Assembly (NCBI RefSeq): GCF_022808915.1
Contig: NZ_JAKZFS010000002.1
Location: forward strand, 372,001 to 436,000
From: Fundidesulfovibrio terrae
GTDB lineage: Bacteria; Desulfobacterota; Desulfovibrionia; Desulfovibrionales; Desulfovibrionaceae
DNA: 64,000 nt
Direction of reading: 5' to 3'
Shown here: positions 1 to 64,000 of the stretch, in pieces
How the letters are laid out: each line of letters opens with the position of its first letter
Numbering within the stretch: position 1 is the first letter of the stretch
Notes under the pieces: generated by a model
Database searches by the model: none
What the model saw: only the letters and a program-made list of their open reading frames with translations
What the model was told of the DNA's origin: nothing
Made by a program: the position numbers and the translations under genes

Positions 1-327
1 AGCCCTTTCGATAACCTCTTTCGTTTTCCCCGTGAATGCGGCGCTGGAGGCCCAGGCCGAAACCTTGGACGGGTTGTCGGAGAAAATGACCGCCAGAAAC
101 CCCATCATGCCGGGGAGTGCACTGGTCCGGTTGTCCAATACCTGGGAGTTCTGAAGTTGTTGCAAAAACATGGGGACCATGGCGGAGTTCTTGCTCAGGT
201 AGTAGTAGCTCATCCAGTCGGAGGATAAATCCTGGCTTGGCGGTGTATCCGGACCGGCGGCGGTTGCACTGCGCGAGGTACACAAAAGAGCGATCAAGAG
301 CCACGACATTAAGCGCAACAGGGGCAT
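1..327 (-). CDS. Secreted hypothetical protein, 3' end beyond window
   Basis: Reading the minus strand from the ATG at 327 gives 109 uninterrupted codons to the window edge. The N-terminus has a short basic start, a hydrophobic stretch (MSWLLIALLCT) and then Ser/Ala-rich sequence, which looks like a Sec signal peptide cleaved near residues 22-25. An AAGGAG Shine-Dalgarno lies 6-7 bases upstream of the ATG, which fixes the start. The visible mature part (SDWMSYYYLSKNSAMVPMF and onward) shows no motif I recognise. A reasonable promoter lies upstream. The C-terminus is outside the window, so no function is proposed. Export to the periplasm is inferred from the signal peptide only. Confidence 0.6.
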   Translation of the reverse strand, partial: MPLLRLMSWLLIALLCTSRSATAAGPDTPPSQDLSSDWMSYYYLSKNSAMVPMFLQQLQNSQVLDNRTSALPGMMGFLAVIFSDNPSKVSAWASSAAFTGKTKEVIERA

Positions 328-364
328 GGGGGCTCCTTGAGGTTATTGGATTTAATGCTCGATA

Positions 365-393
365 AGTGTAGCATCGCGATTTATCAGTCGCAA
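365..393 (-). promoter_or_regulatory. Candidate sigma70 promoter for the secreted protein at 1-327
   Basis: On the minus strand, TTGCGA (388-393) and TACACT (365-370) are separated by exactly 17 bases, in an AT-rich stretch 38 bases upstream of the ATG at 327. This is a motif match only. Confidence 0.4.
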
Positions 394-420
394 TATTTGT
401 TTCGCATGATCGATTCAAAT

Positions 421-462
421 TAAAAAAAATGAAAGGCCCGGTCCATGTGGGCCGGGCCTTTC
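421..462 (-). terminator. Intrinsic terminator of the WXXGXW lipoprotein gene
   Basis: GAAAGGCCCGG (431-441) and CCGGGCCTTTC (452-462) form a perfect 11-bp stem with a 10-base loop. On the minus strand it is followed by a run of eight T (422-429 on plus are A). It lies 19 bases past the stop codon of the lipoprotein gene that ends at 481. Confidence 0.85.
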
Positions 463-480
463 ATGTTGCTCGCGCGGGGT

Positions 481-819
481 CTAGCGCCAGTAGCCGCTGA
501 TCCAGACCCAGCCCCCGCCGTGGCGCTCCCAGTGGCCGGGCACCCAGGCTGCGTGGGGGTGGGGCTTCACGCGCCAGTGGCCGGGCTCCCAGATCCATTC
601 CCCGTGCCATACCCAGTGCCCGGGCACCCAGACGTGGCGCGGGCTGGGCGCGGTTTCCACGATGACCTCCTCGCGCGGGGCGGGCGGAGGCGGAGCCTGG
701 ATGACGATCCGCTCCGCGGGGGGCGGGGCAGGGGCCACGCGCACGGCGCAGCCGGAAAACGCGGCGGCCAGGGCCAGGACGGCCAGCATCGAGACAATGG
801 TTTTCTTGCCGAACTTCAC
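481..819 (-). CDS. WXXGXW-repeat lipoprotein
   Basis: A 112-residue protein. It begins with a basic stretch, a hydrophobic segment (SMLAVLALAAAF) and a lipobox (AFSGC, Cys about 24), so it should be a lipoprotein. A Pro-rich linker (about 29-50) leads to four W-V/I-x-G-H/Y-W motifs: WVPGHWVW, WEPGHW, WVPGHWERH and WISGYWR. These match the WXXGXW/YXWXXGXW repeat family found in proteobacterial envelope proteins, whose role is unknown. A strong terminator follows the gene. The next gene upstream is divergent, so it is probably monocistronic. The family assignment rests on the repeats; function is not predicted. Confidence 0.85.
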   Translation of the reverse strand: MKFGKKTIVSMLAVLALAAAFSGCAVRVAPAPPPAERIVIQAPPPPAPREEVIVETAPSPRHVWVPGHWVWHGEWIWEPGHWRVKPHPHAAWVPGHWERHGGGWVWISGYWR

Positions 820-1084
820 GGATCACTCCTTTGCGGGACGTTCATGGCACCACCTAATTGCCGCGCGGCCGCGCTGTCCAGCATGCGAGGATTACCCTTT
901 TGAAAGCGGCCGCGCTGCGCATCCTCCCGGCTGGCACGTCCGTTGCTCATTCCCCTTCACGCCGCGTGGGCCGGTCCCCTCAAAACCGCGCGCCTGCCCG
1001 CTCGCCGGGGGGCCGGCCCCCATAAGGCGTTACAAAAATGGAGACCTTTCGTACAAATTTGCGGCCATCCGCCAAAGGGGAACC

Positions 1085-2125
1085 ATGAAAGCTCTCGACG
1101 ACCTGATGCGCAGCGTCCAGGCCATGGGCCAGGAGGACGAGGCTCCGGCCCTGCCCGATACCCCGGTCGATCTGCTCCTCTACGCGCCCTGCCCGGTGAA
1201 GCTGGTGATGAAGGACGGAGTCGACGCCATCATCGCCGCCCACGCCGCGCAGGGCCTGGAACTCACCGCCCACATCCCCATGGGCTGCACCTCCATCGAC
1301 CCCTACGACCCGGTGTACCGCGAGCCCGATCCGGCGAAGCTTCCGGGCATCATCGGTTCCATCGGCTTCGGGGACTTCTGGCGCAGGGAGTTCGTGGACG
1401 CCCACGTGCGCGCCGGGGTGTTCGAAGCGGCGCTCCCTGAGCGGGTAAGCCCGCTGCACGAGAAGGCCGGGCTCGTGGACCCGCGCGGGGCCTACACGGT
1501 CTACGGGGCCACGCCCTACGTCTTCATGGTGGACACCCGCCGCCTGGGGGACAAGCCAATCCCCCGCCGCTGGGAGGACATCCTGCATCCGCGGTATGCG
1601 GGCGAGGTGGTCATGTGCGGCGACGGCGACGACATGGCCGACGCCGTGGTGCTGAACCTCTACAAGGATTTCGGCATGCAGGGCCTGGAGGCCCTGGCAA
1701 GCGTCAGCAAGGGCCTCATGCACTCGTCCTCCATGGTGAAGTCCGCCGGGAGCCGGGACGAGGACGCCGGGGCAATCTACGTGATCCCGGCCTTCTTCGC
1801 CTTTTCCACCCGCCCGCCCGAGCACATCAAGGTCATCTGGCCCCAGGACGGCGCGGCGGCCAGCCCCCTCTATTTCCTGGCCAAAAAGAGCGAGCGGAAG
1901 CGCCTTGCGAGCCTGGCCGGATTCTTCGGGAGCGGGTTCGCGTCCATCGAGAGCGCGTCGTGGTTCGCGCCCATGGACGGTTCCGTGCCTTCCAGGCTGC
2001 CGGAAGGGGTGGCGCTCAAGTGGGTGGGCTGGGATTTCACCTGGGACAACGACGTGAGCGGCCTGCGCGACCAGCTGAACGTGCTGTTTCGGTCCATGGT
2101 GCGGAAGGGTTCATGCGGCTCATAA
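1085..2125 (+). CDS. Cytosolic periplasmic-binding-fold protein (ABC substrate-binding-like) without signal peptide
   Basis: A 346-residue protein read from the ATG at 1085. The same frame is open further upstream, but only this start precedes recognisable coding sequence. The body resembles iron/thiamine-type extracellular solute-binding proteins (COG1840-like): two alpha/beta lobes, an early PCPVKLV segment, and YGATPYVFMVDTRRLGDKPIPRRWEDIL, the typical hinge sequence of that fold. However, there is no hydrophobic leader or lipobox, so it should stay in the cytoplasm. Its stop overlaps the start of a G3E GTPase gene, which in turn overlaps an ABC-type ATPase gene. All three are therefore likely translationally coupled. 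No membrane permease is nearby. Function unknown; a role in cofactor or metal handling rather than import is inference. Confidence 0.75.
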   Translation: MKALDDLMRSVQAMGQEDEAPALPDTPVDLLLYAPCPVKLVMKDGVDAIIAAHAAQGLELTAHIPMGCTSIDPYDPVYREPDPAKLPGIIGSIGFGDFWRREFVDAHVRAGVFEAALPERVSPLHEKAGLVDPRGAYTVYGATPYVFMVDTRRLGDKPIPRRWEDILHPRYAGEVVMCGDGDDMADAVVLNLYKDFGMQGLEALASVSKGLMHSSSMVKSAGSRDEDAGAIYVIPAFFAFSTRPPEHIKVIWPQDGAAASPLYFLAKKSERKRLASLAGFFGSGFASIESASWFAPMDGSVPSRLPEGVALKWVGWDFTWDNDVSGLRDQLNVLFRSMVRKGSCGS

Positions 2126-2823
2126 CCGTGGCCGGACCGCCCTCATGCGGCAAGACGTCGGTGGTGGCCAGGGCCTGCGGTGCGCTCATGGGCCAGGGCA
2201 CGGCCTGCGCCGTGGTCAAGTTCGACTGCCTGCAAAGTCGCGACGGCGAGCTCTACCGCGAGGCCGGTGTGCCCGCTAGCGTGACCCTCTCCGGCGGCCT
2301 GTGCCCGGACCACTTCTTCGCCACCAACCTGGAAGAGGCCTTCGCCTGGACCGGAGAGACCGGCGCGGAGGTGGGGATCATCGAGACCGCCGGGCTGTGC
2401 AACCGCTGCTCGCCGCACATCCGGGGAGCGCTTGGGGTGTGCGTCATCGACAACCTCATGGGCATCGACGCCCCGGAGAAGATCGGGCCCATGCTTCGCA
2501 TGGCGGACATCGTCATCGTCACCAAGGGGGACCTGGTGTCCCAGGCCGAGCGGGAGGTGTACCGCTACCGCATCCGCCAAATGAACAGGCGGGCCGTGAT
2601 CCGCCACGTAAACGGCCTTACGGGACAGGGCTGCGCCGAGCTGGCCGCTATCATGGCCCAGGCCCCGGAGGTCGCGTCGGTGACGGACATGAAGCTCCGG
2701 TTCTCCATGCCCGCTGCGGTCTGCTCGTATTGCCTGAGCGAGACGCGCATCGGCGGGCGCTACCAGAAGGGCAATGTGAAGAAGGCCCGGTTCGAGGAAT
2801 TCGGAGGCGCGCATGCGGACTGA
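2113..2823 (+). CDS. G3E-family (CobW/HypB/UreG-like) GTPase
   Basis: A 236-residue P-loop protein starting at ATG 2113, 13 bases inside the end of the preceding gene. The P-loop is GPPSCGKTS (about 8-16). Further motifs are KFDC, IIETAGLCNRCSP (switch II/Walker B region with a CxxC) and VTKGDL (the guanine-specifying NKxD equivalent). The C-terminal part has a second cysteine pair (VCSYCLSETRIGG), which suggests metal binding. The family (SIMIBI class, G3E) delivers metals or matures metalloenzymes. Coupling to a solute-binding-fold protein and an ABC ATPase suggests a three-component machine. Substrate unknown. Confidence 0.85.
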   Translation: MRLITVAGPPSCGKTSVVARACGALMGQGTACAVVKFDCLQSRDGELYREAGVPASVTLSGGLCPDHFFATNLEEAFAWTGETGAEVGIIETAGLCNRCSPHIRGALGVCVIDNLMGIDAPEKIGPMLRMADIVIVTKGDLVSQAEREVYRYRIRQMNRRAVIRHVNGLTGQGCAELAAIMAQAPEVASVTDMKLRFSMPAAVCSYCLSETRIGGRYQKGNVKKARFEEFGGAHAD

Positions 2824-3661
2824 GGACACCCCCGTGGGGACGACAGGCGGCGGGGATACCGGCAGTGACGGCGAACTGGCGCACGGCGAGGCCCTGGCCT
2901 ATACCCCCGACAGCATGACTCTCACGGCCGGGCGCGACAAGTCGGGCAACCCCGAGGCCGGGGACGTGGTGTTCCGTTCTGGCGAGATCACGGCGCTGCT
3001 GGGGCCGACCGGATCGGGCAAGAGCCGGTTTCTCTCGGACATCGAATCCCTGGCCTGCGGCGACACGCCCACCGGCCGGACGCTCAAGCTGGACGGGCGC
3101 GCCCCGGACGCGGACGAGCGATTCGCCCTGCAGGGCAGGCTGGTGGCCCAGCTGACCCAGAACATGAACTTCGTGCTGGACATGGGGGTGCGCGATTTCG
3201 TGCTGACCCACGCCAAGAGCCGCGAGGTGGAGGACCCTGAAGCGGCCGCGTCGCGGGTGCTTCAGGCGGCCAACGCCCTGGCGGGCGAGCCGTTCGGCCC
3301 GGGAGTGCAGCTGACGCAGCTCTCGGGCGGGCAGTCGCGGGCGCTCATGATCGCGGATACGGCGCTTTTAAGCTGGTCGCCGGTGCTCCTGATCGACGAG
3401 ATCGAGAACGCGGGCGTGGACAAGAGAAGGGCGCTCGATCTCTTGCTGGCCAGCGACAAGATCATCGTCATCGCCACGCACGACCCCGTGCTGGCCCTGT
3501 CGGCGGACCGGAGGCTGGTGTTCGAGCACGGGGCGGTGAAGCTGGTTCAGACCCGCACCGGCGAGGAGGAGAGGGTGCTCGCCCGCCTGGAGGCCATGGA
3601 GGGGGAGATGTCGCGGGTAAGGGGGGTGTTGCGGCGAGGAGAAAGACTGCTTTTGGCTTGA
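2813..3661 (+). CDS. Soluble ABC-type ATPase, partner of the GTPase
   Basis: A 282-residue protein whose ATG overlaps the GTPase stop by 11 bases. All ABC ATPase motifs are present in order: Walker A GPTGSGKSR (about 64-72), Q-loop (LVAQLTQNMNF), signature LSGGQSRAL, Walker B VLLIDEIENAG with the catalytic Glu, and H-loop ATHDP. A roughly 45-residue Gly/Thr-rich N-terminal extension precedes the domain. No transmembrane segment is visible and no permease gene is adjacent, so this is not a conventional transporter ATPase. Genetic coupling to the two upstream genes implies a joint function. The family resembles ATPases used in enzyme activation (for example AtwA of the methyl-CoM reductase system), but that comparison is only suggestive. 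Confidence 0.8.
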   Translation: MRTEDTPVGTTGGGDTGSDGELAHGEALAYTPDSMTLTAGRDKSGNPEAGDVVFRSGEITALLGPTGSGKSRFLSDIESLACGDTPTGRTLKLDGRAPDADERFALQGRLVAQLTQNMNFVLDMGVRDFVLTHAKSREVEDPEAAASRVLQAANALAGEPFGPGVQLTQLSGGQSRALMIADTALLSWSPVLLIDEIENAGVDKRRALDLLLASDKIIVIATHDPVLALSADRRLVFEHGAVKLVQTRTGEEERVLARLEAMEGEMSRVRGVLRRGERLLLA

Positions 3662-3736
3662 GGATTTGTAGTTTTTGAAATTGCGAGGTATCAGGATGCG
3701 CTAGGAAGCTTCGAATTTCATGGGCGAGGGTTTCGC

Positions 3737-4147
3737 ATGAATGCCGATTATGTATTATTTTCAGTCGTCATTGCGGCGATGGCAATAATGATGTTTTCGT
3801 TAGCAATGATTGTTTTTGTTCAAACTCAAGTGGTATTGTATTTGCGAAGAAGATACCCCGAGTGGTGGTCGAAAAATGGTTTCTTATTTCTGTTCTTTCC
3901 TCAATGGTTTGTGCCAGTTGATTCGTTTAAGGATGTGTTCAATGGAGAGAAATGGGTTGGGGCTGGTCCATGTGTATTTAATACGATAAAACAAATTAAA
4001 GAATTCGGAATAAATGAGGACGAAAGGTTCGATAGATATAAGTCAAGTATGTACAAATACGTTTGTTTGTTTTTGGGGACGTTTTTGGCATGCATTTGCT
4101 TCTTCGTGTTATGGGGTGTGCTCGCGATTATCCTGTCGAGGAAGTGA
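3737..4147 (+). CDS. AT-rich orphan membrane protein
   Basis: A 136-residue protein from the ATG at 3737. Two hydrophobic segments are clear: residues about 6-32 (VLFSVVIAAMAIMMFSLAMIVF) and about 108-132 (YVCLFLGTFLACICFFVLWG). Between them lies a soluble stretch (RRRYPEWWSKNGFLFLFFPQWF). Codon use is strikingly AT-rich (many AAT, TTT, GTT, AAA) compared with the very GC-rich flanking genes, which points to recent horizontal acquisition. No good Shine-Dalgarno is seen beyond GCGAGGG about 8 bases upstream. I recognise no family. Confidence 0.6.
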   Translation: MNADYVLFSVVIAAMAIMMFSLAMIVFVQTQVVLYLRRRYPEWWSKNGFLFLFFPQWFVPVDSFKDVFNGEKWVGAGPCVFNTIKQIKEFGINEDERFDRYKSSMYKYVCLFLGTFLACICFFVLWGVLAIILSRK

Positions 4148-4170
4148 AGATCATCCGTTGTGAGCTGCGA

Positions 4171-4815
4171 TTATATTAGCCTCAACAGCTCCTGCGGCCG
4201 GTCAATGAACACCTTTCCTCCGGCTGCCTCAAGCGTCGCCCGCTCCCTAAACCCCCAGGTGGCCCCCACCGGCGTCATCCCCGCGCCCAGCGCACACTTC
4301 ACGTCCATGGGCGAATCGCCCAAAAACAAAAAATCCCCCGGCGGGATGCCGAGCTTTTCGGCGATGGCTTTCGCCCCCGTGGGATCGGGCTTGCGCGGGT
4401 ATTTTTCCGACTCGCCCATCACGGCGGCCCAGGGCCAGCGCGAAAAGAAGTGCTCCATGGTCAGCTGGCAGAACTTGTCGGGCTTGTTCGACAGCACGCT
4501 GAGCGGCACCCCCTTCGCCACCAGCGCATCCAGCATCTCGGCGATGCCAGGGTAGGGGCGGGTCTTCACCTTCCAGTGGGTGGCGTATTCCTCGCGCATG
4601 CGCTCGAGAGCCCGGTCGAAGTCGTGCTGGGCGTCTTCGGGCAGGGCGCGGCGCACGAGCATGGCTACCCCGTCGCCCACGAACTGCTTGTAGCTTTCCA
4701 TGGGGTGCGTGGGATAGCCCAGCGCGGCCAGGACGTTGTTGCCCGCGTCGGCCAAGTCTTCCAGGGTGTCCAGCAGGGTTCCGTCCAAGTCAAAAATCAC
4801 GGCACGGGCAGACAT
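4171..4815 (-). CDS. gph: HAD-family phosphatase, phosphoglycolate phosphatase-like
   Basis: A 214-residue HAD hydrolase. Motif I DLDGTLLDT (about 9-17) carries the nucleophile Asp, motif II is SVLSNKP, motif III is the Lys in RKPDP, and motif IV is FLGDSPMDV. The alpha-helical cap between motifs I and II and the overall length fit the Gph/PGP branch, which dephosphorylates 2-phosphoglycolate; related members have other small phosphoester substrates. The ATG at 4815 follows GGAGGG at good spacing. It overlaps the TGA of the upstream gene (TGATG), so translation is coupled. The substrate is not certain from sequence. Confidence 0.8.
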   Translation of the reverse strand: MSARAVIFDLDGTLLDTLEDLADAGNNVLAALGYPTHPMESYKQFVGDGVAMLVRRALPEDAQHDFDRALERMREEYATHWKVKTRPYPGIAEMLDALVAKGVPLSVLSNKPDKFCQLTMEHFFSRWPWAAVMGESEKYPRKPDPTGAKAIAEKLGIPPGDFLFLGDSPMDVKCALGAGMTPVGATWGFRERATLEAAGGKVFIDRPQELLRLI

Positions 4816-5288
4816 CAATCCCTCCAGGTGAATCGGAAGCGGCAGCGGTCGGCCCCTTCTCCGATGGTATCCGAGCGCGCCATGGAGATGTGTCCGCTGT
4901 AGGCCTTGGCGAAGGGCTCGTCGCGGCAGCAGGAGATGGTCGCGACAAGCTCCTCGGGCAGTCCCATCTCGCGGTATTTCTCCACGTAGGTGCAGCGGGT
5001 CACCTCGAAGGAGAGCTCCTTCCCGTCGGCGCGGACGTTTTCGATCGTGAGCGCCCCGGTTCCGCTCCACAGTTCGAGCACGGTCTTGAAGTGTTCGAAA
5101 CCGGGGCCGCCGTCCTCCGGCGGGGCGCAGGCGGCGAAGGCTCGCCCGGCCTGGGCGGCCAGGGATTTCGCGGCCTGGATCACCGCCCCCAGGGCGGCCT
5201 GTTGGCCCAGCGTTTCGGACAGGGTTGCGTACATGGCCCGGAAGATGTTCGCTTCCACGAGCCTCTGTTCCAGAAGAGTAATGTTCAT
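4815..5288 (-). CDS. L-2-amino-thiazoline-4-carboxylate hydrolase-like protein
   Basis: A 157-residue protein starting at ATG 5288, preceded by AAGGTG; a GTG nine bases further upstream is a weaker alternative. The C-terminal half has the spacing of the ATC-hydrolase family: ELSFEVTRCTYVEKYREMG, then a Leu-rich helix, ISCCRDEPFAKAY, and a closing GADRCRFRFTW. Members are annotated after the enzyme that opens 2-amino-thiazoline-4-carboxylate to L-cysteine derivatives in Pseudomonas. Most bacterial homologues are uncharacterised. It is translationally coupled to the downstream HAD phosphatase gene. The family call is good; the reaction is unverified. Confidence 0.7.
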   Translation of the reverse strand: MNITLLEQRLVEANIFRAMYATLSETLGQQAALGAVIQAAKSLAAQAGRAFAACAPPEDGGPGFEHFKTVLELWSGTGALTIENVRADGKELSFEVTRCTYVEKYREMGLPEELVATISCCRDEPFAKAYSGHISMARSDTIGEGADRCRFRFTWRD

Positions 5289-5343
5289 GCGCGGCACCTT
5301 GGCACTGCCCGAAGCTCACTGCGATACCCGCGAAGCGATACAG

Positions 5344-5415
5344 GATTCCAAAGGAGCGAAGTTCCTTTGGCGGGAGAGTGCAGAGAGGGCAGCGCCCTCT
5401 CTGCCCGCCGGAGGC
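5344..5415. repeat. Dispersed palindromic repeat, copy 1 (expanded)
   Basis: ATTCCAAAGGA...TTCCTTTGGC and GCCGGAGGC match the ends of the window's palindrome family. This copy also contains an inserted perfect 11-bp hairpin (GCAGAGAGGGC at 5380-5390, GCCCTCTCTGC at 5394-5404, 3-base loop). It sits between pyk and the ATC-hydrolase-like gene and could act as a terminator or processing site. Confidence 0.7.
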
Positions 5416-5429
5416 TCTTCTCTTCCTCT

Positions 5430-6848
5430 CTACTTGTAATACAGCTTGATCTGGTTGGTGAACCGCTCGGTCTGGCCCGGGGTGGGCTGGCCGGCGGTGA
5501 TGGCCACGGACTCGCCATGCTTGAAATCCTCGCATTCGGCCACGAACTTCTCGGCGCGCTTCATGTGGCTCTCGTTGGTGGCCTCGATGATCCTGGGCTG
5601 CACGCCCCAGACGAAGTTCATGTAGTGGATGACCCGCTCGTCGGGCGTGAGGGCGTAGATGGGCAGGTTGGGGCGGCGCGAGGACAGTAGCCGCGCCGTG
5701 GAGCCCGAGAGCGAGTGGCTCACCAGGGCCTTGGACTCGGCGTTGTCGGCCAGGATGCAGGCGGCGTAGGCCAGGTACTTGGCGGGATTCTTTTCCCTTT
5801 TCGGCGCATACGGCCCCTGGATGCGCTCCAGGTAGTAGTCCACGGCGTTGTCGGAGATTTCGCGCATGTACTCCACGGCCTTGACCGGGAAATCGCCCAC
5901 GGCGGTCTCCTCGGAGAGCATGACGCAGTCGGCCCCGTCCATGATGGCGTTGGCCACGTCGGTGGATTCGGCCCGGGTGGGGATGGGGTTCTTGACCATG
6001 GAGAGGAGCATCTGGGTGGCCACGATGGCCGGTTTCTGGGCGTGGCGGCAGGCCCGGATGATCTTCTTCTGGATGATGGGGAGCTCCGCGATGGGGCATT
6101 CGGTGCCCAGGTCGCCCCGGGCCACCATGACCACGTCGGTGAGGGCCAGGATCTCGTCCAGGCGGTCCACGGCGTTCTGGCGCTCCAGCTTGGCCACCAC
6201 CGGCACCCAGACGTCGTGCTTTTTTATCTCGTTCTTGATGTGGCGGATGTCCTCGCCGTTCTGCACGAAGGAGATGGCCACGGCGTTGAGCCCAATTTCC
6301 AGGCCCTCGTGCAGGTCCTTGATGTCCTTTTCGGTGAGGGCGGGCAGGGAGTGGTGCTTGCCGGGGAAGGCGATGCCCTTGCGCGAGGAGAGCACGCCCG
6401 CGTTCAGGGCCACCATCTCGTAGAGGCGGTCCTGCTTGACGGCCCGGGTGACGGTGAACTGGAGCATGCCGTCGGAGAGGTTCACTGGCATGCCCGGCTC
6501 GAGTCCGGCCAGCAGCGCGGGCACGTCCAGCGGCACGAAGAGCCCTTCCTGGCCCGGGTTTTCACCCGGCAGGCCAAGGCGCAGGATCTGCCCCTTGTCC
6601 ACCTGGCGGGGGGCGTTCTCGATCTCGCCGATGCGGGTCTTGGGGCCGCACAGGTCGCCCAGGGCGGTGAGCGGCTTGCCCAGTTCCGACTCCACGTCCC
6701 GGATGATCTTGATGATGGGCTCGAAGTCCGCGGCCACGGAATGGGAGAAGTTCAGCCTGAAGATGCTGGCGCCGGCCAGGGCCAGCGCCTTGATGGATTC
6801 GCGCGACATGGAGGCCGGGCCCAGGGTGGCGATTATCTTGGTGGTCAT
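5430..6848 (-). CDS. pyk: Pyruvate kinase
   Basis: A 472-residue protein, normal length for the family. The N-terminal KIIATLGPAS and IFRLNFSH segments are those of the phosphoenolpyruvate site. The B domain lies roughly at 70-165. The active-site helices include VVAKLERQNAVD, MVARGDLGTE (metal- and substrate-binding) and KPAIVATQMLLSM. A C-terminal allosteric domain ends at the stop. It converts PEP plus ADP to pyruvate plus ATP in the cytosol. The ATG at 6848 is chosen because GGAG lies six bases upstream; a TTG at 6860 also keeps the frame. The loop MLSEETA has Glu where most enzymes have Gly. It is transcribed away from the divergent aminotransferase gene. Confidence 0.95.
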   Translation of the reverse strand: MTTKIIATLGPASMSRESIKALALAGASIFRLNFSHSVAADFEPIIKIIRDVESELGKPLTALGDLCGPKTRIGEIENAPRQVDKGQILRLGLPGENPGQEGLFVPLDVPALLAGLEPGMPVNLSDGMLQFTVTRAVKQDRLYEMVALNAGVLSSRKGIAFPGKHHSLPALTEKDIKDLHEGLEIGLNAVAISFVQNGEDIRHIKNEIKKHDVWVPVVAKLERQNAVDRLDEILALTDVVMVARGDLGTECPIAELPIIQKKIIRACRHAQKPAIVATQMLLSMVKNPIPTRAESTDVANAIMDGADCVMLSEETAVGDFPVKAVEYMREISDNAVDYYLERIQGPYAPKREKNPAKYLAYAACILADNAESKALVSHSLSGSTARLLSSRRPNLPIYALTPDERVIHYMNFVWGVQPRIIEATNESHMKRAEKFVAECEDFKHGESVAITAGQPTPGQTERFTNQIKLYYK

Positions 6849-6972
6849 GGCATGCTCCAAAAAAGGGTTCAGGCGTATGCATACCGGAAGGGGTCCCGGA
6901 AGTGTATCAAAAAATGCCTTTTTCGGACCACTTGCATAAAGCGGATGCGCTTTGGCGGGCTTTTGTGTAAAA

Positions 6973-6986
6973 CCTCGCCAGCGAGG
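6973..6986 (+). promoter_or_regulatory. Small hairpin occluding the aminotransferase Shine-Dalgarno
   Basis: CCTCG (6973-6977), loop CCAG, CGAGG (6982-6986). The 3' arm is the GAGGA Shine-Dalgarno of the gene starting at 6996, so folding would reduce translation. A five-base stem can arise by chance. Confidence 0.3.
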
Positions 6987-6995
6987 ACGTCATCC

Positions 6996-8171
6996 ATGCT
7001 CAACAAACAAAGACTGCTCACTCCCGGCCCCACGCCCCTGCCCGAAGAGGTGCGCCTGGCCATGGCCCGGGACATGGTCCACCACCGCAAGCCCGCCTTC
7101 CTGCCCGTGATGCAGGACGTGCGCGCCGGGCTCAAATACCTGTTCGGGACCTCCCAGGAAGTCATGCCCCTGTCGTGCTCCGGCACCGGGGCCATGGCCG
7201 CCGCCGTCACCAACCTGTTCGCCCCCGGCGAGAAGATTCTGTGCATCGAGGGCGGCAAGTTCGGCGAGCGCTGGGGAGAAATCTGCGACATGCACGGCCA
7301 GGTGGCCGTACGCATGCCCGTGGAGTGGGGCACCGCCGTGGACCCCGAGGCCGTGCGCGCGGCTCTCGACGCCGACCCCGGGATCAAGGGCGTGTGCGTG
7401 CAGGCCTCCGAGACTTCTACGGGCGTCCTGCACCCGGTGAAGGAGCTGGCCCAGGTCACCGGGGGGATCGGGGGGCGCGACGTGCTCCTGGTGGTGGACG
7501 GCATCTCGGCCGTGGGCATTTCCCCATGCCCCATGGACGAATGGGAGCTGGACTGCCTGCTCACGGGCTCCCAGAAAGGGCTCATGCTGCCGCCTGGCTT
7601 GGCCTTCATCGCCTGCTCGGACAAGGCCTGGGCCAAGTGCGCCAAGGTCCGGCCGTCCAACTTCTATTTCCAGCTTATGGGCGAGCGCGAGAAGATCGCC
7701 AAGAACCAGACCATGTTCACCTCCTCGGTGGGCCTTCTGGTGGGCCTGCGCGAGAGTTTGAAGCTCTTTCAGGAGTTCGGCCTGGAGAACCTCTTCCGCA
7801 AGCAGTGGGCCCTGACCATGATGGCCCGGGCTGGGGCTGCGGCCATGGGCCTGGAACTCTTGGCCAAGGACCGTTTCACCTGGGGGCTCACGGCCATCCG
7901 CATGCCGCTGGGCGTGGACGGCTCGGCCGTGGTCAAGGCCGCCGCCAATGATTATGGAGTGGTACTGGCCGCCGGGCAGGGTCATATGAAGGACCAGGTG
8001 GTGCGCCTGGGCCACATGGGCCATGTGGATTTCGGCGACGTGCTGGCCGGGCTCGCCGCCTTCCGGGCCGCGTTCACGGCCTCGGGCGGCTTCGTGGGCT
8101 GCCCGGACGTGCTGGAGCAGGCCATGAACGCCTACGCCAAGGCCATGGAATCCGGCCCGCCGGCCAAGTAG
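6996..8171 (+). CDS. Class V aminotransferase (alanine-glyoxylate / serine-pyruvate type)
   Basis: A 391-residue PLP enzyme. The opening LLTPGPTPLPEEVRLAM and MVHHRKPAF is diagnostic of the alanine-glyoxylate/serine-pyruvate/phosphoserine subgroup. SCSGTGAMAAAV contacts the cofactor phosphate, VVDGISAVG contains the PLP-pyridine Asp, and TGSQKGLMLPPG holds the Schiff-base Lys. Homologues have often been annotated as the 42 kDa subunit of soluble hydrogenase, but that name has no catalytic basis. In desulfovibrios such enzymes probably move amino groups between serine or alanine and glyoxylate or pyruvate. The start is set by GAGGA eight bases upstream. A DUF1844 gene follows after 24 bases, suggesting one transcript. 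Confidence 0.9.
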   Translation: MLNKQRLLTPGPTPLPEEVRLAMARDMVHHRKPAFLPVMQDVRAGLKYLFGTSQEVMPLSCSGTGAMAAAVTNLFAPGEKILCIEGGKFGERWGEICDMHGQVAVRMPVEWGTAVDPEAVRAALDADPGIKGVCVQASETSTGVLHPVKELAQVTGGIGGRDVLLVVDGISAVGISPCPMDEWELDCLLTGSQKGLMLPPGLAFIACSDKAWAKCAKVRPSNFYFQLMGEREKIAKNQTMFTSSVGLLVGLRESLKLFQEFGLENLFRKQWALTMMARAGAAAMGLELLAKDRFTWGLTAIRMPLGVDGSAVVKAAANDYGVVLAAGQGHMKDQVVRLGHMGHVDFGDVLAGLAAFRAAFTASGGFVGCPDVLEQAMNAYAKAMESGPPAK

Positions 8172-8195
8172 AAGAAGCATCCCGAGGAGCGTCCC

Positions 8196-8504
8196 ATGAA
8201 CCAGGACAACAAGTGCGGCGACTGCCCCGACGGGCAGGCCGACTACGCCGGAATCTGTCTGCCCCAGGTGGAGTTCACCACCTTCGTCTATTCCCTGGCC
8301 TCGGCGGCCATGGTGCACCTGGGCGAGATGCCCGAGCCCGAGTCCGGCCAGGTGGCCGTGAACATCCCCCTGGCCAAGCACACCATCGACACCCTGGCCA
8401 TGCTGGAAGAGAAGACCAAGGGCAATCTGACCGCGGACGAGGCCAAGCAGGTGGCCGACATCCTGGGGCACCTGCGCATGCTGTGCGTGCGCAAGAACGG
8501 CTGA
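8196..8504 (+). CDS. DUF1844 protein
   Basis: A 102-residue soluble protein. After a Cys-containing N-terminus (KCGDCPDGQ), it follows the DUF1844 pattern closely: VEFTTFVYSLASAAMVHLGEMP, then NIPLAKHTIDTLAMLEEKTKGNLT and a C-terminal helix ending LRMLCV. Members are small, widespread in deltaproteobacteria and related phyla, and have no known function. It lies between the aminotransferase and argC genes on the same strand with short gaps. The N-terminal CxxC pair is not a usual part of the domain as I know it. Confidence 0.85.
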   Translation: MNQDNKCGDCPDGQADYAGICLPQVEFTTFVYSLASAAMVHLGEMPEPESGQVAVNIPLAKHTIDTLAMLEEKTKGNLTADEAKQVADILGHLRMLCVRKNG

Positions 8505-8615
8505 CGCCGCGTTTTCGCGCGTCCGGGCAAGCCTGGGCGCGATGACAGGAACGTGACCGTATCGCCGGCGGACGAGCGCCCCGCGCTTTCCGTGGCGGAC
8601 ACGAGGAGAGATATC

Positions 8616-9668
8616 ATGTCCAGGATTCCCGTCGGGCTGGTGGGCGTCACCGGCTACACAGGCATGGAACTGGCCAGGCTGCTGGCCGTGCACCCCTCGC
8701 TCGAACTGGTGCGGGCCACCTCGCGCACGGACGCGGGTAAGCCCCTGTCCGAGATCTATCCGTTCGTGCAGGGCACCCGCCTGGGCAAGCTGGTCCTGAC
8801 CGAGCCCGACCCCAAGGACCTGGCGGAGTCCTGCCAGCTGGTGTTTCTGGCCGTGCCCCACGGGGCGGCCATGGATACCGCCGCCGAACTGTTGGCCGCC
8901 GGCCTGCGGGTGGTGGACCTCTCCGCCGACTTCCGCCTGCGCGACCCCTCGGTCTACGCCCAGTGGTACGCCCTGCAGCACCGCCATCCGGCCCTCATCG
9001 ACGAAGCCGTGTACGGCCTACCCGAGCGCTACGCCGACAAGATCGCCAAGGCCCGGCTCATCGCCAACCCCGGCTGCTACCCCACGTCGGTGATTCTGGG
9101 GCTCTGGCCCGCCCTGGCCGCCGGGCTCATCGACCCCGAGGACATCGTGTGCGACTCCAAGTCCGGCGCTTCCGGGGCCGGGCGCAAGCCGGGCACGGCC
9201 ACGCTCTTCTGCGAGATCCACGACTCCTTCCGGGCCTACTCGCTGGCCAAGCACCGCCACACCCCCGAAATCGAGCAGGAGCTGGGCTTCGTGGCCGGAC
9301 GCGACATGACCGTGTCCTTCAACCCGCACATCCTGCCCATCGACCGGGGCATTCTCTCCACCATCTACGCCAAGCTCAAGGGCGGCGTGACCCAGGAGGG
9401 CGTGCGCGGGGTCTACGAGCGCCACTACGCCGACCACGGCTGGGTGCGGGTGCTGCCCTCGGGCAAGCTGCCCGAGACGCGCTTCGTGCGGGGGACCATG
9501 TTCTGCGACATCGGCCTCGTGGTCGATCCGCGCACGGACCGGCTCATCATCTGCTCGGCCATCGACAACGTGTGCCGGGGCGCGTCCGGACAGGCCCTGG
9601 CCTGCGCCAACCTGATGCTGGGCCTGGACATGGGCGAGGGCCTGGCCCTGTCGCCCTTCATGCCCTAG
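8616..9668 (+). CDS. argC: N-acetyl-gamma-glutamyl-phosphate reductase
   Basis: A 350-residue enzyme of arginine biosynthesis that reduces N-acetyl-glutamyl-phosphate to the semialdehyde with NADPH. The dinucleotide-binding loop is VGVTGYTGMELARLL (about 7-21). The catalytic cysteine is in ANPGCYPTS. SKSGASGAGR and the C-terminal RGASGQALACANLMLGL are family hallmarks. The ATG at 8616 follows GAGGAG; the frame is open upstream, but that stretch lacks family similarity. It is the only arginine gene in the window, so the rest of the pathway is elsewhere. Confidence 0.95.
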   Translation: MSRIPVGLVGVTGYTGMELARLLAVHPSLELVRATSRTDAGKPLSEIYPFVQGTRLGKLVLTEPDPKDLAESCQLVFLAVPHGAAMDTAAELLAAGLRVVDLSADFRLRDPSVYAQWYALQHRHPALIDEAVYGLPERYADKIAKARLIANPGCYPTSVILGLWPALAAGLIDPEDIVCDSKSGASGAGRKPGTATLFCEIHDSFRAYSLAKHRHTPEIEQELGFVAGRDMTVSFNPHILPIDRGILSTIYAKLKGGVTQEGVRGVYERHYADHGWVRVLPSGKLPETRFVRGTMFCDIGLVVDPRTDRLIICSAIDNVCRGASGQALACANLMLGLDMGEGLALSPFMP

Positions 9669-9847
9669 GGGCTCGACATCGGAGCCTTCCCGCGCGGATC
9701 GCGGTTGAAGTCGCCTGAAGGAGCTGGTGGCACTCTTCACGTTCAGGTCCCTGCCTTGCCGGGCGCGACCAGGGGAAACGTGATTTGACTTCCGGCGTCT
9801 TTTCAGGCCCAAGGTTGGCAAGAGGCGTAGCGAATTCGCGAGGGATC

Positions 9848-11143
9848 ATGGATTCCGCTGAATACAAGGCAAAAGGCGAAGGCTTTCAGGAGCAGGTGTT
9901 CGTGGCCCGCCAGCCCATCTTCGACACGAAGATGAAGGTCTGGGGGTACGAGCTGCTCTACCGCCACGCCGGCGAAGCGGGCGAGGCCAGTTTCGCCGAC
10001 GGCGACATGGCCACCTCCCAGGTCATTGCCGACGGGGTGACCCTTGGCCGCACCGGGCTTGCGCCTGGCGAGAAGACCCTGGTCAACTTCCCGGAGAAGC
10101 TCCTGCTGGCTGGCTTCGGCTTCGCCCTGCCGCCCGAGAGCTGCGTCATCGAGATTCTGGAGACCGTCACCCCCTCGCCCGAAATTCTGGCCGCCCTGGG
10201 CAAGCTCAAGCACGCGGGCTACACCCTGGCCCTGGACGACTTCGTGGGCCAGCCCGAGCACGCCCCGTTTTTGGAAGTGGCCGACATCGTCAAGGTGGAC
10301 GTGCTGGGCACGCCGCCCGGCGACCTGCCCAGGCTGGCAGCCAAGCTCGGCGGGGGCAAGAGGACGCTTCTGGCCGAGAAGGTCGAGGACGCGGCCATGC
10401 ACCTGCGGGCCCTGGACATGGGCTTCTCGCTCTTCCAGGGGTACTTCTTCCAGAAGCCCGAGCTGGTGCAGGGCCGCAAGATGTCCAGCTCGGAGATGAG
10501 CAAGCTCAAGCTCTTGAAGGAGCTGGCCGACGAGGATTTCGACCCGGGCAAGGTCTCCCGGATCATCGAGACGGACCTGTCGCTCTCCTACCGGCTGCTG
10601 CGCTACATCAATTCGGCCTCGTTCGGGCGTCGCGACGCCATCGACTCCATCCGCCAGGCCATCATGGTGCTGGGGCAGCGCAACCTCTCCAAGTGGCTCC
10701 AGGCCGTGCTCATGAGCGACCTGAACCCCACGCCCAAGGGCAAGGAACTGGTGTTTTTGTCCGTGCGCCGGGCCAAGTTCCTGGAGCTTCTGGGCCGCAT
10801 GCTGCGTGAGCCTCCGGCCCGCCCGGACGCCCTTTTCGTGCTGGGGCTTTTCTCGCTGCTCGATGCGCTGCTGGGCCAGCCCATGGACGAGATCATAAAG
10901 GACCTTCCCCTGACAGCGGAGCTGGCTGAAGCCCTCAAGGGCGGGCAGAACCAGGCACGGGAGCTCCTGACCCTGGCCGAGGGCCTGGAGCAGGCCGACT
11001 GGAAGAGCGTCAAGGTCGTTCTGGACGCGCTCAAGGTTCCGGCCGTCACCGCCTCGGCCCTGCAGGCCGACGCCCTGCGCTTCGCCGGGGAGCTCGTGCG
11101 CGACGTGTGCACGCTTCCACCCGCCAAAGGCGCGGGACGGTAG
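9848..11143 (+). CDS. EAL-HDOD signalling protein (YuxH/CdgJ type)
   Basis: A 431-residue cytosolic protein. Residues about 15-230 form an EAL-like domain: VARQPIFDTKMKVWGYELLYR, VIEILE, LALDDFVG, and VKVDVLG. Residues about 235-420 are an HDOD domain: DPGKVSRIIETDLSLSYRLLRYINSASFG and QAIMVLGQRNLSKWLQ. The pairing matches COG3434 proteins such as Vibrio CdgJ and Bacillus YuxH, which influence motility or chemotaxis and usually lack phosphodiesterase activity. The EAL signature here reads ELLYR rather than the canonical EALLR, consistent with a non-catalytic protein-binding or c-di-GMP-sensing role. The ATG at 9848 follows GAGGG. Targets are unknown. Confidence 0.85.
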   Translation: MDSAEYKAKGEGFQEQVFVARQPIFDTKMKVWGYELLYRHAGEAGEASFADGDMATSQVIADGVTLGRTGLAPGEKTLVNFPEKLLLAGFGFALPPESCVIEILETVTPSPEILAALGKLKHAGYTLALDDFVGQPEHAPFLEVADIVKVDVLGTPPGDLPRLAAKLGGGKRTLLAEKVEDAAMHLRALDMGFSLFQGYFFQKPELVQGRKMSSSEMSKLKLLKELADEDFDPGKVSRIIETDLSLSYRLLRYINSASFGRRDAIDSIRQAIMVLGQRNLSKWLQAVLMSDLNPTPKGKELVFLSVRRAKFLELLGRMLREPPARPDALFVLGLFSLLDALLGQPMDEIIKDLPLTAELAEALKGGQNQARELLTLAEGLEQADWKSVKVVLDALKVPAVTASALQADALRFAGELVRDVCTLPPAKGAGR

Positions 11144-11158
11144 AGGGAAGGCTTTCGC

Positions 11159-12463
11159 CTAGGCCTGCTCCCCCGCCTCGCGGTCGTCCACCACGCGCTT
11201 GGTCTTGCCGAAGCTGCGGGGCAGCTCGCCCTGGCCCGTCACCTCCACCCAGGCCCGCACCATCACCTGCTTGCGCAGCTCTTCGCTCACGGACTCGGAG
11301 AGGTTCTGGTCGTAGGCCGCGTCCACCTCGGGGCGGCGCTCCACCTGCAGGAGCATCTGGTCCTTTCCCGCCTTGCGGAACAGGTGGATGCGGAACTCGC
11401 TGCCCAGCTCCCGAAAATGCTCGATCACGGCCGCGATCTGGCCGGGGTAGATGTTCACGCCACGGAAGATGAACATGTCGTCGGAGCGGCCCAGGATCTT
11501 GTCGTGGCGCGGCAGGCTCACCCCGCAGGAACACCGGCCCGGGATGAGCCGGGTCAGATCCCGGGTGCGGTAGCGGATCAGCGGCGCGGCTTCCTTCTTG
11601 AGGGTGGTCACCACCATCTCGCCCACCTCGCCGGGGGCCACCGGCATAAGCGTCTCCGGATCAAGTATCTCCAGGATGTACAGGTCCGCCCAGTAGTGGA
11701 CGCCCTCGTGGGCCCGGCATTCGAGCCCGGTGCCCGGGCCGTAGAGCTCTGTCATGCCCACGATGTCGAAGCTCTCCTCGATGCCCAGCATGTCCTGGAA
11801 GCGGGCGCGCATCTTGGGGGAGTGGGTCTCGGCCCCGAAGATGGCCCGCTTGAGGGCGATCTTGTCCTTCAGGTGGCGCTTCTGCACCTCCTCCGCCATG
11901 AGCAGCGCCATGGACGCCGTGGAGCACAGCACCGTGGACTTCACGTCCTCCAGGAGCTGCAGGTGTATCTCCATGTTCCCGGGGCCCACGGGCACGGCCA
12001 TGGCCCCGAAGTGCTCGCAGCCCAGCTGGAAGCCCGCGCCGGCCGTCCACAGGCCGTAGCCCACCGCGATCTGCACCCGGTCCAGGGTGGTGAGTCCGGC
12101 CAGCTCGTAGCAGCGGGCGAACATGTGCTTCCAGGTGTCGATGTCCGCCTGGGTGTAGGCCAGCACCTTGCGCTTGCCCGTGGTGCCGCTGGAGGCGTGC
12201 ACGCGCACCACTTGGTCCTCGGGCACGGACAGAAGCGGCAGGGGATAGCCCTCGCGCAGGTCCTCCACGGTGGTGAAGGGCAGGCTCGGAAGGTCCTCAA
12301 GGCCGAGCTCGATGCCCGGCTCCCATCCCGCGCCCGCGAGCTTCCTGCGGTAGGCCGGGCTGCCGGCGTAGGCGTGGTTGAGGGTCCAGTTGAGCCCGGC
12401 GGCCTGTTTGGCGGCCAGTTCGTCCTGGGAAAGGTCTGGAAGGAAGCGATGGGAAGTGGACAT
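11159..12463 (-). CDS. paaK: Phenylacetate-CoA ligase
   Basis: A 434-residue adenylate-forming enzyme of normal PaaK length. The P-loop-like HASSGTTGKRKV (about 89-100), the MTELYGPG motif, the VVTTLKKEAAPLIRYRTRDL segment and the C-terminal hinge GRSDDMFIFRGVNIYP are all characteristic. A Cys-containing stretch (PGRCSCG) lies before the hinge. It activates phenylacetate, or another aryl acid such as indoleacetate, to the CoA ester with ATP. In anaerobes paaK-like genes often accompany aromatic 2-keto-acid oxidation, so its position downstream of the aromatic amino-acid operon is suggestive. No ior/kor oxidoreductase genes are present here. Confidence 0.9.
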   Translation of the reverse strand: MSTSHRFLPDLSQDELAAKQAAGLNWTLNHAYAGSPAYRRKLAGAGWEPGIELGLEDLPSLPFTTVEDLREGYPLPLLSVPEDQVVRVHASSGTTGKRKVLAYTQADIDTWKHMFARCYELAGLTTLDRVQIAVGYGLWTAGAGFQLGCEHFGAMAVPVGPGNMEIHLQLLEDVKSTVLCSTASMALLMAEEVQKRHLKDKIALKRAIFGAETHSPKMRARFQDMLGIEESFDIVGMTELYGPGTGLECRAHEGVHYWADLYILEILDPETLMPVAPGEVGEMVVTTLKKEAAPLIRYRTRDLTRLIPGRCSCGVSLPRHDKILGRSDDMFIFRGVNIYPGQIAAVIEHFRELGSEFRIHLFRKAGKDQMLLQVERRPEVDAAYDQNLSESVSEELRKQVMVRAWVEVTGQGELPRSFGKTKRVVDDREAGEQA

Positions 12464-12532
12464 GTGCGGCCCGGATGTCGAAAGGTTTCAAATTGTTGCC
12501 CGGCAGCCCCGTGGAGCCGCGCAGGGCTGAGC

Positions 12533-13396
12533 CTAGCCCAAAAGCGCGATGAGAAAAACCCCCAGCACCATGAGCGCCGCGCCGGACAGGCGCTCGCGCA
12601 CCTGCCCCTCTCCCAGGATCAGCCAGCCCAGGAGCACCGCGAACACGGCGCTCATGCGCTTCACAGCGATCACGTAGGGCACGATGGCCACCGTCAGCGA
12701 ATACATCTGCACCGTGCAGGTCACGGCCTCGAGGAATCCCGTGGCCGCCAGTTCCAGCGGCTTGTGGCGCACCTGCCCGAAGCCGCGCTTGCTGAGCATC
12801 CAGACGATGGGGGTCAGGCAGACGGTGGTGAAGCCGAAGGCGCACATGATCCAGAAGAGCGGGGATGAATGGAGCAGCCCGATCTTGTCTATGTTGGCCG
12901 ACACCGACCACAGAAAGGCCACCAGGAGCATGAGCCGCGCGCCCTTGTCCCGCATCAGCGCCCGGAAAGGCCCCAGCAGCCCGCTACGCGCATGGCCCAG
13001 GTTCAACACGTACGACCCGCCCACGATGCACACGATGCCCACGATCCCGGCCGGGTCTGGGGTCTCGCCCAGCATGATGGGCGAGGTGGCCAGAAGAAAC
13101 AGCGGCGTGGCCGTGAGCATGGGCGCTGCCAGGGAAAGGTCGGACGACTCCAGCGCCAGCACGTAGCAGGAGAGCGTGACCGACGCGAGCGGCCCCGTGA
13201 CCGCGAGAGCCGTCCAGAAGCCCGCGTCCAGGGCGGGGATTCCCTCCCGCAGGGCCAGGGGCGCAAGGAAGAGCGTGGTGGTCAGGCAATAGGACCAGAC
13301 CACCACCGGGGCTTCCACCCCCGCGACGCTGCGCTTCAGGTACAGATCCTTCACGGCCTGGCTGAAGGCCGCGATCAGCATGAGAAAAACCCACAT
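12533..13396 (-). CDS. DMT/EamA-family transporter
   Basis: A 287-residue integral membrane protein with about ten hydrophobic segments arranged as two EamA halves: about 1-135, from MWVFLMLIAAFSQAVKDLYLKR; and about 150-285, from LMLLVAFLWSVSANIDKIGLL, ending VLLGWLILGEGQVRERLSGAALMVLGVFLIAL. The motif LGE near the end of each half is typical of drug/metabolite transporters. The ATG at 13396 is chosen as the first codon of the first membrane helix; the upstream continuation of the frame is Arg/Gly-rich shadow sequence. The exported metabolite is unknown. Proximity to aromatic genes may hint at an aromatic compound, but this is speculation. Confidence 0.8.
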   Translation of the reverse strand: MWVFLMLIAAFSQAVKDLYLKRSVAGVEAPVVVWSYCLTTTLFLAPLALREGIPALDAGFWTALAVTGPLASVTLSCYVLALESSDLSLAAPMLTATPLFLLATSPIMLGETPDPAGIVGIVCIVGGSYVLNLGHARSGLLGPFRALMRDKGARLMLLVAFLWSVSANIDKIGLLHSSPLFWIMCAFGFTTVCLTPIVWMLSKRGFGQVRHKPLELAATGFLEAVTCTVQMYSLTVAIVPYVIAVKRMSAVFAVLLGWLILGEGQVRERLSGAALMVLGVFLIALLG

Positions 13397-13461
13397 TCCG
13401 GTATCGTGTCCTCGCGGTCCACCGGAACGAATCGTGGGTGCAACCGGGAAAATTGGTTGTG

Positions 13462-13493
13462 CCCCCGGGAACCACGAACATGTTTCCCGAGGG
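13462..13493 (-). terminator. Possible terminator hairpin after pirin
   Basis: CCCCCGGGAA (13462-13471) and TTCCCGAGGG (13484-13493) pair over ten bases, with one G-U on the minus-strand RNA. It lies just past the pirin stop. There is no U tract, so termination is uncertain. Confidence 0.35.
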
Positions 13494-13500
13494 CGTGAGC

Positions 13501-14250
<750 letters not shown>

Positions 14251-14277
14251 GGCGCACCTCCGTGCCCCTCCATAACC

Positions 14278-15051
14278 CTACTTGCCGCCGCTTAGCCAGC
14301 CTCCCATGAACTTGGCCGCGTCGCCGCCCGCGTCGATCATCTTGATCAGCGCCGAGCCGATGACCACCGCGTCGATCAGGTCCCCGAAGGGGGCCACCTG
14401 CTCCGGGCGCGAGATGCCGAAACCCAGGGCGACGGGCACCTTGAACAGGGGGCGCACCTCGCCGAGCTTGGCCAGCACCTCCTGGGGCAGGCTCTCGCGC
14501 ACGCCCGTGGTGCCCAGCACGGACACGAAGTACACGAAGCCCCTGGCCGCCTCGGCATACATGGCCAGGCGTTCCTTGGGAGTGTTCAGCCCGATCAGGC
14601 AGACGAGTTCCACGCCCGTGCCTTCGAGCGCCGCGCGGATGGGCCCCATCTCTTCGATGGGCAGGTCCGGGATGATGAGCCCGGCCACTCCGGCGGCGGC
14701 GCAGTCGCGCCCGAGCTTTTCCAGGCCGTACTGCAGGAAGGGGTTGTAATAGCCCATGAGCACGATACCGGCCTTGAATCCGCCCTTGCGCTTTTGAAGC
14801 TCGGAAAGGATCCAGGCCAGGTTCACGCCGCGCGTAAGGCAGTCCAGGCTGGCCTTCTCCACCACAGGGCCGTCGGCCACCGGATCGGAGAAGGGCACGC
14901 CGATCTCGATCACGTCGGCCCCTCCGGAGTCCAGGGCGGCGATTTCGTCCCAGAAGCGGGCGCCGTCCGGGAAACCGGCGGGCAGGTAGGGGATGACGGC
15001 CTTGCGGCCGGATGCGTTGGCGGCCTGTATGCGCTCTGTAAGAATGGACAT
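14278..15051 (-). CDS. trpA: Tryptophan synthase alpha subunit
   Basis: A 257-residue TIM barrel that cleaves indole-3-glycerol phosphate to indole and glyceraldehyde-3-phosphate. The catalytic Glu falls at residue 49 (DVIEIGVPFSDP) and Asp at residue 60 (VADGP), the same numbering as in E. coli. Also present are GLIIPDLP and the phosphate-binding GFGIS loop. It starts two bases after the trpB stop, so the two subunits are expressed together and should form the alpha2-beta2 complex. Confidence 0.97.
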   Translation of the reverse strand: MSILTERIQAANASGRKAVIPYLPAGFPDGARFWDEIAALDSGGADVIEIGVPFSDPVADGPVVEKASLDCLTRGVNLAWILSELQKRKGGFKAGIVLMGYYNPFLQYGLEKLGRDCAAAGVAGLIIPDLPIEEMGPIRAALEGTGVELVCLIGLNTPKERLAMYAEAARGFVYFVSVLGTTGVRESLPQEVLAKLGEVRPLFKVPVALGFGISRPEQVAPFGDLIDAVVIGSALIKMIDAGGDAAKFMGGWLSGGK

Positions 15052-15053
15052 TG

Positions 15054-16232
15054 CTATGCCTTCCCTTTCTTCTCGTACTCTTCGATGATGCCGATATCCT
15101 TGTCGCCGCGCCCGGACAGGCAGACCATCACGTGGCTGTCCTTGGGGATGCTGCCTGCGTTTTCCAGCACCCAGGCCACCGCGTGGGAGCTCTCAAGGGC
15201 CGGGATGATGCCTTCTGTCCTGCACAGGGTGTGGAAGGCGTTCAGGGCTTGGCCGTCGTTGATGGTGCCGTAGGCGGCGCGCCCACTGTCCTGAAGCCCG
15301 GCGTGCTCGGGGCCCACGCCCGGATAGTCCAGGCCCGGCGCGATGGAGTGCGAGGGCATGATCTGGCCCTCCGGGGTCTGCAGCAGCATGCTCATGGCCC
15401 CGTGCAGCACGCCCGGCGTGCCCAGATTGAGCGGAGCGGAGTTGTCGCAGCCGGGCTCGCCGGTGCCGGCGGCCTCGACGCCCACCAGCTTGACCTCGGT
15501 GTGGGGAACGAATTCGTGGAAGGCCCCGATGGCGTTGGAGCCGCCGCCCACGCAGGCCACCACGTAGTCCGGCAGGCGGCCTATCTTGCGCATGAACTGG
15601 GCCTTGGCCTCGCGGCTGATCACGGCCTGGAACTCGCGGACCAGCTGCGGGAACGGATGCGGCCCGGCCGCCGTGCCGAAGCAGTAGTGGGTGGTGCGCT
15701 GGTCCGCGATCCAGCGGCGCAGCGCCGCGTTGATGGCGTCCTTCAGGGTCTGGGTGCCGGAGTCGATGGGCACCACAGTGGCGCCGAGAAGGCCCATGCG
15801 GCGCACGTTGTGGGACTGGCGCACCACGTCGGTCGCCCCCATGTACACCACGCACTCCAGGCCCAGCATGGCCGCGGCCGTGGCCGTGGCCACGCCGTGC
15901 ATGCCCGCGCCCGTCTCGGCCAGAAGCACCGACTTGCCCATGTGCTTGCACAAAAGCCCCTGGCCCAGGGCGTTGTTGATCTTGTGCGCGCCCGTGTGGT
16001 TCAGGTCCTCGCGCTTGAGCCAGAGGTTGAATCCGAGTTTGTTGGAGAGGTTGGGGCAGCGGTACAGGGCAGAGGGCCTGCCCACGTAGTCCTCCAGGAC
16101 GGACTGGAATTCCGCCTGGAAGGCCTGGCTGGGGACGATGGTGTTCATGGCCTGCTCGATTTCGAGGAGGGGCGGCATGAGCAGTTCGGGAACGAACATC
16201 CCGCCGAATTTGCCGAAATAACCTTTTTGCAT
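15054..16232 (-). CDS. trpB: Tryptophan synthase beta subunit
   Basis: A 392-residue PLP enzyme joining indole and serine to make tryptophan. The Schiff-base Lys is in GAHKINNA (residue 84). The substrate loop LAETGAGMHGVA and the PLP-phosphate loop VGGGSNAIG are intact. The N-terminal KGYFGKFGGMFVPE marks the TrpB1 type that partners TrpA. Its Shine-Dalgarno GGAGG lies inside the end of a dispersed palindrome (16241-16297), so that repeat may affect translation. Confidence 0.97.
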   Translation of the reverse strand: MQKGYFGKFGGMFVPELLMPPLLEIEQAMNTIVPSQAFQAEFQSVLEDYVGRPSALYRCPNLSNKLGFNLWLKREDLNHTGAHKINNALGQGLLCKHMGKSVLLAETGAGMHGVATATAAAMLGLECVVYMGATDVVRQSHNVRRMGLLGATVVPIDSGTQTLKDAINAALRRWIADQRTTHYCFGTAAGPHPFPQLVREFQAVISREAKAQFMRKIGRLPDYVVACVGGGSNAIGAFHEFVPHTEVKLVGVEAAGTGEPGCDNSAPLNLGTPGVLHGAMSMLLQTPEGQIMPSHSIAPGLDYPGVGPEHAGLQDSGRAAYGTINDGQALNAFHTLCRTEGIIPALESSHAVAWVLENAGSIPKDSHVMVCLSGRGDKDIGIIEEYEKKGKA

Positions 16233-16240
16233 GGGGATTT

Positions 16241-16297
16241 GCCTCCGGCGGCCAGAGAGGAAACTTTTTGAAAAAAAGTTTGCCTCTTTGGACTCTC
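16241..16297. repeat. Dispersed palindromic repeat, copy 2 (AT-rich stem), trpF-trpB gap
   Basis: GCCTCCGGCGGCCAGAG begins the element and CTCTTTGGACTC ends it. In the middle, AAACTTTTT and AAAAAGTTT form an extra AT stem. Read in the trp direction, the element's end GCCGGAGGC supplies the trpB Shine-Dalgarno, eight bases before the ATG. Confidence 0.7.
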
Positions 16298-16299
16298 CT

Positions 16300-16974
16300 T
16301 CAAAAACTTTTAATTATGTGTAGCGCTTGAGTAACTCTGGAAATGTCTTTGACGCCCGGAGAGGATTCGACTCCGGAGTTGAGGTCCAGTCCGGCGGGAT
16401 GAGCTTCCCGCAGGGCCAGGGCCGCGTTGTCCGGGGAGAGCCCTCCGGCCAGGAGCCACGGCTTCGGGGCGCGAAGCCCGGAGAGCGCGGCGAAATCGAG
16501 GCTCTTGCCGTGGCCGCCGCCGGATGTGCCCGAATCGAGCAGCATCAGGGCGCAGGAGTGCGTGAAACGGTCCATGTCGCGCTCAAGAGCCTCGAGTGCG
16601 GCGGCCGGGTCCACGGTCCCGGCCTGCGCGATCGGGTTGGGCGAACCAACAACGAGATACCGCTGCGGCCAGAACACCTTGATGACCCGCTCGTGGCCGA
16701 CTGTCCGGCAGAAGGCCTCGTCCTGCCCGGCGTGGAGCTGGGCGTAATCGAGCCCGGCCGCTTCCATGATCCGGTTCACCGCGTCGGCGTCCTGCTCAAC
16801 GAACACGCCGACGCGCTTGGCCCGCCCGCGTGCTATCGACGCCACGTGCTCCGGCGTGACCCTTCGCGGGCTCTTGGCCGCGAAGATGAAGCCGAGCAGG
16901 TCCACGCCCAGGCCGTCCAGGGCTTTGACCTGTTCGGGTAACGTCATGCCGCAGACTTTCACCAGGCGGCTCAC
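16300..16974 (-). CDS. trpF: Phosphoribosylanthranilate isomerase
   Basis: A 224-residue TIM barrel catalysing the Amadori rearrangement of N-(5'-phosphoribosyl)anthranilate. The N-terminal VKVCGMT holds the general base Cys (residue 8). GFIFAAKSPRRVT is a family signature, and the acid Asp is in LLDSGTSGGGHGKSLD. GLDLNSGVESSPGVKD binds phosphate. It is separated from trpC by about 240 bases containing two dispersed palindromes, unlike the tight spacing elsewhere in the operon. Confidence 0.95.
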   Translation of the reverse strand: MSRLVKVCGMTLPEQVKALDGLGVDLLGFIFAAKSPRRVTPEHVASIARGRAKRVGVFVEQDADAVNRIMEAAGLDYAQLHAGQDEAFCRTVGHERVIKVFWPQRYLVVGSPNPIAQAGTVDPAAALEALERDMDRFTHSCALMLLDSGTSGGGHGKSLDFAALSGLRAPKPWLLAGGLSPDNAALALREAHPAGLDLNSGVESSPGVKDISRVTQALHIIKSF

Positions 16975-16989
16975 GACGCGTCTCCATAC

Positions 16990-17028
16990 GGGTTTCCAAA
17001 GGGACTTGTCCCTTTGGCCGCCGGAGGC
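16990..17028. repeat. Dispersed palindromic repeat, copy 3, trpC-trpF gap
   Basis: GGGTTTCCAAAGGGA, loop, TCCCTTTGGCCGCCGGAGGC. Stem CCAAAGGGA/TCCCTTTGG, flanked by the constant GCCGCCGGAGGC. Confidence 0.8.
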
Positions 17029-17107
17029 GTTCCCCCGGCCGTCTCCCGCATGCCGCCGTCCGCCGCAGCGAACGCATCACGCATGCGCCGCAAACGGACC
17101 CGTGCAC

Positions 17108-17146
17108 GGGATTCCAAAGGGCGCGAGCCCTTTGGCCGCCGGAGGC
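17108..17146. repeat. Dispersed palindromic repeat, copy 4, trpC-trpF gap
   Basis: GGGATTCCAAAGGGC, loop GCGA, GCCCTTTGGCCGCCGGAGGC. Same orientation as copy 3, 80 bases away. A further half-copy (GCCGCCGGAGGCTTC) follows near 17180-17194. Confidence 0.8.
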
Positions 17147-17212
17147 TTCCTCCTGTCCGCCTTGCGCTCGCGTCCTGCCGCCGGAGGCTTCTTCTTCGCC
17201 GTTCCCCTCGCA

Positions 17213-17983
17213 TCACCCGTTTCTCCCCATCAGCTTCTTCAGGGCCGCGCCGGGGTCGCCGCCGCTCATGAGCGACGTGCCCACCAGCACGGCGTCGTAT
17301 CCGGCCTGGATCATGCGCTCGCGATCGTCGGGCGTGGTGATCCCGCTGGCGGCGATCCAGATCTGGCCTTCCTGCTTGTGCCTGGCCAGCCGCTCGGCCA
17401 CGGCCAGGTCGGTGGTCAGTTTGTCCAGGTCGCGGCTGTTGACCTGGATGATTTCCGGGTCCAGGGCCTGGGCCTTTTCCAGGTCGGCCTCGTCGAACAC
17501 CTCCACCACGGCCTGGAGTTCGAAGGCCATGCCCAGCCCCAGCATCTCGCGCAGCTCCTCCTGCGTGCTCATGCGCGCGATGAGCAGGAACGCGGAAGCC
17601 GGGGTGGCGGCGGTCTCGATCACCTGCACGGGGTGCAGGATGAAGTCCTTGCGCAACATGGGCAACCCCGCCCCGGCCATGCGGCTGAGGTATTCGAGGC
17701 TCCCCTTGAAGTAGTGCTCCTCGGTGAGCACGGACAGGGCGGCGGCGCCGGCGTCCCTGTAGGCGGCGGCCACCTGCTCCGGGGTGAGCGTCATGTCGAT
17801 CTCGCCGCGCGAGGGGGAGGCGCGCTTGTACTCGGCGATCACCGCGCCGGGGGCGTGCTCCCAGAGTGCGCGGATGAAGTCCGGACGCTCGCCCCCGAAG
17901 GGAGCGGGCATGAGGCCTTCATCCTCGAGGGCGATCAGGCGTTCGATGCCGGGGCCCTTGGCCTGGCGGAACTTCTCAAGCAT
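17213..17983 (-). CDS. trpC: Indole-3-glycerol phosphate synthase
   Basis: A 256-residue TIM barrel closing the indole ring. VIAEYKRASPSRGEI contains the catalytic Lys, and LSVLTEEHYFKGS and MLRKDFILHPVQV are family signatures. IIQVNSRDLDKLTTDL and ILVGTS-like VLVGTSLMSGGDP bind the substrate phosphate. The ATG at 17983 is preceded by GGAAAGA and lies eight bases inside the end of trpD, so the two are coupled; longer upstream starts would read through trpD. It is not fused to trpF, unlike in enterobacteria. Confidence 0.95.
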   Translation of the reverse strand: MLEKFRQAKGPGIERLIALEDEGLMPAPFGGERPDFIRALWEHAPGAVIAEYKRASPSRGEIDMTLTPEQVAAAYRDAGAAALSVLTEEHYFKGSLEYLSRMAGAGLPMLRKDFILHPVQVIETAATPASAFLLIARMSTQEELREMLGLGMAFELQAVVEVFDEADLEKAQALDPEIIQVNSRDLDKLTTDLAVAERLARHKQEGQIWIAASGITTPDDRERMIQAGYDAVLVGTSLMSGGDPGAALKKLMGRNG

Positions 17984-18974
17984 TGATCTTTCCTTCCCAG
18001 AACTTGGCGGCGGCTCCGGCTCGCACGGCCTCGCGGGCCTTCTCCACACCCTGGTTGAGGGTGAGTCCGTCCTCCAGCAGGTGCAGGCAGGCGCCCAGGT
18101 TCAGGGCCAGCATGTCCTTCATGGCCTCGGGGCCGTCGCCGGACAGGAGCTCCAGGAGCACGGCCACGGCCTCGTCCTTGCTGGCCACGGCCACCTCGGA
18201 GAGCTTGTGGCGCGGGATGCCCACCGTCTGCGGGTCCAGGGTCTCGCGGCGGGTCCAGCCGTCGCGTATCCAAACCACCTCAGCCGGGCCGAAGGGCGAG
18301 AGCTCGTCGAAGCCGCCCGCGCCGTGCACCACGGCGGCGCGGCGCACGCCGGTGAGGGCCAGGGCCTCGGCGATGAGCGGCACGAATCCGGCGGTGGGCA
18401 CGCCCAGAAGCTGGTGGGTGGGCCGGGCCGGGTTCAAGAGCGGCCCCATGAGGTTGAAGAGCGTCCTCGCGCCCAGCTCCTTGCGGATGGGCATGATGCG
18501 CTTGAAGGCCGGGTGGAAGTTGGGGGCGAAGAGGAAGACGAAATTGCGCTCTTTGAGCTGCGCGGCCACCTTTTCGGGCTCCACGGTGAGGCCGAGGCCT
18601 AGCGATTCCACGACGTCGGCCGAGCCGCACGTGGAGGACACGGAGCGGTTGCCGTGCTTGACCACCTTGTGCCCGAGCGCGGCCAGGTACAGGGCCACGG
18701 CGGTGGAGCAGTTGAAGGAGCAGGTGTTGTCGCCGCCGGTGCCGCAGGTGTCGATGCGGTCCTCGGTGAGGCCGGGCACCAGGCGGGCCTGCTCCAGGGC
18801 GGCCTTCACGCCGCAGGCGATCTCGAGGCCGGTCTCACCCTTGGTCTTGAGGCCCATGAGGAAGGCCCCCACGCAGGACGCGGGCATCTCGCCCGTGTAC
18901 ATGGCGCGAAACGACGCGAGCGCCTGCTCTTCGGTCAGGTTCTTGCCGATGGCCAGATGTTCCAGGACTTCCAT
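17976..18974 (-). CDS. trpD: Anthranilate phosphoribosyltransferase
   Basis: A 332-residue protein transferring phosphoribosyl from PRPP to anthranilate. DTCGTGGDNTCSFNCST is the PRPP-binding loop. VKHGNRSVSSTCGSADVVESLG, LFAPNFHPAFKRIMPIRKELGARTLFN and the N-terminal helix bundle are intact. No glutamine amidotransferase domain is fused. AAGGAG lies eight bases before the ATG. It is the first trp gene after the DUF2971 insertion (70-base gap). Confidence 0.97.
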   Translation of the reverse strand: MEVLEHLAIGKNLTEEQALASFRAMYTGEMPASCVGAFLMGLKTKGETGLEIACGVKAALEQARLVPGLTEDRIDTCGTGGDNTCSFNCSTAVALYLAALGHKVVKHGNRSVSSTCGSADVVESLGLGLTVEPEKVAAQLKERNFVFLFAPNFHPAFKRIMPIRKELGARTLFNLMGPLLNPARPTHQLLGVPTAGFVPLIAEALALTGVRRAAVVHGAGGFDELSPFGPAEVVWIRDGWTRRETLDPQTVGIPRHKLSEVAVASKDEAVAVLLELLSGDGPEAMKDMLALNLGACLHLLEDGLTLNQGVEKAREAVRAGAAAKFWEGKINA

Positions 18975-19044
18975 GGAGACTGCTCCTTCTTTACCGGCGG
19001 GCGGGCCGCCGCATGGTCTTTTCAGGTGCGCGCGCCTCGGCCCG

Positions 19045-19779
19045 CTACCGTTTCATTCCCGGGAAATTGAACAGGGTGGACCGGATGAGCCGGTCGGACA
19101 ATCCCTGCCTCGTAATGATGGACTGGGTCAGCTCGAACTGCCACGGCTCGGAGAGCGGCGAGACGTAGATCCTATCCACGATGTCCGCCGGTTCCACGGG
19201 AATGTGCAGCCCGAAGCTGTCCAGCAGGCGGGGGTTGTCGTCCCCGCCCTCGTTTATGAATATCAGCCTGAACTCGCGCTCGTGCTCGAAGGGTTTGCGC
19301 TTGAGCAGGGCGAAGTCGAAAATGTCCGAGATGACGCAATCGTCGCGCACCATGTCCTTGTAGAGGACCTTCCCGGCGGTGAGGTCGTGCCCGGCCAGCC
19401 GGCTGGTGATGCGGCCCAGGGTGCTGCGGATGGCGAGGGAGTGCCCCGCGCCGCCGAAGAGCTTCCACATGGCCTCGGACTCGTGCTCGTTGGTGTGCCA
19501 GGAGTTTAGGAACACCTTGGTGCGCGCGGAGTTGATGTAACTCTCGTGGGCGGCCAGGAATTCACGCTCGGCCTGGGGAGTGCCGTCGGCGGGGTCGCCC
19601 ATGCACACCTCGGGCGGCACCAGGCACTCGAAGGGGTCGGTGAGCTTGTCCGCGCGGCGAAAATACAGGCGCTTCATGAGAAGAAAGTCCAGGAACTTCT
19701 CGAAGGTCAGGTACTTCCACAGAGTGGTTTCGCTCGCGGCCTCGTCGCCGGGGGAGATGTTGCGGATGGAAAGTGGCAT
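19045..19779 (-). CDS. DUF2971 protein inserted between trpG and trpD
   Basis: A 244-residue protein matching DUF2971: LWKYLTFEKFLDFLLMKRLYFRRADKLTDPFEC near the N-terminus, FLNSWHTNEHESEAMWKLFG in the middle, then GKVLYKDM and FEHEREFRLIF. Family members occur as stand-alone accessory proteins, often in variable or defence-linked loci, with no established activity. It starts 12 bases after the trpG stop and keeps the operon orientation, so it is likely cotranscribed with trp genes. It has no known place in tryptophan synthesis. Base composition resembles its neighbours, so the insertion may be old. Confidence 0.8.
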   Translation of the reverse strand: MPLSIRNISPGDEAASETTLWKYLTFEKFLDFLLMKRLYFRRADKLTDPFECLVPPEVCMGDPADGTPQAEREFLAAHESYINSARTKVFLNSWHTNEHESEAMWKLFGGAGHSLAIRSTLGRITSRLAGHDLTAGKVLYKDMVRDDCVISDIFDFALLKRKPFEHEREFRLIFINEGGDDNPRLLDSFGLHIPVEPADIVDRIYVSPLSEPWQFELTQSIITRQGLSDRLIRSTLFNFPGMKR

Positions 19780-19791
19780 GGCCGTCCCCGC

Positions 19792-20364
19792 CTAGGCGAT
19801 CTTCTCCGGAAAGTTCTTTAAGAGCCGCATTCCGTCCGGCGTGAGCACGCTCTCGGGATGGAACTGCACGCCCACCCAGGGGCGGTCCTTCCACCTCAGG
19901 CCCATCACCTCGTTCTCGTCGGTCCAAGCCGTGATCTCAAGCTTTTCCGGGGCCTTATGGGCAAGAACCAAGAGCGAGTGATACCGGCACACTTCCATGG
20001 GGTTGGGCACGCCCTCGAAAAGCCCGCTCTCCCGGTGGGTCACCAGGCTGGTCTTTCCGTGCATGATCCTGTCCGCCACCACCACAGGCGCGCCCGCGAA
20101 GTGCCCCAGGATCTGGTGGCCCAGGCACACGCCCAAAACCGGCGTCTTCTTGGGCAGCTTGCCCAGGAACTCCAGGCACAGTCCGGCGTTTTCCGGCCTG
20201 CTCGGCCCAGGAGAGATGACGCATCTCTCGATCTTCCCGGACTCGGCCAGAGAAAGCACCTCGGGGTCGTCGTTGGTCAGGACCACCGGCTCGTGCCCCA
20301 GCTGCTGGAAGTACTGCACCAGGTTGAACGTGAACGAGTCGAAATTATCTATGAGCAAAAACAT
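19792..20364 (-). CDS. trpG: Anthranilate synthase glutamine amidotransferase subunit
   Basis: A 190-residue class I glutamine amidotransferase. The nucleophile is Cys80 in GVCLGHQILG, and the His-Glu pair is in VQFHPESVLT. The N-terminal LLIDNFDSFTFNLVQYF is typical of TrpG/PabA. It supplies ammonia to TrpE and may also serve PabB. The ATG at 20364 lies 20 bases inside the end of trpE, giving translational coupling; the longer open frame upstream is trpE shadow. Confidence 0.95.
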   Translation of the reverse strand: MFLLIDNFDSFTFNLVQYFQQLGHEPVVLTNDDPEVLSLAESGKIERCVISPGPSRPENAGLCLEFLGKLPKKTPVLGVCLGHQILGHFAGAPVVVADRIMHGKTSLVTHRESGLFEGVPNPMEVCRYHSLLVLAHKAPEKLEITAWTDENEVMGLRWKDRPWVGVQFHPESVLTPDGMRLLKNFPEKIA

Positions 20365-21757
20365 CGGTATCTCCCTGTTTGGCCAGAACCTCGGCAAGCA
20401 CCCGGGCCTTGTTGTGCACTTCCTGCCATTCCTTGTCCGGGTCGGAGTCGAATACGATCCCGGCCCCGGTCTGCCAGTGCACCATGCCGTCCTTGAACCA
20501 CATGGAGCGGATGAGGATGCCGGTGTCCAGGTCCACGCGGCCCTTGTCCAGGCCGAGCCAGCCGATGGCTCCGGCGTAGGGCCCGCGCGAGATGGTCTCG
20601 ATCTCGGCGATGATCTCCATGGCCCGGACCTTGGGCGCGCCACTCACGGTGCCGGCCGGGAAAACCGAGCCGATCACGTCGAGGGCGTCCAAGCCCTCCT
20701 TGAGGTGGGCCGTGACGTAGGATGTCAGGTGCAGCACGTGGGAGAACTTCTCCACCTGCATGAATTTCTCCACGCGGACGCTGCCGGGGGTGGCGATGCG
20801 GCCCAGGTCGTTTCGGCCAAGGTCCACGAGCATCACGTGCTCGGCGCGCTCCTTGGGGTCGGCCAGCAGGTCCTGGGCGAAAGCTTCATCCTCGGCCTCG
20901 TCGCGCCCGCGCGGGCGGGTCCCGGCGATGGGCGCGGTGGTGAGCTGGCCGTTCACGCAGCGCACCAGAAACTCCGGCGAGGAGCCCACCAGCGTCACGC
21001 GCGGCAGCCTCACGAAGAACATGTAGGGCGAGGGGTTCACCTGGCGCAGGCGGCGGTACACGGCGAAGGGGTCGCCCGAGAATGGCGCATGGAAGCGGTT
21101 GGAGAGCACCACCTGGATGCACTCGCCCTGGTGGATCATCTCCTTGGCCTTGCGCACCCCGGCCAGGAAGGCCTGCTCGCCCGGATGGTGCAGCACTCCG
21201 CCCATCTCGGCCTTGTCCATGGTGCGCAGCACGGCCGAGGCGTCCAGCTTGGGCCGCATGCCGCCGCCGAGCGACAAGAGGCAGCAGCGGTGGCGCAGGT
21301 GGTCGAAGAGCACCACATGGCCGGGCAGCACCAGGGTGCAGTCCATGTCCTTGGGCGGGATGACCTTGGCCACCTTGGGCGAAAAGAGCGCGGCCGAGCC
21401 GTAGCCGAAATAGCCGTACAGGCCGCGCGTGATGCCGGGCAGGTCCTCGAAGCCCTCGGGCGGGGTGAGGGTGATGGCGGCCATCAGCTCGCGCACGCCT
21501 GTAAGGAAAGGCTGGCCGCTCAGTTCCTCGAGGGGCTTCAGGCGCTCGTCGCGGGTGGTCAGGGAGAGCTTGCCGTCCTGGCAGTTGGCCGTCAGGCGGA
21601 AGTCCCAGGCCAGGATCGAGTAGCGTCCGAGGCGTCCGTCCACCTCGGCGGACTCGAAGAGTATGCCCGGCCTGTCGCCCACAAGCCCCAGATAGAGGCT
21701 GATGGGCGTCTGCACGTCGGCGGGCAGCCACTTGGCTTCCTGCATGAGCTCGATCAT
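20345..21757 (-). CDS. trpE: Anthranilate synthase component I
   Basis: A 470-residue chorismate-using enzyme. FESAEVDGRLGRYSIL near residue 35 carries the tryptophan feedback site region. The C-terminal half has the chorismate-binding signatures: IQVVLSNRF, FFVRLPRVTLVGSSPEFLVR, PIAGTRPRG, DLGRNDLGRIATPGSV and GAPKVRAMEII. The ATG at 21757 follows AAAGGA. A dispersed palindrome separates it from tyrA. No Trp-rich leader precedes it locally, so control appears to come from the operon front. Confidence 0.97.
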   Translation of the reverse strand: MIELMQEAKWLPADVQTPISLYLGLVGDRPGILFESAEVDGRLGRYSILAWDFRLTANCQDGKLSLTTRDERLKPLEELSGQPFLTGVRELMAAITLTPPEGFEDLPGITRGLYGYFGYGSAALFSPKVAKVIPPKDMDCTLVLPGHVVLFDHLRHRCCLLSLGGGMRPKLDASAVLRTMDKAEMGGVLHHPGEQAFLAGVRKAKEMIHQGECIQVVLSNRFHAPFSGDPFAVYRRLRQVNPSPYMFFVRLPRVTLVGSSPEFLVRCVNGQLTTAPIAGTRPRGRDEAEDEAFAQDLLADPKERAEHVMLVDLGRNDLGRIATPGSVRVEKFMQVEKFSHVLHLTSYVTAHLKEGLDALDVIGSVFPAGTVSGAPKVRAMEIIAEIETISRGPYAGAIGWLGLDKGRVDLDTGILIRSMWFKDGMVHWQTGAGIVFDSDPDKEWQEVHNKARVLAEVLAKQGDTDVFAHR

Positions 21758-21857
21758 GGCGCGTCCTTTCGTTCATTGCGGGACGCCGGGGAGGATGAGG
21801 CATCCGGCGGTCTCGCGGTTTTTCGCGTTTCTTGGGCGGGACGGCCGGGAGGAGGAT

Positions 21858-21897
21858 GCCTCCGGCGGCCAAAGGGACCAGTCCCTTTGGAATCCCG
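21858..21897. repeat. Dispersed palindromic repeat, copy 5, tyrA-trpE gap
   Basis: GCCTCCGGCGGCCAAAGGGAC, loop, GTCCCTTTGGAATCCCG. It ends three bases before the tyrA stop. No U tract follows on the minus strand, so it is not an obvious terminator. Confidence 0.8.
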
Positions 21898-21899
21898 TC

Positions 21900-22709
21900 T
21901 TAGTTAACCTTGCCGCCCGGGCGGGGCGTTTCGTCCTTCCACCAGCTCTTGGCCCGCTCCACCAGCACTTCCAGGTCGCCGCCCGCGGCCACGTTCAGGT
22001 AGTTGCGGTAGGAGCGCACGGCCTCCAGGCTGAACGGGTTGGCCTCGTAGATGAGGCGGAACAGGTCCGCGTCCTCGAGGATCAGCTTCTTGGCCGCGTC
22101 CAGCCTGCGGCGAAACGACGGAGTGAGAAACCGGTCGAACTCGTCGTGGCTGGCCTGGGCCGCCAGGTACGCCACCGTGGACACGAAATTGAGCCCCTGC
22201 ACGTAGGCCATGGCCCGGTCGTGCTCCTCGGCCGTGGTGCGGAACGGTGCGAAGCCGAGCTTGGCCATCAGCTCCTCCACCTGGCGCGCCGCTTCCTCGC
22301 TTCGGCCGGGGCACACAGCCACCCGAAGCTCCTCGCCCTCGGCGGGCCTGGGGCCGAACAGCGGGTGCGTGCCAACCACAGGACCGGGATGCAGAAGCAT
22401 CATTTCTTCCAGCGGACGCACCTTCACCGAACAGATGTCCGCCACGACAGAGCCTTTCGGGATCAGCGGCCCAAGCTGCGCCAGCACCGAGGCCATGGCC
22501 TGGGCGGGCACGCAGAGCAGCACCATATCCGTGCGTGGCAGGGCGCGACTTGCCGCCTCGCGCGAAGCCTCGCTCTCCAGCGGCGCGTCCAGCTCGAAGC
22601 AGGCCAGGCCCTCCCGGCGGCAGCGGGACACGAAAAGCCGTCCCATCTTGCCGCCGGCCCCGACCACCGTCAGCGTGCGAATGGCCTGGGCCTTGCTCAC
22701 CGTGCGCAC
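21900..22709 (-). CDS. tyrA: Prephenate dehydrogenase
   Basis: A 269-residue NAD-dependent enzyme converting prephenate to 4-hydroxyphenylpyruvate. LTVVGAGGKMGRLFVSRC is the nucleotide-binding loop, and VVGTHPLFGP holds the conserved substrate-site His. DRAMAYVQGLNF is the family helix. It is at the short end of TyrA lengths and lacks an ACT domain, so tyrosine feedback by that route is not visible. The GTG at 22709 is shown. A second GTG at 22700 has a better-spaced GAGG and may be the true start. Confidence 0.88.
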   Translation of the reverse strand: MRTVSKAQAIRTLTVVGAGGKMGRLFVSRCRREGLACFELDAPLESEASREAASRALPRTDMVLLCVPAQAMASVLAQLGPLIPKGSVVADICSVKVRPLEEMMLLHPGPVVGTHPLFGPRPAEGEELRVAVCPGRSEEAARQVEELMAKLGFAPFRTTAEEHDRAMAYVQGLNFVSTVAYLAAQASHDEFDRFLTPSFRRRLDAAKKLILEDADLFRLIYEANPFSLEAVRSYRNYLNVAAGGDLEVLVERAKSWWKDETPRPGGKVN

Positions 22710-22770
22710 CTCGATACCGGTCCGGAGGAGACGGCCGGGCCGCCGGGCATGCGTTGCGTTCGTGTCCGCA

Positions 22771-24090
22771 TCACCGCGTGAGCCTCCACTGATCCCAGAA
22801 TCCCGGGAAGCTCTTGGCCACGCAGGCCGGGCTGTCCAGGCGCACGTCGATGCCGGCGAGCTCCATGAGGGCCATGCTCATGGCCATGCGGTGGTCGCCG
22901 TAGGTGCAGAAGTTGACCGCCTCGTCCCTGCGGATGGGGCCGGGGGTGATGGTCAGCCCGTCCTCGAAGGTGACCACCTCGGCCCCGACCTTGCGCACCT
23001 CGTCGGCGCAGGCCTGGAGGCGGTCCGATTCCTTGATGCGCAGATGCGCCACGTTGCGGATGGTGGTCGCGCCCTTGGCCTGGGCGGCCACGGCGCATAC
23101 CGTGGGCACCAGGTCCGGGCAGTGGCCCATGTCCACGTCGACGCCCGTGAGGCCGCCGTCGCCGGGTGACACCACCACGCCGTCCTGGTCCCAGGTCACC
23201 TTGCCCCCCATGGAGGCCAGGATGTCGAGGATGGCCTTGTCGCCCTGGAGCGAATCCCGGCGCAGTCCGCGAAGCCTCGCCGGACGCGGCCCCACGGCAC
23301 CGGCGGCCAGGAAGTAGGACGCGTTGGACCAGTCGCCCTCCACCACGTAGGTGCGGGCCTTGTAGCGGGCCGGGCTCACCTCGAAGACGAGCTTGCCCGG
23401 AACCACCGACGAGACCTCGGTGAACTGCTTGCGCACCCAGTCCGAGCCTTCCAGGGCCAGCACGGCCACGTCGATGCCGAAGTCGGCCATGGCCATGAGC
23501 GTGAGCGACACGTACGGCCAGGAGACCACCTTGTCCCCCCCGATGCCCACCCGCATGGGCTTGTCCGCCAGCGGCGAGGCCAGCAGGATGCCCGACAGGT
23601 ACTGGCTGGACTCGTCCAGCGAGATGGAGGCGTCGCCGCCCGAGAGGCCGGAAGTGGATACCACGAAGGGCGGGTAGCCGGGCTTGCCCTCCCACCGGAA
23701 CTGCGGCCCGAGCGGTTCCAGGGCGCTGGTGAGCTGGCCGATGGGCCGGTCGTGCATGCGGCCCTCGCCGTGGATGCGGAACAGCCCTTCCCCGGCGGCC
23801 AGCACGGCCGTGAGCAGGCGGCAGGTGGTGCCGGATTCGCCCACGTTGCAGTCCGCCGGTTCGGAGGTGCCGCCCCTGGGGCGTCCGCCGATGCCGGTGA
23901 TCTCCCAGCCCCGGTCGGTGCTCTTGAAGGAGGCCCCGCAGGCGGCCAGGCAGCGTCGGGTGCGGATCAGGTCGTCGGATTCCAGGGCGTCCACCACCAG
24001 GGACTCGCCGTCTGCCAGGGAGGCGCAGATGAAGGCCCGGTGCGACACGGACTTGGAGGCCGGAGCCTTGATGTCGATGAGGTCGCGCAT
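22771..24090 (-). CDS. aroA: 3-phosphoshikimate 1-carboxyvinyltransferase (EPSP synthase)
   Basis: A 439-residue two-domain enzyme. APASKSVSHRAFICASLADGES binds substrate, NVGESGTTCRLLTAV is the PEP-region loop (the usual NAGTAMR is altered), VEGDWSNASYFLAAGAV follows, and RIKESDRLQACADEVRKVGA is the hallmark. The C-terminal DHRMAMSMAL is intact. The altered PEP loop (GESGTTCR) suggests a divergent or class II-like enzyme. The ATG at 24090 lies two bases after the pheA stop; the long upstream open frame overlaps pheA and is rejected. Confidence 0.95.
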   Translation of the reverse strand: MRDLIDIKAPASKSVSHRAFICASLADGESLVVDALESDDLIRTRRCLAACGASFKSTDRGWEITGIGGRPRGGTSEPADCNVGESGTTCRLLTAVLAAGEGLFRIHGEGRMHDRPIGQLTSALEPLGPQFRWEGKPGYPPFVVSTSGLSGGDASISLDESSQYLSGILLASPLADKPMRVGIGGDKVVSWPYVSLTLMAMADFGIDVAVLALEGSDWVRKQFTEVSSVVPGKLVFEVSPARYKARTYVVEGDWSNASYFLAAGAVGPRPARLRGLRRDSLQGDKAILDILASMGGKVTWDQDGVVVSPGDGGLTGVDVDMGHCPDLVPTVCAVAAQAKGATTIRNVAHLRIKESDRLQACADEVRKVGAEVVTFEDGLTITPGPIRRDEAVNFCTYGDHRMAMSMALMELAGIDVRLDSPACVAKSFPGFWDQWRLTR

Positions 24091-24092
24091 GT

Positions 24093-25229
24093 CTATCCCC
24101 TTTCCACCACGGCCGAGCCCGACACGTCCAGGTGCGGCCCCGCCGGGTAGCTCCCGAGAATGCGCAGGGAGTGCAGTTCGTTGCGGAGCTCCACCAGCAT
24201 GTTCTGGAACTCCTCGCGACCCAGGTCGCATTGCAGGTCGGCGAAGAACACGTACTTCCACTTCTCGCCGCGCAGCGGGCGCGACTCCAGCTTGGTCAGG
24301 TTGATCCCGGCCCCGGCCAGTTTGGAGAGCACCACCGAGAGCGCGCCCGGCTTGTCCGGCAGGGTGAACAGGATGGAGGTCTTGTCCCGGTTGCCGGACT
24401 TGGTCTCGGCTGGCCCGATGACCAGGAAGCGCGTCCAGTTGTCGGGCAGGTCCTCGATGCGGCTGGCCAGGACGTTTAAGCCCAGCATCTCGGAGAGCTT
24501 CACGTGTCCGATGGCCGCGGCCTTGGGGTTGTAGATCACCCGGCGCGCCGCAGCCGCTGTCGATTCAGCGGGCACGATGCGGGCCATGGGCAGATGCGCT
24601 TTGAGCCAGCCGCCGCACTGGGCCAGGGGCTGCGGGTGGGAGTATACCTCTTCGATGCGCGTCAGGTCCGTCCCCTTGGAGAGGAGCGCGTGGCTGATCT
24701 TGCAGTAGAGCTCGGCCTGGATGAACACCTCGTGCCTGAGAAAGAGGTCCAGGCTCTGGCCCACCGTGCCCTGCAGGGAGTTCTCCAGGGGAATGACCCC
24801 AAGCTCCACGTCGCGCAGGCTCACTGCCTCGAAGACCTCGTCGATGGTCTTGCGCGGCTCGAAATCCGCGCTCTTGCCCAGGTAGGAGACCGCAGCGAAG
24901 GAGGAGAAGGTTCCCTCGGGCCCCAGGTAGGCCACCTTCTGGCGGCGCTGGAGCCGCCTGGAGCTGGACATTATTTCCCGGTAGATGGCCCGCAGGTGCT
25001 CGTCGGGCATGGGGCCGGGGTTCAGGTGCGAGAGTTTCTCCAGCACTTCCTTCTCACGGAAGGGCTTGAACACGGGCTCGTCGCTGTCGGCCTTGCGCCT
25101 GCCCACCTCGATGGAGTAGCCCGCCCGCTTGTTGAGGAGGGCCAGAAGCTCCAGGTCCACCTGGTCGATAGCCTCACGGACGTCGTCGAGGGGCATGTCG
25201 CGCGCGGGATCGTCTTTTTCGAGAGCCAT
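24093..25229 (-). CDS. pheA: Bifunctional chorismate mutase / prephenate dehydratase
   Basis: A 378-residue fusion. Residues about 15-95 are an AroQ chorismate mutase helix bundle (DDVREAIDQVDLELLALLNKRA, REKEVLEKL). Residues about 98-275 are the dehydratase, from VAYLGPEGTFSSFAA to the catalytic TRF in NWTRFLVI. Residues about 285-360 are an ACT domain with the phenylalanine-binding GALS and ESRP motifs (KPGALSVV, LTKLESRP). This predicts direct phenylalanine feedback. It starts four bases after the aroB' stop. Confidence 0.96.
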   Translation of the reverse strand: MALEKDDPARDMPLDDVREAIDQVDLELLALLNKRAGYSIEVGRRKADSDEPVFKPFREKEVLEKLSHLNPGPMPDEHLRAIYREIMSSSRRLQRRQKVAYLGPEGTFSSFAAVSYLGKSADFEPRKTIDEVFEAVSLRDVELGVIPLENSLQGTVGQSLDLFLRHEVFIQAELYCKISHALLSKGTDLTRIEEVYSHPQPLAQCGGWLKAHLPMARIVPAESTAAAARRVIYNPKAAAIGHVKLSEMLGLNVLASRIEDLPDNWTRFLVIGPAETKSGNRDKTSILFTLPDKPGALSVVLSKLAGAGINLTKLESRPLRGEKWKYVFFADLQCDLGREEFQNMLVELRNELHSLRILGSYPAGPHLDVSGSAVVERG

Positions 25230-25232
25230 GGC

Positions 25233-26213
25233 CTAGCCTTCCTTGATCTCTTCGCTGATGCGCATGCCGAAGTGGCGCCCGGCCTGGTCCACCTTGCACA
25301 GCACCTCGTCGCCCACCTTGAGGCTCACCACGCTGACCGGCTCGCCGTCCGGGCGGGTCAGGCGGATGGTCTCGGCGTTCTGCAGGAACACCGCGCCTTC
25401 CGTGTCGCCCACCTTGGCCGTGACTAGCAGCATGGGCCGTATCTCCACCTTCACCCGGCCGATGGTGGCCAGCGAAGTGTCCCCCGAGGCGGACACCACC
25501 AGCACCTCGTCGCCCGAGGCCAGTTCTTCCAGGTAGTTGGTCTTGTCGCCGGGCATCACCGCGTAGGCGTGCACGGCTCCGGCGTTCACCCGGAAGGGCC
25601 GCGCGGCCACGTAGGGGTTGGACTCGGTCTCGGCGTGCACCAGGAAGGTGAAGGCGCTGGAGTTGCCCACCAGCATGCCTTGGGTCTTTTTGAGCATGCT
25701 CATGGTGTCCACGCACACCCTGTGCCCCAGCCCGGCGGACTTGATGGAGGTGACCACTCCCTTTTGCAGGGCCACCTTGCCCTGGGAGAGCTTCACCTCG
25801 GCCACGATCTTTTTCAGGTCCCCGGCCGCCTGGGGCAGTACCACGATGACGTCCACGCCGCGCTCCAGGATGCCTGCGGCCAGGCGGGCCTGGTCGAGGT
25901 CCGCCACTTCGACGCCAAGGCCGGTGGACTGGGCCAGGATGTTCTCCACCGGGATGATCTCCCAGCCCAGGCCCAGCACGGTCTTGACGCCCGCCTTGAG
26001 GGCTGCCGTGGCGGTCTCCTCGTCGGCCTTGGAGTTGAGTTCCACCCGGACCACGTCGCCCGGGGTGAGCACTTCCACCCGGCCCAGGGCGCGCACGGCC
26101 TCGGCGTGCTTCTCGTCGGTGATCACGGCGTCCACGCCGGACTCCAGGGCCAGGGTGACCAGCTTCTTGTCGAAGGGTATTGCGTTGAACCAAACCTGTT
26201 TCACTGTATCCAC
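25233..26213 (-). CDS. aroB': 3-dehydroquinate synthase II
   Basis: A 326-residue protein of the archaeal-type DHQ synthase family: KQVWFNAIPFDKKLVTLALESGVDAVI at the N-terminus, GLGWEIIPVENILAQS in the middle, and ETESNPYVAARPFRVNAGAVHAY and GDTSLATIGRVKVEIRPMLLV near the end. With ADH synthase it forms dehydroquinate from ADH by oxidative deamination and cyclisation. This bypasses DAHP synthase and classical AroB. The GTG start at 26213 is immediately adjacent to the stop of the upstream gene. Confidence 0.93.
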   Translation of the reverse strand: MDTVKQVWFNAIPFDKKLVTLALESGVDAVITDEKHAEAVRALGRVEVLTPGDVVRVELNSKADEETATAALKAGVKTVLGLGWEIIPVENILAQSTGLGVEVADLDQARLAAGILERGVDVIVVLPQAAGDLKKIVAEVKLSQGKVALQKGVVTSIKSAGLGHRVCVDTMSMLKKTQGMLVGNSSAFTFLVHAETESNPYVAARPFRVNAGAVHAYAVMPGDKTNYLEELASGDEVLVVSASGDTSLATIGRVKVEIRPMLLVTAKVGDTEGAVFLQNAETIRLTRPDGEPVSVVSLKVGDEVLCKVDQAGRHFGMRISEEIKEG

Positions 26214-27011
26214 CTAGTCCTTGAGCAGTTCCATGGCCTGTTCCACTTCCCAGTTGAGATGCACCACGCCGTGCAGGGCCTGCACCAGGCGGGAGGGCTG
26301 GGCGAACTGGAAGATGTTGCGTCCGATGGACAGGCCGGAGCCGCCCGCCTGGACGGAGTCGTGGGCCATGGTGATGAGGTCGCGCACGTTGGAGAGCTTG
26401 GGGCCGCCCGCGATGACCACCGGGATGCAGCAGGCGTCGCAGACCTTGGCGAAGGTTTCGATGTCGCCGGTGTAGGGCACCTTGACCACGTCCGCTCCCA
26501 GTTCCAGGCCCACGCGGGCGCAGTGGGCCACCACGTCGGGGTCGTATTCGTTCTTCACCTTGGGGCCGCGCGCGTAGACCATGGCCAGCACCGGAACGCC
26601 CCATTCGTTGGCCGTGGAGGTGACGTGGCCGAAGTCTTCCAGCATGTGGCGCTCGGTTTCGTCGCCCAGGTTGATGTGAAGGGACACGCCGTCGGCGCCG
26701 AGCTTCAGGGCGTCTTCAACGGTGCCCACGAGGGTCTTGGCGTTGGGGAAGGGCGAGATGGTGGTGGAGGCGGAGAGATGGATGATCAGGCCCACGTCGC
26801 GGCCGCGCTTGCGGTGGGAGCAGCGCACCAGGCCTTTGTGCATGAGCACCGCGTTGGCCCCGCCCTCGGCCACCTGATTGATGGTCTCGCGCATGTCGAT
26901 GAGGCCGTCGATGGGGCCCACCGTCACGCCGTGGTCCATGGGCACGATGATGGTGCGGTTGTTGTTGCGGTTGAAGATGCGTTCGAGTCTGACGGCTTTT
27001 CCGATGAGCAT
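26214..27011 (-). CDS. aroA': 2-amino-3,7-dideoxy-D-threo-hept-6-ulosonate (ADH) synthase
   Basis: A 265-residue class I aldolase-type TIM barrel. [17 protein letters not shown] is the family opening, [12 protein letters not shown] carries the Schiff-base Lys, and [11 protein letters not shown] and [13 protein letters not shown] bind the substrate phosphate. The enzyme makes ADH from aspartate semialdehyde and a deoxy-ketohexose phosphate, the first step of the alternative aromatic route described in methanogens. The ATG at 27011 follows AGGAGAG. It is the first structural gene behind the attenuator. Confidence 0.95.
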
Positions 27012-27074
27012 GTGAACTCTCCTGCGGTTTGCGCCGGGGCCGGATCCTGCGTTCTTCTGACCGGCGGACCTTTG

Positions 27075-27114
27075 GTAAACGAAGAGGGCCGCCGGCTTAT
27101 CGCCAGCGGCCCTC
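27075..27114 (-). terminator. Attenuator terminator of the aromatic operon
   Basis: On the minus strand GAGGGCCGCTGGC (27102-27114), loop GATAA, GCCGGCGGCCCTC (27084-27096) gives a 13-bp GC-rich stem with one wobble. It is followed by TTCGTTTACC, a short U-rich tail. It lies 27 bases past the leader-peptide stop and 63 bases before the ATG of the first structural gene. Confidence 0.8.
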
Positions 27115-27171
27115 GGTGTGGTTTCGGTCAACTTGTCAGGTTAACGTGCACCTCTCCCGATACCGCTGGCG
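27101..27171 (-). promoter_or_regulatory. Antiterminator pairing competing with the attenuator
   Basis: CGCCAGCGG inside the leader reading frame (27163-27171) is a perfect complement of CCGCTGGCG (27101-27109), which is part of the terminator's 5' arm. A flanking TCGG (27157-27160) pairs with CCGA (27113-27116). The two folds are mutually exclusive. A ribosome stalled on the aromatic codons leaves the upstream strand free. One at the stop codon (27141-27143), 14 bases beyond, should mask it. Confidence 0.75.
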
Positions 27172-27230
27172 CGGCTAAACCAAAAGTAAAACCAAAAGTA
27201 GAAGCCAGAGGTAAGGTTCGGGGTCTGCAT
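27141..27230 (-). CDS. Aromatic leader peptide of the aro-trp operon
   Basis: A 29-codon reading frame, ATG at 27230, TAA at 27141. After MQTPNLTSG comes FYFWFYFWF (residues 10-18): five Phe, two Tyr and two Trp in a row, followed by SRASGIGRGAR. The frame is too short for routine gene calls. The unbroken aromatic run, plus the downstream terminator and antiterminator, identify it as an attenuation leader for the operon that makes exactly these three amino acids. There is no convincing Shine-Dalgarno. The best promoter places the transcript start within a few bases of the ATG, so translation may be leaderless. Confidence 0.88.
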   Translation of the reverse strand: MQTPNLTSGFYFWFYFWFSRASGIGRGAR

Positions 27231-27238
27231 GGGCAGAG

Positions 27239-27268
27239 TAGGTACGCGCCCTGCCGCTGAGCTGTCAA
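27239..27268 (-). promoter_or_regulatory. Promoter of the aro-trp operon
   Basis: On the minus strand a perfect TTGACA (27263-27268), an 18-base spacer and TACCTA (27239-27244). The predicted start is around 27231-27233, directly at the leader ATG (27230). Confidence 0.6.
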
Positions 27269-27358
27269 GGCTCAATTTGTGCAAAATCGGAAAAACGCCT
27301 CGTCCCCCCCGGCTTCCGCCGCCGACCCGTTTCGGGACGCCGGCTGCCGCGCCACGGC

Positions 27359-30022
27359 TCAGAGCATGCTTTCGCGGCGCGCTTTCCCCAGGGGAAAGCG
27401 CACCTCGATTTCCGCGCCCGGAGCGTTGTCCGTCCGCAGCGTTCCTCCCAACTGGCGCGCCAGCTCGCTTACCAGCTGGGCGCCGAGGGAGGGAGAATCC
27501 CGGATGTCGAATCCTTCCGGAAACCCCGGCCCGTCGTCGCTAATCGTGAGCTGCGCCTCGCTGCCGTTTTTGTGCAGGGAGATGTTCAGGTTTCCTCCCC
27601 GGCTGGCGTCGAAGGCGTGCTTGAAGGCGTTGGTGATCAGTTCGTTCACCAGCAGGCCGCAGGGCACGGCCTTGTCGATGCCGAGCAAGGTGGGGGCGGC
27701 GTTGATGTGCAGCCGCACTTTCCCGTTGCGCCCGGAGAACGACGCAGCCAGTTTTCCGGCTAGGTTTTCGATGTATTCCGCCATGTCGATGGAGGCGAAG
27801 TTGTCGGCGGCGCCGTAGAGCTGCTCGTGGATGAGCGCCATGGACCTGATGCGCCACTCCAGCCGCTCGGCCCGTTCGAGCTCGCCGGGATTGGAGATTC
27901 CAGCGCACTGCAGGCTTATGAGGCTCGTTATGATCTGGAGGTTGTTCTTGACCCGGTGGTGGATTTCCTTGAGCAGCACGTCCTTTTCCCGCAGGGAATC
28001 GTTGACGGCCTCCTGCGCGTCCTTGCGGGCCTGGATATCCTCGATCACGGAAATGAAATAGCCCGGCGCTCCCGAGGCGTCGCGCACCAGGGCCACGGTG
28101 AGGTTGGTCCAGACGGAACTCTTGTCCTTGCGGATGTAGCGTTTTTCCCGGGAGTAGGTCTTGATCTCTCCGGATATGACCTTGCCCACCATGTCCAGGT
28201 CGGAAGCCAGGTCGTCGGGGTGCGTGATGTCCTGGAAGGTCATCCCGAACATTTCTTCCCGAGAGTACCCCACGATGTCGCACAGCTTCTGGTTGACCAG
28301 TATCCAGCGCCCTTCGACGCTCACCTGGGCCATGCCCACGGCGGCCAGCTCGAAGGTGGCCTGGAACCGCTTCCGGGTCTCCGTCAGTTCGGCCGCATGC
28401 CTGCGCCGCTCCTTCATGCAGCCGTCCACCCGCGCCAGCAGCACTTCGCTGGAGAACGGTTTGGTGATGTAGTCCTGCACGCCTTCCTTGAGCAGGGACA
28501 GTCGCAGGGCTTCGTCGGCCTTGGCTGTGAGCATGATGATGGGCACGTCGACCATCTCGGGGCGGCGCCTGAGCTCGCGAACCATGCCTTCGCCGGTGAG
28601 GACGGGCATCATGACGTCGCTCACGATCAGGTCCGGACGGTAGCGCAGGGCCTTTTCCAGGCCGTCCCGGCCGTCGAAGGCGCTGATGACCCTCCAACTG
28701 GAGGCGAGCGTCCGGGTGATGAACCCGTTCATGTCCGGGTTGTCCTCGACCACGAGCACCAGCCCGTCGCGCCCCGCGCCGGGCTCGAGTGAGCCAAGGC
28801 CGTCCCGCGGGGCGGCGTCGGCTGCTTCGGCGCTCCCAGGCGCCTCTTGCGCGAGCTTGCTGTCGAGGTAGACCGGGCGTGCGTCCACCACCGCACCGGC
28901 CGGAGCGGCCAAGGGAAGCCTGACGGTGAACAGGGCTCCGCCGCCCTCGGCCGGGGCGACATCGGCCGAGCCGCCATGAAGCTCGGCGAATTCCTTGACG
29001 ATGGCCAATCCGAGCCCCGTGCCGCCGCGTTTTCGGCCAGGACCGCCGTCCAGTTGCCTGAACCGCTCGAACACGCTTGCGCGCATGGCCTCGGGAACGC
29101 CGGGGCCGTTGTCGCGCACCCGGAAGACGGCGTGTCCGTCCTCCCTGGCCAGTGAGAGCTCCACCTTGCCGTCGGGAGGGATGAACTTGAAGGCGTTGGA
29201 CAGCAGGTTGACCAGTATGCGCTGCACCTTCTCCGAGTCGACCTGGGCTGTGAGCGTCCGGGGAAGCTCCAGGGTGAAGGACACGCGAGTGTTCATGGTG
29301 TGCGATTCGAAAAGCGACGCCGTGAGCCGGGTCAGGGACGCCAGGTCCAGCTCGGCGTAGCGCATGGACATGCGCCCGGCCTCGAGCTTGGCCACGTCCA
29401 GGAGGTCGGTGACGTGGCGGTAGAGGAGGCGGGCGTTGCGCTGCATGACGTCCAGGTCGCGGGTCAATCGCGCGGGGAGGTCCGGGGCCTCGAGCATCTT
29501 CTCCAGGGGCCCCAGGATGAGGGTCAGGGGGGTGCGCAGTTCATGGCTTATGTTAGCGTACAACTGCGTCTTGAGTTCGTCGAGTTCCCTGGTGCGCTGG
29601 TAAAGCTGGGTGATCTTGTCGTTGGCCTCCTGCAGGCGGGTGTTGCCCCGCCTGGTGGCCTCCAGGGCGTCCGAAGCGCGTTTGTTGGCCAGGCGCAGCC
29701 GTTCGTGGGAGATGCTGAAGAGAACGCCGAGGCCCAGGAAGATGGCGATGGAGATGTAGCTTACGGGATCGGAGGGAACGAACGAATGCTCCGACGGGAT
29801 GAAGAAATACAGCACCAGCAGGGCCGATACCGCCGTGGCCGCAAGGCCTCCCCGCAGTCCACCGACCCAGGAACTGAAGAAGACGGCGGGAAAGAACAGG
29901 AACCACACGTACGGCTTGATGGCTGCCCAGAACGTCCATTGCACCGCGAAGGCCGCGAAGGGAATCAGGACCGCGAAAAACAGTCGCAAGACGGAAGCCT
30001 GTGCTGCATCGATTCGTCCCAC
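27359..30022 (-). CDS. Hybrid sensor kinase with two kinase modules
   Basis: About 887 residues. Order: a KdpD-like DUF4118 membrane region (about 10-105, several hydrophobic helices); a coiled coil; HisKA with SHELRTPLTL (His about 160); HATPase with N, G1 and G2 boxes (NLLSNAFKF, DNGPGV, GTGLGLAI); a receiver domain (VEDNPDM, phospho-Asp in SDVMMP, Lys in TKPF); PAS (about 560-680); then a second kinase of HisKA_2 type (KEIHHRVKNNLQIITSLISLQ) with its own HATPase (NELITNAFKHAF, DDGPGF). Signal and output are unknown. No separate response regulator is adjacent. The GTG at 30022 is preferred because GAGGAG lies seven bases upstream; a GTG at 30028 is the alternative. Confidence 0.88.
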   Translation of the reverse strand: MGRIDAAQASVLRLFFAVLIPFAAFAVQWTFWAAIKPYVWFLFFPAVFFSSWVGGLRGGLAATAVSALLVLYFFIPSEHSFVPSDPVSYISIAIFLGLGVLFSISHERLRLANKRASDALEATRRGNTRLQEANDKITQLYQRTRELDELKTQLYANISHELRTPLTLILGPLEKMLEAPDLPARLTRDLDVMQRNARLLYRHVTDLLDVAKLEAGRMSMRYAELDLASLTRLTASLFESHTMNTRVSFTLELPRTLTAQVDSEKVQRILVNLLSNAFKFIPPDGKVELSLAREDGHAVFRVRDNGPGVPEAMRASVFERFRQLDGGPGRKRGGTGLGLAIVKEFAELHGGSADVAPAEGGGALFTVRLPLAAPAGAVVDARPVYLDSKLAQEAPGSAEAADAAPRDGLGSLEPGAGRDGLVLVVEDNPDMNGFITRTLASSWRVISAFDGRDGLEKALRYRPDLIVSDVMMPVLTGEGMVRELRRRPEMVDVPIIMLTAKADEALRLSLLKEGVQDYITKPFSSEVLLARVDGCMKERRRHAAELTETRKRFQATFELAAVGMAQVSVEGRWILVNQKLCDIVGYSREEMFGMTFQDITHPDDLASDLDMVGKVISGEIKTYSREKRYIRKDKSSVWTNLTVALVRDASGAPGYFISVIEDIQARKDAQEAVNDSLREKDVLLKEIHHRVKNNLQIITSLISLQCAGISNPGELERAERLEWRIRSMALIHEQLYGAADNFASIDMAEYIENLAGKLAASFSGRNGKVRLHINAAPTLLGIDKAVPCGLLVNELITNAFKHAFDASRGGNLNISLHKNGSEAQLTISDDGPGFPEGFDIRDSPSLGAQLVSELARQLGGTLRTDNAPGAEIEVRFPLGKARRESML

Positions 30023-30226
30023 ATCCACTCCTCATGGCGCGGCCCGGGGGCCGCGCCTGAAGGTCGCCGGGAACTTCTCTGGCGGCTCTTGTTCGACGAA
30101 ACACCTGCCTTGTGTTCAAAGCCAAGGACGGCATCATTTCCTATCATCCCCCAGGCCCGGGCGCAACGGATATGCAAATTTTCCGGAGCGCCGGTCCAAC
30201 CCGCATGGCGCGGAGAGACCGCGCGG

Positions 30227-31420
30227 TCAGGGCCGGCGGTCCATCCGCTTGCGGGCGAACACCTCGCACAGCGCCAGGGCCAGCACGCAGGACGCCGCCC
30301 CGAGCGCGAGAAAGCCGGTGTAGCCGAAATGGTGCACGGCCACGGCCCCCAGCATGGGGCCGAAGAATCCGCCCAGCTGCTGGGCCATGGTGGCCAGGTT
30401 GGAGTTGACTGCCTTGAACCTGGGCTCGGAGATGCTGAAGACCAGCGAGCTCATGGCCGGGGTGCCCACCCCCATGCCCAGGCCCATGACCAGGGCGGAG
30501 GCGTACACCGTGGGGAGGTCCCGGGCCAGGGCGGCCAGGACGCAGCTTGCGGCCGTGAGCGCGAAGCTTGCCCGTATCAGGCCGACCTTGCGCACCCGGT
30601 CGAACAGGTGGTTGCCCAGAAGCCGCACCACGATCATGCACAGCATCTGGATGGTGAAGAACATGCCCACGTGCTCGAAGCCGCGCGCCTGGAAGAATCC
30701 CTTGGCCATGAAGAACACCGACGAGAAGGTGGTGATGTAGAGGGTCATGATGCCAAGCAGCAGGGCAACGGGGGGCCTGGCGGCGTTGGCCCACATGTCG
30801 CGGAAGTTCATGGGCGCGGAGTGGACGGCCTCCGCCTGGTCCCTGCCCCTTTTCACGTGCATGAAGAGGATGAGCGCCAGGGCCGGGACCAGGAACAGGG
30901 ACATGACCATGTAGCCGTGGGCCAGGGAGCCGCTCTCGCCCGCCAGGGCGTCGAACACGGCCGGGACCACCGAATAGGGCAGCAGGATGGCCACCGAATA
31001 GAGCCCGAAGGCCTGGCCGCTGCGTTCGGGCGGGATGATGCGCACCAGCTGGGTCATGACCGAGGCCGAGAGCAGGTAGAATCCCACCCCGTTGGCCAGG
31101 CGCAGGGCCAGGAGCTCCTGGGGGGAGCGGGCGTAGAGGTATCCCGCGCCGCAGGCCAGGAAGACGAGCGCTCCGGCGCAGGCGCAGGGCACGGCGCTCC
31201 TCACGGTCATGCGGGCGCTCCCGAGCAGGTAGGAGGCGATGGTCGCCAGGGCCGAACTGCCGATGAGAAATCCTCGCCACTGCTGCCCGATGCCGAGCTG
31301 GCCCAGGTAGACGTCCAGGCTGTAGAAGACGGTGGTGTTGCAGTAGGTGAAGAAGATGAGCAGGCACAGCGCGATGAAATCAAACGAGAACAGGCGCTGC
31401 TGCCGGGGGTGCGAGGTCAT
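30227..31420 (-). CDS. Major facilitator superfamily transporter
   Basis: A 397-residue protein with about twelve hydrophobic segments. It opens with FDFIALCLLIFFTYCNTTVFYSL, and the loop after helices 2-3 (LLGSARMTVRSAVPC) is short and basic as in MFS proteins. A central cytoplasmic loop (MHVKRGRDQAEAVH) separates two six-helix halves. Composition suggests a drug or metabolite exporter, but no substrate motif is visible. It follows the TetR gene by 15 bases on the same strand, so the two form one regulated unit. Confidence 0.87.
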   Translation of the reverse strand: MTSHPRQQRLFSFDFIALCLLIFFTYCNTTVFYSLDVYLGQLGIGQQWRGFLIGSSALATIASYLLGSARMTVRSAVPCACAGALVFLACGAGYLYARSPQELLALRLANGVGFYLLSASVMTQLVRIIPPERSGQAFGLYSVAILLPYSVVPAVFDALAGESGSLAHGYMVMSLFLVPALALILFMHVKRGRDQAEAVHSAPMNFRDMWANAARPPVALLLGIMTLYITTFSSVFFMAKGFFQARGFEHVGMFFTIQMLCMIVVRLLGNHLFDRVRKVGLIRASFALTAASCVLAALARDLPTVYASALVMGLGMGVGTPAMSSLVFSISEPRFKAVNSNLATMAQQLGGFFGPMLGAVAVHHFGYTGFLALGAASCVLALALCEVFARKRMDRRP

Positions 31421-31435
31421 GTGCTGAACCGGTGG

Positions 31436-32137
31436 TTACAGTGTGTGCGGCGTGCCCGGGCGGGTGGACCCGGCCAGGCCGCCGAGGACGAAATCCGAGA
31501 CGATGCGGCCGAGTTCCCGCGTGTCGCCGGGCGCGTATTCGAGGCGTCCGGACCACTTCAGGAAGGTAGCCCGGCTGCGGGAGTAGGCGCTGGCCAGCAC
31601 GAAGATCCCGAAGGCCAGGGCCTTGTTGTCCAGGCTGCCGCGCGTCGCGCCTCCGGCCGCCTCCACCGCCCGGGCGAAGGCGTCCAGGGCGGGCTCGAGG
31701 GCCTGGCTGAAGATGCGCTCGAAGGCTCGAGTGGGGTCGATGAATTCCCGCTGCAGAAGAAGGCTCGTCCAGCGCGACCGGGGAGTGGTCAAGAGCGCCT
31801 CGATCAGGCGGGCCACCATGGCGCGCACGGCCGAGGCCGCCTCGTCCGGAGGGACGTCCCCGGTCAGGGACGCGGCCGGTTCCAGGGCCTGGCGGTACAC
31901 TCCGGCGAGATGGGCGGTCACGTGATCCACCACGGCTGCGTAGAGCCCGGCCTTGCCCCCGAAATGGAAGCTGATGGCTGCGGCGTTGGCCTCGCCTTCC
32001 GCTGCCAGCTCCCGGATGGAGACGGCCTCGAACCCTTTCAGGGCGAAGAGCTTGAGCCCGGCCTCCACGAGGCGGCCCCGGGTGCGCTGGCCCCGCTCGA
32101 GGCGCCGGTCCTGTTGATCCGGCTGGGATAAAGGCAT
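31436..32137 (-). CDS. TetR-family repressor (CecR-like)
   Basis: A 233-residue regulator. Residues about 15-65 form the TetR helix-turn-helix: TRGRLVEAGLKLFALKGFEAVSIRELAAEGEANAAAISFHFGGKAGLYAAVV. The C-terminal ligand domain (about 90-225) resembles the CecR/YbiH type, whose members control exporters in response to small toxic compounds. The perfect palindrome TCAATCATTTGATTGA upstream overlaps its likely -35 box, which implies autoregulation together with the MFS gene behind it. Confidence 0.88.
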   Translation of the reverse strand: MPLSQPDQQDRRLERGQRTRGRLVEAGLKLFALKGFEAVSIRELAAEGEANAAAISFHFGGKAGLYAAVVDHVTAHLAGVYRQALEPAASLTGDVPPDEAASAVRAMVARLIEALLTTPRSRWTSLLLQREFIDPTRAFERIFSQALEPALDAFARAVEAAGGATRGSLDNKALAFGIFVLASAYSRSRATFLKWSGRLEYAPGDTRELGRIVSDFVLGGLAGSTRPGTPHTL

Positions 32138-32202
32138 GGATGGTCACTCCTCTGCGTTGCGTTTCGTCGCAGGCAGAGGGATAGGCATGGGAATAAAATT
32201 AG

Positions 32203-32218
32203 TCAATCATTTGATTGA
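32203..32218. promoter_or_regulatory. TetR operator overlapping its promoter
   Basis: TCAATCA-TT-TGATTGA is a perfect 7-bp inverted repeat 66 bases upstream of the TetR gene. On the minus strand TTGACT (32200-32205) overlaps one arm and is followed 17 bases later by TATCCC, a plausible -35/-10 pair. AT-rich sequence surrounds it in a GC-rich genome. Confidence 0.65.
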
Positions 32219-32271
32219 AAATACGGCGTCAAACCAGCAGTTCCCCTCGCGCGCGATCCTCCACCCCAAGC

Positions 32272-32310
32272 GGGATTCCAAAGGGGCTCGCCCCTTTGGC
32301 CGCCGGAGGC
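32272..32310. repeat. Dispersed palindromic repeat, copy 6
   Basis: GGGATTCCAAAGGGG, CTCG, CCCCTTTGGCCGCCGGAGGC. It lies between the TetR promoter region and the end of the VanX-like gene. Confidence 0.8.
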
Positions 32311-32345
32311 TTCCTCTCCGCCGCACCCGCGCAGGTCCTCCCCGG

Positions 32346-33113
32346 CTACTGCCGGGCGCTCGACACCGGGAAATCGAAATACGTGTCCGGGAAGGGTTCT
32401 TTCTTGAGGGTGAAGTGCCACCACTCCTGCTCGTAGGGAGAGAAACCGTGCTTTTCCATGATCTTGCGCAGGAGCATGCGGTTCTCCTGGGCCACCATGG
32501 GGATGGCCGTGGAGAGGGAGTGGGAGAGCTCGTCCATGCAGTCGAAGCCGGTGCCCATGTCCAGGGAGCCGTCCTTGAAGCGCCAGTCAAAGGAAGCGGT
32601 GCAGGGGACGAGCTCCTGTCCCGGGGTGAAGGCCTCGCCCTCTTTGTAGGGCAGGTTCACGATGGTCAGGTCCACGGTGGAGCCGCGCGAATGGCCGGAT
32701 TTCTTGGCCACGTAGCCCAGGTCGAAGAAGTCCTTCTTGTCCACGTTGGGGTAGAATTCGGCCTTGGCCTGCTGGTCGTCGGGATTCTTGCTCCAGACCC
32801 AGAAGTCCTCCACGGCTCTTTTGGGGCGGTAGCAGTCGTAGACCTTGAGCCCGAGCCCGGAGGCGCTGAGCTCGTCCTGCACGGCCTTGAGGGCCTTGGC
32901 GGTGTCGATGGTAAGGATGCATTCCGGGGCGTCGTACCCCTTCACGGGACGGCCCAGGAAATTGTGCCAACCGTGGTAGCGCATGTCCTGGACGATCTCC
33001 GGGGCCACCTCGCGCAGGGAGACGAATCCCCGGGGCAGGACTCCGAATTCCCTGGCCGCGAGGGCCGGGGTCAGAACGAGCAGGATCAGGGCGATGAGCA
33101 TCTTCAGGCGCAT
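32346..33113 (-). CDS. Secreted D-alanyl-D-alanine dipeptidase (VanX/DdpX family)
   Basis: A 255-residue M15D metallopeptidase. Residues 1-19 (MRLKMLIALILLVLTPALA) are a signal peptide, so it acts in the periplasm. The zinc site is in SGHSRGSTVDLT (the SxHxxGxAxD motif with Ser/Thr for Ala) and EWWHF (catalytic Glu and third ligand). DCYRPKRAVEDFW is typical of the family. It cleaves D-Ala-D-Ala. In non-resistant Gram-negatives this recycles cell-wall dipeptide rather than giving glycopeptide resistance. No vanH or vanA genes are near. Confidence 0.92.
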   Translation of the reverse strand: MRLKMLIALILLVLTPALAAREFGVLPRGFVSLREVAPEIVQDMRYHGWHNFLGRPVKGYDAPECILTIDTAKALKAVQDELSASGLGLKVYDCYRPKRAVEDFWVWSKNPDDQQAKAEFYPNVDKKDFFDLGYVAKKSGHSRGSTVDLTIVNLPYKEGEAFTPGQELVPCTASFDWRFKDGSLDMGTGFDCMDELSHSLSTAIPMVAQENRMLLRKIMEKHGFSPYEQEWWHFTLKKEPFPDTYFDFPVSSARQ

Positions 33114-33255
33114 GGTGCCTCCCGGAAGAATGCGGCGGTTTCGGCCGGGACCCTACAGCCATCGCCGGGCCGGTGCAACATCCGCCTGGACCGAAACCGT
33201 TCTTTTCCGGTCCCGGCCGGATATGCGCATGGGGAAGCGCAGGGACAGGGAGGCG

Positions 33256-33654
33256 TCAGCCGAGCAGGCCGAACTTGCGAAGCTCGCCAAGGAGCAGGTC
33301 CGGGTCCACCGGCTTGGAAAGAAAGCTGATGGCCCCGCCCTGGAAGAAGGCCCGGTTGACGTTCTGGGCGTCGTTCATGGCCGAGACCATGATTGCGGCG
33401 GTTTCCGATTCGGTCCTGAGCCCTGCGTCGCGTTCGATGCCCCGGATCTTCTGCAGGGTCTGGTGGCCGTCCATGCCGGGCATGCGGATGTCCACGAGCA
33501 CGGCGTCGTAACGGTTGCCCTCGGCCAGGGCGCGCTCGAAGGAGTCCACGCCGTCCTGGCCGGACGAAACCGAGTCCACCTCGGCGAACGGACCGAGGAT
33601 TTCCGAAAGGAACAGAAGATTGATTGGGTCATCGTCAATTATGAGCACGCGCAT
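33256..33654 (-). CDS. Single-domain response regulator
   Basis: A 132-residue CheY-like receiver with no output domain. Acidic pair DDDP (about 7-10), phospho-Asp in VDIRMPGMDG (about 62), conserved Ser in MVSAMND and Lys in LSKPVD. The ATG at 33654 follows GGAGAG. The helix 3-4 loop is longer than usual (RGIERDAGLRTESE). It lies 75 bases downstream of the SpoIIE-phosphatase/Cys-rich pair on the same strand, so it may belong to that signalling unit. Confidence 0.9.
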   Translation of the reverse strand: MRVLIIDDDPINLLFLSEILGPFAEVDSVSSGQDGVDSFERALAEGNRYDAVLVDIRMPGMDGHQTLQKIRGIERDAGLRTESETAAIMVSAMNDAQNVNRAFFQGGAISFLSKPVDPDLLLGELRKFGLLG

Positions 33655-33729
33655 GGGGGACTCTCCGGCCGCGCGCTCATACAATTTCGGGGCGAAGGTG
33701 TCAAAGCTGGGCCGCCTGCCCCGGCCGGA

Positions 33730-33975
33730 CTATCCGAAGGGGTTGTCCGGATCCTTCTTGGGGGCGGCCGCGAGAAAGCCCCCAGCCCGCGCCAGGCGCG
33801 ATGCGGCCACGGGGGCGCTGGCCAGGCCGCAGAAGCCCGGGGCAGCCTCCCCTTCTTCGTCGCCCGCCCAGCGCCACATCATGCATTGCGCGCCCTGGCA
33901 GAAACGCATCTTGCCGTCGGGGGTGGTGAGGAGCGGGCAGAACAGGAATTTGGCATCCTTTTCCGTGGCGGCCAT
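33730..33975 (-). CDS. Small cysteine-rich protein coupled to SpoIIE phosphatase
   Basis: An 81-residue protein whose ATG (33975) overlaps the TGA of the preceding phosphatase gene (TGATG). The N-terminal half has four cysteines in the order FCPLL, RFCQGAQCMMW and GFCGL, a spacing that could hold zinc or an iron-sulfur cluster. The C-terminus is Ala- and Lys-rich without motifs. I do not recognise a family. The stop-start overlap makes it likely to be expressed, and an accessory role to the phosphatase is inference. Confidence 0.6.
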   Translation of the reverse strand: MAATEKDAKFLFCPLLTTPDGKMRFCQGAQCMMWRWAGDEEGEAAPGFCGLASAPVAASRLARAGGFLAAAPKKDPDNPFG

Positions 33976-36005
33976 CAGGCATCCTCCTTGGGGGCGGCCT
34001 TGAGCACGAGGAGAGTCACGTCGTCCTCGGCAGGCAGGCCCTGTTTGAACTGGTCCAGCGCCTGAAACAGCGCGTCCAGCACCTCTTTGGCGGCAAGCCC
34101 GGATGAACGGCGCAGCACCTCGCGCACGCGCTCCTTGCCGAACATGGACCCGTCCGGGCCGCGCGCCTCCCACAGCCCGTCGGAGCCGATGAGCAGCACC
34201 TCCCCGGGGGCGAGCCAGGCGCGCGATGAAGTCTCGAAACGCCGGTCCTCCACCACGCCCAGGGGAATGCCCGAACCGCCCAGTTCCTCGAAGGCGTCGC
34301 GGGCCGGGGAGTAGAGGATGGCCGGATCGTGCCCGGCCCGGACCCAGCGCATGCGGCCCCGGCCGGGGGCGGCTTCCAGGTAGAAAAGGGTCATGAACCG
34401 GCCGGACCCGCCCGTGTCCAGGCACAGCAGGCGGTTGACGGCCGCGACCACGTCCGAGGCGTCGCCGGGCTGGCCCGCGCCCATGCGCAGGAAGGCCCGG
34501 GCCGTGGCCATGAGCAGGGCAGCGTCCAGGCCGTGGCCGGAGACGTCGCCCACCAGCATGGCCGTGATTTCCGGTTCGCCGTGGGCGGCGGGGATCACAT
34601 CGAAGGAGTCTCCTCCCACCTCCTCGCAGGAGACGCTGGCGGCGGCCATGTCCATGCCCGCTATGGCGGGCAGCCCCGCCGGAATCAGGCGGCGGTGGAC
34701 CTCGCTGGCCAGGGCCATGGCGGCGGTGAGGCGGGTGAAGTCCTTGAGCTTGGGAGCCATGGAGTTGAACACCCGGCCCAGTTCCTCCATCTCGCGTCCG
34801 CCGGAGGGCTCCACGCGGGCCTCGAAGTCGCCCTCGCCCAGGCGTGACGCCGCCCGCGAAAGATCCATGACAGGACGTGTCAGCGAGCGCGACAAGAGCC
34901 AAGAGGCCATGGTGACGATGGCGATTCCGGCCGCGAAGATGGACAGGGTTTCCCGCCATTGTTCGGCGAAACGGGTTTCGATGTATGTGGACGCCAGGGT
35001 CGCGTCGGCGGTGACGTCGCTCTTGGGGGCCACCAGCACCAGGGCCAGGCCGCGCACGCCCGAGGGCGCGTAGGCCCAGATGTAATCCTTGTTCCCGATC
35101 TCCGCTTGACGGACCTCGCTCATCCCCTTGCCCAGGTCCTCAAGCACCAGGGCAAGCTCGGACATGTCGTCGGGGGCAAGCCTGCGCGGAGTGGAAAGCC
35201 CCATCATGCCCAGATGGTGGGCCGAACCCGGGCCTCGCGTGCCGTCCTCAACCTCTTCCTCCGCCCCTGCCTGTCCGATGATGCGCAGCCCCTTGGTGGC
35301 GCAGTCGGGATCACGGTAGTCCACCATGTAGGTCTTCATCCGTTCGGAAACGGCCAGGGAATGCTCCCTGGCCGGGCCGCCCACGGACAGCGGAGCGTTG
35401 AGGGCCGTGACGCCCACGGGCTTTCCCGAGGGGTCGTTCACGGGGGTGGACAGGGTGATGCCCACCCGTTTGGTCACTGGGTCGATAACCGGAGCGGTCC
35501 AGACCATGCCCTTCTCGCGCATGGCCAGGCGGTACCACAAGGACTCGCGCCCGTCGAAACGCCGGGGCATGCGGGGCTGTCCGCCGGAAGCCGGTCCGCC
35601 CGATCCCGAAGAGCCCCCTCCGGAAGACGGTCCCGTGGAGGCCGCCGTGCCGTCCTCATAGACCGTGATCTGTCCCTGGATCTTGATCTCCGAGAGCGGT
35701 GCGGCAAAGACGTAGGCCCCGGTGAGCTCCAACGGCGTCTTGCGGGCGATGGCCTTCTCCACTTCCAGGGCCTGGATCTTGAGCGTCTGTTCGAGGAGCA
35801 GGCCCTCGCGCCGCCACAGCTCGGCGTGGTCCTCCACCATGAGGCGCATGTGGGCCTTGGCTTTGGCCACCAGCATGTGCTGGGTGCGGTGGACGAGGTC
35901 CTCGGCCAGCTCCTCGCGGGTGTGCTGGGCGTTCAGGCGCAGCAAAAGCACGGGGAGCACGGAAAGGGCCAGCAGCAGGAGGAACAGCTTGGCCCGGACG
36001 CTCAC
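33975..36005 (-). CDS. Membrane sensor PP2C/SpoIIE-type serine phosphatase
   Basis: A 676-residue protein. It has an N-terminal membrane helix (LFLLLLALSVLPVLLL), then a periplasmic sensor region to about 320 with Cache-like features and a Gly/Ser-rich insert. A second helix (LSIFAAGIAIVTMASWLL) leads to HAMP (SRSLTRPVMDLSRAASRLGEGDFEAR), followed by a SpoIIE/PP2C domain (VSCEEVGGDSFDVI, VGDVSGHGLDAALLMA, GSDGLWEARGPDG, EDDVTLLVLKA) with the metal-binding Asp residues intact. Such RsbU-like enzymes dephosphorylate anti-sigma-factor antagonists. No antagonist or anti-sigma gene is in view. The GTG at 36005 overlaps the helicase stop (GTGA), with GGAG upstream. Confidence 0.87.
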   Translation of the reverse strand: MSVRAKLFLLLLALSVLPVLLLRLNAQHTREELAEDLVHRTQHMLVAKAKAHMRLMVEDHAELWRREGLLLEQTLKIQALEVEKAIARKTPLELTGAYVFAAPLSEIKIQGQITVYEDGTAASTGPSSGGGSSGSGGPASGGQPRMPRRFDGRESLWYRLAMREKGMVWTAPVIDPVTKRVGITLSTPVNDPSGKPVGVTALNAPLSVGGPAREHSLAVSERMKTYMVDYRDPDCATKGLRIIGQAGAEEEVEDGTRGPGSAHHLGMMGLSTPRRLAPDDMSELALVLEDLGKGMSEVRQAEIGNKDYIWAYAPSGVRGLALVLVAPKSDVTADATLASTYIETRFAEQWRETLSIFAAGIAIVTMASWLLSRSLTRPVMDLSRAASRLGEGDFEARVEPSGGREMEELGRVFNSMAPKLKDFTRLTAAMALASEVHRRLIPAGLPAIAGMDMAAASVSCEEVGGDSFDVIPAAHGEPEITAMLVGDVSGHGLDAALLMATARAFLRMGAGQPGDASDVVAAVNRLLCLDTGGSGRFMTLFYLEAAPGRGRMRWVRAGHDPAILYSPARDAFEELGGSGIPLGVVEDRRFETSSRAWLAPGEVLLIGSDGLWEARGPDGSMFGKERVREVLRRSSGLAAKEVLDALFQALDQFKQGLPAEDDVTLLVLKAAPKEDA

Positions 36006-38203
36006 GGCTCCATCTCCAGGTATTCGTCCAGGATGACCTTCATGCCGAAACCCGGGAAGTTCACCCGGGACTTGCCGTCGCCCAGGCGGGCCACGATCTT
36101 GCCCCGGCCGAAGATGCGGTGGCGGCAGAAGCCCAGGGAGCCGTTGCCGGAGGCCTCGGGGGAGGAAGTGAACTGCGGCGGGGCGAGAGGTTCGGACAGG
36201 GGGCGGGTGGTCTCGGCCAGAGCCTCGCGGCGGGCGGCGGAAAAGGAAGCCGAAGTGGAGGACATCTGAAGAGCGTCGTCCGCCGCGCCGGGCCGGGCCA
36301 GGGCGCCGGAAAAGGTCTCGCGCAGCTCGGTGTAGAGTTCGCGGGGCAGCTCGCGCACGAAGAGGCTGGGCATGGCCGGCTGGGAGCCGCCGCCGGCCCG
36401 GTTGTAGACGGTGCCGGGCACGAAGAGGGTCAGGTGGTCCTTGGCGCGGGTGCAGGCCACGTAGAGAAGCCGCCGCTCCTCTTCGAGGTCTTCGGGCCGG
36501 GCCAGGGCGTGCCGGGAGGGGAAACGGTCGTCCACCATGTCCAGGATGATGACGGCGGGCCATTCCAGGCCTTTGGCCGAGTGCACGGTGGAGAGCACCA
36601 CAGCGTCCTCGCGCACGCCCTTGCGTTCCTCCTCGGGGTTTTCCAGGGCCAGGTCGGCCAGAAACGCCTCCAGGTGCGCGTAGGACGCGGCGATCTGCCC
36701 CAGCTGTTCGAGCCCGGCCAGGCGGCGGGGATAGTCCTCGGGGTGCACGGCGGTGAGCGTGGGGGTGTAGAAGACCACGGCCCGCTCGAGCAGGGCCGCC
36801 GGTCCCCCCGGATCGGATCGGAGTTCCTCCAGGAAGGCGAACAGGGCGTGCAGTCCGGCGTTCTTCTTGCGTTGGGCCTCGATGAAGCCGTGGTCGCCGT
36901 CGCGCACAGCGGCCGCGATCTTGAGGGCCGTCTTCTCGCCCACCTTGGGCACCAGGGTCAGCACACGCTTGAAGGCCACCACGTCGCGCGGGTTGTGCAC
37001 CACGCGCAGGTAGGCCACGGCGTCCTTGACGTGGGCCGCCTCGGAGAAGCGCAGGCCGCCGAACTTCTGGAAGGCGAAGCCCTCCTTGTTGAGCGCCAGT
37101 TCAAGCCCGTAGGACTGGTATCCGGCCCGGAACAGCACGGCGATCTCGCAGGGCAGGTAGGTGCGCCTGAACTCGCGGATCTTCTCCACCGCCAGGCGGG
37201 CCTGGGTCTGGTCGGAGTACGCCTTGACGATCTCGGGCTTGGGTCCGTCCAGGCGCTCGGAGAAGAGGTTTTTGTCGAAGCGGTCCTTGGCGTGGCGCAG
37301 GATGTCGTTGGTCAGGTCCAGGATGGGCTGGGTGGAACGGTAGTTCTGCTCCAGGCGCACGATGCGCGTACCCTCGAAGATGCGGGGGAACGAGAGGATG
37401 TTCTCCACGTTGGCACCCCGGAAGGCGTAGATGGACTGGGCGTCGTCGCCCACGGCCATGACGTTGCCCGCTTCGCCCGCCAGGAGCTTCACCAGCCTCG
37501 CCTGGACCAGGTTGGTGTCCTGGTATTCGTCCACCATGATGTAGCGGTGGCGGGCGCGCAGCTGCTCCAAAAGGTCGGGGTTCCGCACCAGGGCCCGCTC
37601 CAGGGTGAAGAGCATGTCGTCGTAGTCGAGCAGGCCGTGGTTTTCCTTGTAGATGCGGTACTCGTCAGCGATTTCCTCCAGGGCCTGGGCATGGGGCAAT
37701 AGCTGGTAGGACTCGCGCGAGAGCACCTCGTGGACCGAGAGTTCCTTGTTGCGCGACTTGCTGACGAGTTCCAGCACGAAGCCCTTCTTGGGGAAGCTCT
37801 TGTCGCCCTTGCCCGCCCCCAGGTCGGAAATGACGTGGCCCATGACCTCCTCGGCGTCGCCCCGGTCCATGATGGTCAGCGTGCCGGGGTATCCGGCTGC
37901 CTGAGGGTGGCGCCTGAGCGTGGCAAAGGAGAAGGCGTGGAACGTGCCGCCCTGCACCCCGCCCAGGGCCATGCCCAGAAGCTTCTCGGCCCGGTGGAGC
38001 ATCTCCTGGGCGGCCTTGCGGGTGAAGGTGAGCAGAAGGATGGAGGAGGGCTCAACGCCCAGGCTCACGAGCCTGGCCAGGCGGTGCACCAGGGTGCGCG
38101 TCTTGCCCGATCCCGCTCCGGCGATGACCAAAACCGGGCCGTCCGTGGTCATCACGGCCTCGAGCTGGGCGGGGTTCAACTGGCTCTTGAAATCAATGGG
38201 CAT
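36002..38203 (-). CDS. UvrD/PcrA-family DNA helicase
   Basis: A 733-residue superfamily 1A helicase. Motif I AGAGSGKTRT (about 28-37), Ia LTFTRKAAQEM, II VDEYQDTN, III GDDAQSIYAFRGA, IV LEQNYRST, V VVLSTVHSAKGLEW and VI RRLLYVACTRAKDHL are all present. It unwinds DNA 3' to 5' in repair. The C-terminal tail (about 700-733, GFCRHRIFGRGKIVARLGDGKSRVNFPGFG) is the RNA-polymerase-binding Tudor-like module seen at the end of PcrA/UvrD. The ATG at 38203 is chosen because upstream codons run into a dispersed palindrome. Confidence 0.92.
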   Translation of the reverse strand: MPIDFKSQLNPAQLEAVMTTDGPVLVIAGAGSGKTRTLVHRLARLVSLGVEPSSILLLTFTRKAAQEMLHRAEKLLGMALGGVQGGTFHAFSFATLRRHPQAAGYPGTLTIMDRGDAEEVMGHVISDLGAGKGDKSFPKKGFVLELVSKSRNKELSVHEVLSRESYQLLPHAQALEEIADEYRIYKENHGLLDYDDMLFTLERALVRNPDLLEQLRARHRYIMVDEYQDTNLVQARLVKLLAGEAGNVMAVGDDAQSIYAFRGANVENILSFPRIFEGTRIVRLEQNYRSTQPILDLTNDILRHAKDRFDKNLFSERLDGPKPEIVKAYSDQTQARLAVEKIREFRRTYLPCEIAVLFRAGYQSYGLELALNKEGFAFQKFGGLRFSEAAHVKDAVAYLRVVHNPRDVVAFKRVLTLVPKVGEKTALKIAAAVRDGDHGFIEAQRKKNAGLHALFAFLEELRSDPGGPAALLERAVVFYTPTLTAVHPEDYPRRLAGLEQLGQIAASYAHLEAFLADLALENPEEERKGVREDAVVLSTVHSAKGLEWPAVIILDMVDDRFPSRHALARPEDLEEERRLLYVACTRAKDHLTLFVPGTVYNRAGGGSQPAMPSLFVRELPRELYTELRETFSGALARPGAADDALQMSSTSASFSAARREALAETTRPLSEPLAPPQFTSSPEASGNGSLGFCRHRIFGRGKIVARLGDGKSRVNFPGFGMKVILDEYLEMEP

Positions 38204-38242
38204 GGTTTCGTGTCGCGATATGCATGTTGGGTCGTTGTTGGG

Positions 38243-38280
38243 GCCTCCGGCGGCCAAAGGGCTTGGCCCTCAGGACTCCC
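38243..38280. repeat. Dispersed palindromic repeat, copy 7 (imperfect)
   Basis: GCCTCCGGCGGCCAAAGGGC, TTG, GCCCTCAGGACTCCC. The right arm has diverged (CCCTCAGGACT instead of CCCTTTGGAAT). Confidence 0.6.
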
Positions 38281-38282
38281 AT

Positions 38283-39590
38283 TCAGGGCTCCAGGCCGAA
38301 ATGGACGAACAGTTCACGTCCGGCGGCGCTGACGGACGCCGGGGCGGAGCCTTGCGAATCGTAGAAGAAGGCGTCGCCCGCTGTGTGGCAGCCGAAGCGG
38401 CCGTGCAGGCCGCAGGTCTCCAGGCGGTCGAACTTGCCGGTGAGCGAGATGCCGGGGCGCGGCTCGCATATGAGGTCCGGGGCCTTGTGGATGAACTGGC
38501 CGGAGTAGATGTCCTGGGGTTCGTGCACGGCGGCCATGATGAGGTGTCCCTCGTGGGAGAGTTCCAGCAACGCCGCCTTGAGTTCGCTGCGCAGCTTGTC
38601 GCCGATGTACTGGTGGAACACCCCGCGCGCGAAGCGCTCCTTGACGTTGATGTAGATGCGCCCCGGGTCCAGGGCGAAGGCGGCGGTCTCGTGGGGGGCG
38701 ATGGCCTGGCTGTCGAATTCGTTGGCTCCGCGTTGCCTGAGCTTCAGGATGCCCTGCTTCATGAGCCAGACGTTGAGGTCCACTTCGGTCTTGCACTCGG
38801 TGAAGCCGTGGTCGGCCAGCACGATGAGGCGCTTGGGGCCCGCGAGGGCGTCGTAGCGGTCCAGGAAGACCCCGATGAAGCGGTCCCACTCGGCCATGAA
38901 CTCCATGAAGGCCCCGTGCAGGGCGTGCTGCGGGTTGGCAACGGCCGGGTAGAAGAAATGGAAGATGCGGTCGGTCTCGGTGAGCACCAGCATGAACATG
39001 TCCCAGGAGAGGTCCGGCCAGAAGAGGTCCAGGGCCTTGGCGCGGGAACGTAGGGTGGCCCGCACCTGGGAGAGCAGGTAGTCCGGATCGGAAACGCCGC
39101 GCGTGGTATCGGCCTCCAGCACGTAGCCCTCGCCTGCCAGGATGGAGGCCAGGAAGGGCGGATGCACGGCCTTTTGCAGGTCGTGGGCCACGAATCCGGC
39201 CACCAGCATGCCGGACATGGGGCGTGCGGGATAGGCTCCGGGCAGGTTGACGACCTTGGCGGTCAGTCCCTTTTCACCCAGTCGCTCGAAGATGGTGGGG
39301 GCCTGGATGGCCGAGGAGTCCGTGAGCGAAAGGGTGTACGTAGCCGGGTCGATGCGCGAGAAACCGAACACGCCGTGGCCTCCGGGGTTCTTTCCGGTGA
39401 CGAAGGAGGCCCAGTTCACGGGCGAGAGTTCGGGAAGCTCGGCCCGGACGGCGCGTGCGTTGGCCGAGAGGGTGATGTGGGCCAGATTGGGCAGCTTGCC
39501 GCCTTGGCAGAGCGACTGGGCCAGGGAAAAGGGCAGGCCGTCCAGGCCCAGGACCACCAGTCGGTTGCGGCCGTTGTGTTGATCGTGCAT
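38283..39590 (-). CDS. Alkaline-phosphatase-superfamily phosphodiesterase/nucleotide pyrophosphatase
   Basis: A 435-residue protein. VVLGLDGLPFSL carries the first metal Asp, SPVNWASFVTGKNPGGHGVFGF is the nucleophile region of type I phosphodiesterases, and VLADHGFTECKTEVDLN contributes Asp-His ligands, with a further His near the C-terminus (LHGRFGCHTAGD). No signal peptide is visible, so it is probably cytosolic, unlike many NPP enzymes. The substrate cannot be predicted. The ATG at 39590 is chosen as the nearest to the conserved core. Confidence 0.82.
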   Translation of the reverse strand: MHDQHNGRNRLVVLGLDGLPFSLAQSLCQGGKLPNLAHITLSANARAVRAELPELSPVNWASFVTGKNPGGHGVFGFSRIDPATYTLSLTDSSAIQAPTIFERLGEKGLTAKVVNLPGAYPARPMSGMLVAGFVAHDLQKAVHPPFLASILAGEGYVLEADTTRGVSDPDYLLSQVRATLRSRAKALDLFWPDLSWDMFMLVLTETDRIFHFFYPAVANPQHALHGAFMEFMAEWDRFIGVFLDRYDALAGPKRLIVLADHGFTECKTEVDLNVWLMKQGILKLRQRGANEFDSQAIAPHETAAFALDPGRIYINVKERFARGVFHQYIGDKLRSELKAALLELSHEGHLIMAAVHEPQDIYSGQFIHKAPDLICEPRPGISLTGKFDRLETCGLHGRFGCHTAGDAFFYDSQGSAPASVSAAGRELFVHFGLEP

Positions 39591-39738
39591 GGCGGGTTCA
39601 TAGCAGGACAGGGCCGGGGGGCCAAGGGTGAGATTGTGGGCGGGGAGCAGGGCCGGCATTCAAGCGGGGCTCGGCCGTGCCAAGCGGAGCACGCCGGCTG
39701 TGAGATTTCGATCCATTCGATCCAAGTGAAGCCCCTGA

Positions 39739-39767
39739 TTGACGCGCTCCCGCGCCAAGGCTAGAAG
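39739..39767 (+). promoter_or_regulatory. Promoter of tRNA-Leu
   Basis: TTGACG (39739-39744), 17-base spacer, TAGAAG (39762-39767). The predicted start is about ten bases before the mature 5' end. Confidence 0.6.
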
Positions 39768-39783
39768 TGCGGTCCTCCCTCAT

Positions 39784-39872
39784 GCCCGAGTGGTGGAATT
39801 GGTAGACACCAGGGACTTAAAATCCCTTGACTCGAAAGGGTCGTGCCGGTTCGAGTCCGGCCTCGGGCACCA
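39784..39872 (+). tRNA. tRNA-Leu (anticodon UAA)
   Basis: A complete class II tRNA. The acceptor stem GCCCGAG pairs with CTCGGGC, then A and encoded CCA. The anticodon arm AGGGA-CTTAAAA-TCCCT has anticodon TAA. A long variable arm (TGACTCGAAAGGGTCG) and T arm GCCGGTTCGAGTCCGGC follow. The 3' 55 bases (39818-39872) recur in altered form at 46331-46384, which marks this tRNA as a likely integration site. Confidence 0.97.
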
Positions 39873-39904
39873 CAAAATAAAGAATCTGTATTGTTGTTGC
39901 TTAG

Positions 39905-39948
39905 GTATAAGCAAGGATGCTTATACTATCGAGTGATATTTTCGATAG
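39905..39948. repeat. Two adjacent inverted repeats just inside the left island end
   Basis: GTATAAGC-AAGGAT-GCTTATAC (39905-39926), then CTATCGA-N9-TCGATAG (39926-39948), sharing one base. They could be recombinase-binding sites or bidirectional terminators for the tRNA and the convergent barrel gene. Confidence 0.6.
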
Positions 39949-40048
39949 GCGAGTAAGATTTAACTTCTCAAGAGCACCTTACCAGACTGAAAGACCGAAT
40001 ATCAAAGTCTTTGTTTGACACTGTACCGTTCAGCCACTGCTGTCTCAG

Positions 40049-43000
40049 CTAAAAATACAACCCCAGCCTGAACATGATGCGCCTATATGGCACGAATGAG
40101 TCCAGGGCCACGGGCTCGCGCTGGTAGGAGAATTTGACATCGAACAGGTTGCTTCCCTCCAGCGACACGAACCCGCGCTTGCCGGGGAATTTGTAGGAAA
40201 CCGAGGCGTTGAGGAGTCCAAATGGGGTCTCGTCGCGGTGGCGTCCCAGCAGGTCGCGGGCCCGGCTCTCGGCGAAGGCCTGCTTCACCACCAGTCCGGA
40301 CACCGTGGCACCCAACCCGTTCTTGTACAAAAAGGTCAGCCCTCCGCCCGCGCTGAATTCCGTATAATGGGTTTCGGGGTTGGTCCGTATCTCCACATTC
40401 CCTGGTTCCAGCCACTTCACTCCAGCCAGCAGGTTCAGGCCCAGATACGGAGTCAGCACCCGGTTGAACGAACCTGATAGCAGATAGCGGTCGGTGATGT
40501 ACCAGGTCTTGCGGTCATAACTTTGCAGGGGGTCGAACTGGGGGTTCTCAATGTGGTGGAAGTCCGCTCGCAAAATGCTAAAAGTGGCTTCGTTCCACTG
40601 GCGTTCCCAGGACATCCCCATCTCGACAACCTGAGAACCGTCGTCAGCATTCACCCTGGTCGGGAACCCGGCCACCTCGGCGGGCTGGATCATGGGCTGC
40701 AACGCCATGTGGTTGTTGAGGTAGCGCTGCACGGCCATTCGAATCACGTCTTTGCTCGTGGCTTCCCAGTTCACGCCGAACCGAAATCCCAGAAGCGATT
40801 CCTCGATATTGGACACAAATCCAAAGCGCGGAGTGACACCGAACTCTCCGGAGAGCCCGAGTTCCAGGATCAGATTTTTGCGAAGCCGCCAGTAGTCCAC
40901 GACATAGATGGTCAGAGAGCGCTCCCAGTGGTCGTTGCGCAGAGTGGCGGTCTTGGAGATTGAGGGTAACAAGGGGACGTAAAGATTCAGATTGCTGCGG
41001 TAACGGAGCATGGAAGTGAAGACGTCCCCTCCCACCAAGAGAGAATGATTGTCCATGGTCATCTGCTGCTGAGCCTGAAAATTCCCCATTTCACGCGGCG
41101 TGTCGCGAAACCGAAGGTCTACGTCGTCCAAGGTCAGGTTGCCGAAATTGAGGTCGGCCGGGGTGTAGATGCGGTCCGAGAAGGTCCAGGCGTTGTATTT
41201 GTAGGCCCCATAGAGGATGGTGGTCCAGCCCGGGCTCTGCCGGCGCACGTACCCGCCTTCTAGGAGGGTAGTGGCGAAATCGTCGGTCTGCCAGGGCGAG
41301 GGCACGTACTCCCAGGCATTCTGGTTGGAGGTGTCCCCGGAGTGGGTCCTGGAGAAGGTGGCGGCCGCGAATAGGGAATCCTTGAAGGTGGGCTCCCACT
41401 TAAGCTGGCCGACGGCGAAGCCGGTGCGGCTCAGGCCGTTGATCTTGCGCATGCCGTTGTCCTGGTTGAAGGACGCGAAGGCGTCCCCGGCCACCCCGGG
41501 CACCCCGCCGTACACCTCTGCGCTCGATTCCACAGTGGACTTGCCGTTGGCCCAGGCCCCGACGCCTCCGCTGAACTGGATCCGGACATAGGGCGCCTCG
41601 AACATGGGGGTGTAGTCGTTGTAGAGGGTGAAGGTGCTCTGGTTGGCCGGGGAGAGGAGCCTGTAGAGCAGAAGTTCCGAGGAGGAAGCGGACACCCGCT
41701 GGCGGGTGTTGGCGAAGGCGCTGCTCAAAAAGAGGTGGGCCGAGGAGTCGAAGGGGTCCTTCTTGATGGCGGTCACGGCCTTGGCGAAAGCCCACTCCCC
41801 GAGGCCGAGTAGGTTGTATGCTTTGGCCAGGTCGAAGTTGCGCACGGCCAAGTCGCGGTCTAAAAGCAGCCTGGACCGGAACATGGCCCGGTTGTCGTTG
41901 AGCTCGATGGAACGGTTGAGTTCGACCACGGCGTCGCCTGGCTGGTAGAGGTCAGTTAGGGCGATACCCTTGTAGAGATGCGGCGTGGGATCGGCCGGGT
42001 CCAGGCGGGCAGCCTGATCGTATGTCTGCATGGCCCGGTCAAAGTCTCTGGAGGAGTAATAGGCTTTGCCCAGGCTGGTCTGATACAGAGACACCCTGGG
42101 GTCCAGGAGCGTGGCCGAGAGCATTTCCGAGAGGCCCTGAAAGCGCTGGTTGCGGGTGTAGCACACAATGCCCAGACCGAGCCTGGGCTCGGGCAGGCCG
42201 GGATCGGCCTTGACGGCCCGGGCGAAGAGGTCTTGGGCCTCTTCAAAGCGGCGCATACCAAGCTTGGCGAATCCCCCCAGGGACAGGACCGAGGCTTCTC
42301 CGGGGGCCAGCTTTAAAGCTTTCTCCACAGTGGCCCAGGCCTTGTCCGGCGCGTCCTGGCCCAGTTCGATGAGGGCAGTGTACACGTAGGCCGTCACGCA
42401 GCTGGGGTCCAGGGCCAAGGCCTTATTAAGCGACGCCTTGGCCGCCGCGAGGTCAAAACGCGAAAGCTGGACCAGGGCCATGCTAACCCGAGCGGTGGGG
42501 GAGTCCGGGTTGTCCGCAGCGGCCTTGGCCGCCTGGTCAAGTGCCAAGTCCTTGCGGTTCTGGGCCAGGTCGATCTGGGCCAGGAGCGAGCGGCAGAAGG
42601 CGTTGGAGGGGGACTTGGCCAGGGCCTTTTCCAGAAGCGCCCGGGACTGGGCCGGCTGGCCCGCGCCCAGGGCCAGATAGGCGGCGGTTCCCAGAAACTC
42701 GGGCGTGGCCTGGAATCTTCCCATCTCGGCCCGGCAGGCTTCCCAGGCCTCCGAGGCCTGCCCGGCCTGGGTCATGGCCAGCCAGCGCCCGACCGAGGTC
42801 CTGGCCGATGGGGGAGCCTGGACGAAGGCCTGCAGGGCCTCCTCGGGATGGTACTGCCTGAGCGCTACCCAGCCCAGCGCGGTCTGGTCGCCCCGGTCCT
42901 GGGCCAGGGACAGGGCCGCGCCCGTGTCGCCCGCGTCCAGGGCCGCCTCGGCCGGGGTCAGGGGCGGGCCGGCCAGGTTCTCCAGCTTCACGTCGCGCCA

Positions 43001-43648
43001 GCTGATGGCCGTGGGGTAGTAGAGCACCCACTGCACGGCGTCCTCCGGGTTCACCAGTACCTGCTTGGTGGGGGCCTGGCCCGGCCTGGCCTGCCCCACC
43101 TCCCCCCGGTCCAAGTCGAGCGAACCCTGGGGGTTGGAGAGCAGAAGCCTGCCGTCCAGCAGGGCGATGCTGGTGAAGCCGGAGCGGTCCACGGAGGCCG
43201 TGAACTCGGTGCCGCGAACCGCGGCGGTGAGGGCCGGAGTGGTCAGCTGGAACTTGGAGGCTTCGTTGTTGTTGCGGAGCCAGGCCTCGCCGCTTTCCAG
43301 GCCGTAGGCGCTCTGCTGAGGGGCTGCCTGCGCCGAAGTCTTGGCGAAACCCAGGCGGGTGGAGGCGGCCACGGCCTTGAGGGTGATGAGGGTGTTCTCG
43401 CCCAGCCTGATCTGGGTCTCGTCAGCGCACAGGATGGCGGCCCGCGCCCCAGGCCCGGTGCGCACCGAATCACCCGGCGCCAAGTCGCGCCCTATGGCTG
43501 CGGGTGCCCATGCTCCGGCCCCGGCCGACACCGACACTTGGCCTTCCGCAAACACCAGCCGTCCGGCCGGGTCTTGGATTGCCCAGGCCGAAGAAGCCCA
43601 TAACATGAGCGTAAGAACAACCAAGCAGTACCAGCCCTTCGGATTCAT
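40049..43648 (-). CDS. FecR-TPR-outer-membrane beta-barrel fusion protein
   Basis: A 1199-residue exported protein. Signal peptide 1-23 (ending SSAWA). FecR domain about 30-210, with VRTGPGARAAILCADETQIRLGENT and TPALTAAVRGTEFTASV. About ten TPR-type helical pairs occupy about 230-640, for example EEAQDLFARAVKADPGLPEPRLGLGIV and FDRAMQTYDQAARLDPADPTPHLYKG. A beta-barrel spans about 670-1199 with alternating aromatic strands, and the end (NLFDVKF, then RIMFRLGLYF, terminal Phe) is as in TonB-dependent receptors and other porins. No plug domain or TonB box is seen; the TPR block replaces it. FecR domains often sit beside CHASE2 cyclases, as here. A role in envelope sensing or polysaccharide export is possible, but unproven. 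GGAGG precedes the ATG. Confidence 0.82.
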   Translation of the reverse strand: MNPKGWYCLVVLTLMLWASSAWAIQDPAGRLVFAEGQVSVSAGAGAWAPAAIGRDLAPGDSVRTGPGARAAILCADETQIRLGENTLITLKAVAASTRLGFAKTSAQAAPQQSAYGLESGEAWLRNNNEASKFQLTTPALTAAVRGTEFTASVDRSGFTSIALLDGRLLLSNPQGSLDLDRGEVGQARPGQAPTKQVLVNPEDAVQWVLYYPTAISWRDVKLENLAGPPLTPAEAALDAGDTGAALSLAQDRGDQTALGWVALRQYHPEEALQAFVQAPPSARTSVGRWLAMTQAGQASEAWEACRAEMGRFQATPEFLGTAAYLALGAGQPAQSRALLEKALAKSPSNAFCRSLLAQIDLAQNRKDLALDQAAKAAADNPDSPTARVSMALVQLSRFDLAAAKASLNKALALDPSCVTAYVYTALIELGQDAPDKAWATVEKALKLAPGEASVLSLGGFAKLGMRRFEEAQDLFARAVKADPGLPEPRLGLGIVCYTRNQRFQGLSEMLSATLLDPRVSLYQTSLGKAYYSSRDFDRAMQTYDQAARLDPADPTPHLYKGIALTDLYQPGDAVVELNRSIELNDNRAMFRSRLLLDRDLAVRNFDLAKAYNLLGLGEWAFAKAVTAIKKDPFDSSAHLFLSSAFANTRQRVSASSSELLLYRLLSPANQSTFTLYNDYTPMFEAPYVRIQFSGGVGAWANGKSTVESSAEVYGGVPGVAGDAFASFNQDNGMRKINGLSRTGFAVGQLKWEPTFKDSLFAAATFSRTHSGDTSNQNAWEYVPSPWQTDDFATTLLEGGYVRRQSPGWTTILYGAYKYNAWTFSDRIYTPADLNFGNLTLDDVDLRFRDTPREMGNFQAQQQMTMDNHSLLVGGDVFTSMLRYRSNLNLYVPLLPSISKTATLRNDHWERSLTIYVVDYWRLRKNLILELGLSGEFGVTPRFGFVSNIEESLLGFRFGVNWEATSKDVIRMAVQRYLNNHMALQPMIQPAEVAGFPTRVNADDGSQVVEMGMSWERQWNEATFSILRADFHHIENPQFDPLQSYDRKTWYITDRYLLSGSFNRVLTPYLGLNLLAGVKWLEPGNVEIRTNPETHYTEFSAGGGLTFLYKNGLGATVSGLVVKQAFAESRARDLLGRHRDETPFGLLNASVSYKFPGKRGFVSLEGSNLFDVKFSYQREPVALDSFVPYRRIMFRLGLYF

Positions 43649-43787
43649 GCAAGCCTCCGTGCATTGGAGTATGCCTTTGGTACAGCCCGCTACAGCCCCT
43701 GACGATCATGATGGTTTCAACGAACTACACATTTGCCAAGACATTGGGAGGCAACAGCCCTCGAGAACACTGGCCTTCATCAACTGA

Positions 43788-45815
43788 CTATTTGGACTCC
43801 ATCACATGAACTGCGTCCCATTCGGGGCCGGGGGGAGTCAGGGCGAAACTTCTGCACCGGTCGAGCATGACCGTGGATGGTCCATCCTTGGTTTTTTGCT
43901 CGAGAACCTGGGCGAACAATATCTGGGCCCGGCCGAAATCCTGGGTCCTGTAGGCCTGAAGCCCTTTTTCGTAAATCACGGCCCACTGTGGCTGGGGTTC
44001 GCTCAGACCCACCAGTTCGAAAATTTCCACCGGCTTGGCCCGACCCTTCACCCGGATTGCATCTACTGGGCGCAGTATGAATTCAGAGCCAAGAAGCGTC
44101 CGGGTTTCGCCGCTGACCAGAATCCCCGTGCCATAGAGTTTGTTCACGGATTCCAGGCGCGAGGCCAGGTTCACGGTGTCTCCCAGGCAGGTGTAGTTGA
44201 CTTGCTCTCGTGAACCTACATTCCCGGCCACAACCTTCCCTGAATGAATGCCAATGCGTGCGTATAAGCCAGGGACACCCTGGGCTTCCCACTGGTCGCG
44301 CAGGTCCTTCAAAGCCCTTTCCATGCCCAAGGCCGCGCGGCAGGCATGGGGCGCATGCAGGTTGTCGCGCAGGGGGGCGCCCCAGAAGGCCATGATGGCG
44401 TCGCCGATGAATTTATCCAGGGTGCCGGAGTTTTCCTTGATGATTGCGGTCATGGGGGTGAAGTACTCGGAGAGAACTGTCATCAATTCGCCCGGGGCCA
44501 TGAGCTCGGAGAATGAAGTGAACCCCGCCAGGTCGGAAAAGAGCACCGTGGCCTCAACTTCCTCGCCCCCAGGCTCCAGGAGTTCTGGTCTGGCCAGGAG
44601 CATGTCAACCACAGCCGGAGAAACGTAGCGAGAGAACGCCAGACGGATGCGCCGTCTCTCCCGCGATGTTCTCATGTATCCGTCAAGAAGGAGGAATCCC
44701 TCGGCGGCCAGCACTCCGACCGACAAAAACAATGCGGGAAACCACACGAGGAACGCCGCGAACAGGACGTAGGAGAACCCCACGACTCCGGCGGCCATGG
44801 CCGCCGAGGTCAGAAATCCGGCCAGAGGTCTCATTCGCGCTAGCAGTAGGGCCGCGCAAGGTAGGAGGAGGAATGCCGCAACCACTTCGCTCCAGCGGGG
44901 GGCAAGCGTTCCGGTGCGCCCGGAAAGCAACGAAGAGAGTATGGTGGCGTGCAGTTCCACACCCGAGGTGTTTAAACCGGTGTCATGGCTGAAGGGGGTG
45001 CGGAAGGAATCGGCCTGTCCTGCAAGATCGGGTTGCGCTGCCAGGGATCGGCCCACCAAGACGATTTTTCCTTGCAGGATGTGCGGGGGGAGGGGATGGG
45101 CATCGTCAAGTACCTGGGTGTAAGAAATCGTACGGATGGTGCGGGGAGGCCCCAAGTGGTTTACGAGTCCGCCCTGCGGGATGGAAGTTGGACCAGTCTG
45201 AAGATGGGCAAGGGCCGCTGAGGGTAGCGTTGGCTGTCCAGAGAGACGGGTGACGAAGCTGCGGATCGTTCCGTCCGGATCGGGGGTGAGCATGGCGAGG
45301 CCCGTGTCCAAGGTTGCGTTTCTGAAGCGGGGGAGGGGTTCCACCAGCATCAGGCGGCTGAAGGCGGGATCCTCCACTCTGTCCAGGGTGGAAGCCAGAA
45401 TCACCCGACCGTTGTCGCGAATCGCATCCTCCAGGGCTTGATCGTCCTCTGGAGGGGACGGTTCTGCAAATACCACATCTAGCATCACAAGCCCTGCCCC
45501 GGCCCGGGAGAGCCGGCGAAGGAGTTCCGCGTGAACCCGGCGCGGCCAGGGCCAGGCCAAGCCTAGTTCCTTGATGGAGGGCTCATCGATGGCCACGATG
45601 ACGAGATCAGCCGGAGCTGGCCGTGGGCCGCGCAGGAGAAAGAAAGCGTCGAAAAGCTGGCTTTCCAGTTGCCTCCTTGGGGGACTAGCGCAGAACAGCA
45701 CGGCCACTACCGCGAGCAAGACTCCAGCTAAAAGTGGGATGACATATGTGCTCCGCTTAGTCCCGGACGTCAGGGGGCCAGGTGAGCCGAAGGGGCCGGG
45801 AGGCATTGTGTCCAT
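43788..45815 (-). CDS. CHASE2-domain adenylate/guanylate cyclase
   Basis: A 675-residue membrane protein. One N-terminal helix (YVIPLLAGVLLAVVAVLF) is followed by a periplasmic CHASE2 sensor (about 60-330: FDAFFLLRGPRPAPADLVIVAIDEPSI, WPWPRRVHAELL, ILQGKIVLVG). Two or three helices come next (about 345-415), then a class III cyclase domain (ATVLFSDLAGFTSFSE, DKFIGDAIMAFWG with the metal Asp, NYTCLGDTVNLASRLE). A TPR-like tail ends the protein. It should make cAMP (or cGMP) in response to a periplasmic signal. It lies 139 bases upstream of the FecR-domain gene on the same strand. The ATG at 45815 follows AGGA; an ATG at 45806 is also possible. Confidence 0.88.
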   Translation of the reverse strand: MDTMPPGPFGSPGPLTSGTKRSTYVIPLLAGVLLAVVAVLFCASPPRRQLESQLFDAFFLLRGPRPAPADLVIVAIDEPSIKELGLAWPWPRRVHAELLRRLSRAGAGLVMLDVVFAEPSPPEDDQALEDAIRDNGRVILASTLDRVEDPAFSRLMLVEPLPRFRNATLDTGLAMLTPDPDGTIRSFVTRLSGQPTLPSAALAHLQTGPTSIPQGGLVNHLGPPRTIRTISYTQVLDDAHPLPPHILQGKIVLVGRSLAAQPDLAGQADSFRTPFSHDTGLNTSGVELHATILSSLLSGRTGTLAPRWSEVVAAFLLLPCAALLLARMRPLAGFLTSAAMAAGVVGFSYVLFAAFLVWFPALFLSVGVLAAEGFLLLDGYMRTSRERRRIRLAFSRYVSPAVVDMLLARPELLEPGGEEVEATVLFSDLAGFTSFSELMAPGELMTVLSEYFTPMTAIIKENSGTLDKFIGDAIMAFWGAPLRDNLHAPHACRAALGMERALKDLRDQWEAQGVPGLYARIGIHSGKVVAGNVGSREQVNYTCLGDTVNLASRLESVNKLYGTGILVSGETRTLLGSEFILRPVDAIRVKGRAKPVEIFELVGLSEPQPQWAVIYEKGLQAYRTQDFGRAQILFAQVLEQKTKDGPSTVMLDRCRSFALTPPGPEWDAVHVMESK

Positions 45816-46197
45816 CTCCTTCCTGGGCATGGGAGGGCAACGCCTGGATGTAGAGACAGCATGTAACAGATTTTTCAATAAATATAAAAGCACAGGGGAG
45901 AGGGGAGGGTCAAGTATGGATTGCCGTGAGTTTCATGGCTAGTCCTGGTGGTCGGCCGAAAAACATTGTCTTTTGGGGGGAAGCAGCTCCCGTCGGGAAG
46001 TAAATACCCGTGTGATCCAATGTCATATCCGAAGGGCACTCGGACCGTTATGAACGCCACCAAAAGCTTAACAAGCCAATTCACTGAAAATCAACTCGGC
46101 TAGAAAGAGAGTGAGAAGGAGGTTTTCAGAGGCTGGTCAGGTTAGCACCCTTGAAAGCGCCTAGCTGAATGTGCTGATGATCACCAGAGGGAGAGGG

Positions 46198-46252
46198 ATT
46201 TTGCTCCAATTTTGCTCCACTGTGAGTGCAAGCTGGTGAATACTGGAGCAAA
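46198..46252. repeat. Tandem 11-base repeat with inverted copy beside the right island end
   Basis: ATTTTGCTCCA occurs twice back to back (46198-46208, 46209-46219), and its core recurs inverted as TGGAGCAAA (46244-46252). It lies 80 bases from the tRNA remnant, where recombination proteins would bind. Confidence 0.6.
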
Positions 46253-46330
46253 CCAGTGAACACCTATACACATGGCAACATTGGAAGATCAAAAAAATCC
46301 ACCTGATATCGTTGAGCATTGAAAGAGACG

Positions 46331-46384
46331 TAAAATCCCTTGATCCGAAAGGGGCGTGCCGGTTCGAGTCCGGCCTCGGCACCA
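46331..46384 (+). pseudogene. tRNA-Leu 3' fragment (candidate att site)
   Basis: It matches the last 55 bases of tRNA-Leu(UAA) with three substitutions and one deleted G in the acceptor strand (CTCGGCACCA against CTCGGGCACCA). The T arm and CCA are preserved. The 5' half of a tRNA is absent, so it cannot function. Confidence 0.85.
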
Positions 46385-46834
46385 AATGTTTCAAGTCGTT
46401 ATCTGATTTGCATGCGCTCGCCCCTCGGGTGGGTTAAAGGGCGCGTTGCGAAGTTCCTCCCCCTATACCCTTGCCTTGAGAATGAAGGCAGGTGGAATCG
46501 GCTGAACCTCCAGGCATTTTTTGTTCAAGTTGGCGGCGATTCATCGCGCCATAAGCGTTCATACCGATAGCGCGTGGCCGACATGCGTAATCGCAAGCAC
46601 CAGAGCCGTGCCATTTGCCCAGTTCGGCCGTTGGATCACGGTCGGTCTCGCACAGGATGTTCACCTTTTGCAATTCTGAATGATGTGCCAAACGCCTTGC
46701 ACCTTTTGTGACGTCAGGAATCATTTTTCAGATTTCAACTGGCTCGAAATAAGACATGCAGATCACTGGAATCACACGATTGGCTTATTCTCTGTTCCGA
46801 ATGCTTGTCTCATGTAGAGAGACAAAACATGCGG

Positions 46835-48004
46835 TCATCCACGTGACTGGAATAAGTTCCGCAAGAAAGACCGTGGTTTTGGCTGTTGCTTTACATTGTT
46901 TGAATCTTGTTTCCGAGTAATTTTTGAGGATAAATCGCTAAAACTTTTGGTAATTTTTGCATCAGGATGATTTTCGTGAAGAAGTGCTCCGCTATGGCAG
47001 CATGAGCTGATCCTTTTGTAGTCGTTTGGTATAGTGTGAAATACATCAATGGCAAGAAATTTGCTTATATCTTCGATGGTGAGTTTTGAGGTTGAATCGA
47101 ACCGATTCACAATGATTCGTATTTTTGACATAAAGTTTTCATTGTAGTCTCTTAAAAATCCAACATAAAGCTTGGCGTTGCGCAGGGAAAGGATGTCTGG
47201 TTGGCAGGTTATTGCGATGTATTCAGAAGTGTTTAAGTATGCGAGGTCAATCTCGTTTAGTCCTGAGCCGTGGTCAATAACGATATACTGGTAGATGCTT
47301 TTTGCAACTTCAAGAATGGAAGACATGGCTTCGACAGAAGCGAGAGGGATCTCGTTGTGGTGCGAAATTGGGGGTAGAACGTTCAGGCCGGTCTTATGTT
47401 TTGCGGCGACATCCGTAAGCAAAGAAGCATCAAGGCGATGAACTTCGCGTACAAGGTAGCCCATGGTGTGCATAGGATCAACGTCAAGGATGACGTGTGC
47501 ATCACCATGTGGCTGGTGAAGGTCCATCAGTAATGTTGGGTCATTATTTGTCTGTATCGATAGCGCGGTGTTCACGCATATCGAGGTGTTGCCGGTGCCT
47601 CCTTTTGCTCCAAGAAAAGATATTGTTCTACAATGTACATCGTTGCGATAGCGTTCCTTGTAGTATCTCTTCGCAAATGTTTCGATTGATGCTTCAAATT
47701 TGTTGATGGATAGAGGGAGAAGGAAGTAGCCACGGACGCCTGTGTTAACAAATTCCAGGATGCGTGAATGGTTCGCTTCGGTAGAGATGACAAGAATTTC
47801 AAGCGCTGGATTTATATCGAGAAAGTTGCGAATTTTAATAAGAGCATTGCCGAAGTCATCGACAACTTCAATGATGTATATGTCGGCATAATACGGAAAT
47901 GTGGTGATCAGCGAAAATTCAGAACGACTGGAAATTGAATCGTATATAATTCTTGACGCAGCTGCATCTTCAACTTCAATGCAAACTTTCATTTTATTGT
48001 CCAT
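46835..48004 (-). CDS. tadZ: TadZ/CpaE-like pilus localisation ATPase
   Basis: A 389-residue protein. Residues about 1-115 form an atypical receiver-like domain (ALEILVISTEANHSRILEFVNTGVRGYFLLPL). Residues about 125-360 are a ParA/MinD-type ATPase with a deviant Walker A GAKGGTGNTS, in which the conserved GK is GN, as in TadZ proteins. LLMDLHQPHGDAHVILD and YIVIDHGSGLNE follow. TadZ marks the pole or site of Tad pilus assembly. The gene is last in the Tad operon and AT-rich. The ATG at 48004 follows GGAG. Confidence 0.85.
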   Translation of the reverse strand: MDNKMKVCIEVEDAAASRIIYDSISSRSEFSLITTFPYYADIYIIEVVDDFGNALIKIRNFLDINPALEILVISTEANHSRILEFVNTGVRGYFLLPLSINKFEASIETFAKRYYKERYRNDVHCRTISFLGAKGGTGNTSICVNTALSIQTNNDPTLLMDLHQPHGDAHVILDVDPMHTMGYLVREVHRLDASLLTDVAAKHKTGLNVLPPISHHNEIPLASVEAMSSILEVAKSIYQYIVIDHGSGLNEIDLAYLNTSEYIAITCQPDILSLRNAKLYVGFLRDYNENFMSKIRIIVNRFDSTSKLTIEDISKFLAIDVFHTIPNDYKRISSCCHSGALLHENHPDAKITKSFSDLSSKITRKQDSNNVKQQPKPRSFLRNLFQSRG

Positions 48005-48040
48005 AAGTTCTCCGGTGAAGTTGACATTTTAATGCAATAC

Positions 48041-49657
48041 TTATTGTGCGTTGCCGCGCCAACGCTTGACCGCATTTGTAATGAGCGAAGAATCGTACGT
48101 GTCGCTTTCCCATAGGGAAGAAGCTGCGAGAGACTGTCTGCGGGGCATGTGTTCAGGTTCAAGCATGTCGATACGAATCCGCATAGGGGTGGAAACGGCA
48201 TCTCCCACGATGATTGCGTCCCTTGTCCGCAGAGAGGGTAGCGCTTTAAATATGCTCAGGCAATTTTCTGGAAGGGCGTGGCTGATGAAGTCTTGATCGG
48301 AGGATGTTGTTAGGCGTAGGCATATCAGGGTGTTGCACTGAGAGAGAATGCGTTCGGAAATATCCGAGGGGCGCTGAGTGACGAGTCCCAGGCCGACGCC
48401 GTACTTACGTCCCTCTTGGGCAATGCGTGCGATAGCGTGGCTGGCCGGGAGCGTGGCGGTTTCGTCCTTGCTGGGTATGTAGCGGTGAGCTTCCTCGCAA
48501 ACGAATAGGATTGGAGGAGATGTCTCGTTGTGGCTCCAGACCGCAAAGTCAAATACTATGCGAGCGATAAGCGAAACAATGATATTGATGATTTCTCCAG
48601 GAGTGCCGGAGAGGTTCAGGATCGTGATGGGTTTGCCGTTTGTGGGGATGCGTAGGATCTTTGCAAGTATGTCTGGGAAAATGTCGCGAACGACAAAGTC
48701 TGCGAACATGAATCCGAATCGTTTGTCGTGTTGGAGCTGGTCAATGCGTGTAAGAATTGCCTGGTAGGGCAACGTGTTTCCTTGTTTGTCCAATTTTCCC
48801 ATCTCTTCACAGATCAGTTCTCGAACTCGACTCATGCGGTATGGAGAAGGGCTGTCAATGGTAATGTTTTGTGTTGCCTCGATTGATGTTAGATGGTCAG
48901 CTTTTGCAACAGTTACACATCTTAGTAATATGTCTGACTGTGTCTGGTATTGTGATGCATCTCCTTGGCAAATGACCTTTGTTAGCTCATGAAAGTTTAA
49001 CAGCCAATATGGTAGTTCTATTGAACTAACATCAATGTATTCCGAGTGATGTCCAAAAGCCATTTTGTACTCATTGTGAGGGTCAATGAGTATCACATGC
49101 CCATGAGGGTAACGCTGAAGGATTGCGTTTAAAAGTACTGCCAAAGAGCATGATTTCCCGGACCCAGTCGACCCTAATATGGCAAAATGTTTGCTAATCA
49201 AGTCGTCGACGTCAACGCCCACGGAGACGTTTTGATTCTGGTGTAGTGTTCCTATCTTGACCGATTTGCGATACGGCATCGTATAAATTTCACGAAAATT
49301 CTCCTCGGAAACTGTCTTAATGCTTTGTCCAAGTGACGGGTATGATGCGATACCTCTTTTGAATCGCAATTTTCCAGTTGCAGATCTTGCTATCTCACCA
49401 AATAAATCGATATTAAAGTGAACTTGATGTTGGTCGGGGCTGGGGGGATTTTGAGTTATTGTTGAGCACTCATTTATCATGCCGTATATTGTCGAGTCAG
49501 TTGTCTCAATCTTGACGAGGTCTCCGACCTGAATTTTGGGGGCCGTATCGTTTTCGTTTGCTTGGATAAACAGGCCGATGACTGACGAGTTTGAGACGGA
49601 GATCACTTGGCCAAGAACTGTCCCGTGAAGTGCGTCTTGATTGGTGAGGCTATTCAT
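48041..49657 (-). CDS. HerA/DUF87-family ATPase within the Tad locus
   Basis: A 538-residue protein. The N-terminal HAS-barrel-like beta domain (about 8-140: GTVLGQVISVSNSSVIGLFI, VGDLVKIETTDSTIYGMI) precedes a FtsK/HerA-type ATPase: Walker A LGSTGSGKSCSLAVLL (about 165-180), VILIDPHNEYKMAF, Walker B PPILFVCEEAHRYIP, and RIAQEGRKYGVGLGLVTQRPSDISERILSQCNTLICLR. HerA proteins are hexameric DNA translocases in repair or in antiphage systems; none is a standard Tad component. It lies between tadD and tadZ on the same strand with the same AT-rich composition. Whether it serves the pilus or is a passenger is unknown. Confidence 0.85.
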   Translation of the reverse strand: MNSLTNQDALHGTVLGQVISVSNSSVIGLFIQANENDTAPKIQVGDLVKIETTDSTIYGMINECSTITQNPPSPDQHQVHFNIDLFGEIARSATGKLRFKRGIASYPSLGQSIKTVSEENFREIYTMPYRKSVKIGTLHQNQNVSVGVDVDDLISKHFAILGSTGSGKSCSLAVLLNAILQRYPHGHVILIDPHNEYKMAFGHHSEYIDVSSIELPYWLLNFHELTKVICQGDASQYQTQSDILLRCVTVAKADHLTSIEATQNITIDSPSPYRMSRVRELICEEMGKLDKQGNTLPYQAILTRIDQLQHDKRFGFMFADFVVRDIFPDILAKILRIPTNGKPITILNLSGTPGEIINIIVSLIARIVFDFAVWSHNETSPPILFVCEEAHRYIPSKDETATLPASHAIARIAQEGRKYGVGLGLVTQRPSDISERILSQCNTLICLRLTTSSDQDFISHALPENCLSIFKALPSLRTRDAIIVGDAVSTPMRIRIDMLEPEHMPRRQSLAASSLWESDTYDSSLITNAVKRWRGNAQ

Positions 49658-49783
49658 TGGTAGAATATGGTTTGCTTCGTGTGTCGGTAAGGTTGAAGAT
49701 TTCCATGGTGAATTATGTCTAATGTGCTTGTGTTGGGTTGCTGCGCATGTCTTGCATGGTGGTCTGTGTAGGCGAATTCAATG

Positions 49784-50860
49784 TCACGGGTTGGTGAGCG
49801 GGATTGGAGTTTTGTCCTGAGAAGCAGAGGAGGGAATGCCGACGTTTGTTGGCGTCCTGACGGGTGGTTTAGTTGTCTCGCTCCTCACTCCCCCGTCAGC
49901 GGCGGGCGCTGGGTTGCCGTTGGGGGGGGTGATCGTGTCAGGTCTGACGGATGGTGTCTCCTGTTGCGCCGATCCATACCTGATGATGTTGTCGTGGGCA
50001 GGTTTGTATATCGTCGGGCTTGTGTTGATAGCCTTGTTGAAGAGTTCCATTGCCTTTTGATTGTCTCCTGCATCTATGTAGCAGCATCCGACATTATTAT
50101 ACGCAAATGCGTCTCCGCCACTGGATTTGAATAATTTGAAGGCTTCTTCGTAGCGCTTAAGGCGGCATAGAGTTAGCGCAAGGTTGTTTTGGGTTCGTTT
50201 CGATTGGCCAATTTTTAAAGACTTCAGGAAAGAATCTCTGGCGTTCTCGTACTGTCCGAGCATGAAATAGGAAATACCAAGGTTATTGAGAATGTTTTGG
50301 TTCTCTCCCCTTTGTGAAATGACATCCTGAAATTCCTTGGCCGCTAGATCAGGTTTTCCAACTTTATTGTATGTGGCGCCAAGGAGATATTTTGCGTAAT
50401 ATTGCTTGGGGTCTTTTGAGACCAAGTCGACAAGCCTGTTCTCCGCCGGGCCGAAATCTCCTGCCATATACAGTGCATATCCGCAAAATACCGCAGCATC
50501 ACGATTGCCAGGGTCGATTTTAAGTGCTTCGTCGAACCTTTTCGCTGCTTTTGCGTATGATCCCGTACCCAGAAGCACCTTGCCTTTCTGTATCTCTGCT
50601 GTCACTGCTGGGTAGCCCGCTTTGACGGCTTGGTCGTATAGTTCGAAGGCTCGGTCTATTTCATTGTTTTTTGCCGCTTGTTCTGCCTGACTAACAAGTT
50701 GGGATGAAGCTTGATTCCCTGATCCGGATTTTGCTTTGTCTCCCTCAGCTTTGCTCGAGAATTTTGAGCATCCTTGCGAAACACTCAGTAAGGTCAGTAC
50801 TCCCAAAGCAAATAAAGCCTTGGTAAATCCTCTTGACGGCAGGAAAAACCATGTGGTCAT
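49784..50860 (-). CDS. tadD: TadD-like TPR lipoprotein
   Basis: A 358-residue protein. Residues 1-31 form a lipoprotein signal (ALFALGVLTLLSVSQGC). At least six TPR motifs follow from about 60 to 285, including YAKAAKRFDEALKIDPGNRDAAVFCGYAL and YENARDSFLKSLKIGQSKRTQNNLAL. A Pro/Thr-rich tail ends the protein. Tad systems carry such a lipoprotein for outer-membrane assembly of the secretin. The ATG at 50860 follows AAGGA and directly precedes the membrane signal. Confidence 0.82.
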   Translation of the reverse strand: MTTWFFLPSRGFTKALFALGVLTLLSVSQGCSKFSSKAEGDKAKSGSGNQASSQLVSQAEQAAKNNEIDRAFELYDQAVKAGYPAVTAEIQKGKVLLGTGSYAKAAKRFDEALKIDPGNRDAAVFCGYALYMAGDFGPAENRLVDLVSKDPKQYYAKYLLGATYNKVGKPDLAAKEFQDVISQRGENQNILNNLGISYFMLGQYENARDSFLKSLKIGQSKRTQNNLALTLCRLKRYEEAFKLFKSSGGDAFAYNNVGCCYIDAGDNQKAMELFNKAINTSPTIYKPAHDNIIRYGSAQQETPSVRPDTITPPNGNPAPAADGGVRSETTKPPVRTPTNVGIPSSASQDKTPIPLTNP

Positions 50861-50873
50861 GTTCTGCTGTTCC

Positions 50874-51830
50874 TTACTTTCCAAATACACGTGAAATTTG
50901 AATAACCGCCGGGCCCATGATGATCATGAACAGCGGAGGAAGAATAAATAGTACCAGCGGGAATAGTAGTTTGACAGGAAGTTTCATGGCTATTTCTTCC
51001 GCTTTTTGGAAGCGTTGCGTCCTCATGACATCAGAATAAATCCGCAGTGACTGGGCTATGCTCGTGCCGAAGATGTCCGATTGGATTATCAATGTTGCCA
51101 AGTTGTTCACTTCAAGAATGCCTACGCGGTTCGACAGGCTTTTTAAGGCATCCGTTCTTCCCTTTCCTGCTCGAAGCTCAAGTAGCATGAGCTTGAATTC
51201 TTCGCCCAAGGCGGGGTGGCCGGTTTTAATTTCCTCGCTTATTCTGTATATGGCCTGATCAAATCCCATTCCAGACTCGATGCAGATGATGAGCATGTCG
51301 AGTGCATCCGGAAGGGATTTCAGGATTTGCCTTTGCCTGTTTCGAACCATGTAATCCAGTATGAAAACCGGCAAGTAATAACCTATGCCTGCAAGAGACA
51401 AGTATAGCAGGATGGTTATATGTAGCTTTGGAGATGTCAGGATTGTCGTGTGAATAACAAAGGCCAGGGATAGCCCAAGAACGAACAATCCAAGCCTGCC
51501 TCCAAGAAAGGTCGCTCGTGCACTGGATTTGCGAAATCCGGCGCGAACGAATTTTTGTTCTGTTTCCGATGTCGTGTCGTCATCTATCAATTTGAGAGAG
51601 GTGCCCACCCTGCTAATGGTGTGTGTTACAAGCTGAGCAGCTGAAACAGGTGTAGTCTCAAACAAATTATTTGATATATCAATCGTAGAATGCTTTTTGA
51701 GTCTTTCGTTGATCAGGCGACGCCTGTTTTCTTTCTGCATCATGATGAATAGCAGGACAAATGTCGTAAGCACGACAAGTGTTGCTGCTGCAGAAAAAAG
51801 TAGATCTTTTAGAGTAATATTATCATACAC
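50874..51830 (-). CDS. tadC: Tad inner-membrane platform protein TadC
   Basis: A 318-residue type II secretion F-domain protein. An N-terminal helix (SAAATLVVLTTFVLLFIMM) is followed by a cytoplasmic region. Two helices lie at about 110-165, the F-domain at about 180-290 (LPDALDMLIICIESGMGFDQAIYRIS, LRAGKGRTDALKSLSNRV), and a final helix at LFPLVLFILPPLFMIIMG. With TadB it anchors the TadA ATPase. The GTG start overlaps the tadB stop by eight bases. AT-rich relative to tadA. Confidence 0.93.
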   Translation of the reverse strand: MYDNITLKDLLFSAAATLVVLTTFVLLFIMMQKENRRRLINERLKKHSTIDISNNLFETTPVSAAQLVTHTISRVGTSLKLIDDDTTSETEQKFVRAGFRKSSARATFLGGRLGLFVLGLSLAFVIHTTILTSPKLHITILLYLSLAGIGYYLPVFILDYMVRNRQRQILKSLPDALDMLIICIESGMGFDQAIYRISEEIKTGHPALGEEFKLMLLELRAGKGRTDALKSLSNRVGILEVNNLATLIIQSDIFGTSIAQSLRIYSDVMRTQRFQKAEEIAMKLPVKLLFPLVLFILPPLFMIIMGPAVIQISRVFGK

Positions 51831-52788
51831 GGATGTTCACCATCCTTTGAATTACGAGAATTCCGATGGCAAGCATTGTTCCGGAGGCATATAGTATGTA
51901 ATTGCCAGCAGTCGTGTCAAACAGCACAGCCATGTACTTCGGGTTCAGAAATTTGATTACGCCCATCATCACAGGCGGCAGCAGGAACATGACGAGACCA
52001 GAGTATCTTCCTTCAGCGGAAAGGGCCGCGACTTTTCCTTTGAGTTTTGCTCTTTCGCGAATCAAATATGAGATTGAGTCCATAATCTCCGTCAGTTTGC
52101 CGCCTGTCTCGCTTTGAATCTTCACGGCGGCCACGAAAAACACCACGTCCGGAGAAGGGACGCGTTCCGCCAGACTGTCCAAGGCATCATTGATATGGCC
52201 GCCGAAATTGATCTCCTCGATCGTCAAACGGAACTCTTCCCGAATAGGGTCTGCGAACTCCTGGGAGACCAGGGTCATACCGCTTGTGAAGGTATGGCCG
52301 GCCTTGAGCGAACGCCCGATGAGGTCCAGTGCCTCGGGCAATTGTTCCTCGAAGAGAGTCAGGCGCTTGCGGATTTTTATTCGGACCCATCCTATCGGGA
52401 CGAGCAAGAATGCTATGAAGAGGACAACCTGCAGGATGATCCCCCACCCCAGGAGCCTCGCAGCTCCCCCTCCAAGCAAGGCCAACAGGACCGAAACGAG
52501 CACGAACGATCCCAGGGATATATCCAGGTTCGCCTGGCGCAACATCCACCAGAGCGTGTCGTTCCAGCTTTTACGGAACAAGATCAGCTTCAGCCAGGGG
52601 GCGTGGCTTGGCCGTCCTCCTCTGAGATAGCTTTCCGGTCCGTCGGTCGTCGAGGACCTGCCGAGGGCGGCCAGCCGGTTGCGGAGGGCCTCCCTTTCGC
52701 TGTCTTGCAGGGCTGAGACGATCTGAAAGACAGAAAAGCCCAGGATGGTGCAGGCCCCGAGTATCACCAGATAAAGCCAGACCGGCAT
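51823..52788 (-). CDS. tadB: Tad inner-membrane platform protein TadB
   Basis: A 321-residue paralogue of TadC. It has an N-terminal helix (YLVILGACTILGFSVFQIV), two helices at about 95-145, and the F-domain (LPEALDLIGRSLKAGHTFTSGMTLVSQEFADPIREEF, SETGGKLTEIMDSISYLIRERAKLKGKV), with a closing membrane helix. The ATG at 52788 follows AAGGA. The base composition changes within this gene: the promoter-proximal half is GC-rich and the distal half is AT-richer, so a recombination joint may lie here. Confidence 0.93.
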   Translation of the reverse strand: MPVWLYLVILGACTILGFSVFQIVSALQDSEREALRNRLAALGRSSTTDGPESYLRGGRPSHAPWLKLILFRKSWNDTLWWMLRQANLDISLGSFVLVSVLLALLGGGAARLLGWGIILQVVLFIAFLLVPIGWVRIKIRKRLTLFEEQLPEALDLIGRSLKAGHTFTSGMTLVSQEFADPIREEFRLTIEEINFGGHINDALDSLAERVPSPDVVFFVAAVKIQSETGGKLTEIMDSISYLIRERAKLKGKVAALSAEGRYSGLVMFLLPPVMMGVIKFLNPKYMAVLFDTTAGNYILYASGTMLAIGILVIQRMVNIRV

Positions 52789-52798
52789 GGCACGTTCC

Positions 52799-54157
52799 TT
52801 AAATATCCAGCATCGTGCGCTGAACGAAGAGGTTGCCCGGCATCTTGATGCCTTTGGCTTCAAGACGTTCGGAGAATCTCGGCCTGATCCCCCTGGATAC
52901 GAACCTGCCGCGCACTTTGCCGTCTGTGGTCAGGCCGTGCTGCTCGAAAGCGAAAATTTCCTGCATGGTGATGACCTCTCCCTCCATGCCGGTGATTTCT
53001 TGAAAGCTGAGCATCTTGCGGGTGCCGTCCGAGAGGCGGGCAATCTGGACCACAATGTCGATGGCCGAGCTGATGTAACGCTTAAGTGATGCCGGGGTCA
53101 TATTGAAACCGGCCATGTACATCATCGTCTCCAGGCGCATGAGGGCGTCGCGCGGACTGTTGGAGTGGATTGTGGCGAGGGACCCGTCATGGCCCGTGTT
53201 CATGGCCTGCAACATGTCGAGGGCTTCGGCGCCGCGCACCTCGCCGATGATGATCCTGTCCGGGCGCATGCGCAGGGAGTTCTTGACGAGATCACGTTGA
53301 GTGACCTCGCCCTTGCCTTCGAGGTTGGGGGGGCGCGTTTCCAGGCGGACCACGTGTTCCTGCTTCAGTTGCAGTTCGGCCGCGTCCTCGATGGTGACGA
53401 TGCGTTCATCGTTGGGAATGAATCGCGACAGGCAGTTGAGCAGTGTCGTCTTTCCGCTGCCGGTGCCTCCGGAAATAAGGATGTTCTGTCTTCCCCGGAC
53501 GATGCTTTGCAGTACGTCGCCGAATTCCACGGGCATGGACTTGTATTTGATCAAGTCCGTGAGTTCCAGCGGCTCCTTGGAGAATTTGCGGATGGACAAC
53601 ACCGGGCCGTCGATGGACAAGGGCGGAATGATGGCGTTGACGCGCGAACCGTCAGGCAGGCGGGCGTCAACCATGGGCGTTGTTTCGTCCACGCGCCGTC
53701 CCATCCTGTTCACGATCCGGTCGATGATCTTTTTGAGGTGCGCGTTGTCCTTGAAACGGGCTTCCGTCAGTTCGAGCTTCCCGCTGCGCTCCACGTAGAT
53801 GTGGTCGAAGGTGTTCACGAGGATGTCGTTGACGGTGGGGTCGCGCAAAAACGGCTCCAGCGGACCGTGCCCCCTCATTTCGTCGTGGATTTCCCGCACG
53901 AGCCGGTCCCGCTCGCCCTGGTTGAGGGGGACGTCCCGGAACTCTTCGTTGAGGAGCTTTTCTGAGAGCTTCGCTACTTCGCTCTTGAACAGCTCTCGCG
54001 GCATGGATTCCAGACGCGTCAGATCCATGAGCTCAATGAGGCGGTCATGGATACGCATCTTGATGTCATGATACGTCTCGGCATTCTTTGCAGCATCGGA
54101 ATGCGGCGAAATCCCTCCGGCCGGGGACATGGGATTGTGCGTATTGATGAAGGCCAT
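52799..54157 (-). CDS. tadA: Tad pilus assembly ATPase TadA/CpaF
   Basis: A 452-residue secretion ATPase. The N-terminal domain includes [25 protein letters not shown]. Walker A is [14 protein letters not shown] (about 228-238), with an Asp box ([13 protein letters not shown]), a His box ([34 protein letters not shown], including Walker B) and the [18 protein letters not shown] segment. It powers Flp pilin assembly from the cytoplasm. The start at 54157 is preceded by only a weak ribosome site. Confidence 0.95.
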
Positions 54158-54195
54158 GTGGTTGCTTGCTCTTCTCTTTTGCTTTTCGTTGCGTC

Positions 54196-55335
54196 CTAGC
54201 GGCTGGAATCCCTGACGAGGCTCACGCCGAACAGGGTTCCACACGTGCCCCCGGGGTCGCGGGTGGGCGATTCTGCCAGGGCGTTCATGAAGTATCCTGT
54301 CACGTTGCCGCTACCGTCAATCTCCTTGATGAACATCGCACCCAGCTGATAGACTTTAACGGAACTGAGTCCTGAAGTCGGTGGGGATCTCGGATCGTAG
54401 AATGCGATGATGGCGACGCGCGGGCTGGCCAGCGGATCACTAAATTTGCTGCCTGCTATTACGTTGTTTGCCGCATCCCAATATGCCGTAGGATCTTGGT
54501 CGATGAGGTACGTCACACCTTGCTTGGTGGGGCCGACCATCTCGCCGGGTTTCGCCGTAAGGGAGACTACGTCGTTGCTGCCGACATCAATGTTATTGTT
54601 CTTGCAACCCTCAATGTCAGCTCTGTAGTCGTCGCCTCCGTGATCGCCAGGGAAGAGGATCGGGTTGTACTGCCCGGGAACCAAGGTGGTGTTCGAGCTT
54701 GGGCTTCCGGTTTTGATGGTGAGCAGTGTGCCGACATCCGCTGATGTATAACCGGGTTCTGTTATGGCAACCGTGGCCATCTCAGAAGGACTGTCAACAT
54801 CAAGCAGTCCGTTGTATTTGCCTTTCTTGTCTGGGTAATCGGTCCAGGTGAATTTGGTGGGAATTGCCCAGGGCTTAATGCAATGTGAACTTGTGGCGCA
54901 CCAGATCGACGCCCTGGCAGTGGCGGACACGTCCGCCAGGTTCCTGCCGAGAATCGGCCCGAGGAAGAGGCTGACCGGGTTGCCCCGGCCGGTGGTAAGC
55001 CCCGCCGTCACTTCCACATAGCCGAGGCCGGTAGTGTTGATGGTCACGTCCTCATCGCGCACGGCCAGGACGGGATTGTCCGTTGCCACCACGTTGGCCC
55101 GTCCGTACGTCACGGCCTCGGACACGATTTTCGCGGTGTCCGTGCCGAAAGAGACCTTGGCCATCGCACCGGCCAGCGCGGCTGCGTCGGCGGCGGCCTG
55201 CATCTGGCCGCGTTTCCACTTCAGGTAGCCCAGGTCCACGGCGAAGGCGCCAAATCCGGCGAGCACGATAAGCGCCAGGGCCACGAGCACGGAGACCGTC
55301 CCGTTCTGCTTCGCGGAAGATGGTTGCTTCTTCAT
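54196..55335 (-). CDS. tadG: TadG-like pilus-associated protein
   Basis: A 379-residue protein. The N-terminus has the TadE/TadG membrane helix (GTVSVLVALALIVLAGFGAFAVDLGYLKWKRGQMQAAADAAALAGA). A large extracytoplasmic region without recognised domains follows, with cysteines at WCATSSHCIKP and a C-terminal GGTCG. Some TadG proteins carry a von Willebrand A domain; I see none here. It is probably a minor pilin or surface component of the Flp pilus. Confidence 0.82.
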   Translation of the reverse strand: MKKQPSSAKQNGTVSVLVALALIVLAGFGAFAVDLGYLKWKRGQMQAAADAAALAGAMAKVSFGTDTAKIVSEAVTYGRANVVATDNPVLAVRDEDVTINTTGLGYVEVTAGLTTGRGNPVSLFLGPILGRNLADVSATARASIWCATSSHCIKPWAIPTKFTWTDYPDKKGKYNGLLDVDSPSEMATVAITEPGYTSADVGTLLTIKTGSPSSNTTLVPGQYNPILFPGDHGGDDYRADIEGCKNNNIDVGSNDVVSLTAKPGEMVGPTKQGVTYLIDQDPTAYWDAANNVIAGSKFSDPLASPRVAIIAFYDPRSPPTSGLSSVKVYQLGAMFIKEIDGSGNVTGYFMNALAESPTRDPGGTCGTLFGVSLVRDSSR

Positions 55336-55351
55336 TGTGGCTGCTGACCTC

Positions 55352-55756
55352 CTAGAAGTGGCGAACCGTGGAGGTGGCCGTGACGGAGGTGAGGGAAAGA
55401 ATGAAGTCCGGCCAGGGGAAGAAGCACAGGCCGGAAAGGTCGTACGCCACCGTTACCGACACCAGTGATCCCTGGGCTCCGCCCACCGCACCGGCGGACA
55501 CCGTGGTTGTCGCCTTGGCTGCGTCAAGTTTGGCGCCGGAGATCGCCGAGCTGACGACAGGACCTGGCGGCTTGGCGTTGCCCGCGGCCAGGGCGCCTTC
55601 CTCGGCGGCGCGTGTGATGACGTTGTTGACGTTGAGTATCTGGCCGAAGTCGATGATCATGGCTGTCAACGGTCCCAGGATGAAGAGGGCCATCACGACG
55701 AATTCCAGCAGGGCGGTCCCGTTTTCGCCGGCGTCGGAGGGGGTGCGCGGTTTCAT
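55352..55756 (-). CDS. tadE: TadE-family pseudopilin
   Basis: A 134-residue protein with the TadE N-terminus: NGTALLEFVVMALFILGPLTAMIIDFGQILNVNNVITRAAEEGA, containing the processing-site Glu five residues into the helix. The ATG at 55756 overlaps the stop of the preceding tadE-like gene by four bases (ATGA), so the two are coupled. Confidence 0.88.
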   Translation of the reverse strand: MKPRTPSDAGENGTALLEFVVMALFILGPLTAMIIDFGQILNVNNVITRAAEEGALAAGNAKPPGPVVSSAISGAKLDAAKATTTVSAGAVGGAQGSLVSVTVAYDLSGLCFFPWPDFILSLTSVTATSTVRHF

Positions 55757-56154
55757 TGCTGTCCCACCATGACCGACGTCCCTGTCACCTGGGTGATTCC
55801 CAGCATGGCCGGAACGAATCCGCCCAGGGCGATCACGTTGTAGGGAACGCTCACCGTGACCGTGATGGCCTCACCCGGAGTGCGGGCCGTGAAGGAATAC
55901 GTCGGAACGGCCGAAATCCCTCCGTCGCTCACGGTCTGGACGATGCGGTCGTTCACCTGGGCGTCGGTGGCGTCGGTCAGTATGGCCATGCGGGCTCCCT
56001 CGGCCGCGGCGGAGCTCAGCACGTGCTGGGCCCAGAAGTACCTGCCGAACTCGATGCAACCCATCAGCATCAGAAGAAGCGGCAGCAGAACCAGGGCGAA
56101 TTCAACTATCGTCGCACCGCCCATGTTTTTTCGTTTTGCTTCATGCGTCTTCAT
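55753..56154 (-). CDS. tadE: TadE-family pseudopilin
   Basis: A 133-residue protein with GGATIVEFALVLLPLLLMLMGCIEFGRYFWAQHVLSSAAAEGARMA at the N-terminus, a classical TadE helix with Glu at position five after the Gly-Ala cleavage region. TadV should process it. Two TadE-type genes in tandem, together with TadG, are usual in Tad loci. I cannot tell which is the TadE and which the TadF equivalent. Confidence 0.88.
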   Translation of the reverse strand: MKTHEAKRKNMGGATIVEFALVLLPLLLMLMGCIEFGRYFWAQHVLSSAAAEGARMAILTDATDAQVNDRIVQTVSDGGISAVPTYSFTARTPGEAITVTVSVPYNVIALGGFVPAMLGITQVTGTSVMVGQQ

Positions 56155-56169
56155 GGTCGCGCCCTCAGG

Positions 56170-56463
56170 TCACTTCGACTCCTGCTGCTTCCCCCCGTAC
56201 AGATCGACCATCTTCTCCATCACGCCCTGGCCATTTTTCGCTTCGCCGCGCTTCTCGTAGCGCTCGATGGCCCGTTCGGCCACGACGCCGTCCATGCCGG
56301 CCACGGGCTGGTCGCCCCCGGCTTCCGGGTTGAGGACTTGCGACTGCATGGTGGCCTTCACGCTCTCACCGCATTTCCATTGGGAATAGCGGTCCGTGTC
56401 GGCGCAGGCCGTGGCCAGCGCCGCGGTCAGGACAAGGGACAGCAAGGCAAGTGCGTGTCTCAT
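56170..56463 (-). CDS. Small Tad-locus lipoprotein
   Basis: A 97-residue protein with a lipoprotein signal (LLSLVLTAALATAC, Cys about 20) and a short polar mature part with one further Cys (QWKCGESV). It sits four bases after the secretin gene stop and 16 bases before a tadE gene. Small lipoproteins next to Tad secretins can act as pilotins, which is only a positional suggestion here. Confidence 0.72.
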   Translation of the reverse strand: MRHALALLSLVLTAALATACADTDRYSQWKCGESVKATMQSQVLNPEAGGDQPVAGMDGVVAERAIERYEKRGEAKNGQGVMEKMVDLYGGKQQESK

Positions 56464-56467
56464 GGCG

Positions 56468-58012
56468 TCAACTCCCCTGTTTGCTCGTGTTGCCGGAGAC
56501 GTTGCCGGTCGAAGCCGGTGACGCCACGGGGGGCGGGGTGATCGTCTGGCCGAACTCGCCGTCGAGGGAGTCCTTGGTGACGCCCATGGGGCCGCCCTGG
56601 TTCGCCGGGGCGCTGCGCTTGAGCTTGTTGCGGTCGATGCCCAGGTAGAACTCCAGGTCGTCGGGTTCCTTGGGGAAGCCGTCGGTGGGGAGCTTCAGGT
56701 TCTTCGCGTCGAGCGGCTTGGCCAGCCGGGGGGTGATGATGATGACCAGTTCGGTCTGGTTCTTCTGGTACTCTGAGCTCTTGAACAAGCTGCCCAGGAC
56801 CGGCACGTCGCCCACGCCCGGGAATTTCTTGGAGGTGTCCCTGGCGTCCTCGCGCAGGAGCCCGGCGATGGCGAAGCTCTGGCCGTCGCCCAGCTCCACC
56901 ACCGTGGACGTGCTCCGCTTGAGGATGGACGGAACCTGGGTGGACCCGATCTGGATGGCCCGCGTGTAGTCCAGGTCCGAGACGGAGGGCTGCACCTTCA
57001 TGCTGATCTTGTCGCCGGAGAGCACGTGGGGGGTGAAGCTCAGCTCCACGCCGAACTTCTTCCATTCGACGGTGACCGTGCCCAGGGCCTGGGGGATCGG
57101 CACCGGAATCTCGCCGCCGGCCAGGAATTCGGCCGTCTGCCCGTTGAGGCACACCAGGGTGGGCTCGGCCAGGATCTTGACCAGGCCGCTGTCCTTGAGG
57201 ATGTCGATGAAGCCGGTCCAGGTCACGGGCCGCCCGCCCATGACGGTGTTCAGGTTAAGGATGCCCTGGACTTTCGGGTCGACGGCTAAGGTCGTTTGGG
57301 GGTCGAAGCGGGACGGGTTGTTCACGCCCTTGGACGTCTCGTAGAGAAGGTTCTGCAGGCTCGACAGGCTGGTGAGGCCGCCCAGGAAGGTGTAGAAGAA
57401 GTCTCCGTTGGAGATGGCGTTTATGTTGATGCCCATGCGCTTGATGAGCGCGCGCTGCATCTCCGCCACGCGCACTTCGAGCATCACCTGCTGCACCCCG
57501 CCCACCTGCATGAGGTTGAGCACCTTGCCGTGGGCAGCGGCCATGGTCAGCACCCGCTGCACGTTCAGCTCGTTCTTGACCGTGCCGGACAGGGCGATGG
57601 CGTCGTTGGCCGCGCGCACCTCGATGCCGGACTCTTCGGGAACGACCTCGGCTATGAGCATCTTCAGGCGCTGGATGTCCGGCGAGACTTCCACGTCGTA
57701 GAGGCCCCGCACCTGGTTGTTGGCGTCCCACAGGGTCAGGTTGGTGACGCCGGTGTTCTTGGCGGCCACGTAAAGCTGGTTGGGCGGGATGAGCACGTAG
57801 TCGGCCACGTTGGGGTCCGCCACCGAGACGCGGGCGATGTCCGCCGGGCACCGGACGATGGCCGACTTGCCGGTGGTGATGCGGATGCGCTGCGCGCCCT
57901 GGCCCCGGACCTCCGCGCCAAAGGCGTCGGAGCGGGTGCTCAGGCACGCGATGAAGAGGAAAAGGGCCGTAACGACGAGTCTTTTGTGGAATGTGCGCTG
58001 CATGTGGTTCAC
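56468..58012 (-). CDS. cpaC: Tad secretin CpaC/RcpA
   Basis: A 514-residue outer-membrane secretin. Signal peptide 1-30. An N-terminal pilus-assembly domain binds peptidoglycan (KSAIVRCPADIARVSVADPNVADYVLIPPNQLYVAAKNTGVTNLTLWD). A BON-like region (IEVRAANDAIALSGTVKNELNVQRVL) precedes the secretin core ending GDVPVLGSLFKSSEYQKNQTELVIIITPRLA. It forms the pore through which the Flp pilus exits. The GTG at 58012 overlaps the cpaB stop; an in-frame ATG lies three codons later. Confidence 0.95.
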   Translation of the reverse strand: MNHMQRTFHKRLVVTALFLFIACLSTRSDAFGAEVRGQGAQRIRITTGKSAIVRCPADIARVSVADPNVADYVLIPPNQLYVAAKNTGVTNLTLWDANNQVRGLYDVEVSPDIQRLKMLIAEVVPEESGIEVRAANDAIALSGTVKNELNVQRVLTMAAAHGKVLNLMQVGGVQQVMLEVRVAEMQRALIKRMGININAISNGDFFYTFLGGLTSLSSLQNLLYETSKGVNNPSRFDPQTTLAVDPKVQGILNLNTVMGGRPVTWTGFIDILKDSGLVKILAEPTLVCLNGQTAEFLAGGEIPVPIPQALGTVTVEWKKFGVELSFTPHVLSGDKISMKVQPSVSDLDYTRAIQIGSTQVPSILKRSTSTVVELGDGQSFAIAGLLREDARDTSKKFPGVGDVPVLGSLFKSSEYQKNQTELVIIITPRLAKPLDAKNLKLPTDGFPKEPDDLEFYLGIDRNKLKRSAPANQGGPMGVTKDSLDGEFGQTITPPPVASPASTGNVSGNTSKQGS

Positions 58013-58878
58013 TGCTTTTTCAGAGGGGTAGGGCCTTCCACGGCCTGTTTTTCCACGGTGGTTCCTCGGATCGTCTCCACCATCCGTTCGCTCTTCCCGC
58101 CTTTGCCCGCGTTTTCCTTGAAGGACGCCAGGTTGGTCGCCACGTTGGCGCCCTGGGTGTTGACCACTGCCTTGTCCAGCGGATTGCGCAAGGCGAAATT
58201 CAATTGCCCCTGGTGGGAGGCCAGAGCCAGTTTCTCGCCGTCCTCGGGCGACACCTCCAGGGTGTAGTTCTCGTAGGAGGCCTCCTCCAGCTGCTGCCCC
58301 TTGGCGCTGGGTTTCTTTTCGGATTCCGCGCCGGTGGCCAGCACCTTGACGTCCTCCAGCACCACCTTGCTGACCTTGCTCTCGGCCCTCCCTTCCTCCT
58401 TGTCGGGGTTCGCGGAGGAATCCACTGTCATGAGCACGTCGACCCTGGCTCCGGGAAGGACGAGCCCGCCCATGCCCATCACCTTGTTGCCCTTGACCGC
58501 CACCGCGCGCATGCCGGGACTGATCATGGCCTCCAGCCCGCCGGTCATCCCTTTGGGGAAGAGCTTCGCCTCCGTGACGGGTTCGTTGCCGCCGAGCGGC
58601 ACCATGAGCACGCGCCCTTCCAGGTCCTTGACGTCGGTGAAGCTGCCCTGGGGCACGGCTTCGACGAAGTAGGGGGCCGTCTTGAGGTTGGCCGGGTCCA
58701 GCTTGGTCCCTCTGGACAGGTCCGACCCGGAAACCACGATGCTCGATTGGGGTTTTTCCGGCGGCGCCTGGGCCGGACCGGCTTTCTTGCCGTGCAGCCA
58801 GAGCAGGACAAAGAACCCGGCCGCCAGGGATACCACCAAGGCCACGGCGGCGTTGAGCAGGATGCGTCCTCGGTTCAT
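58009..58878 (-). CDS. cpaB: Tad assembly protein CpaB/RcpC
   Basis: A 289-residue protein with one N-terminal helix (ILLNAAVALVVSLAAGFFVLLWL) and a SAF-type domain (SIVVSGSDLSRGTKLDPANLKTAPYF, VPQGSFTDVKDLEGRVLMVPL). It also has the RcpC-like segment VLPGARVDVLMTVD, then the KVVLEDVKVLATG strand and YTLEVSPEDGEKLALASHQGQLNFALRNP. CpaB/RcpC is periplasmic and needed for secretin assembly. The C-terminal roughly 50 residues are polar and poorly conserved. Coupled to cpaC by a GTGA overlap. Confidence 0.93.
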   Translation of the reverse strand: MNRGRILLNAAVALVVSLAAGFFVLLWLHGKKAGPAQAPPEKPQSSIVVSGSDLSRGTKLDPANLKTAPYFVEAVPQGSFTDVKDLEGRVLMVPLGGNEPVTEAKLFPKGMTGGLEAMISPGMRAVAVKGNKVMGMGGLVLPGARVDVLMTVDSSANPDKEEGRAESKVSKVVLEDVKVLATGAESEKKPSAKGQQLEEASYENYTLEVSPEDGEKLALASHQGQLNFALRNPLDKAVVNTQGANVATNLASFKENAGKGGKSERMVETIRGTTVEKQAVEGPTPLKKQ

Positions 58879-58955
58879 GTCAGGTCCCGTGTGTTAGACG
58901 TTGCGGCCGCGAGCGCCATCCTGCGACCTCGGGCCGGATCGGTTCCGGCCTCTGG

Positions 58956-59459
58956 TCAGAAAACGCGAATGTAATCGTGCCCCAGGGCGCGCCAGCCCAG
59001 CGTGCCGAGGGTTCCGGCCGCTATGGCCACGCCGTAGCAGGCCTTGCGCCCGGCGAGCAGCGCCTCGTCCGCCCCGGCGCGGCGTCTGGCCAGGGCCGCC
59101 CGGGCTATGATCCACCCGGCCTGCACGCCGCCCGCCAGGGCGACGAAAAGCCACACGGTGAGCATGGCCCCTGCCCCCAGGGCCGCCCCCACCACGCAGA
59201 ACAGTTTCACGTCGCCCGCGCCGAGGATTCCCCAGGCGAAAAGCAGGAAGTGGGCGGCGAAGGCGCAGGCAAGGCCGAGCAGGGAGGCGGTGAGGCCGTC
59301 GAAGGAGCCGGAAAGATAGTTGAGCCCCAGCATGATGAGGACACCCGAGGCGGTGAGGGCGTTGGGGATGCGGTAGCGCCGCAGGTCGAACGCGGCTGCG
59401 GCGATCATGATCGCCGTCAGTGTGGACGTAATGATGAGCTCTTCTGCCGAAAGCTCCAC
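58956..59459 (-). CDS. tadV: Prepilin peptidase TadV/CpaA
   Basis: A 167-residue integral membrane aspartyl protease. The first catalytic Asp is in AAAFDLRRYRIPNAL (about 25), and the second is in LGAGDVKLFCVVGAAL, the GxGDxK motif. It lacks the N-terminal methyltransferase domain of PilD, as expected for TadV. It cleaves Flp and the TadE/G pseudopilins. The GTG at 59459 follows AAGGA. Confidence 0.92.
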   Translation of the reverse strand: MELSAEELIITSTLTAIMIAAAAFDLRRYRIPNALTASGVLIMLGLNYLSGSFDGLTASLLGLACAFAAHFLLFAWGILGAGDVKLFCVVGAALGAGAMLTVWLFVALAGGVQAGWIIARAALARRRAGADEALLAGRKACYGVAIAAGTLGTLGWRALGHDYIRVF

Positions 59460-59624
59460 GGCGATGTCCTTCAGTCCTTCAATCGTTGCGCAATACGACC
59501 GCCGAACACGGCGAAGCAGCCTCTGAATGCTGAATAACTCAATCGGTCATCGCGCTGAACAAACCTGGCGGGACGTCCAACCCGCCAAGTTTGCTGAACA
59601 GTATGGTACATTCTTAAATCAGGA

Positions 59625-59810
59625 TCAGGAACCGCCGCCGGGGACAGCTTCAAGCGAAGTCTGGACGTTTTCGAATACGCCTTGGAGACTCGTGCCTATG
59701 CCGGTTACAGCCAGGATGCACACGGCAGCAATCAGAGCCACCATCAGACCATATTCAACCATCGTCGCCCCGTCCTCTTCCTTTACAAACCTTTTCATCA
59801 GATTCAACAT
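59625..59810 (-). CDS. flp: Flp-type pilin
   Basis: A 61-residue prepilin. The leader MLNLMKRFVKEEDG ends at the TadV site G-A, followed by TMVEYGLMVALIAAVCILAVTG with the conserved Glu at +4 and Tyr at +5 of the Flp motif. The mature protein is about 47 residues, typical of Flp. The ATG at 59810 follows GGGAGG at eight bases. It is the first gene of the locus and the only Flp copy here. Confidence 0.95.
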   Translation of the reverse strand: MLNLMKRFVKEEDGATMVEYGLMVALIAAVCILAVTGIGTSLQGVFENVQTSLEAVPGGGS

Positions 59811-60288
59811 GTTGTCAACCTCCCGCCCAAATTTGGGCATAATTTATTGCCAGAACCGAGGCCGCAAATTCTGGTCTGGCTTCACTCTATATATTTCACT
59901 GTTGATGTACAGGTAGGAAACCACGAAATTGTTATTTCTGTGTACACGTGTGTCAGGGGGAGCATAATAATGACGGAGCAAGCATTCGTGATGTGTGTAT
60001 GGAAAAATCTGACTGTGCAAAATCAGTTCATACGCTATTGGTATGGAATGGAGTTGAAGTCACTGTGAAGGCTATGATGCGGTATGCATAATTTTTAAAT
60101 ATGTCTTAAACGGGAAAGTGCGTTCAATATTCGAAATAATCTTGGGGCATGGTTCGTTAAGTTGTTTGTCGATCGGATTGCAAGGACATAAATTCGAATA
60201 TAGTATATGGATTCCTGGCGTGAGTATTGATATTTGTAATGCATGCGGTGATAGTTGTCACCTGACACCGTCCCGGGACGATCGACGT
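59811..60288. other. AT-rich control region upstream of flp
   Basis: No gene is supported in this 478-base AT-rich stretch between flp and the DUF362 gene stop. It holds the palindrome at 59825-59838 and a possible -35/-10 pair on the minus strand: TTGCGG, then AATTAT 17 bases later, about 59843-59866. The rest shows nothing I can assign. Confidence 0.5.
59825..59838. promoter_or_regulatory. Perfect palindrome in the flp 5' region
   Basis: GCCCAAATTTGGGC is a perfect 14-base palindrome 15 bases upstream of the flp ATG. It sits between the candidate promoter and the Shine-Dalgarno, a position where a repressor would block transcription. Confidence 0.55.
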
Positions 60289-61269
60289 TTACCCACCGCT
60301 CCTGATCCGCTGCGCCTCTATGAAATCCAGAAATGTAAACTCCGATCCCACGTCCGCGACACTCTCCCCGCGCTGGCGGATGTGCGTTTCCGACAATGGC
60401 CCGAGGCGCTTGGCCAATTTCAGGAAGGGTATCTTCCACGGGTCCGCGCCCATGATCCTGGCGCAGGTGGCGTCCACCGACGGCAGGCACTCCCCCACCA
60501 CGATCACGCCGCAGGCTTTCGGGGTCCCCATGATGGGGCCGTCGCCTTCCATGCCGACAATGCCGTCCACGATGGCCAGGTGCGGCTTTACCGTGGCGTT
60601 GATGTCCACGATGGAGCGCGGGATGCCCTGCATGTGGAGCACGTTCTTGGGCCAGCCGTAGATCGTGCCGGGCATGACCCCGAAGAGGTTCTTCATGGAG
60701 AGCGTCACCCCGGCCCAGTGGTGGGTTTTCATCTTGGCCACCGAGACGATGAGGTCGGCGGCCAGAAGGGCGTTCGGAAGGAAGAGCCGCTTGAGCGACG
60801 TGAGGCCGCCAGCGTTGGGCACGGCAGTCACCGGTCCGGCGTTGAAATCCACGAAGGGGATGCGGTCTTCGGCCAGGGCGTCGCCCATTCCGGAAAGCTC
60901 GAGGACCTCGTAAGAGTCGCAGAGGTGCCCGGCCGCCTCACCCACGATGACCCGCCCGGCCCCGAGGGAGAAGAAGGTCTCGGCCGCGGCGCGGACAACG
61001 GCGGGGTGGGTGTTGATGTGCCCGGCTCCGGCACGGGGCTCGACCAGGTTCGGCTTGAGCAGGACGGTTTTCCCGGCGATCCGCGAGGCGTCGAAGCGCA
61101 GTTCTGCGAGGGCGCTCTTGAGAAGGCCCGCGATGTCCGCCCCGTAGCTTGCGGCCTTGCCCACGAAAACCGGGGTCTCGACATGGGATTCGCGGTCAAG
61201 GACGAGGTAGGCCCCGGCGGCGACGGCAATGCCCGCTGCGGTCAGCTTGATGAAGTCACGCCTGTCCAT
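60289..61269 (-). CDS. Tat-exported DUF362 protein
   Basis: A 326-residue protein. The N-terminus MDRRDFIKLTAAGIAVAAGAYLV is a Tat signal (RRDFIK), so it is exported folded. The body is DUF362: VLLKPNLVEPRAGAGHINTHPAVVRA, VIVGEAAGH, SVAKMKTHHWAGVTLSMKNLFGVMPG, LAIVDGIVGMEGDGPIMGTPKACGVIVVG. No ferredoxin domain is fused, although DUF362 proteins often have one. Function is unknown; a cofactor-bearing redox protein is usually assumed. Its start lies 14 bases inside the end of the next gene upstream. Confidence 0.85.
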   Translation of the reverse strand: MDRRDFIKLTAAGIAVAAGAYLVLDRESHVETPVFVGKAASYGADIAGLLKSALAELRFDASRIAGKTVLLKPNLVEPRAGAGHINTHPAVVRAAAETFFSLGAGRVIVGEAAGHLCDSYEVLELSGMGDALAEDRIPFVDFNAGPVTAVPNAGGLTSLKRLFLPNALLAADLIVSVAKMKTHHWAGVTLSMKNLFGVMPGTIYGWPKNVLHMQGIPRSIVDINATVKPHLAIVDGIVGMEGDGPIMGTPKACGVIVVGECLPSVDATCARIMGADPWKIPFLKLAKRLGPLSETHIRQRGESVADVGSEFTFLDFIEAQRIRSGG

Positions 61270-62143
61270 GGGCGGCCTCCCCAGCTCGCGTCGCCAGATG
61301 CTTCGCCAGCCCTTCCTCGGCGAGACCGGCCAGGAGCAGCAGCGCGAAGTGCCACGTCTCGTAGGGTCCAAGGCGTTCCTGCCGGTCCAGGCACCTGGAG
61401 ATCAGCCCCCAGGTTCCGGCCGGACGCCGGCCCCAGGCGCTCAGCCCAAGAAGGCTCCAGGACAGCGCCAGGGGGGTGTCCAGGGCTTGGGTCCGCTCTT
61501 TGAGCCAGCCGAGGCTGGCCGTGACGACGCCCTCGGCGCACGCTTCGGACAGGGCCGCCAGGGCCAGGCCCGTGCACTCCGGATTGGGGTGGAGCTCCTG
61601 CCCGTACACCGTGACGTTCCCGTAGTTCCAGCCGCCAGACGGAATCTGGCGGTCAAGCAGCAGCCGCCTGCCTTCCGCCACCCGGGGGTGCGCGCCGTGG
61701 CCGGACGCGACGAGCGCCAGGATGGCCAGGGCGGTGGGCTCGACCCAGGCGCTGGTCTTAAGGTTCCAGGGCCAGCCCTGGAGGTTCGTGTCGTGTGTGA
61801 ACGGGGCGTTCTTCGGCAGGGGAAACCGGTGCCCCTCGGTTTTCAGGAGGAACGTCGCGGCCGACCGCACGTTTCCAGCGAAGCCGGGCGCCGCCAGCCA
61901 GGCGAAGACGGCCAGGGGGGTCGGCCAGATGGCGTCGGAGGCTTCGGGCAGGATGGGCACGCAGCCTTCCGGCGTCTGGTTCGCGGCCAGGCGCGCGCGG
62001 GCTGCGGGCAGCAGGGGATCCTCCGGGGAGACGGCGGACAGGGCGGCAACCGCCCAGGCAGTCGCGTCCACCCGGAAATCGTTGCACCCGGTCAGGGCGA
62101 AGCCGCCCTCGGGCAAGGCCCGCGAGCGTATCGTTGCGGCCAT
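61256..62143 (-). CDS. Prenyltransferase/terpene-cyclase-repeat protein
   Basis: About 295 residues in an alpha/alpha-toroid pattern. Repeats of the squalene-cyclase/prenyltransferase type are visible: GGFALTGCNDFRVDATAWAVAAL, GCVPILPEASDAIWPTPLAVFAWL, WVEPTALAILAL, QIPSGGWNYGNVTVYGQEL, CTGLALAAL. The DxDD motif of squalene-hopene cyclase is not evident, so it may not be a cyclase. The pairing with a DUF362 Tat protein by a 14-base overlap suggests a joint function. The start is uncertain: the ATG at 62143 is used, and a TTG at 62194 would add 17 residues. Confidence 0.72.
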   Translation of the reverse strand: MAATIRSRALPEGGFALTGCNDFRVDATAWAVAALSAVSPEDPLLPAARARLAANQTPEGCVPILPEASDAIWPTPLAVFAWLAAPGFAGNVRSAATFLLKTEGHRFPLPKNAPFTHDTNLQGWPWNLKTSAWVEPTALAILALVASGHGAHPRVAEGRRLLLDRQIPSGGWNYGNVTVYGQELHPNPECTGLALAALSEACAEGVVTASLGWLKERTQALDTPLALSWSLLGLSAWGRRPAGTWGLISRCLDRQERLGPYETWHFALLLLAGLAEEGLAKHLATRAGEAAHGQA

Positions 62144-62573
62144 GGCATTCACATCTGGAGTGTCGCTACTCAAAACAGCGCCCCGGTCGGACAAGGTGGA
62201 TGTCGTTCTTCACGCAGCCGTTGCCGCAAGGAAAAGACAGGACTGCAAACGGGAGCGATCACTATTACTCGCACGAAAGATATGTATTTATCGGGGATGG
62301 GAATATACGGGTTCCCCCCGGAGAGCGATTCCTGGAACAGGAGTATCCGGGCAGGCGGGTGTGACGCCCACGACAGGAACAGGCAGGCCTGCCGTGGCGC
62401 ATTTGACGGCTCAGGACAACTATCCTAAGCTAATTCAAGATGATTGGCGTCAAATCATCCGTCATCCGCCCTGCGCGCTTCGAATGCCTGTCCGAACTCC
62501 CGAAGACGGCCACCGGCACGGTGCGGCGGTTCGTGCCGCGGGAAAGTTGAAGCCTGTACCAGGGGAGCCCCCT
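62144..62573. promoter_or_regulatory. Divergent intergenic region with long inverted repeat
   Basis: No gene is supported. On plus, TTGACG (62403-62408), 17 bases, TAAGCT (62426-62431) is a plausible promoter for the gene at 62574. ATTTGACG (62401-62408) and CGTCAAAT (62448-62455) form a perfect 8-bp inverted repeat around it, enclosing a small AGGA-TCCT hairpin. This would suit an operator pair. Confidence 0.4.
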
Positions 62574-63704
62574 ATGAACGTGACGAAGGATGCGCTGCGT
62601 GAACTGCCCGAGGAGCCGGACGCCGGCCAGGCCGTGGCCGGCGGGGAACACGGGAAGAGCGAGGCCATCGCCCGGATACTCCGGGGCTGGCGGGAGGTCG
62701 AGCCGGACGCCAAGTACCAGGTGGGTCCGCTCAGGCCCGGGGACGGGCAGGGCGTGGCCCAGCTGTTCTACTCCGTGTACGGGGATCGCTACCCCGTGGA
62801 GGACTATTACATCCCCGCGCGCATCGAACAGCTCAACAGTGACGGCAGCCTGCTCACGGTGGTGGCCCGGCTGGAATCCGGGGCCGTGGCCGGGCAGGGC
62901 GCCTATTACCAGAGCTCACCCCCCAACAAGGCCCTCTACGAATTCGGGCAGCTGCTGGTCGCCGCCGAGTACCGCAACACGCTCATGGCCGCCAAGATCA
63001 CCCGGGAGATGGACCGCCTCTCGCACACCATGACCCAGGCCCAGGGCTTCTTCGGCGAGGCGGTGTGCACGCACACGATCACCCAGAAGCTCGTCGACAA
63101 GCAGGGGTACTCGGAGTGCGGCCTGGAGGTGTCCCTGATGCCCGCCGGGGCCTACGAGAAGGAAGGAGCCGGAGCCCAGCGGGTGAGCTGCCTGATAGGG
63201 GCCCGGGTGGACCGCGACCGGCGCATGCCGCTGAACCTGCCCGAATGCTACCGCCGGGAGATGGAGCTGATCCTGGACGGCTTTTCCCTGGACCGGGAGA
63301 TCAGCTTCAGCAGCCAGGATGCACCCCTGGCCGCAGAAAGCTCGCTCGACTCCCGCACCTTCGACTTCGCCTCGGTGGAGCGGGTGCAGTCCCTGAAAGT
63401 GGGAGCCGATTTTCCCGCGCGGGTGCTCGAACTGGACGAAAGCGCGAAACGCCGCGGCCTGGCCGTAGTCCAGGTTTTCGTCAACGCGGGCGAGCCTGGG
63501 GCGGTCTTCGCGGTGGACGCCCTGCGCGCACGCGGGTTCATCCTGGGGGGGCTCGTCCCGCTCTGGTTCGGCCCGGACGGGCTTCTCATGCAGAAGCTCT
63601 ACGTTGCGCCGGAGTTCGAAGCGGTCAACCTGCATTCGGACAGGGCCAAGGCCCTCTTCGCCTTTATCCGCGCGGACTGGGACCGCGCGCGCTCCCTGGC
63701 CTGA
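62574..63704 (+). CDS. GNAT-like acetyltransferase-fold protein
   Basis: A 376-residue protein from the ATG at 62574, preceded by AGGGGAG; the open frame extends upstream but as shadow sequence. The region about 50-200 resembles an N-acetyltransferase: VGPLRPGDGQGVAQLFYSVYGDRYPVEDYYIPARIEQL, VVARLESGAVAGQGAYY, LYEFGQLLVAAEYRNTLMAAKITREM. A second alpha/beta region (about 270-370: RGLAVVQVFVNAGEPGAVFAVDALRARGFILGGLVPLW) may be another GNAT half. The substrate is unknown. It stands seven bases before a molybdoenzyme subunit gene, so the two are likely cotranscribed. Confidence 0.72.
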   Translation: MNVTKDALRELPEEPDAGQAVAGGEHGKSEAIARILRGWREVEPDAKYQVGPLRPGDGQGVAQLFYSVYGDRYPVEDYYIPARIEQLNSDGSLLTVVARLESGAVAGQGAYYQSSPPNKALYEFGQLLVAAEYRNTLMAAKITREMDRLSHTMTQAQGFFGEAVCTHTITQKLVDKQGYSECGLEVSLMPAGAYEKEGAGAQRVSCLIGARVDRDRRMPLNLPECYRREMELILDGFSLDREISFSSQDAPLAAESSLDSRTFDFASVERVQSLKVGADFPARVLELDESAKRRGLAVVQVFVNAGEPGAVFAVDALRARGFILGGLVPLWFGPDGLLMQKLYVAPEFEAVNLHSDRAKALFAFIRADWDRARSLA

Positions 63705-63711
63705 GGCGGCG

Positions 63712-64000
63712 ATGACCCTGGCGCCATCCAGCATCCCGCATCGGGACTCCCTGTCCAAGGCCGTGGGGGCCGAACGCTTCAGCACGGATTTCAGCCCGCC
63801 CGGCTGCCTCTGGGCCGGGGCCAGGCGGGCGGGCGAGCCCCACGCCAGGATCAAGGCCGTGCACACGGCCGAGGCCCGGGCCGTCGAAGGCGTGACTGCC
63901 GTCCTCACAGGGGCGGACGTGCCCGGCTCCAACCTCCAGGGCATCATCCACAAGGACCAGCCCGTGCTGGCCACGGACACCGTGCGCCACGCCGGGGACG
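63712..64000 (+). CDS. Xanthine-dehydrogenase-family molybdopterin-binding subunit, 5' part
   Basis: The first 96 codons of a gene running off the window. SIPHRDSLSKAVGAERFSTDFSPPGCLWAGARRAGEPHARIKAV, VEGVTAVLTGADVPGSN, GIIHKDQPVLATDTVRHAGD match the a/b hammerhead domain that opens aldehyde oxidase/xanthine dehydrogenase large subunits. The molybdenum-binding domain lies beyond the edge. Desulfovibrios are known for aldehyde oxidoreductase of this family, but the substrate here cannot be judged. Confidence 0.85.
   Translation, partial: MTLAPSSIPHRDSLSKAVGAERFSTDFSPPGCLWAGARRAGEPHARIKAVHTAEARAVEGVTAVLTGADVPGSNLQGIIHKDQPVLATDTVRHAGD

Follow-up and report, generated by a model that had tools for sequence, protein, structure and literature searches.

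The 64,000-nucleotide stretch of Fundidesulfovibrio terrae DNA analyzed here (the window) carries on its minus strand a series of genes for aromatic amino acid biosynthesis that is preceded by a short leader region. The first structural gene (26214..27011) encodes 2-amino-3,7-dideoxy-D-threo-hept-6-ulosonate (ADH) synthase (aroA'; TIGR01949, 401.6 bits against a cut-off of 299.45) and is followed by genes for 3-dehydroquinate synthase II (aroB', 25233..26213; PF01959, with NF002628 above its cut-off), for PheA with chorismate mutase, prephenate dehydratase and ACT domains (24093..25229; domain scan), for EPSP synthase (aroA, 22771..24090; PF00275) and for the prephenate dehydrogenase TyrA (21900..22709; PF02153). 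The trp genes occupy the remainder of the cluster on the same strand and comprise TrpE (20345..21757; PF00425 and PF04715), TrpG (19792..20364; an open reading frame assigned its start and name by sequence), TrpD (17976..18974; PF00591), TrpC (17213..17983), TrpF (16300..16974) and TrpB (15054..16232), the last three being open reading frames named by sequence and gene order, and TrpA (14278..15051; PF00290). A 244-residue open reading frame with no Pfam match lies between trpG and trpD (19045-19779, minus strand). The original prediction that the operon serves all three aromatic amino acids was borne out, as its genes account for initial steps of the common pathway and for each of the three branches. 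The trpG-trpD spacing is also ~1.4 kb in four loci (L050-L053) of g1, the genus of the window, is wider in L056 and is smaller in most others. A tandem pair of ADH synthase genes heads the supraoperon behind a single leader in L093, L094, L106, L109 and L169. Upstream of the operon, a gene for an 889-residue hybrid histidine kinase with response regulator and PAS domains (27359-30028, minus strand) ends ~90 nt before the -35 element described below. TrpR is missing from 58 of 59 family genomes, and the single match sits in a 736-residue frame. In an apparently orthologous cluster of Desulfovibrio hydrothermalis, ten genes respond jointly to pressure (PMC4162548).

The leader region contains a 29-codon open reading frame (27230-27141, minus strand) with the translation MQTPNLTSGFYFWFYFWFSRASGIGRGAR* and a stop codon at 27143-27141. 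Translation confirmed the predicted nine consecutive aromatic codons, FYFWFYFWF (5 Phe, 2 Tyr and 2 Trp; 27203-27177, minus strand), which consist of one Phe codon followed by a perfect 12-nt tandem duplication (TACTTTTGGTTT twice). The run reads FFNWFYFWF or FFSWFYFWF in congeners L006-L008. Related leaders were compared by using 158 usable leader regions with their downstream DNA, which were picked from matches to model R1 with the window excluded and were classed by tblastn with the window's own proteins. The model was trained mostly on trp-operon leaders, and other copies are under-sampled. The set comprises 64 leaders of trp-containing supraoperons, 33 of stand-alone ADH synthase genes, 21 of aro operons without trp genes in reach, 18 cut or split loci and 22 leaders with other downstream genes. 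When open reading frames were selected by aromatic or Trp content, at least seven aromatic residues within ten codons were present in 39 of 40 related trp-operon regions (the first 40 of the 64), compared with 0 of 400 dinucleotide shuffles of the same regions. Thus, the aromatic reading frame is not a product of chance.

A perfect -35 element, TTGACA (27268-27263, minus strand), begins 38 nt ahead of the leader ATG at 27230. The accompanying -10 candidate (GTACCT or TACCTA, 27245-27239, minus strand) is weak, being proposed by position with no match to the consensus, and a default scan for sigma-70 promoters returned no match here, the -10 element being poor though TTGACA is perfect. The TTGAC motif is located 35-39 nt ahead of the leader ATG in 49 of the 64 trp-operon leaders, and none of the other 5-nt bins out to 110 nt holds more than three matches. 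When in-frame alternative start codons were allowed, an ATG was found 34-40 nt past TTGAC in 58 of the 64, and 57 of these 58 have no Shine-Dalgarno sequence. The same combination of spacing and absent Shine-Dalgarno sequence recurs in 26 of 33 stand-alone ADH synthase leaders, but in only one of 21 aro operons without trp. As the usual promoter spacing and the position of TTGAC place the 5' end of the RNA at the start codon, the leader frame of the window, which has no Shine-Dalgarno sequence, is probably leaderless, with a predicted 5' end at the ATG or within ~3 nt of it. The E. coli trp and pheA leaders possess a conventional ribosome-binding site. A 5' end coincident with the ATG of the leader frame is established for trpL of Sinorhizobium meliloti (PMC7298713), and the window resembles that case in this predicted property; the S. 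meliloti leader is alphaproteobacterial and responds to Trp only.

Four segments on the minus strand can be arranged into the competing pairings of an attenuator. Segment 1 (ACCUCUGGC, 27212-27204), whose pairing with segment 2 was assessed in the alignment A1 described below, directly precedes the aromatic run. Segment 2 (CGCCAGCGGU, 27171-27162) is the 5' strand of the putative antiterminator and is situated inside the reading frame directly past the run. Segments 3 (27114-27102) and 4 (27096-27084) are the two arms of the terminator, GAGGGCCGCTGGC-GATAA-GCCGGCGGCCCTC, a hairpin of 13 pairs (27114-27084) that was recovered by a terminator scan and supported by pairing in A1. The original prediction of a 13-bp terminator with a U-rich tail stood for the hairpin, but the tail is only moderately U-rich (UUCGUUUACC): the U-containing stretch UUCGUUUACCAA (27083-27072) is weak in the window, and many relatives have longer T-runs. 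The antiterminator partner of segment 2 spans 27110-27101, within which CGCCAGCGG (27171-27163) is, as claimed, the perfect complement of 27109-27101. Folding energies in the window are -12.8 kcal/mol for 1:2, -22.5 kcal/mol for 2:3 and -30.4 kcal/mol for 3:4, and the leader is more stable than 200 of 200 dinucleotide shuffles (z -3.3). Rfam searches returned no leader family at gathering threshold across the window, nor any at E values up to 10 over 26950-27350, and the same searches gave no T-box or riboswitch aptamer match at the leader.

Conservation of these pairings was assessed in A1, an alignment of 29 leaders. The mutual exclusivity proposed for the antiterminator was upheld, in that 2:3 shares the 5' arm of the terminator and its pairing is kept in the 29 leaders: 92.6% of 2:3 cells are paired compared with 31.5-45.6% when the pairing is slid, and eight core pairs are intact in all sequences that are ungapped at both positions (28 or 29 of 29). 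The terminator pairing 3:4 reaches 95.3% of cells with six pairs changed on both sides. The protector helix 1:2 is imperfect, with 78.9% of cells paired versus at most 48.7% when slid and one pair open in 22 of 29 sequences; its covariation score (0.153) is little above that of slid versions (up to 0.129). Covariation in 2:3 is thin, amounting to one pair changed on both sides and five further pair types, values that are reached by 446 of 500 shuffles, although none of the 500 comes up to the alignment in changed cells or in covariation score. RNAalifold applied to A1 recovered only the terminator and a 3-bp hairpin, the antiterminator being absent from the consensus fold. Column 136 of A1 pairs with segment 2 in 29 of 29 sequences as C-G (17), A-U (7) or U-G (5), the seven A-U sequences all belonging to the genus of the window, whereas pairing of the same column with its terminator partner is lost in 17 of 29. 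Therefore, the 2:3 pair is held where it conflicts with the terminator pair. This bears on the alternative that the locus is a constitutive terminator with a chance reading frame and unregulated read-through, which would be in keeping with a terminator that is the minimum-energy state even when a stalled ribosome is modeled. Both the retention of the conflicting 2:3 pair and the failure of shuffled sequences to match the density of aromatic codons oppose this explanation, which is scarcely credible.

Individual loci were examined with a 2:3 duplex test in which a pass denotes that at most 10 of 200 mononucleotide shuffles are as good. A terminator-like hairpin is present in 64 of 64 trp-operon leaders, and 58 of these passed the duplex test; the other six did not beat the shuffles, L093 and L094 clearly so. 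Passes were recorded for 18 of 21 aro leaders without trp, 13 of 17 cut or split loci, the single cut stand-alone locus, 17 of 22 other leaders and 23 of 32 stand-alone ADH synthase leaders, the 33rd of which (L335) yielded no terminator. Among the nine stand-alone failures, eight are Tyr-run leaders, including L199 from the genome of the window.

Conservation of the arrangement beyond the window was evident in the loci first compared, in which an aromatic leader frame lies ~250-100 nt upstream of 29 of 30 ADH-synthase-similar genes; the piece inspected for the 30th (L020) was off-position, and its apparent counterpart L256 has the leader. Among the best 80 of 473 GTDB loci, 70 have at least five aromatic residues within ten codons upstream and 65 have at least six, with L303 having too little upstream sequence. 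These 80 include records named Desulfobacterales, Desulfobacteraceae and similar, and among such Desulfobacterales-type loci that were checked, ten have ADH synthase followed by PheA behind Phe/Tyr-rich leaders, some with one Trp. Model R1 matched 197 of 217 family genomes and 274 of 297 class genomes at E 0.01, and 57 of 297 in the phylum at E 1e-4, but these totals include terminator-only matches and so are not usable as leader counts. Judged by the leaders recovered, the putative attenuator type is widespread in Desulfovibrionales.

The amino acids specified by the runs vary with the genes behind them. In trp-containing supraoperons, Phe, Tyr and Trp codons are all present in the best 14-codon span of 64 of 64 leaders from 34 genera, the window being excluded. 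In 21 genomes that possess both kinds of leader, Trp is in the supraoperon run in 21 of 21 and in the stand-alone ADH synthase run in 0 of 21. The genome of the window, which is outside those 21, follows the same pattern, with FYFWFYFWF at the present locus and IYYYSYG before a second ADH synthase (L199). Among the 33 stand-alone leaders Phe outnumbers Tyr in 19 and Tyr outnumbers Phe in 14; Trp is found in the 14-codon span of four and in the contiguous run of one. Trp is present in 10 of 21 leaders of aro operons without trp genes in reach, nine of them in the contiguous run. When counted by genus, Trp is in the run in 33 of 34 for trp operons (the miss, L184, being a tie in the choice of run), compared with 1 of 12 for stand-alone ADH synthase genes (Fisher p 1e-8) and 4 of 10 for aro operons without trp (p 2e-4), where the p-values are to be read in the light of genera not being independent. 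Overall, the identity of the aromatic codons in these predicted leaders follows the genes behind each copy. The pattern also suggests that ADH synthase isozymes may be split between Phe and Tyr control, a role that in E. coli is played by DAHP synthase isozymes. The second ADH synthase locus of the window genome (G000:C4:392544-392682; L043; about 614-1620 in L199) has a Tyr-run leader (MRNPHARIFSIYYYSYGVRFRGAW...) and a terminator. Tyr-run leaders before stand-alone ADH synthases also occur in g1, g25 and g41, and in g6 (L341) a mixed FFYCYSY leader precedes such a gene.

The possibility that leader type simply follows ADH synthase lineage was considered by using a FastTree phylogeny of 81 of 118 proteins (maximally two per class, genus and leader type) and was rejected, FYW supraoperon copies being found on both sides of the split. 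One side holds the stand-alone Tyr-run copies together with the supraoperon copies of g5 and g13, and the other holds the stand-alone Phe-run copies together with the supraoperon copies of g1, g25 and g41; the sides are parted by several branches with support from 0 to 0.95.

The coding character of the run distinguishes between further explanations. As TTY, TAY and TGG codons yield a T-rich tract ahead of the terminator, the run might be an RNA- or protein-binding element or a polymerase pause signal with the aromatic peptide as a by-product. However, the gaps within the run of A1 have lengths divisible by three. Of the distinct codon differences in the run, 14 are synonymous, and among the 24 that are not, 16 replace one aromatic residue with another. 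As the runs additionally turn Tyr, Phe or Trp according to the downstream gene, a purely nucleic acid signal is very improbable. Alternatively, the frame could specify a short functional aromatic-rich peptide, whether membrane-associated or trans-acting, whose mRNA merely precedes the operon, for which the trans-acting leader peptide peTrpL of S. meliloti provides a precedent (PMC7298713). The shifts in composition with operon content argue against this proposal, as does the constraint that 2:3 pairing imposes at the RNA level on the segment coding for the residues after the run, and a functional peptide as the main purpose of the frame is most unlikely.

The leader frame, aromatic run, terminator, 2:3 pairing and, less firmly, 1:2 pairing are conserved together, which underlies the interpretation that the element is, in all likelihood, a trp-type ribosome-mediated transcription attenuator with a multivalent (OR-type) Phe/Tyr/Trp stall cassette. 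Conservation, the competing pairings and the swapping of codons between targets provide good sequence-level support for attenuation by a three-amino-acid cassette. In this mechanism, transcription would start at the leader ATG or within a few nucleotides of it and ribosomes would load on the leaderless 5' end. If charged Phe-, Tyr- and Trp-tRNA are all ample, the ribosome would traverse the cassette and reach the stop codon, allowing segment 1 to re-pair with segment 2 and 3:4 to form, which would terminate transcription before the ADH synthase gene. If any one of the charged tRNAs is scarce, the ribosome would stall within the run, hindering 1:2 and leaving most of segment 2 free, such that 2:3 would form before segment 4 is made and the polymerase would continue into the aromatic genes. 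Together with the related copies that carry other cassettes in the same genomes, the element would belong to a group of attenuators that are individually matched to their targets. When RNA extending to 27101 was folded with a stalled ribosome whose footprint was assumed to reach 10 nt beyond the A site, the antiterminator was -36.5 kcal/mol with the A site on the first aromatic codon and -22.7 kcal/mol with the A site on the last (Phe). Once arm 4 was present, the terminator was the minimum-energy state in every case folded, even with a stalled ribosome. Thus, the switch must be kinetic and decided during transcription, as in other attenuators.

Whether all three amino acids are read is a separate matter. 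A true attenuator might in effect respond to only one or two of the amino acids, with the remaining aromatic codons as passengers or as modulators of the stall. The Phe-Tyr-Phe leader of Corynebacterium glutamicum aroR is a precedent, as Tyr supply is without effect on aroF though the leader holds Tyr (Neshat et al., 2014, cited in PMC11802643); the presence of a codon therefore is no proof of a response. The dependence of antiterminator stability on stall position and the retention of a Trp codon in some aro operons without trp also favor this restricted sensing. Nevertheless, the invariable presence of Trp in the 64 trp-operon leaders, its complete absence from the stand-alone ADH synthase runs of the same 21 genomes and the occurrence of Tyr-run and Phe-run leaders as alternatives are at odds with passenger codons, and sensing of only one or two amino acids is possible but rather unlikely. 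Three-amino-acid OR sensing in the multivalent attenuator becomes directly testable.

The E. coli trpL and pheL systems share with the window a leader frame with regulatory codons, mutually exclusive 1:2, 2:3 and 3:4 pairings and a terminator before the first structural gene, but each reads one amino acid, and the window matches no Rfam leader family. The enteric ilv (ilvGMEDA) and thr leaders are multivalent, a single leader reading more than one amino acid produced by a branched pathway. Like the window, these leaders interleave end-product codons for at least two amino acids, but the residues are branched-chain or Thr/Ile instead of aromatic, and these leaders are not known to show a clade-wide change of cassette with operon splitting. 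Considered with aroR, which contains Phe-Tyr-Phe (PMC11802643; PMC4046766), the multivalent ilv and thr leaders mean that the premise of the original prediction that classical leaders read one amino acid fails as a general rule. The aroR leader, which precedes aroF, resembles the window in being a mixed aromatic leader ahead of the enzyme for pathway entry (PMC11802643; PMC4046766), but comprises two amino acids in three codons before a DAHP synthase gene (PMC11802643). The further claim that the logic is undescribed requires qualification. A putative attenuator before the D. vulgaris aroA'-aroB'-pheA-aroF-tyrA-[trp] supraoperon, which has the same gene order in a relative, was listed in 2005 from the Merino website (PMC1173090, Table 7), and this predicted attenuator is very probably the orthologue of the window element. 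The term 'leader peptide' does not occur in the main text of that paper and, unlike the present description, neither a leader peptide nor codon content nor paralogues are given in its accessible parts (PMC1173090). The claim stands to the extent that no Phe/Tyr/Trp leader, nor any change of cassette with operon content, was found in the open literature, most subscription papers lying outside the search. A survey of RNA regulons published in 2013, with 10 Desulfovibrionales genomes among those covered, was limited to His, Leu, Thr and Trp attenuators by the Rfam models then available (PMC3766115).

Leaders before genes outside the supraoperon extend the correspondence between codons and targets. 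Among 27 genomes in which the retrieved aro regions are devoid of trp genes, trpE was located separately in 23, and a frame with at least three Trp codons in six lies upstream of 16 of the 23, compared with 0.43% of 920 shuffles. In the other seven, four frames have two Trp codons and three have one; at least two were reached by 21% of shuffles. As their terminator sequences are visibly different, the g40 trpE leaders L351 and L353 (GWWWR) look like separate trpL elements, not copies of this scaffold. Among the 22 leaders with other downstream genes, 14 precede a sodium:solute symporter gene (L061, L064, L069, L071, L073, L081, L206, L211, L212, L216, L219, L342, L343 and L344) in genera g5, g13, g21 and g51; these symporters are 68-100% identical to that of L061, with PF00474 checked in three. 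Phe is the sole aromatic residue in the span examined in 13 of the 14, L343 having one Tyr, which predicts a phenylalanine-related substrate. WWW leaders before genes of DctP-type TRAP transporters, which occur in two families within the order (L202, about 430-620; L345, about 490-590), predict tryptophan or a relative as substrate. It is fairly probable that Desulfovibrionales possess a single attenuator scaffold, which in most supraoperon lineages is leaderless and which serves as a rewritable sensor whose cassettes track gene fusion, splitting and duplication, such that the fused operon has an FYW OR sensor, the isozymes have Phe- or Tyr-runs and the transporters have Phe- or Trp-runs. On this reading, a cassette may serve as a predictor of pathway membership and transporter substrate. 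The family would constitute a natural experiment on the adjustment of regulatory input to operon structure, in which leaders carrying FYW, FY, F, Y or W codons match the genes behind them. In L181 (oriented 455-2533), a Phe/Tyr leader is followed by a gene resembling that for phenylacetate-CoA ligase, with a score below the NCBIfam cut-off, and by an ACT-pair protein. This arrangement hints that aromatic amino acids are made from arylacetates. L201 and L205 have Phe/Tyr leaders with one Trp ahead of aroA-tyrA, and three g19 loci (L172, L195 and L347) are unassigned. The symporters are ~535 residues in length, and one g21 genome has two adjoining symporter genes, each with its own leader (L342 and L343).
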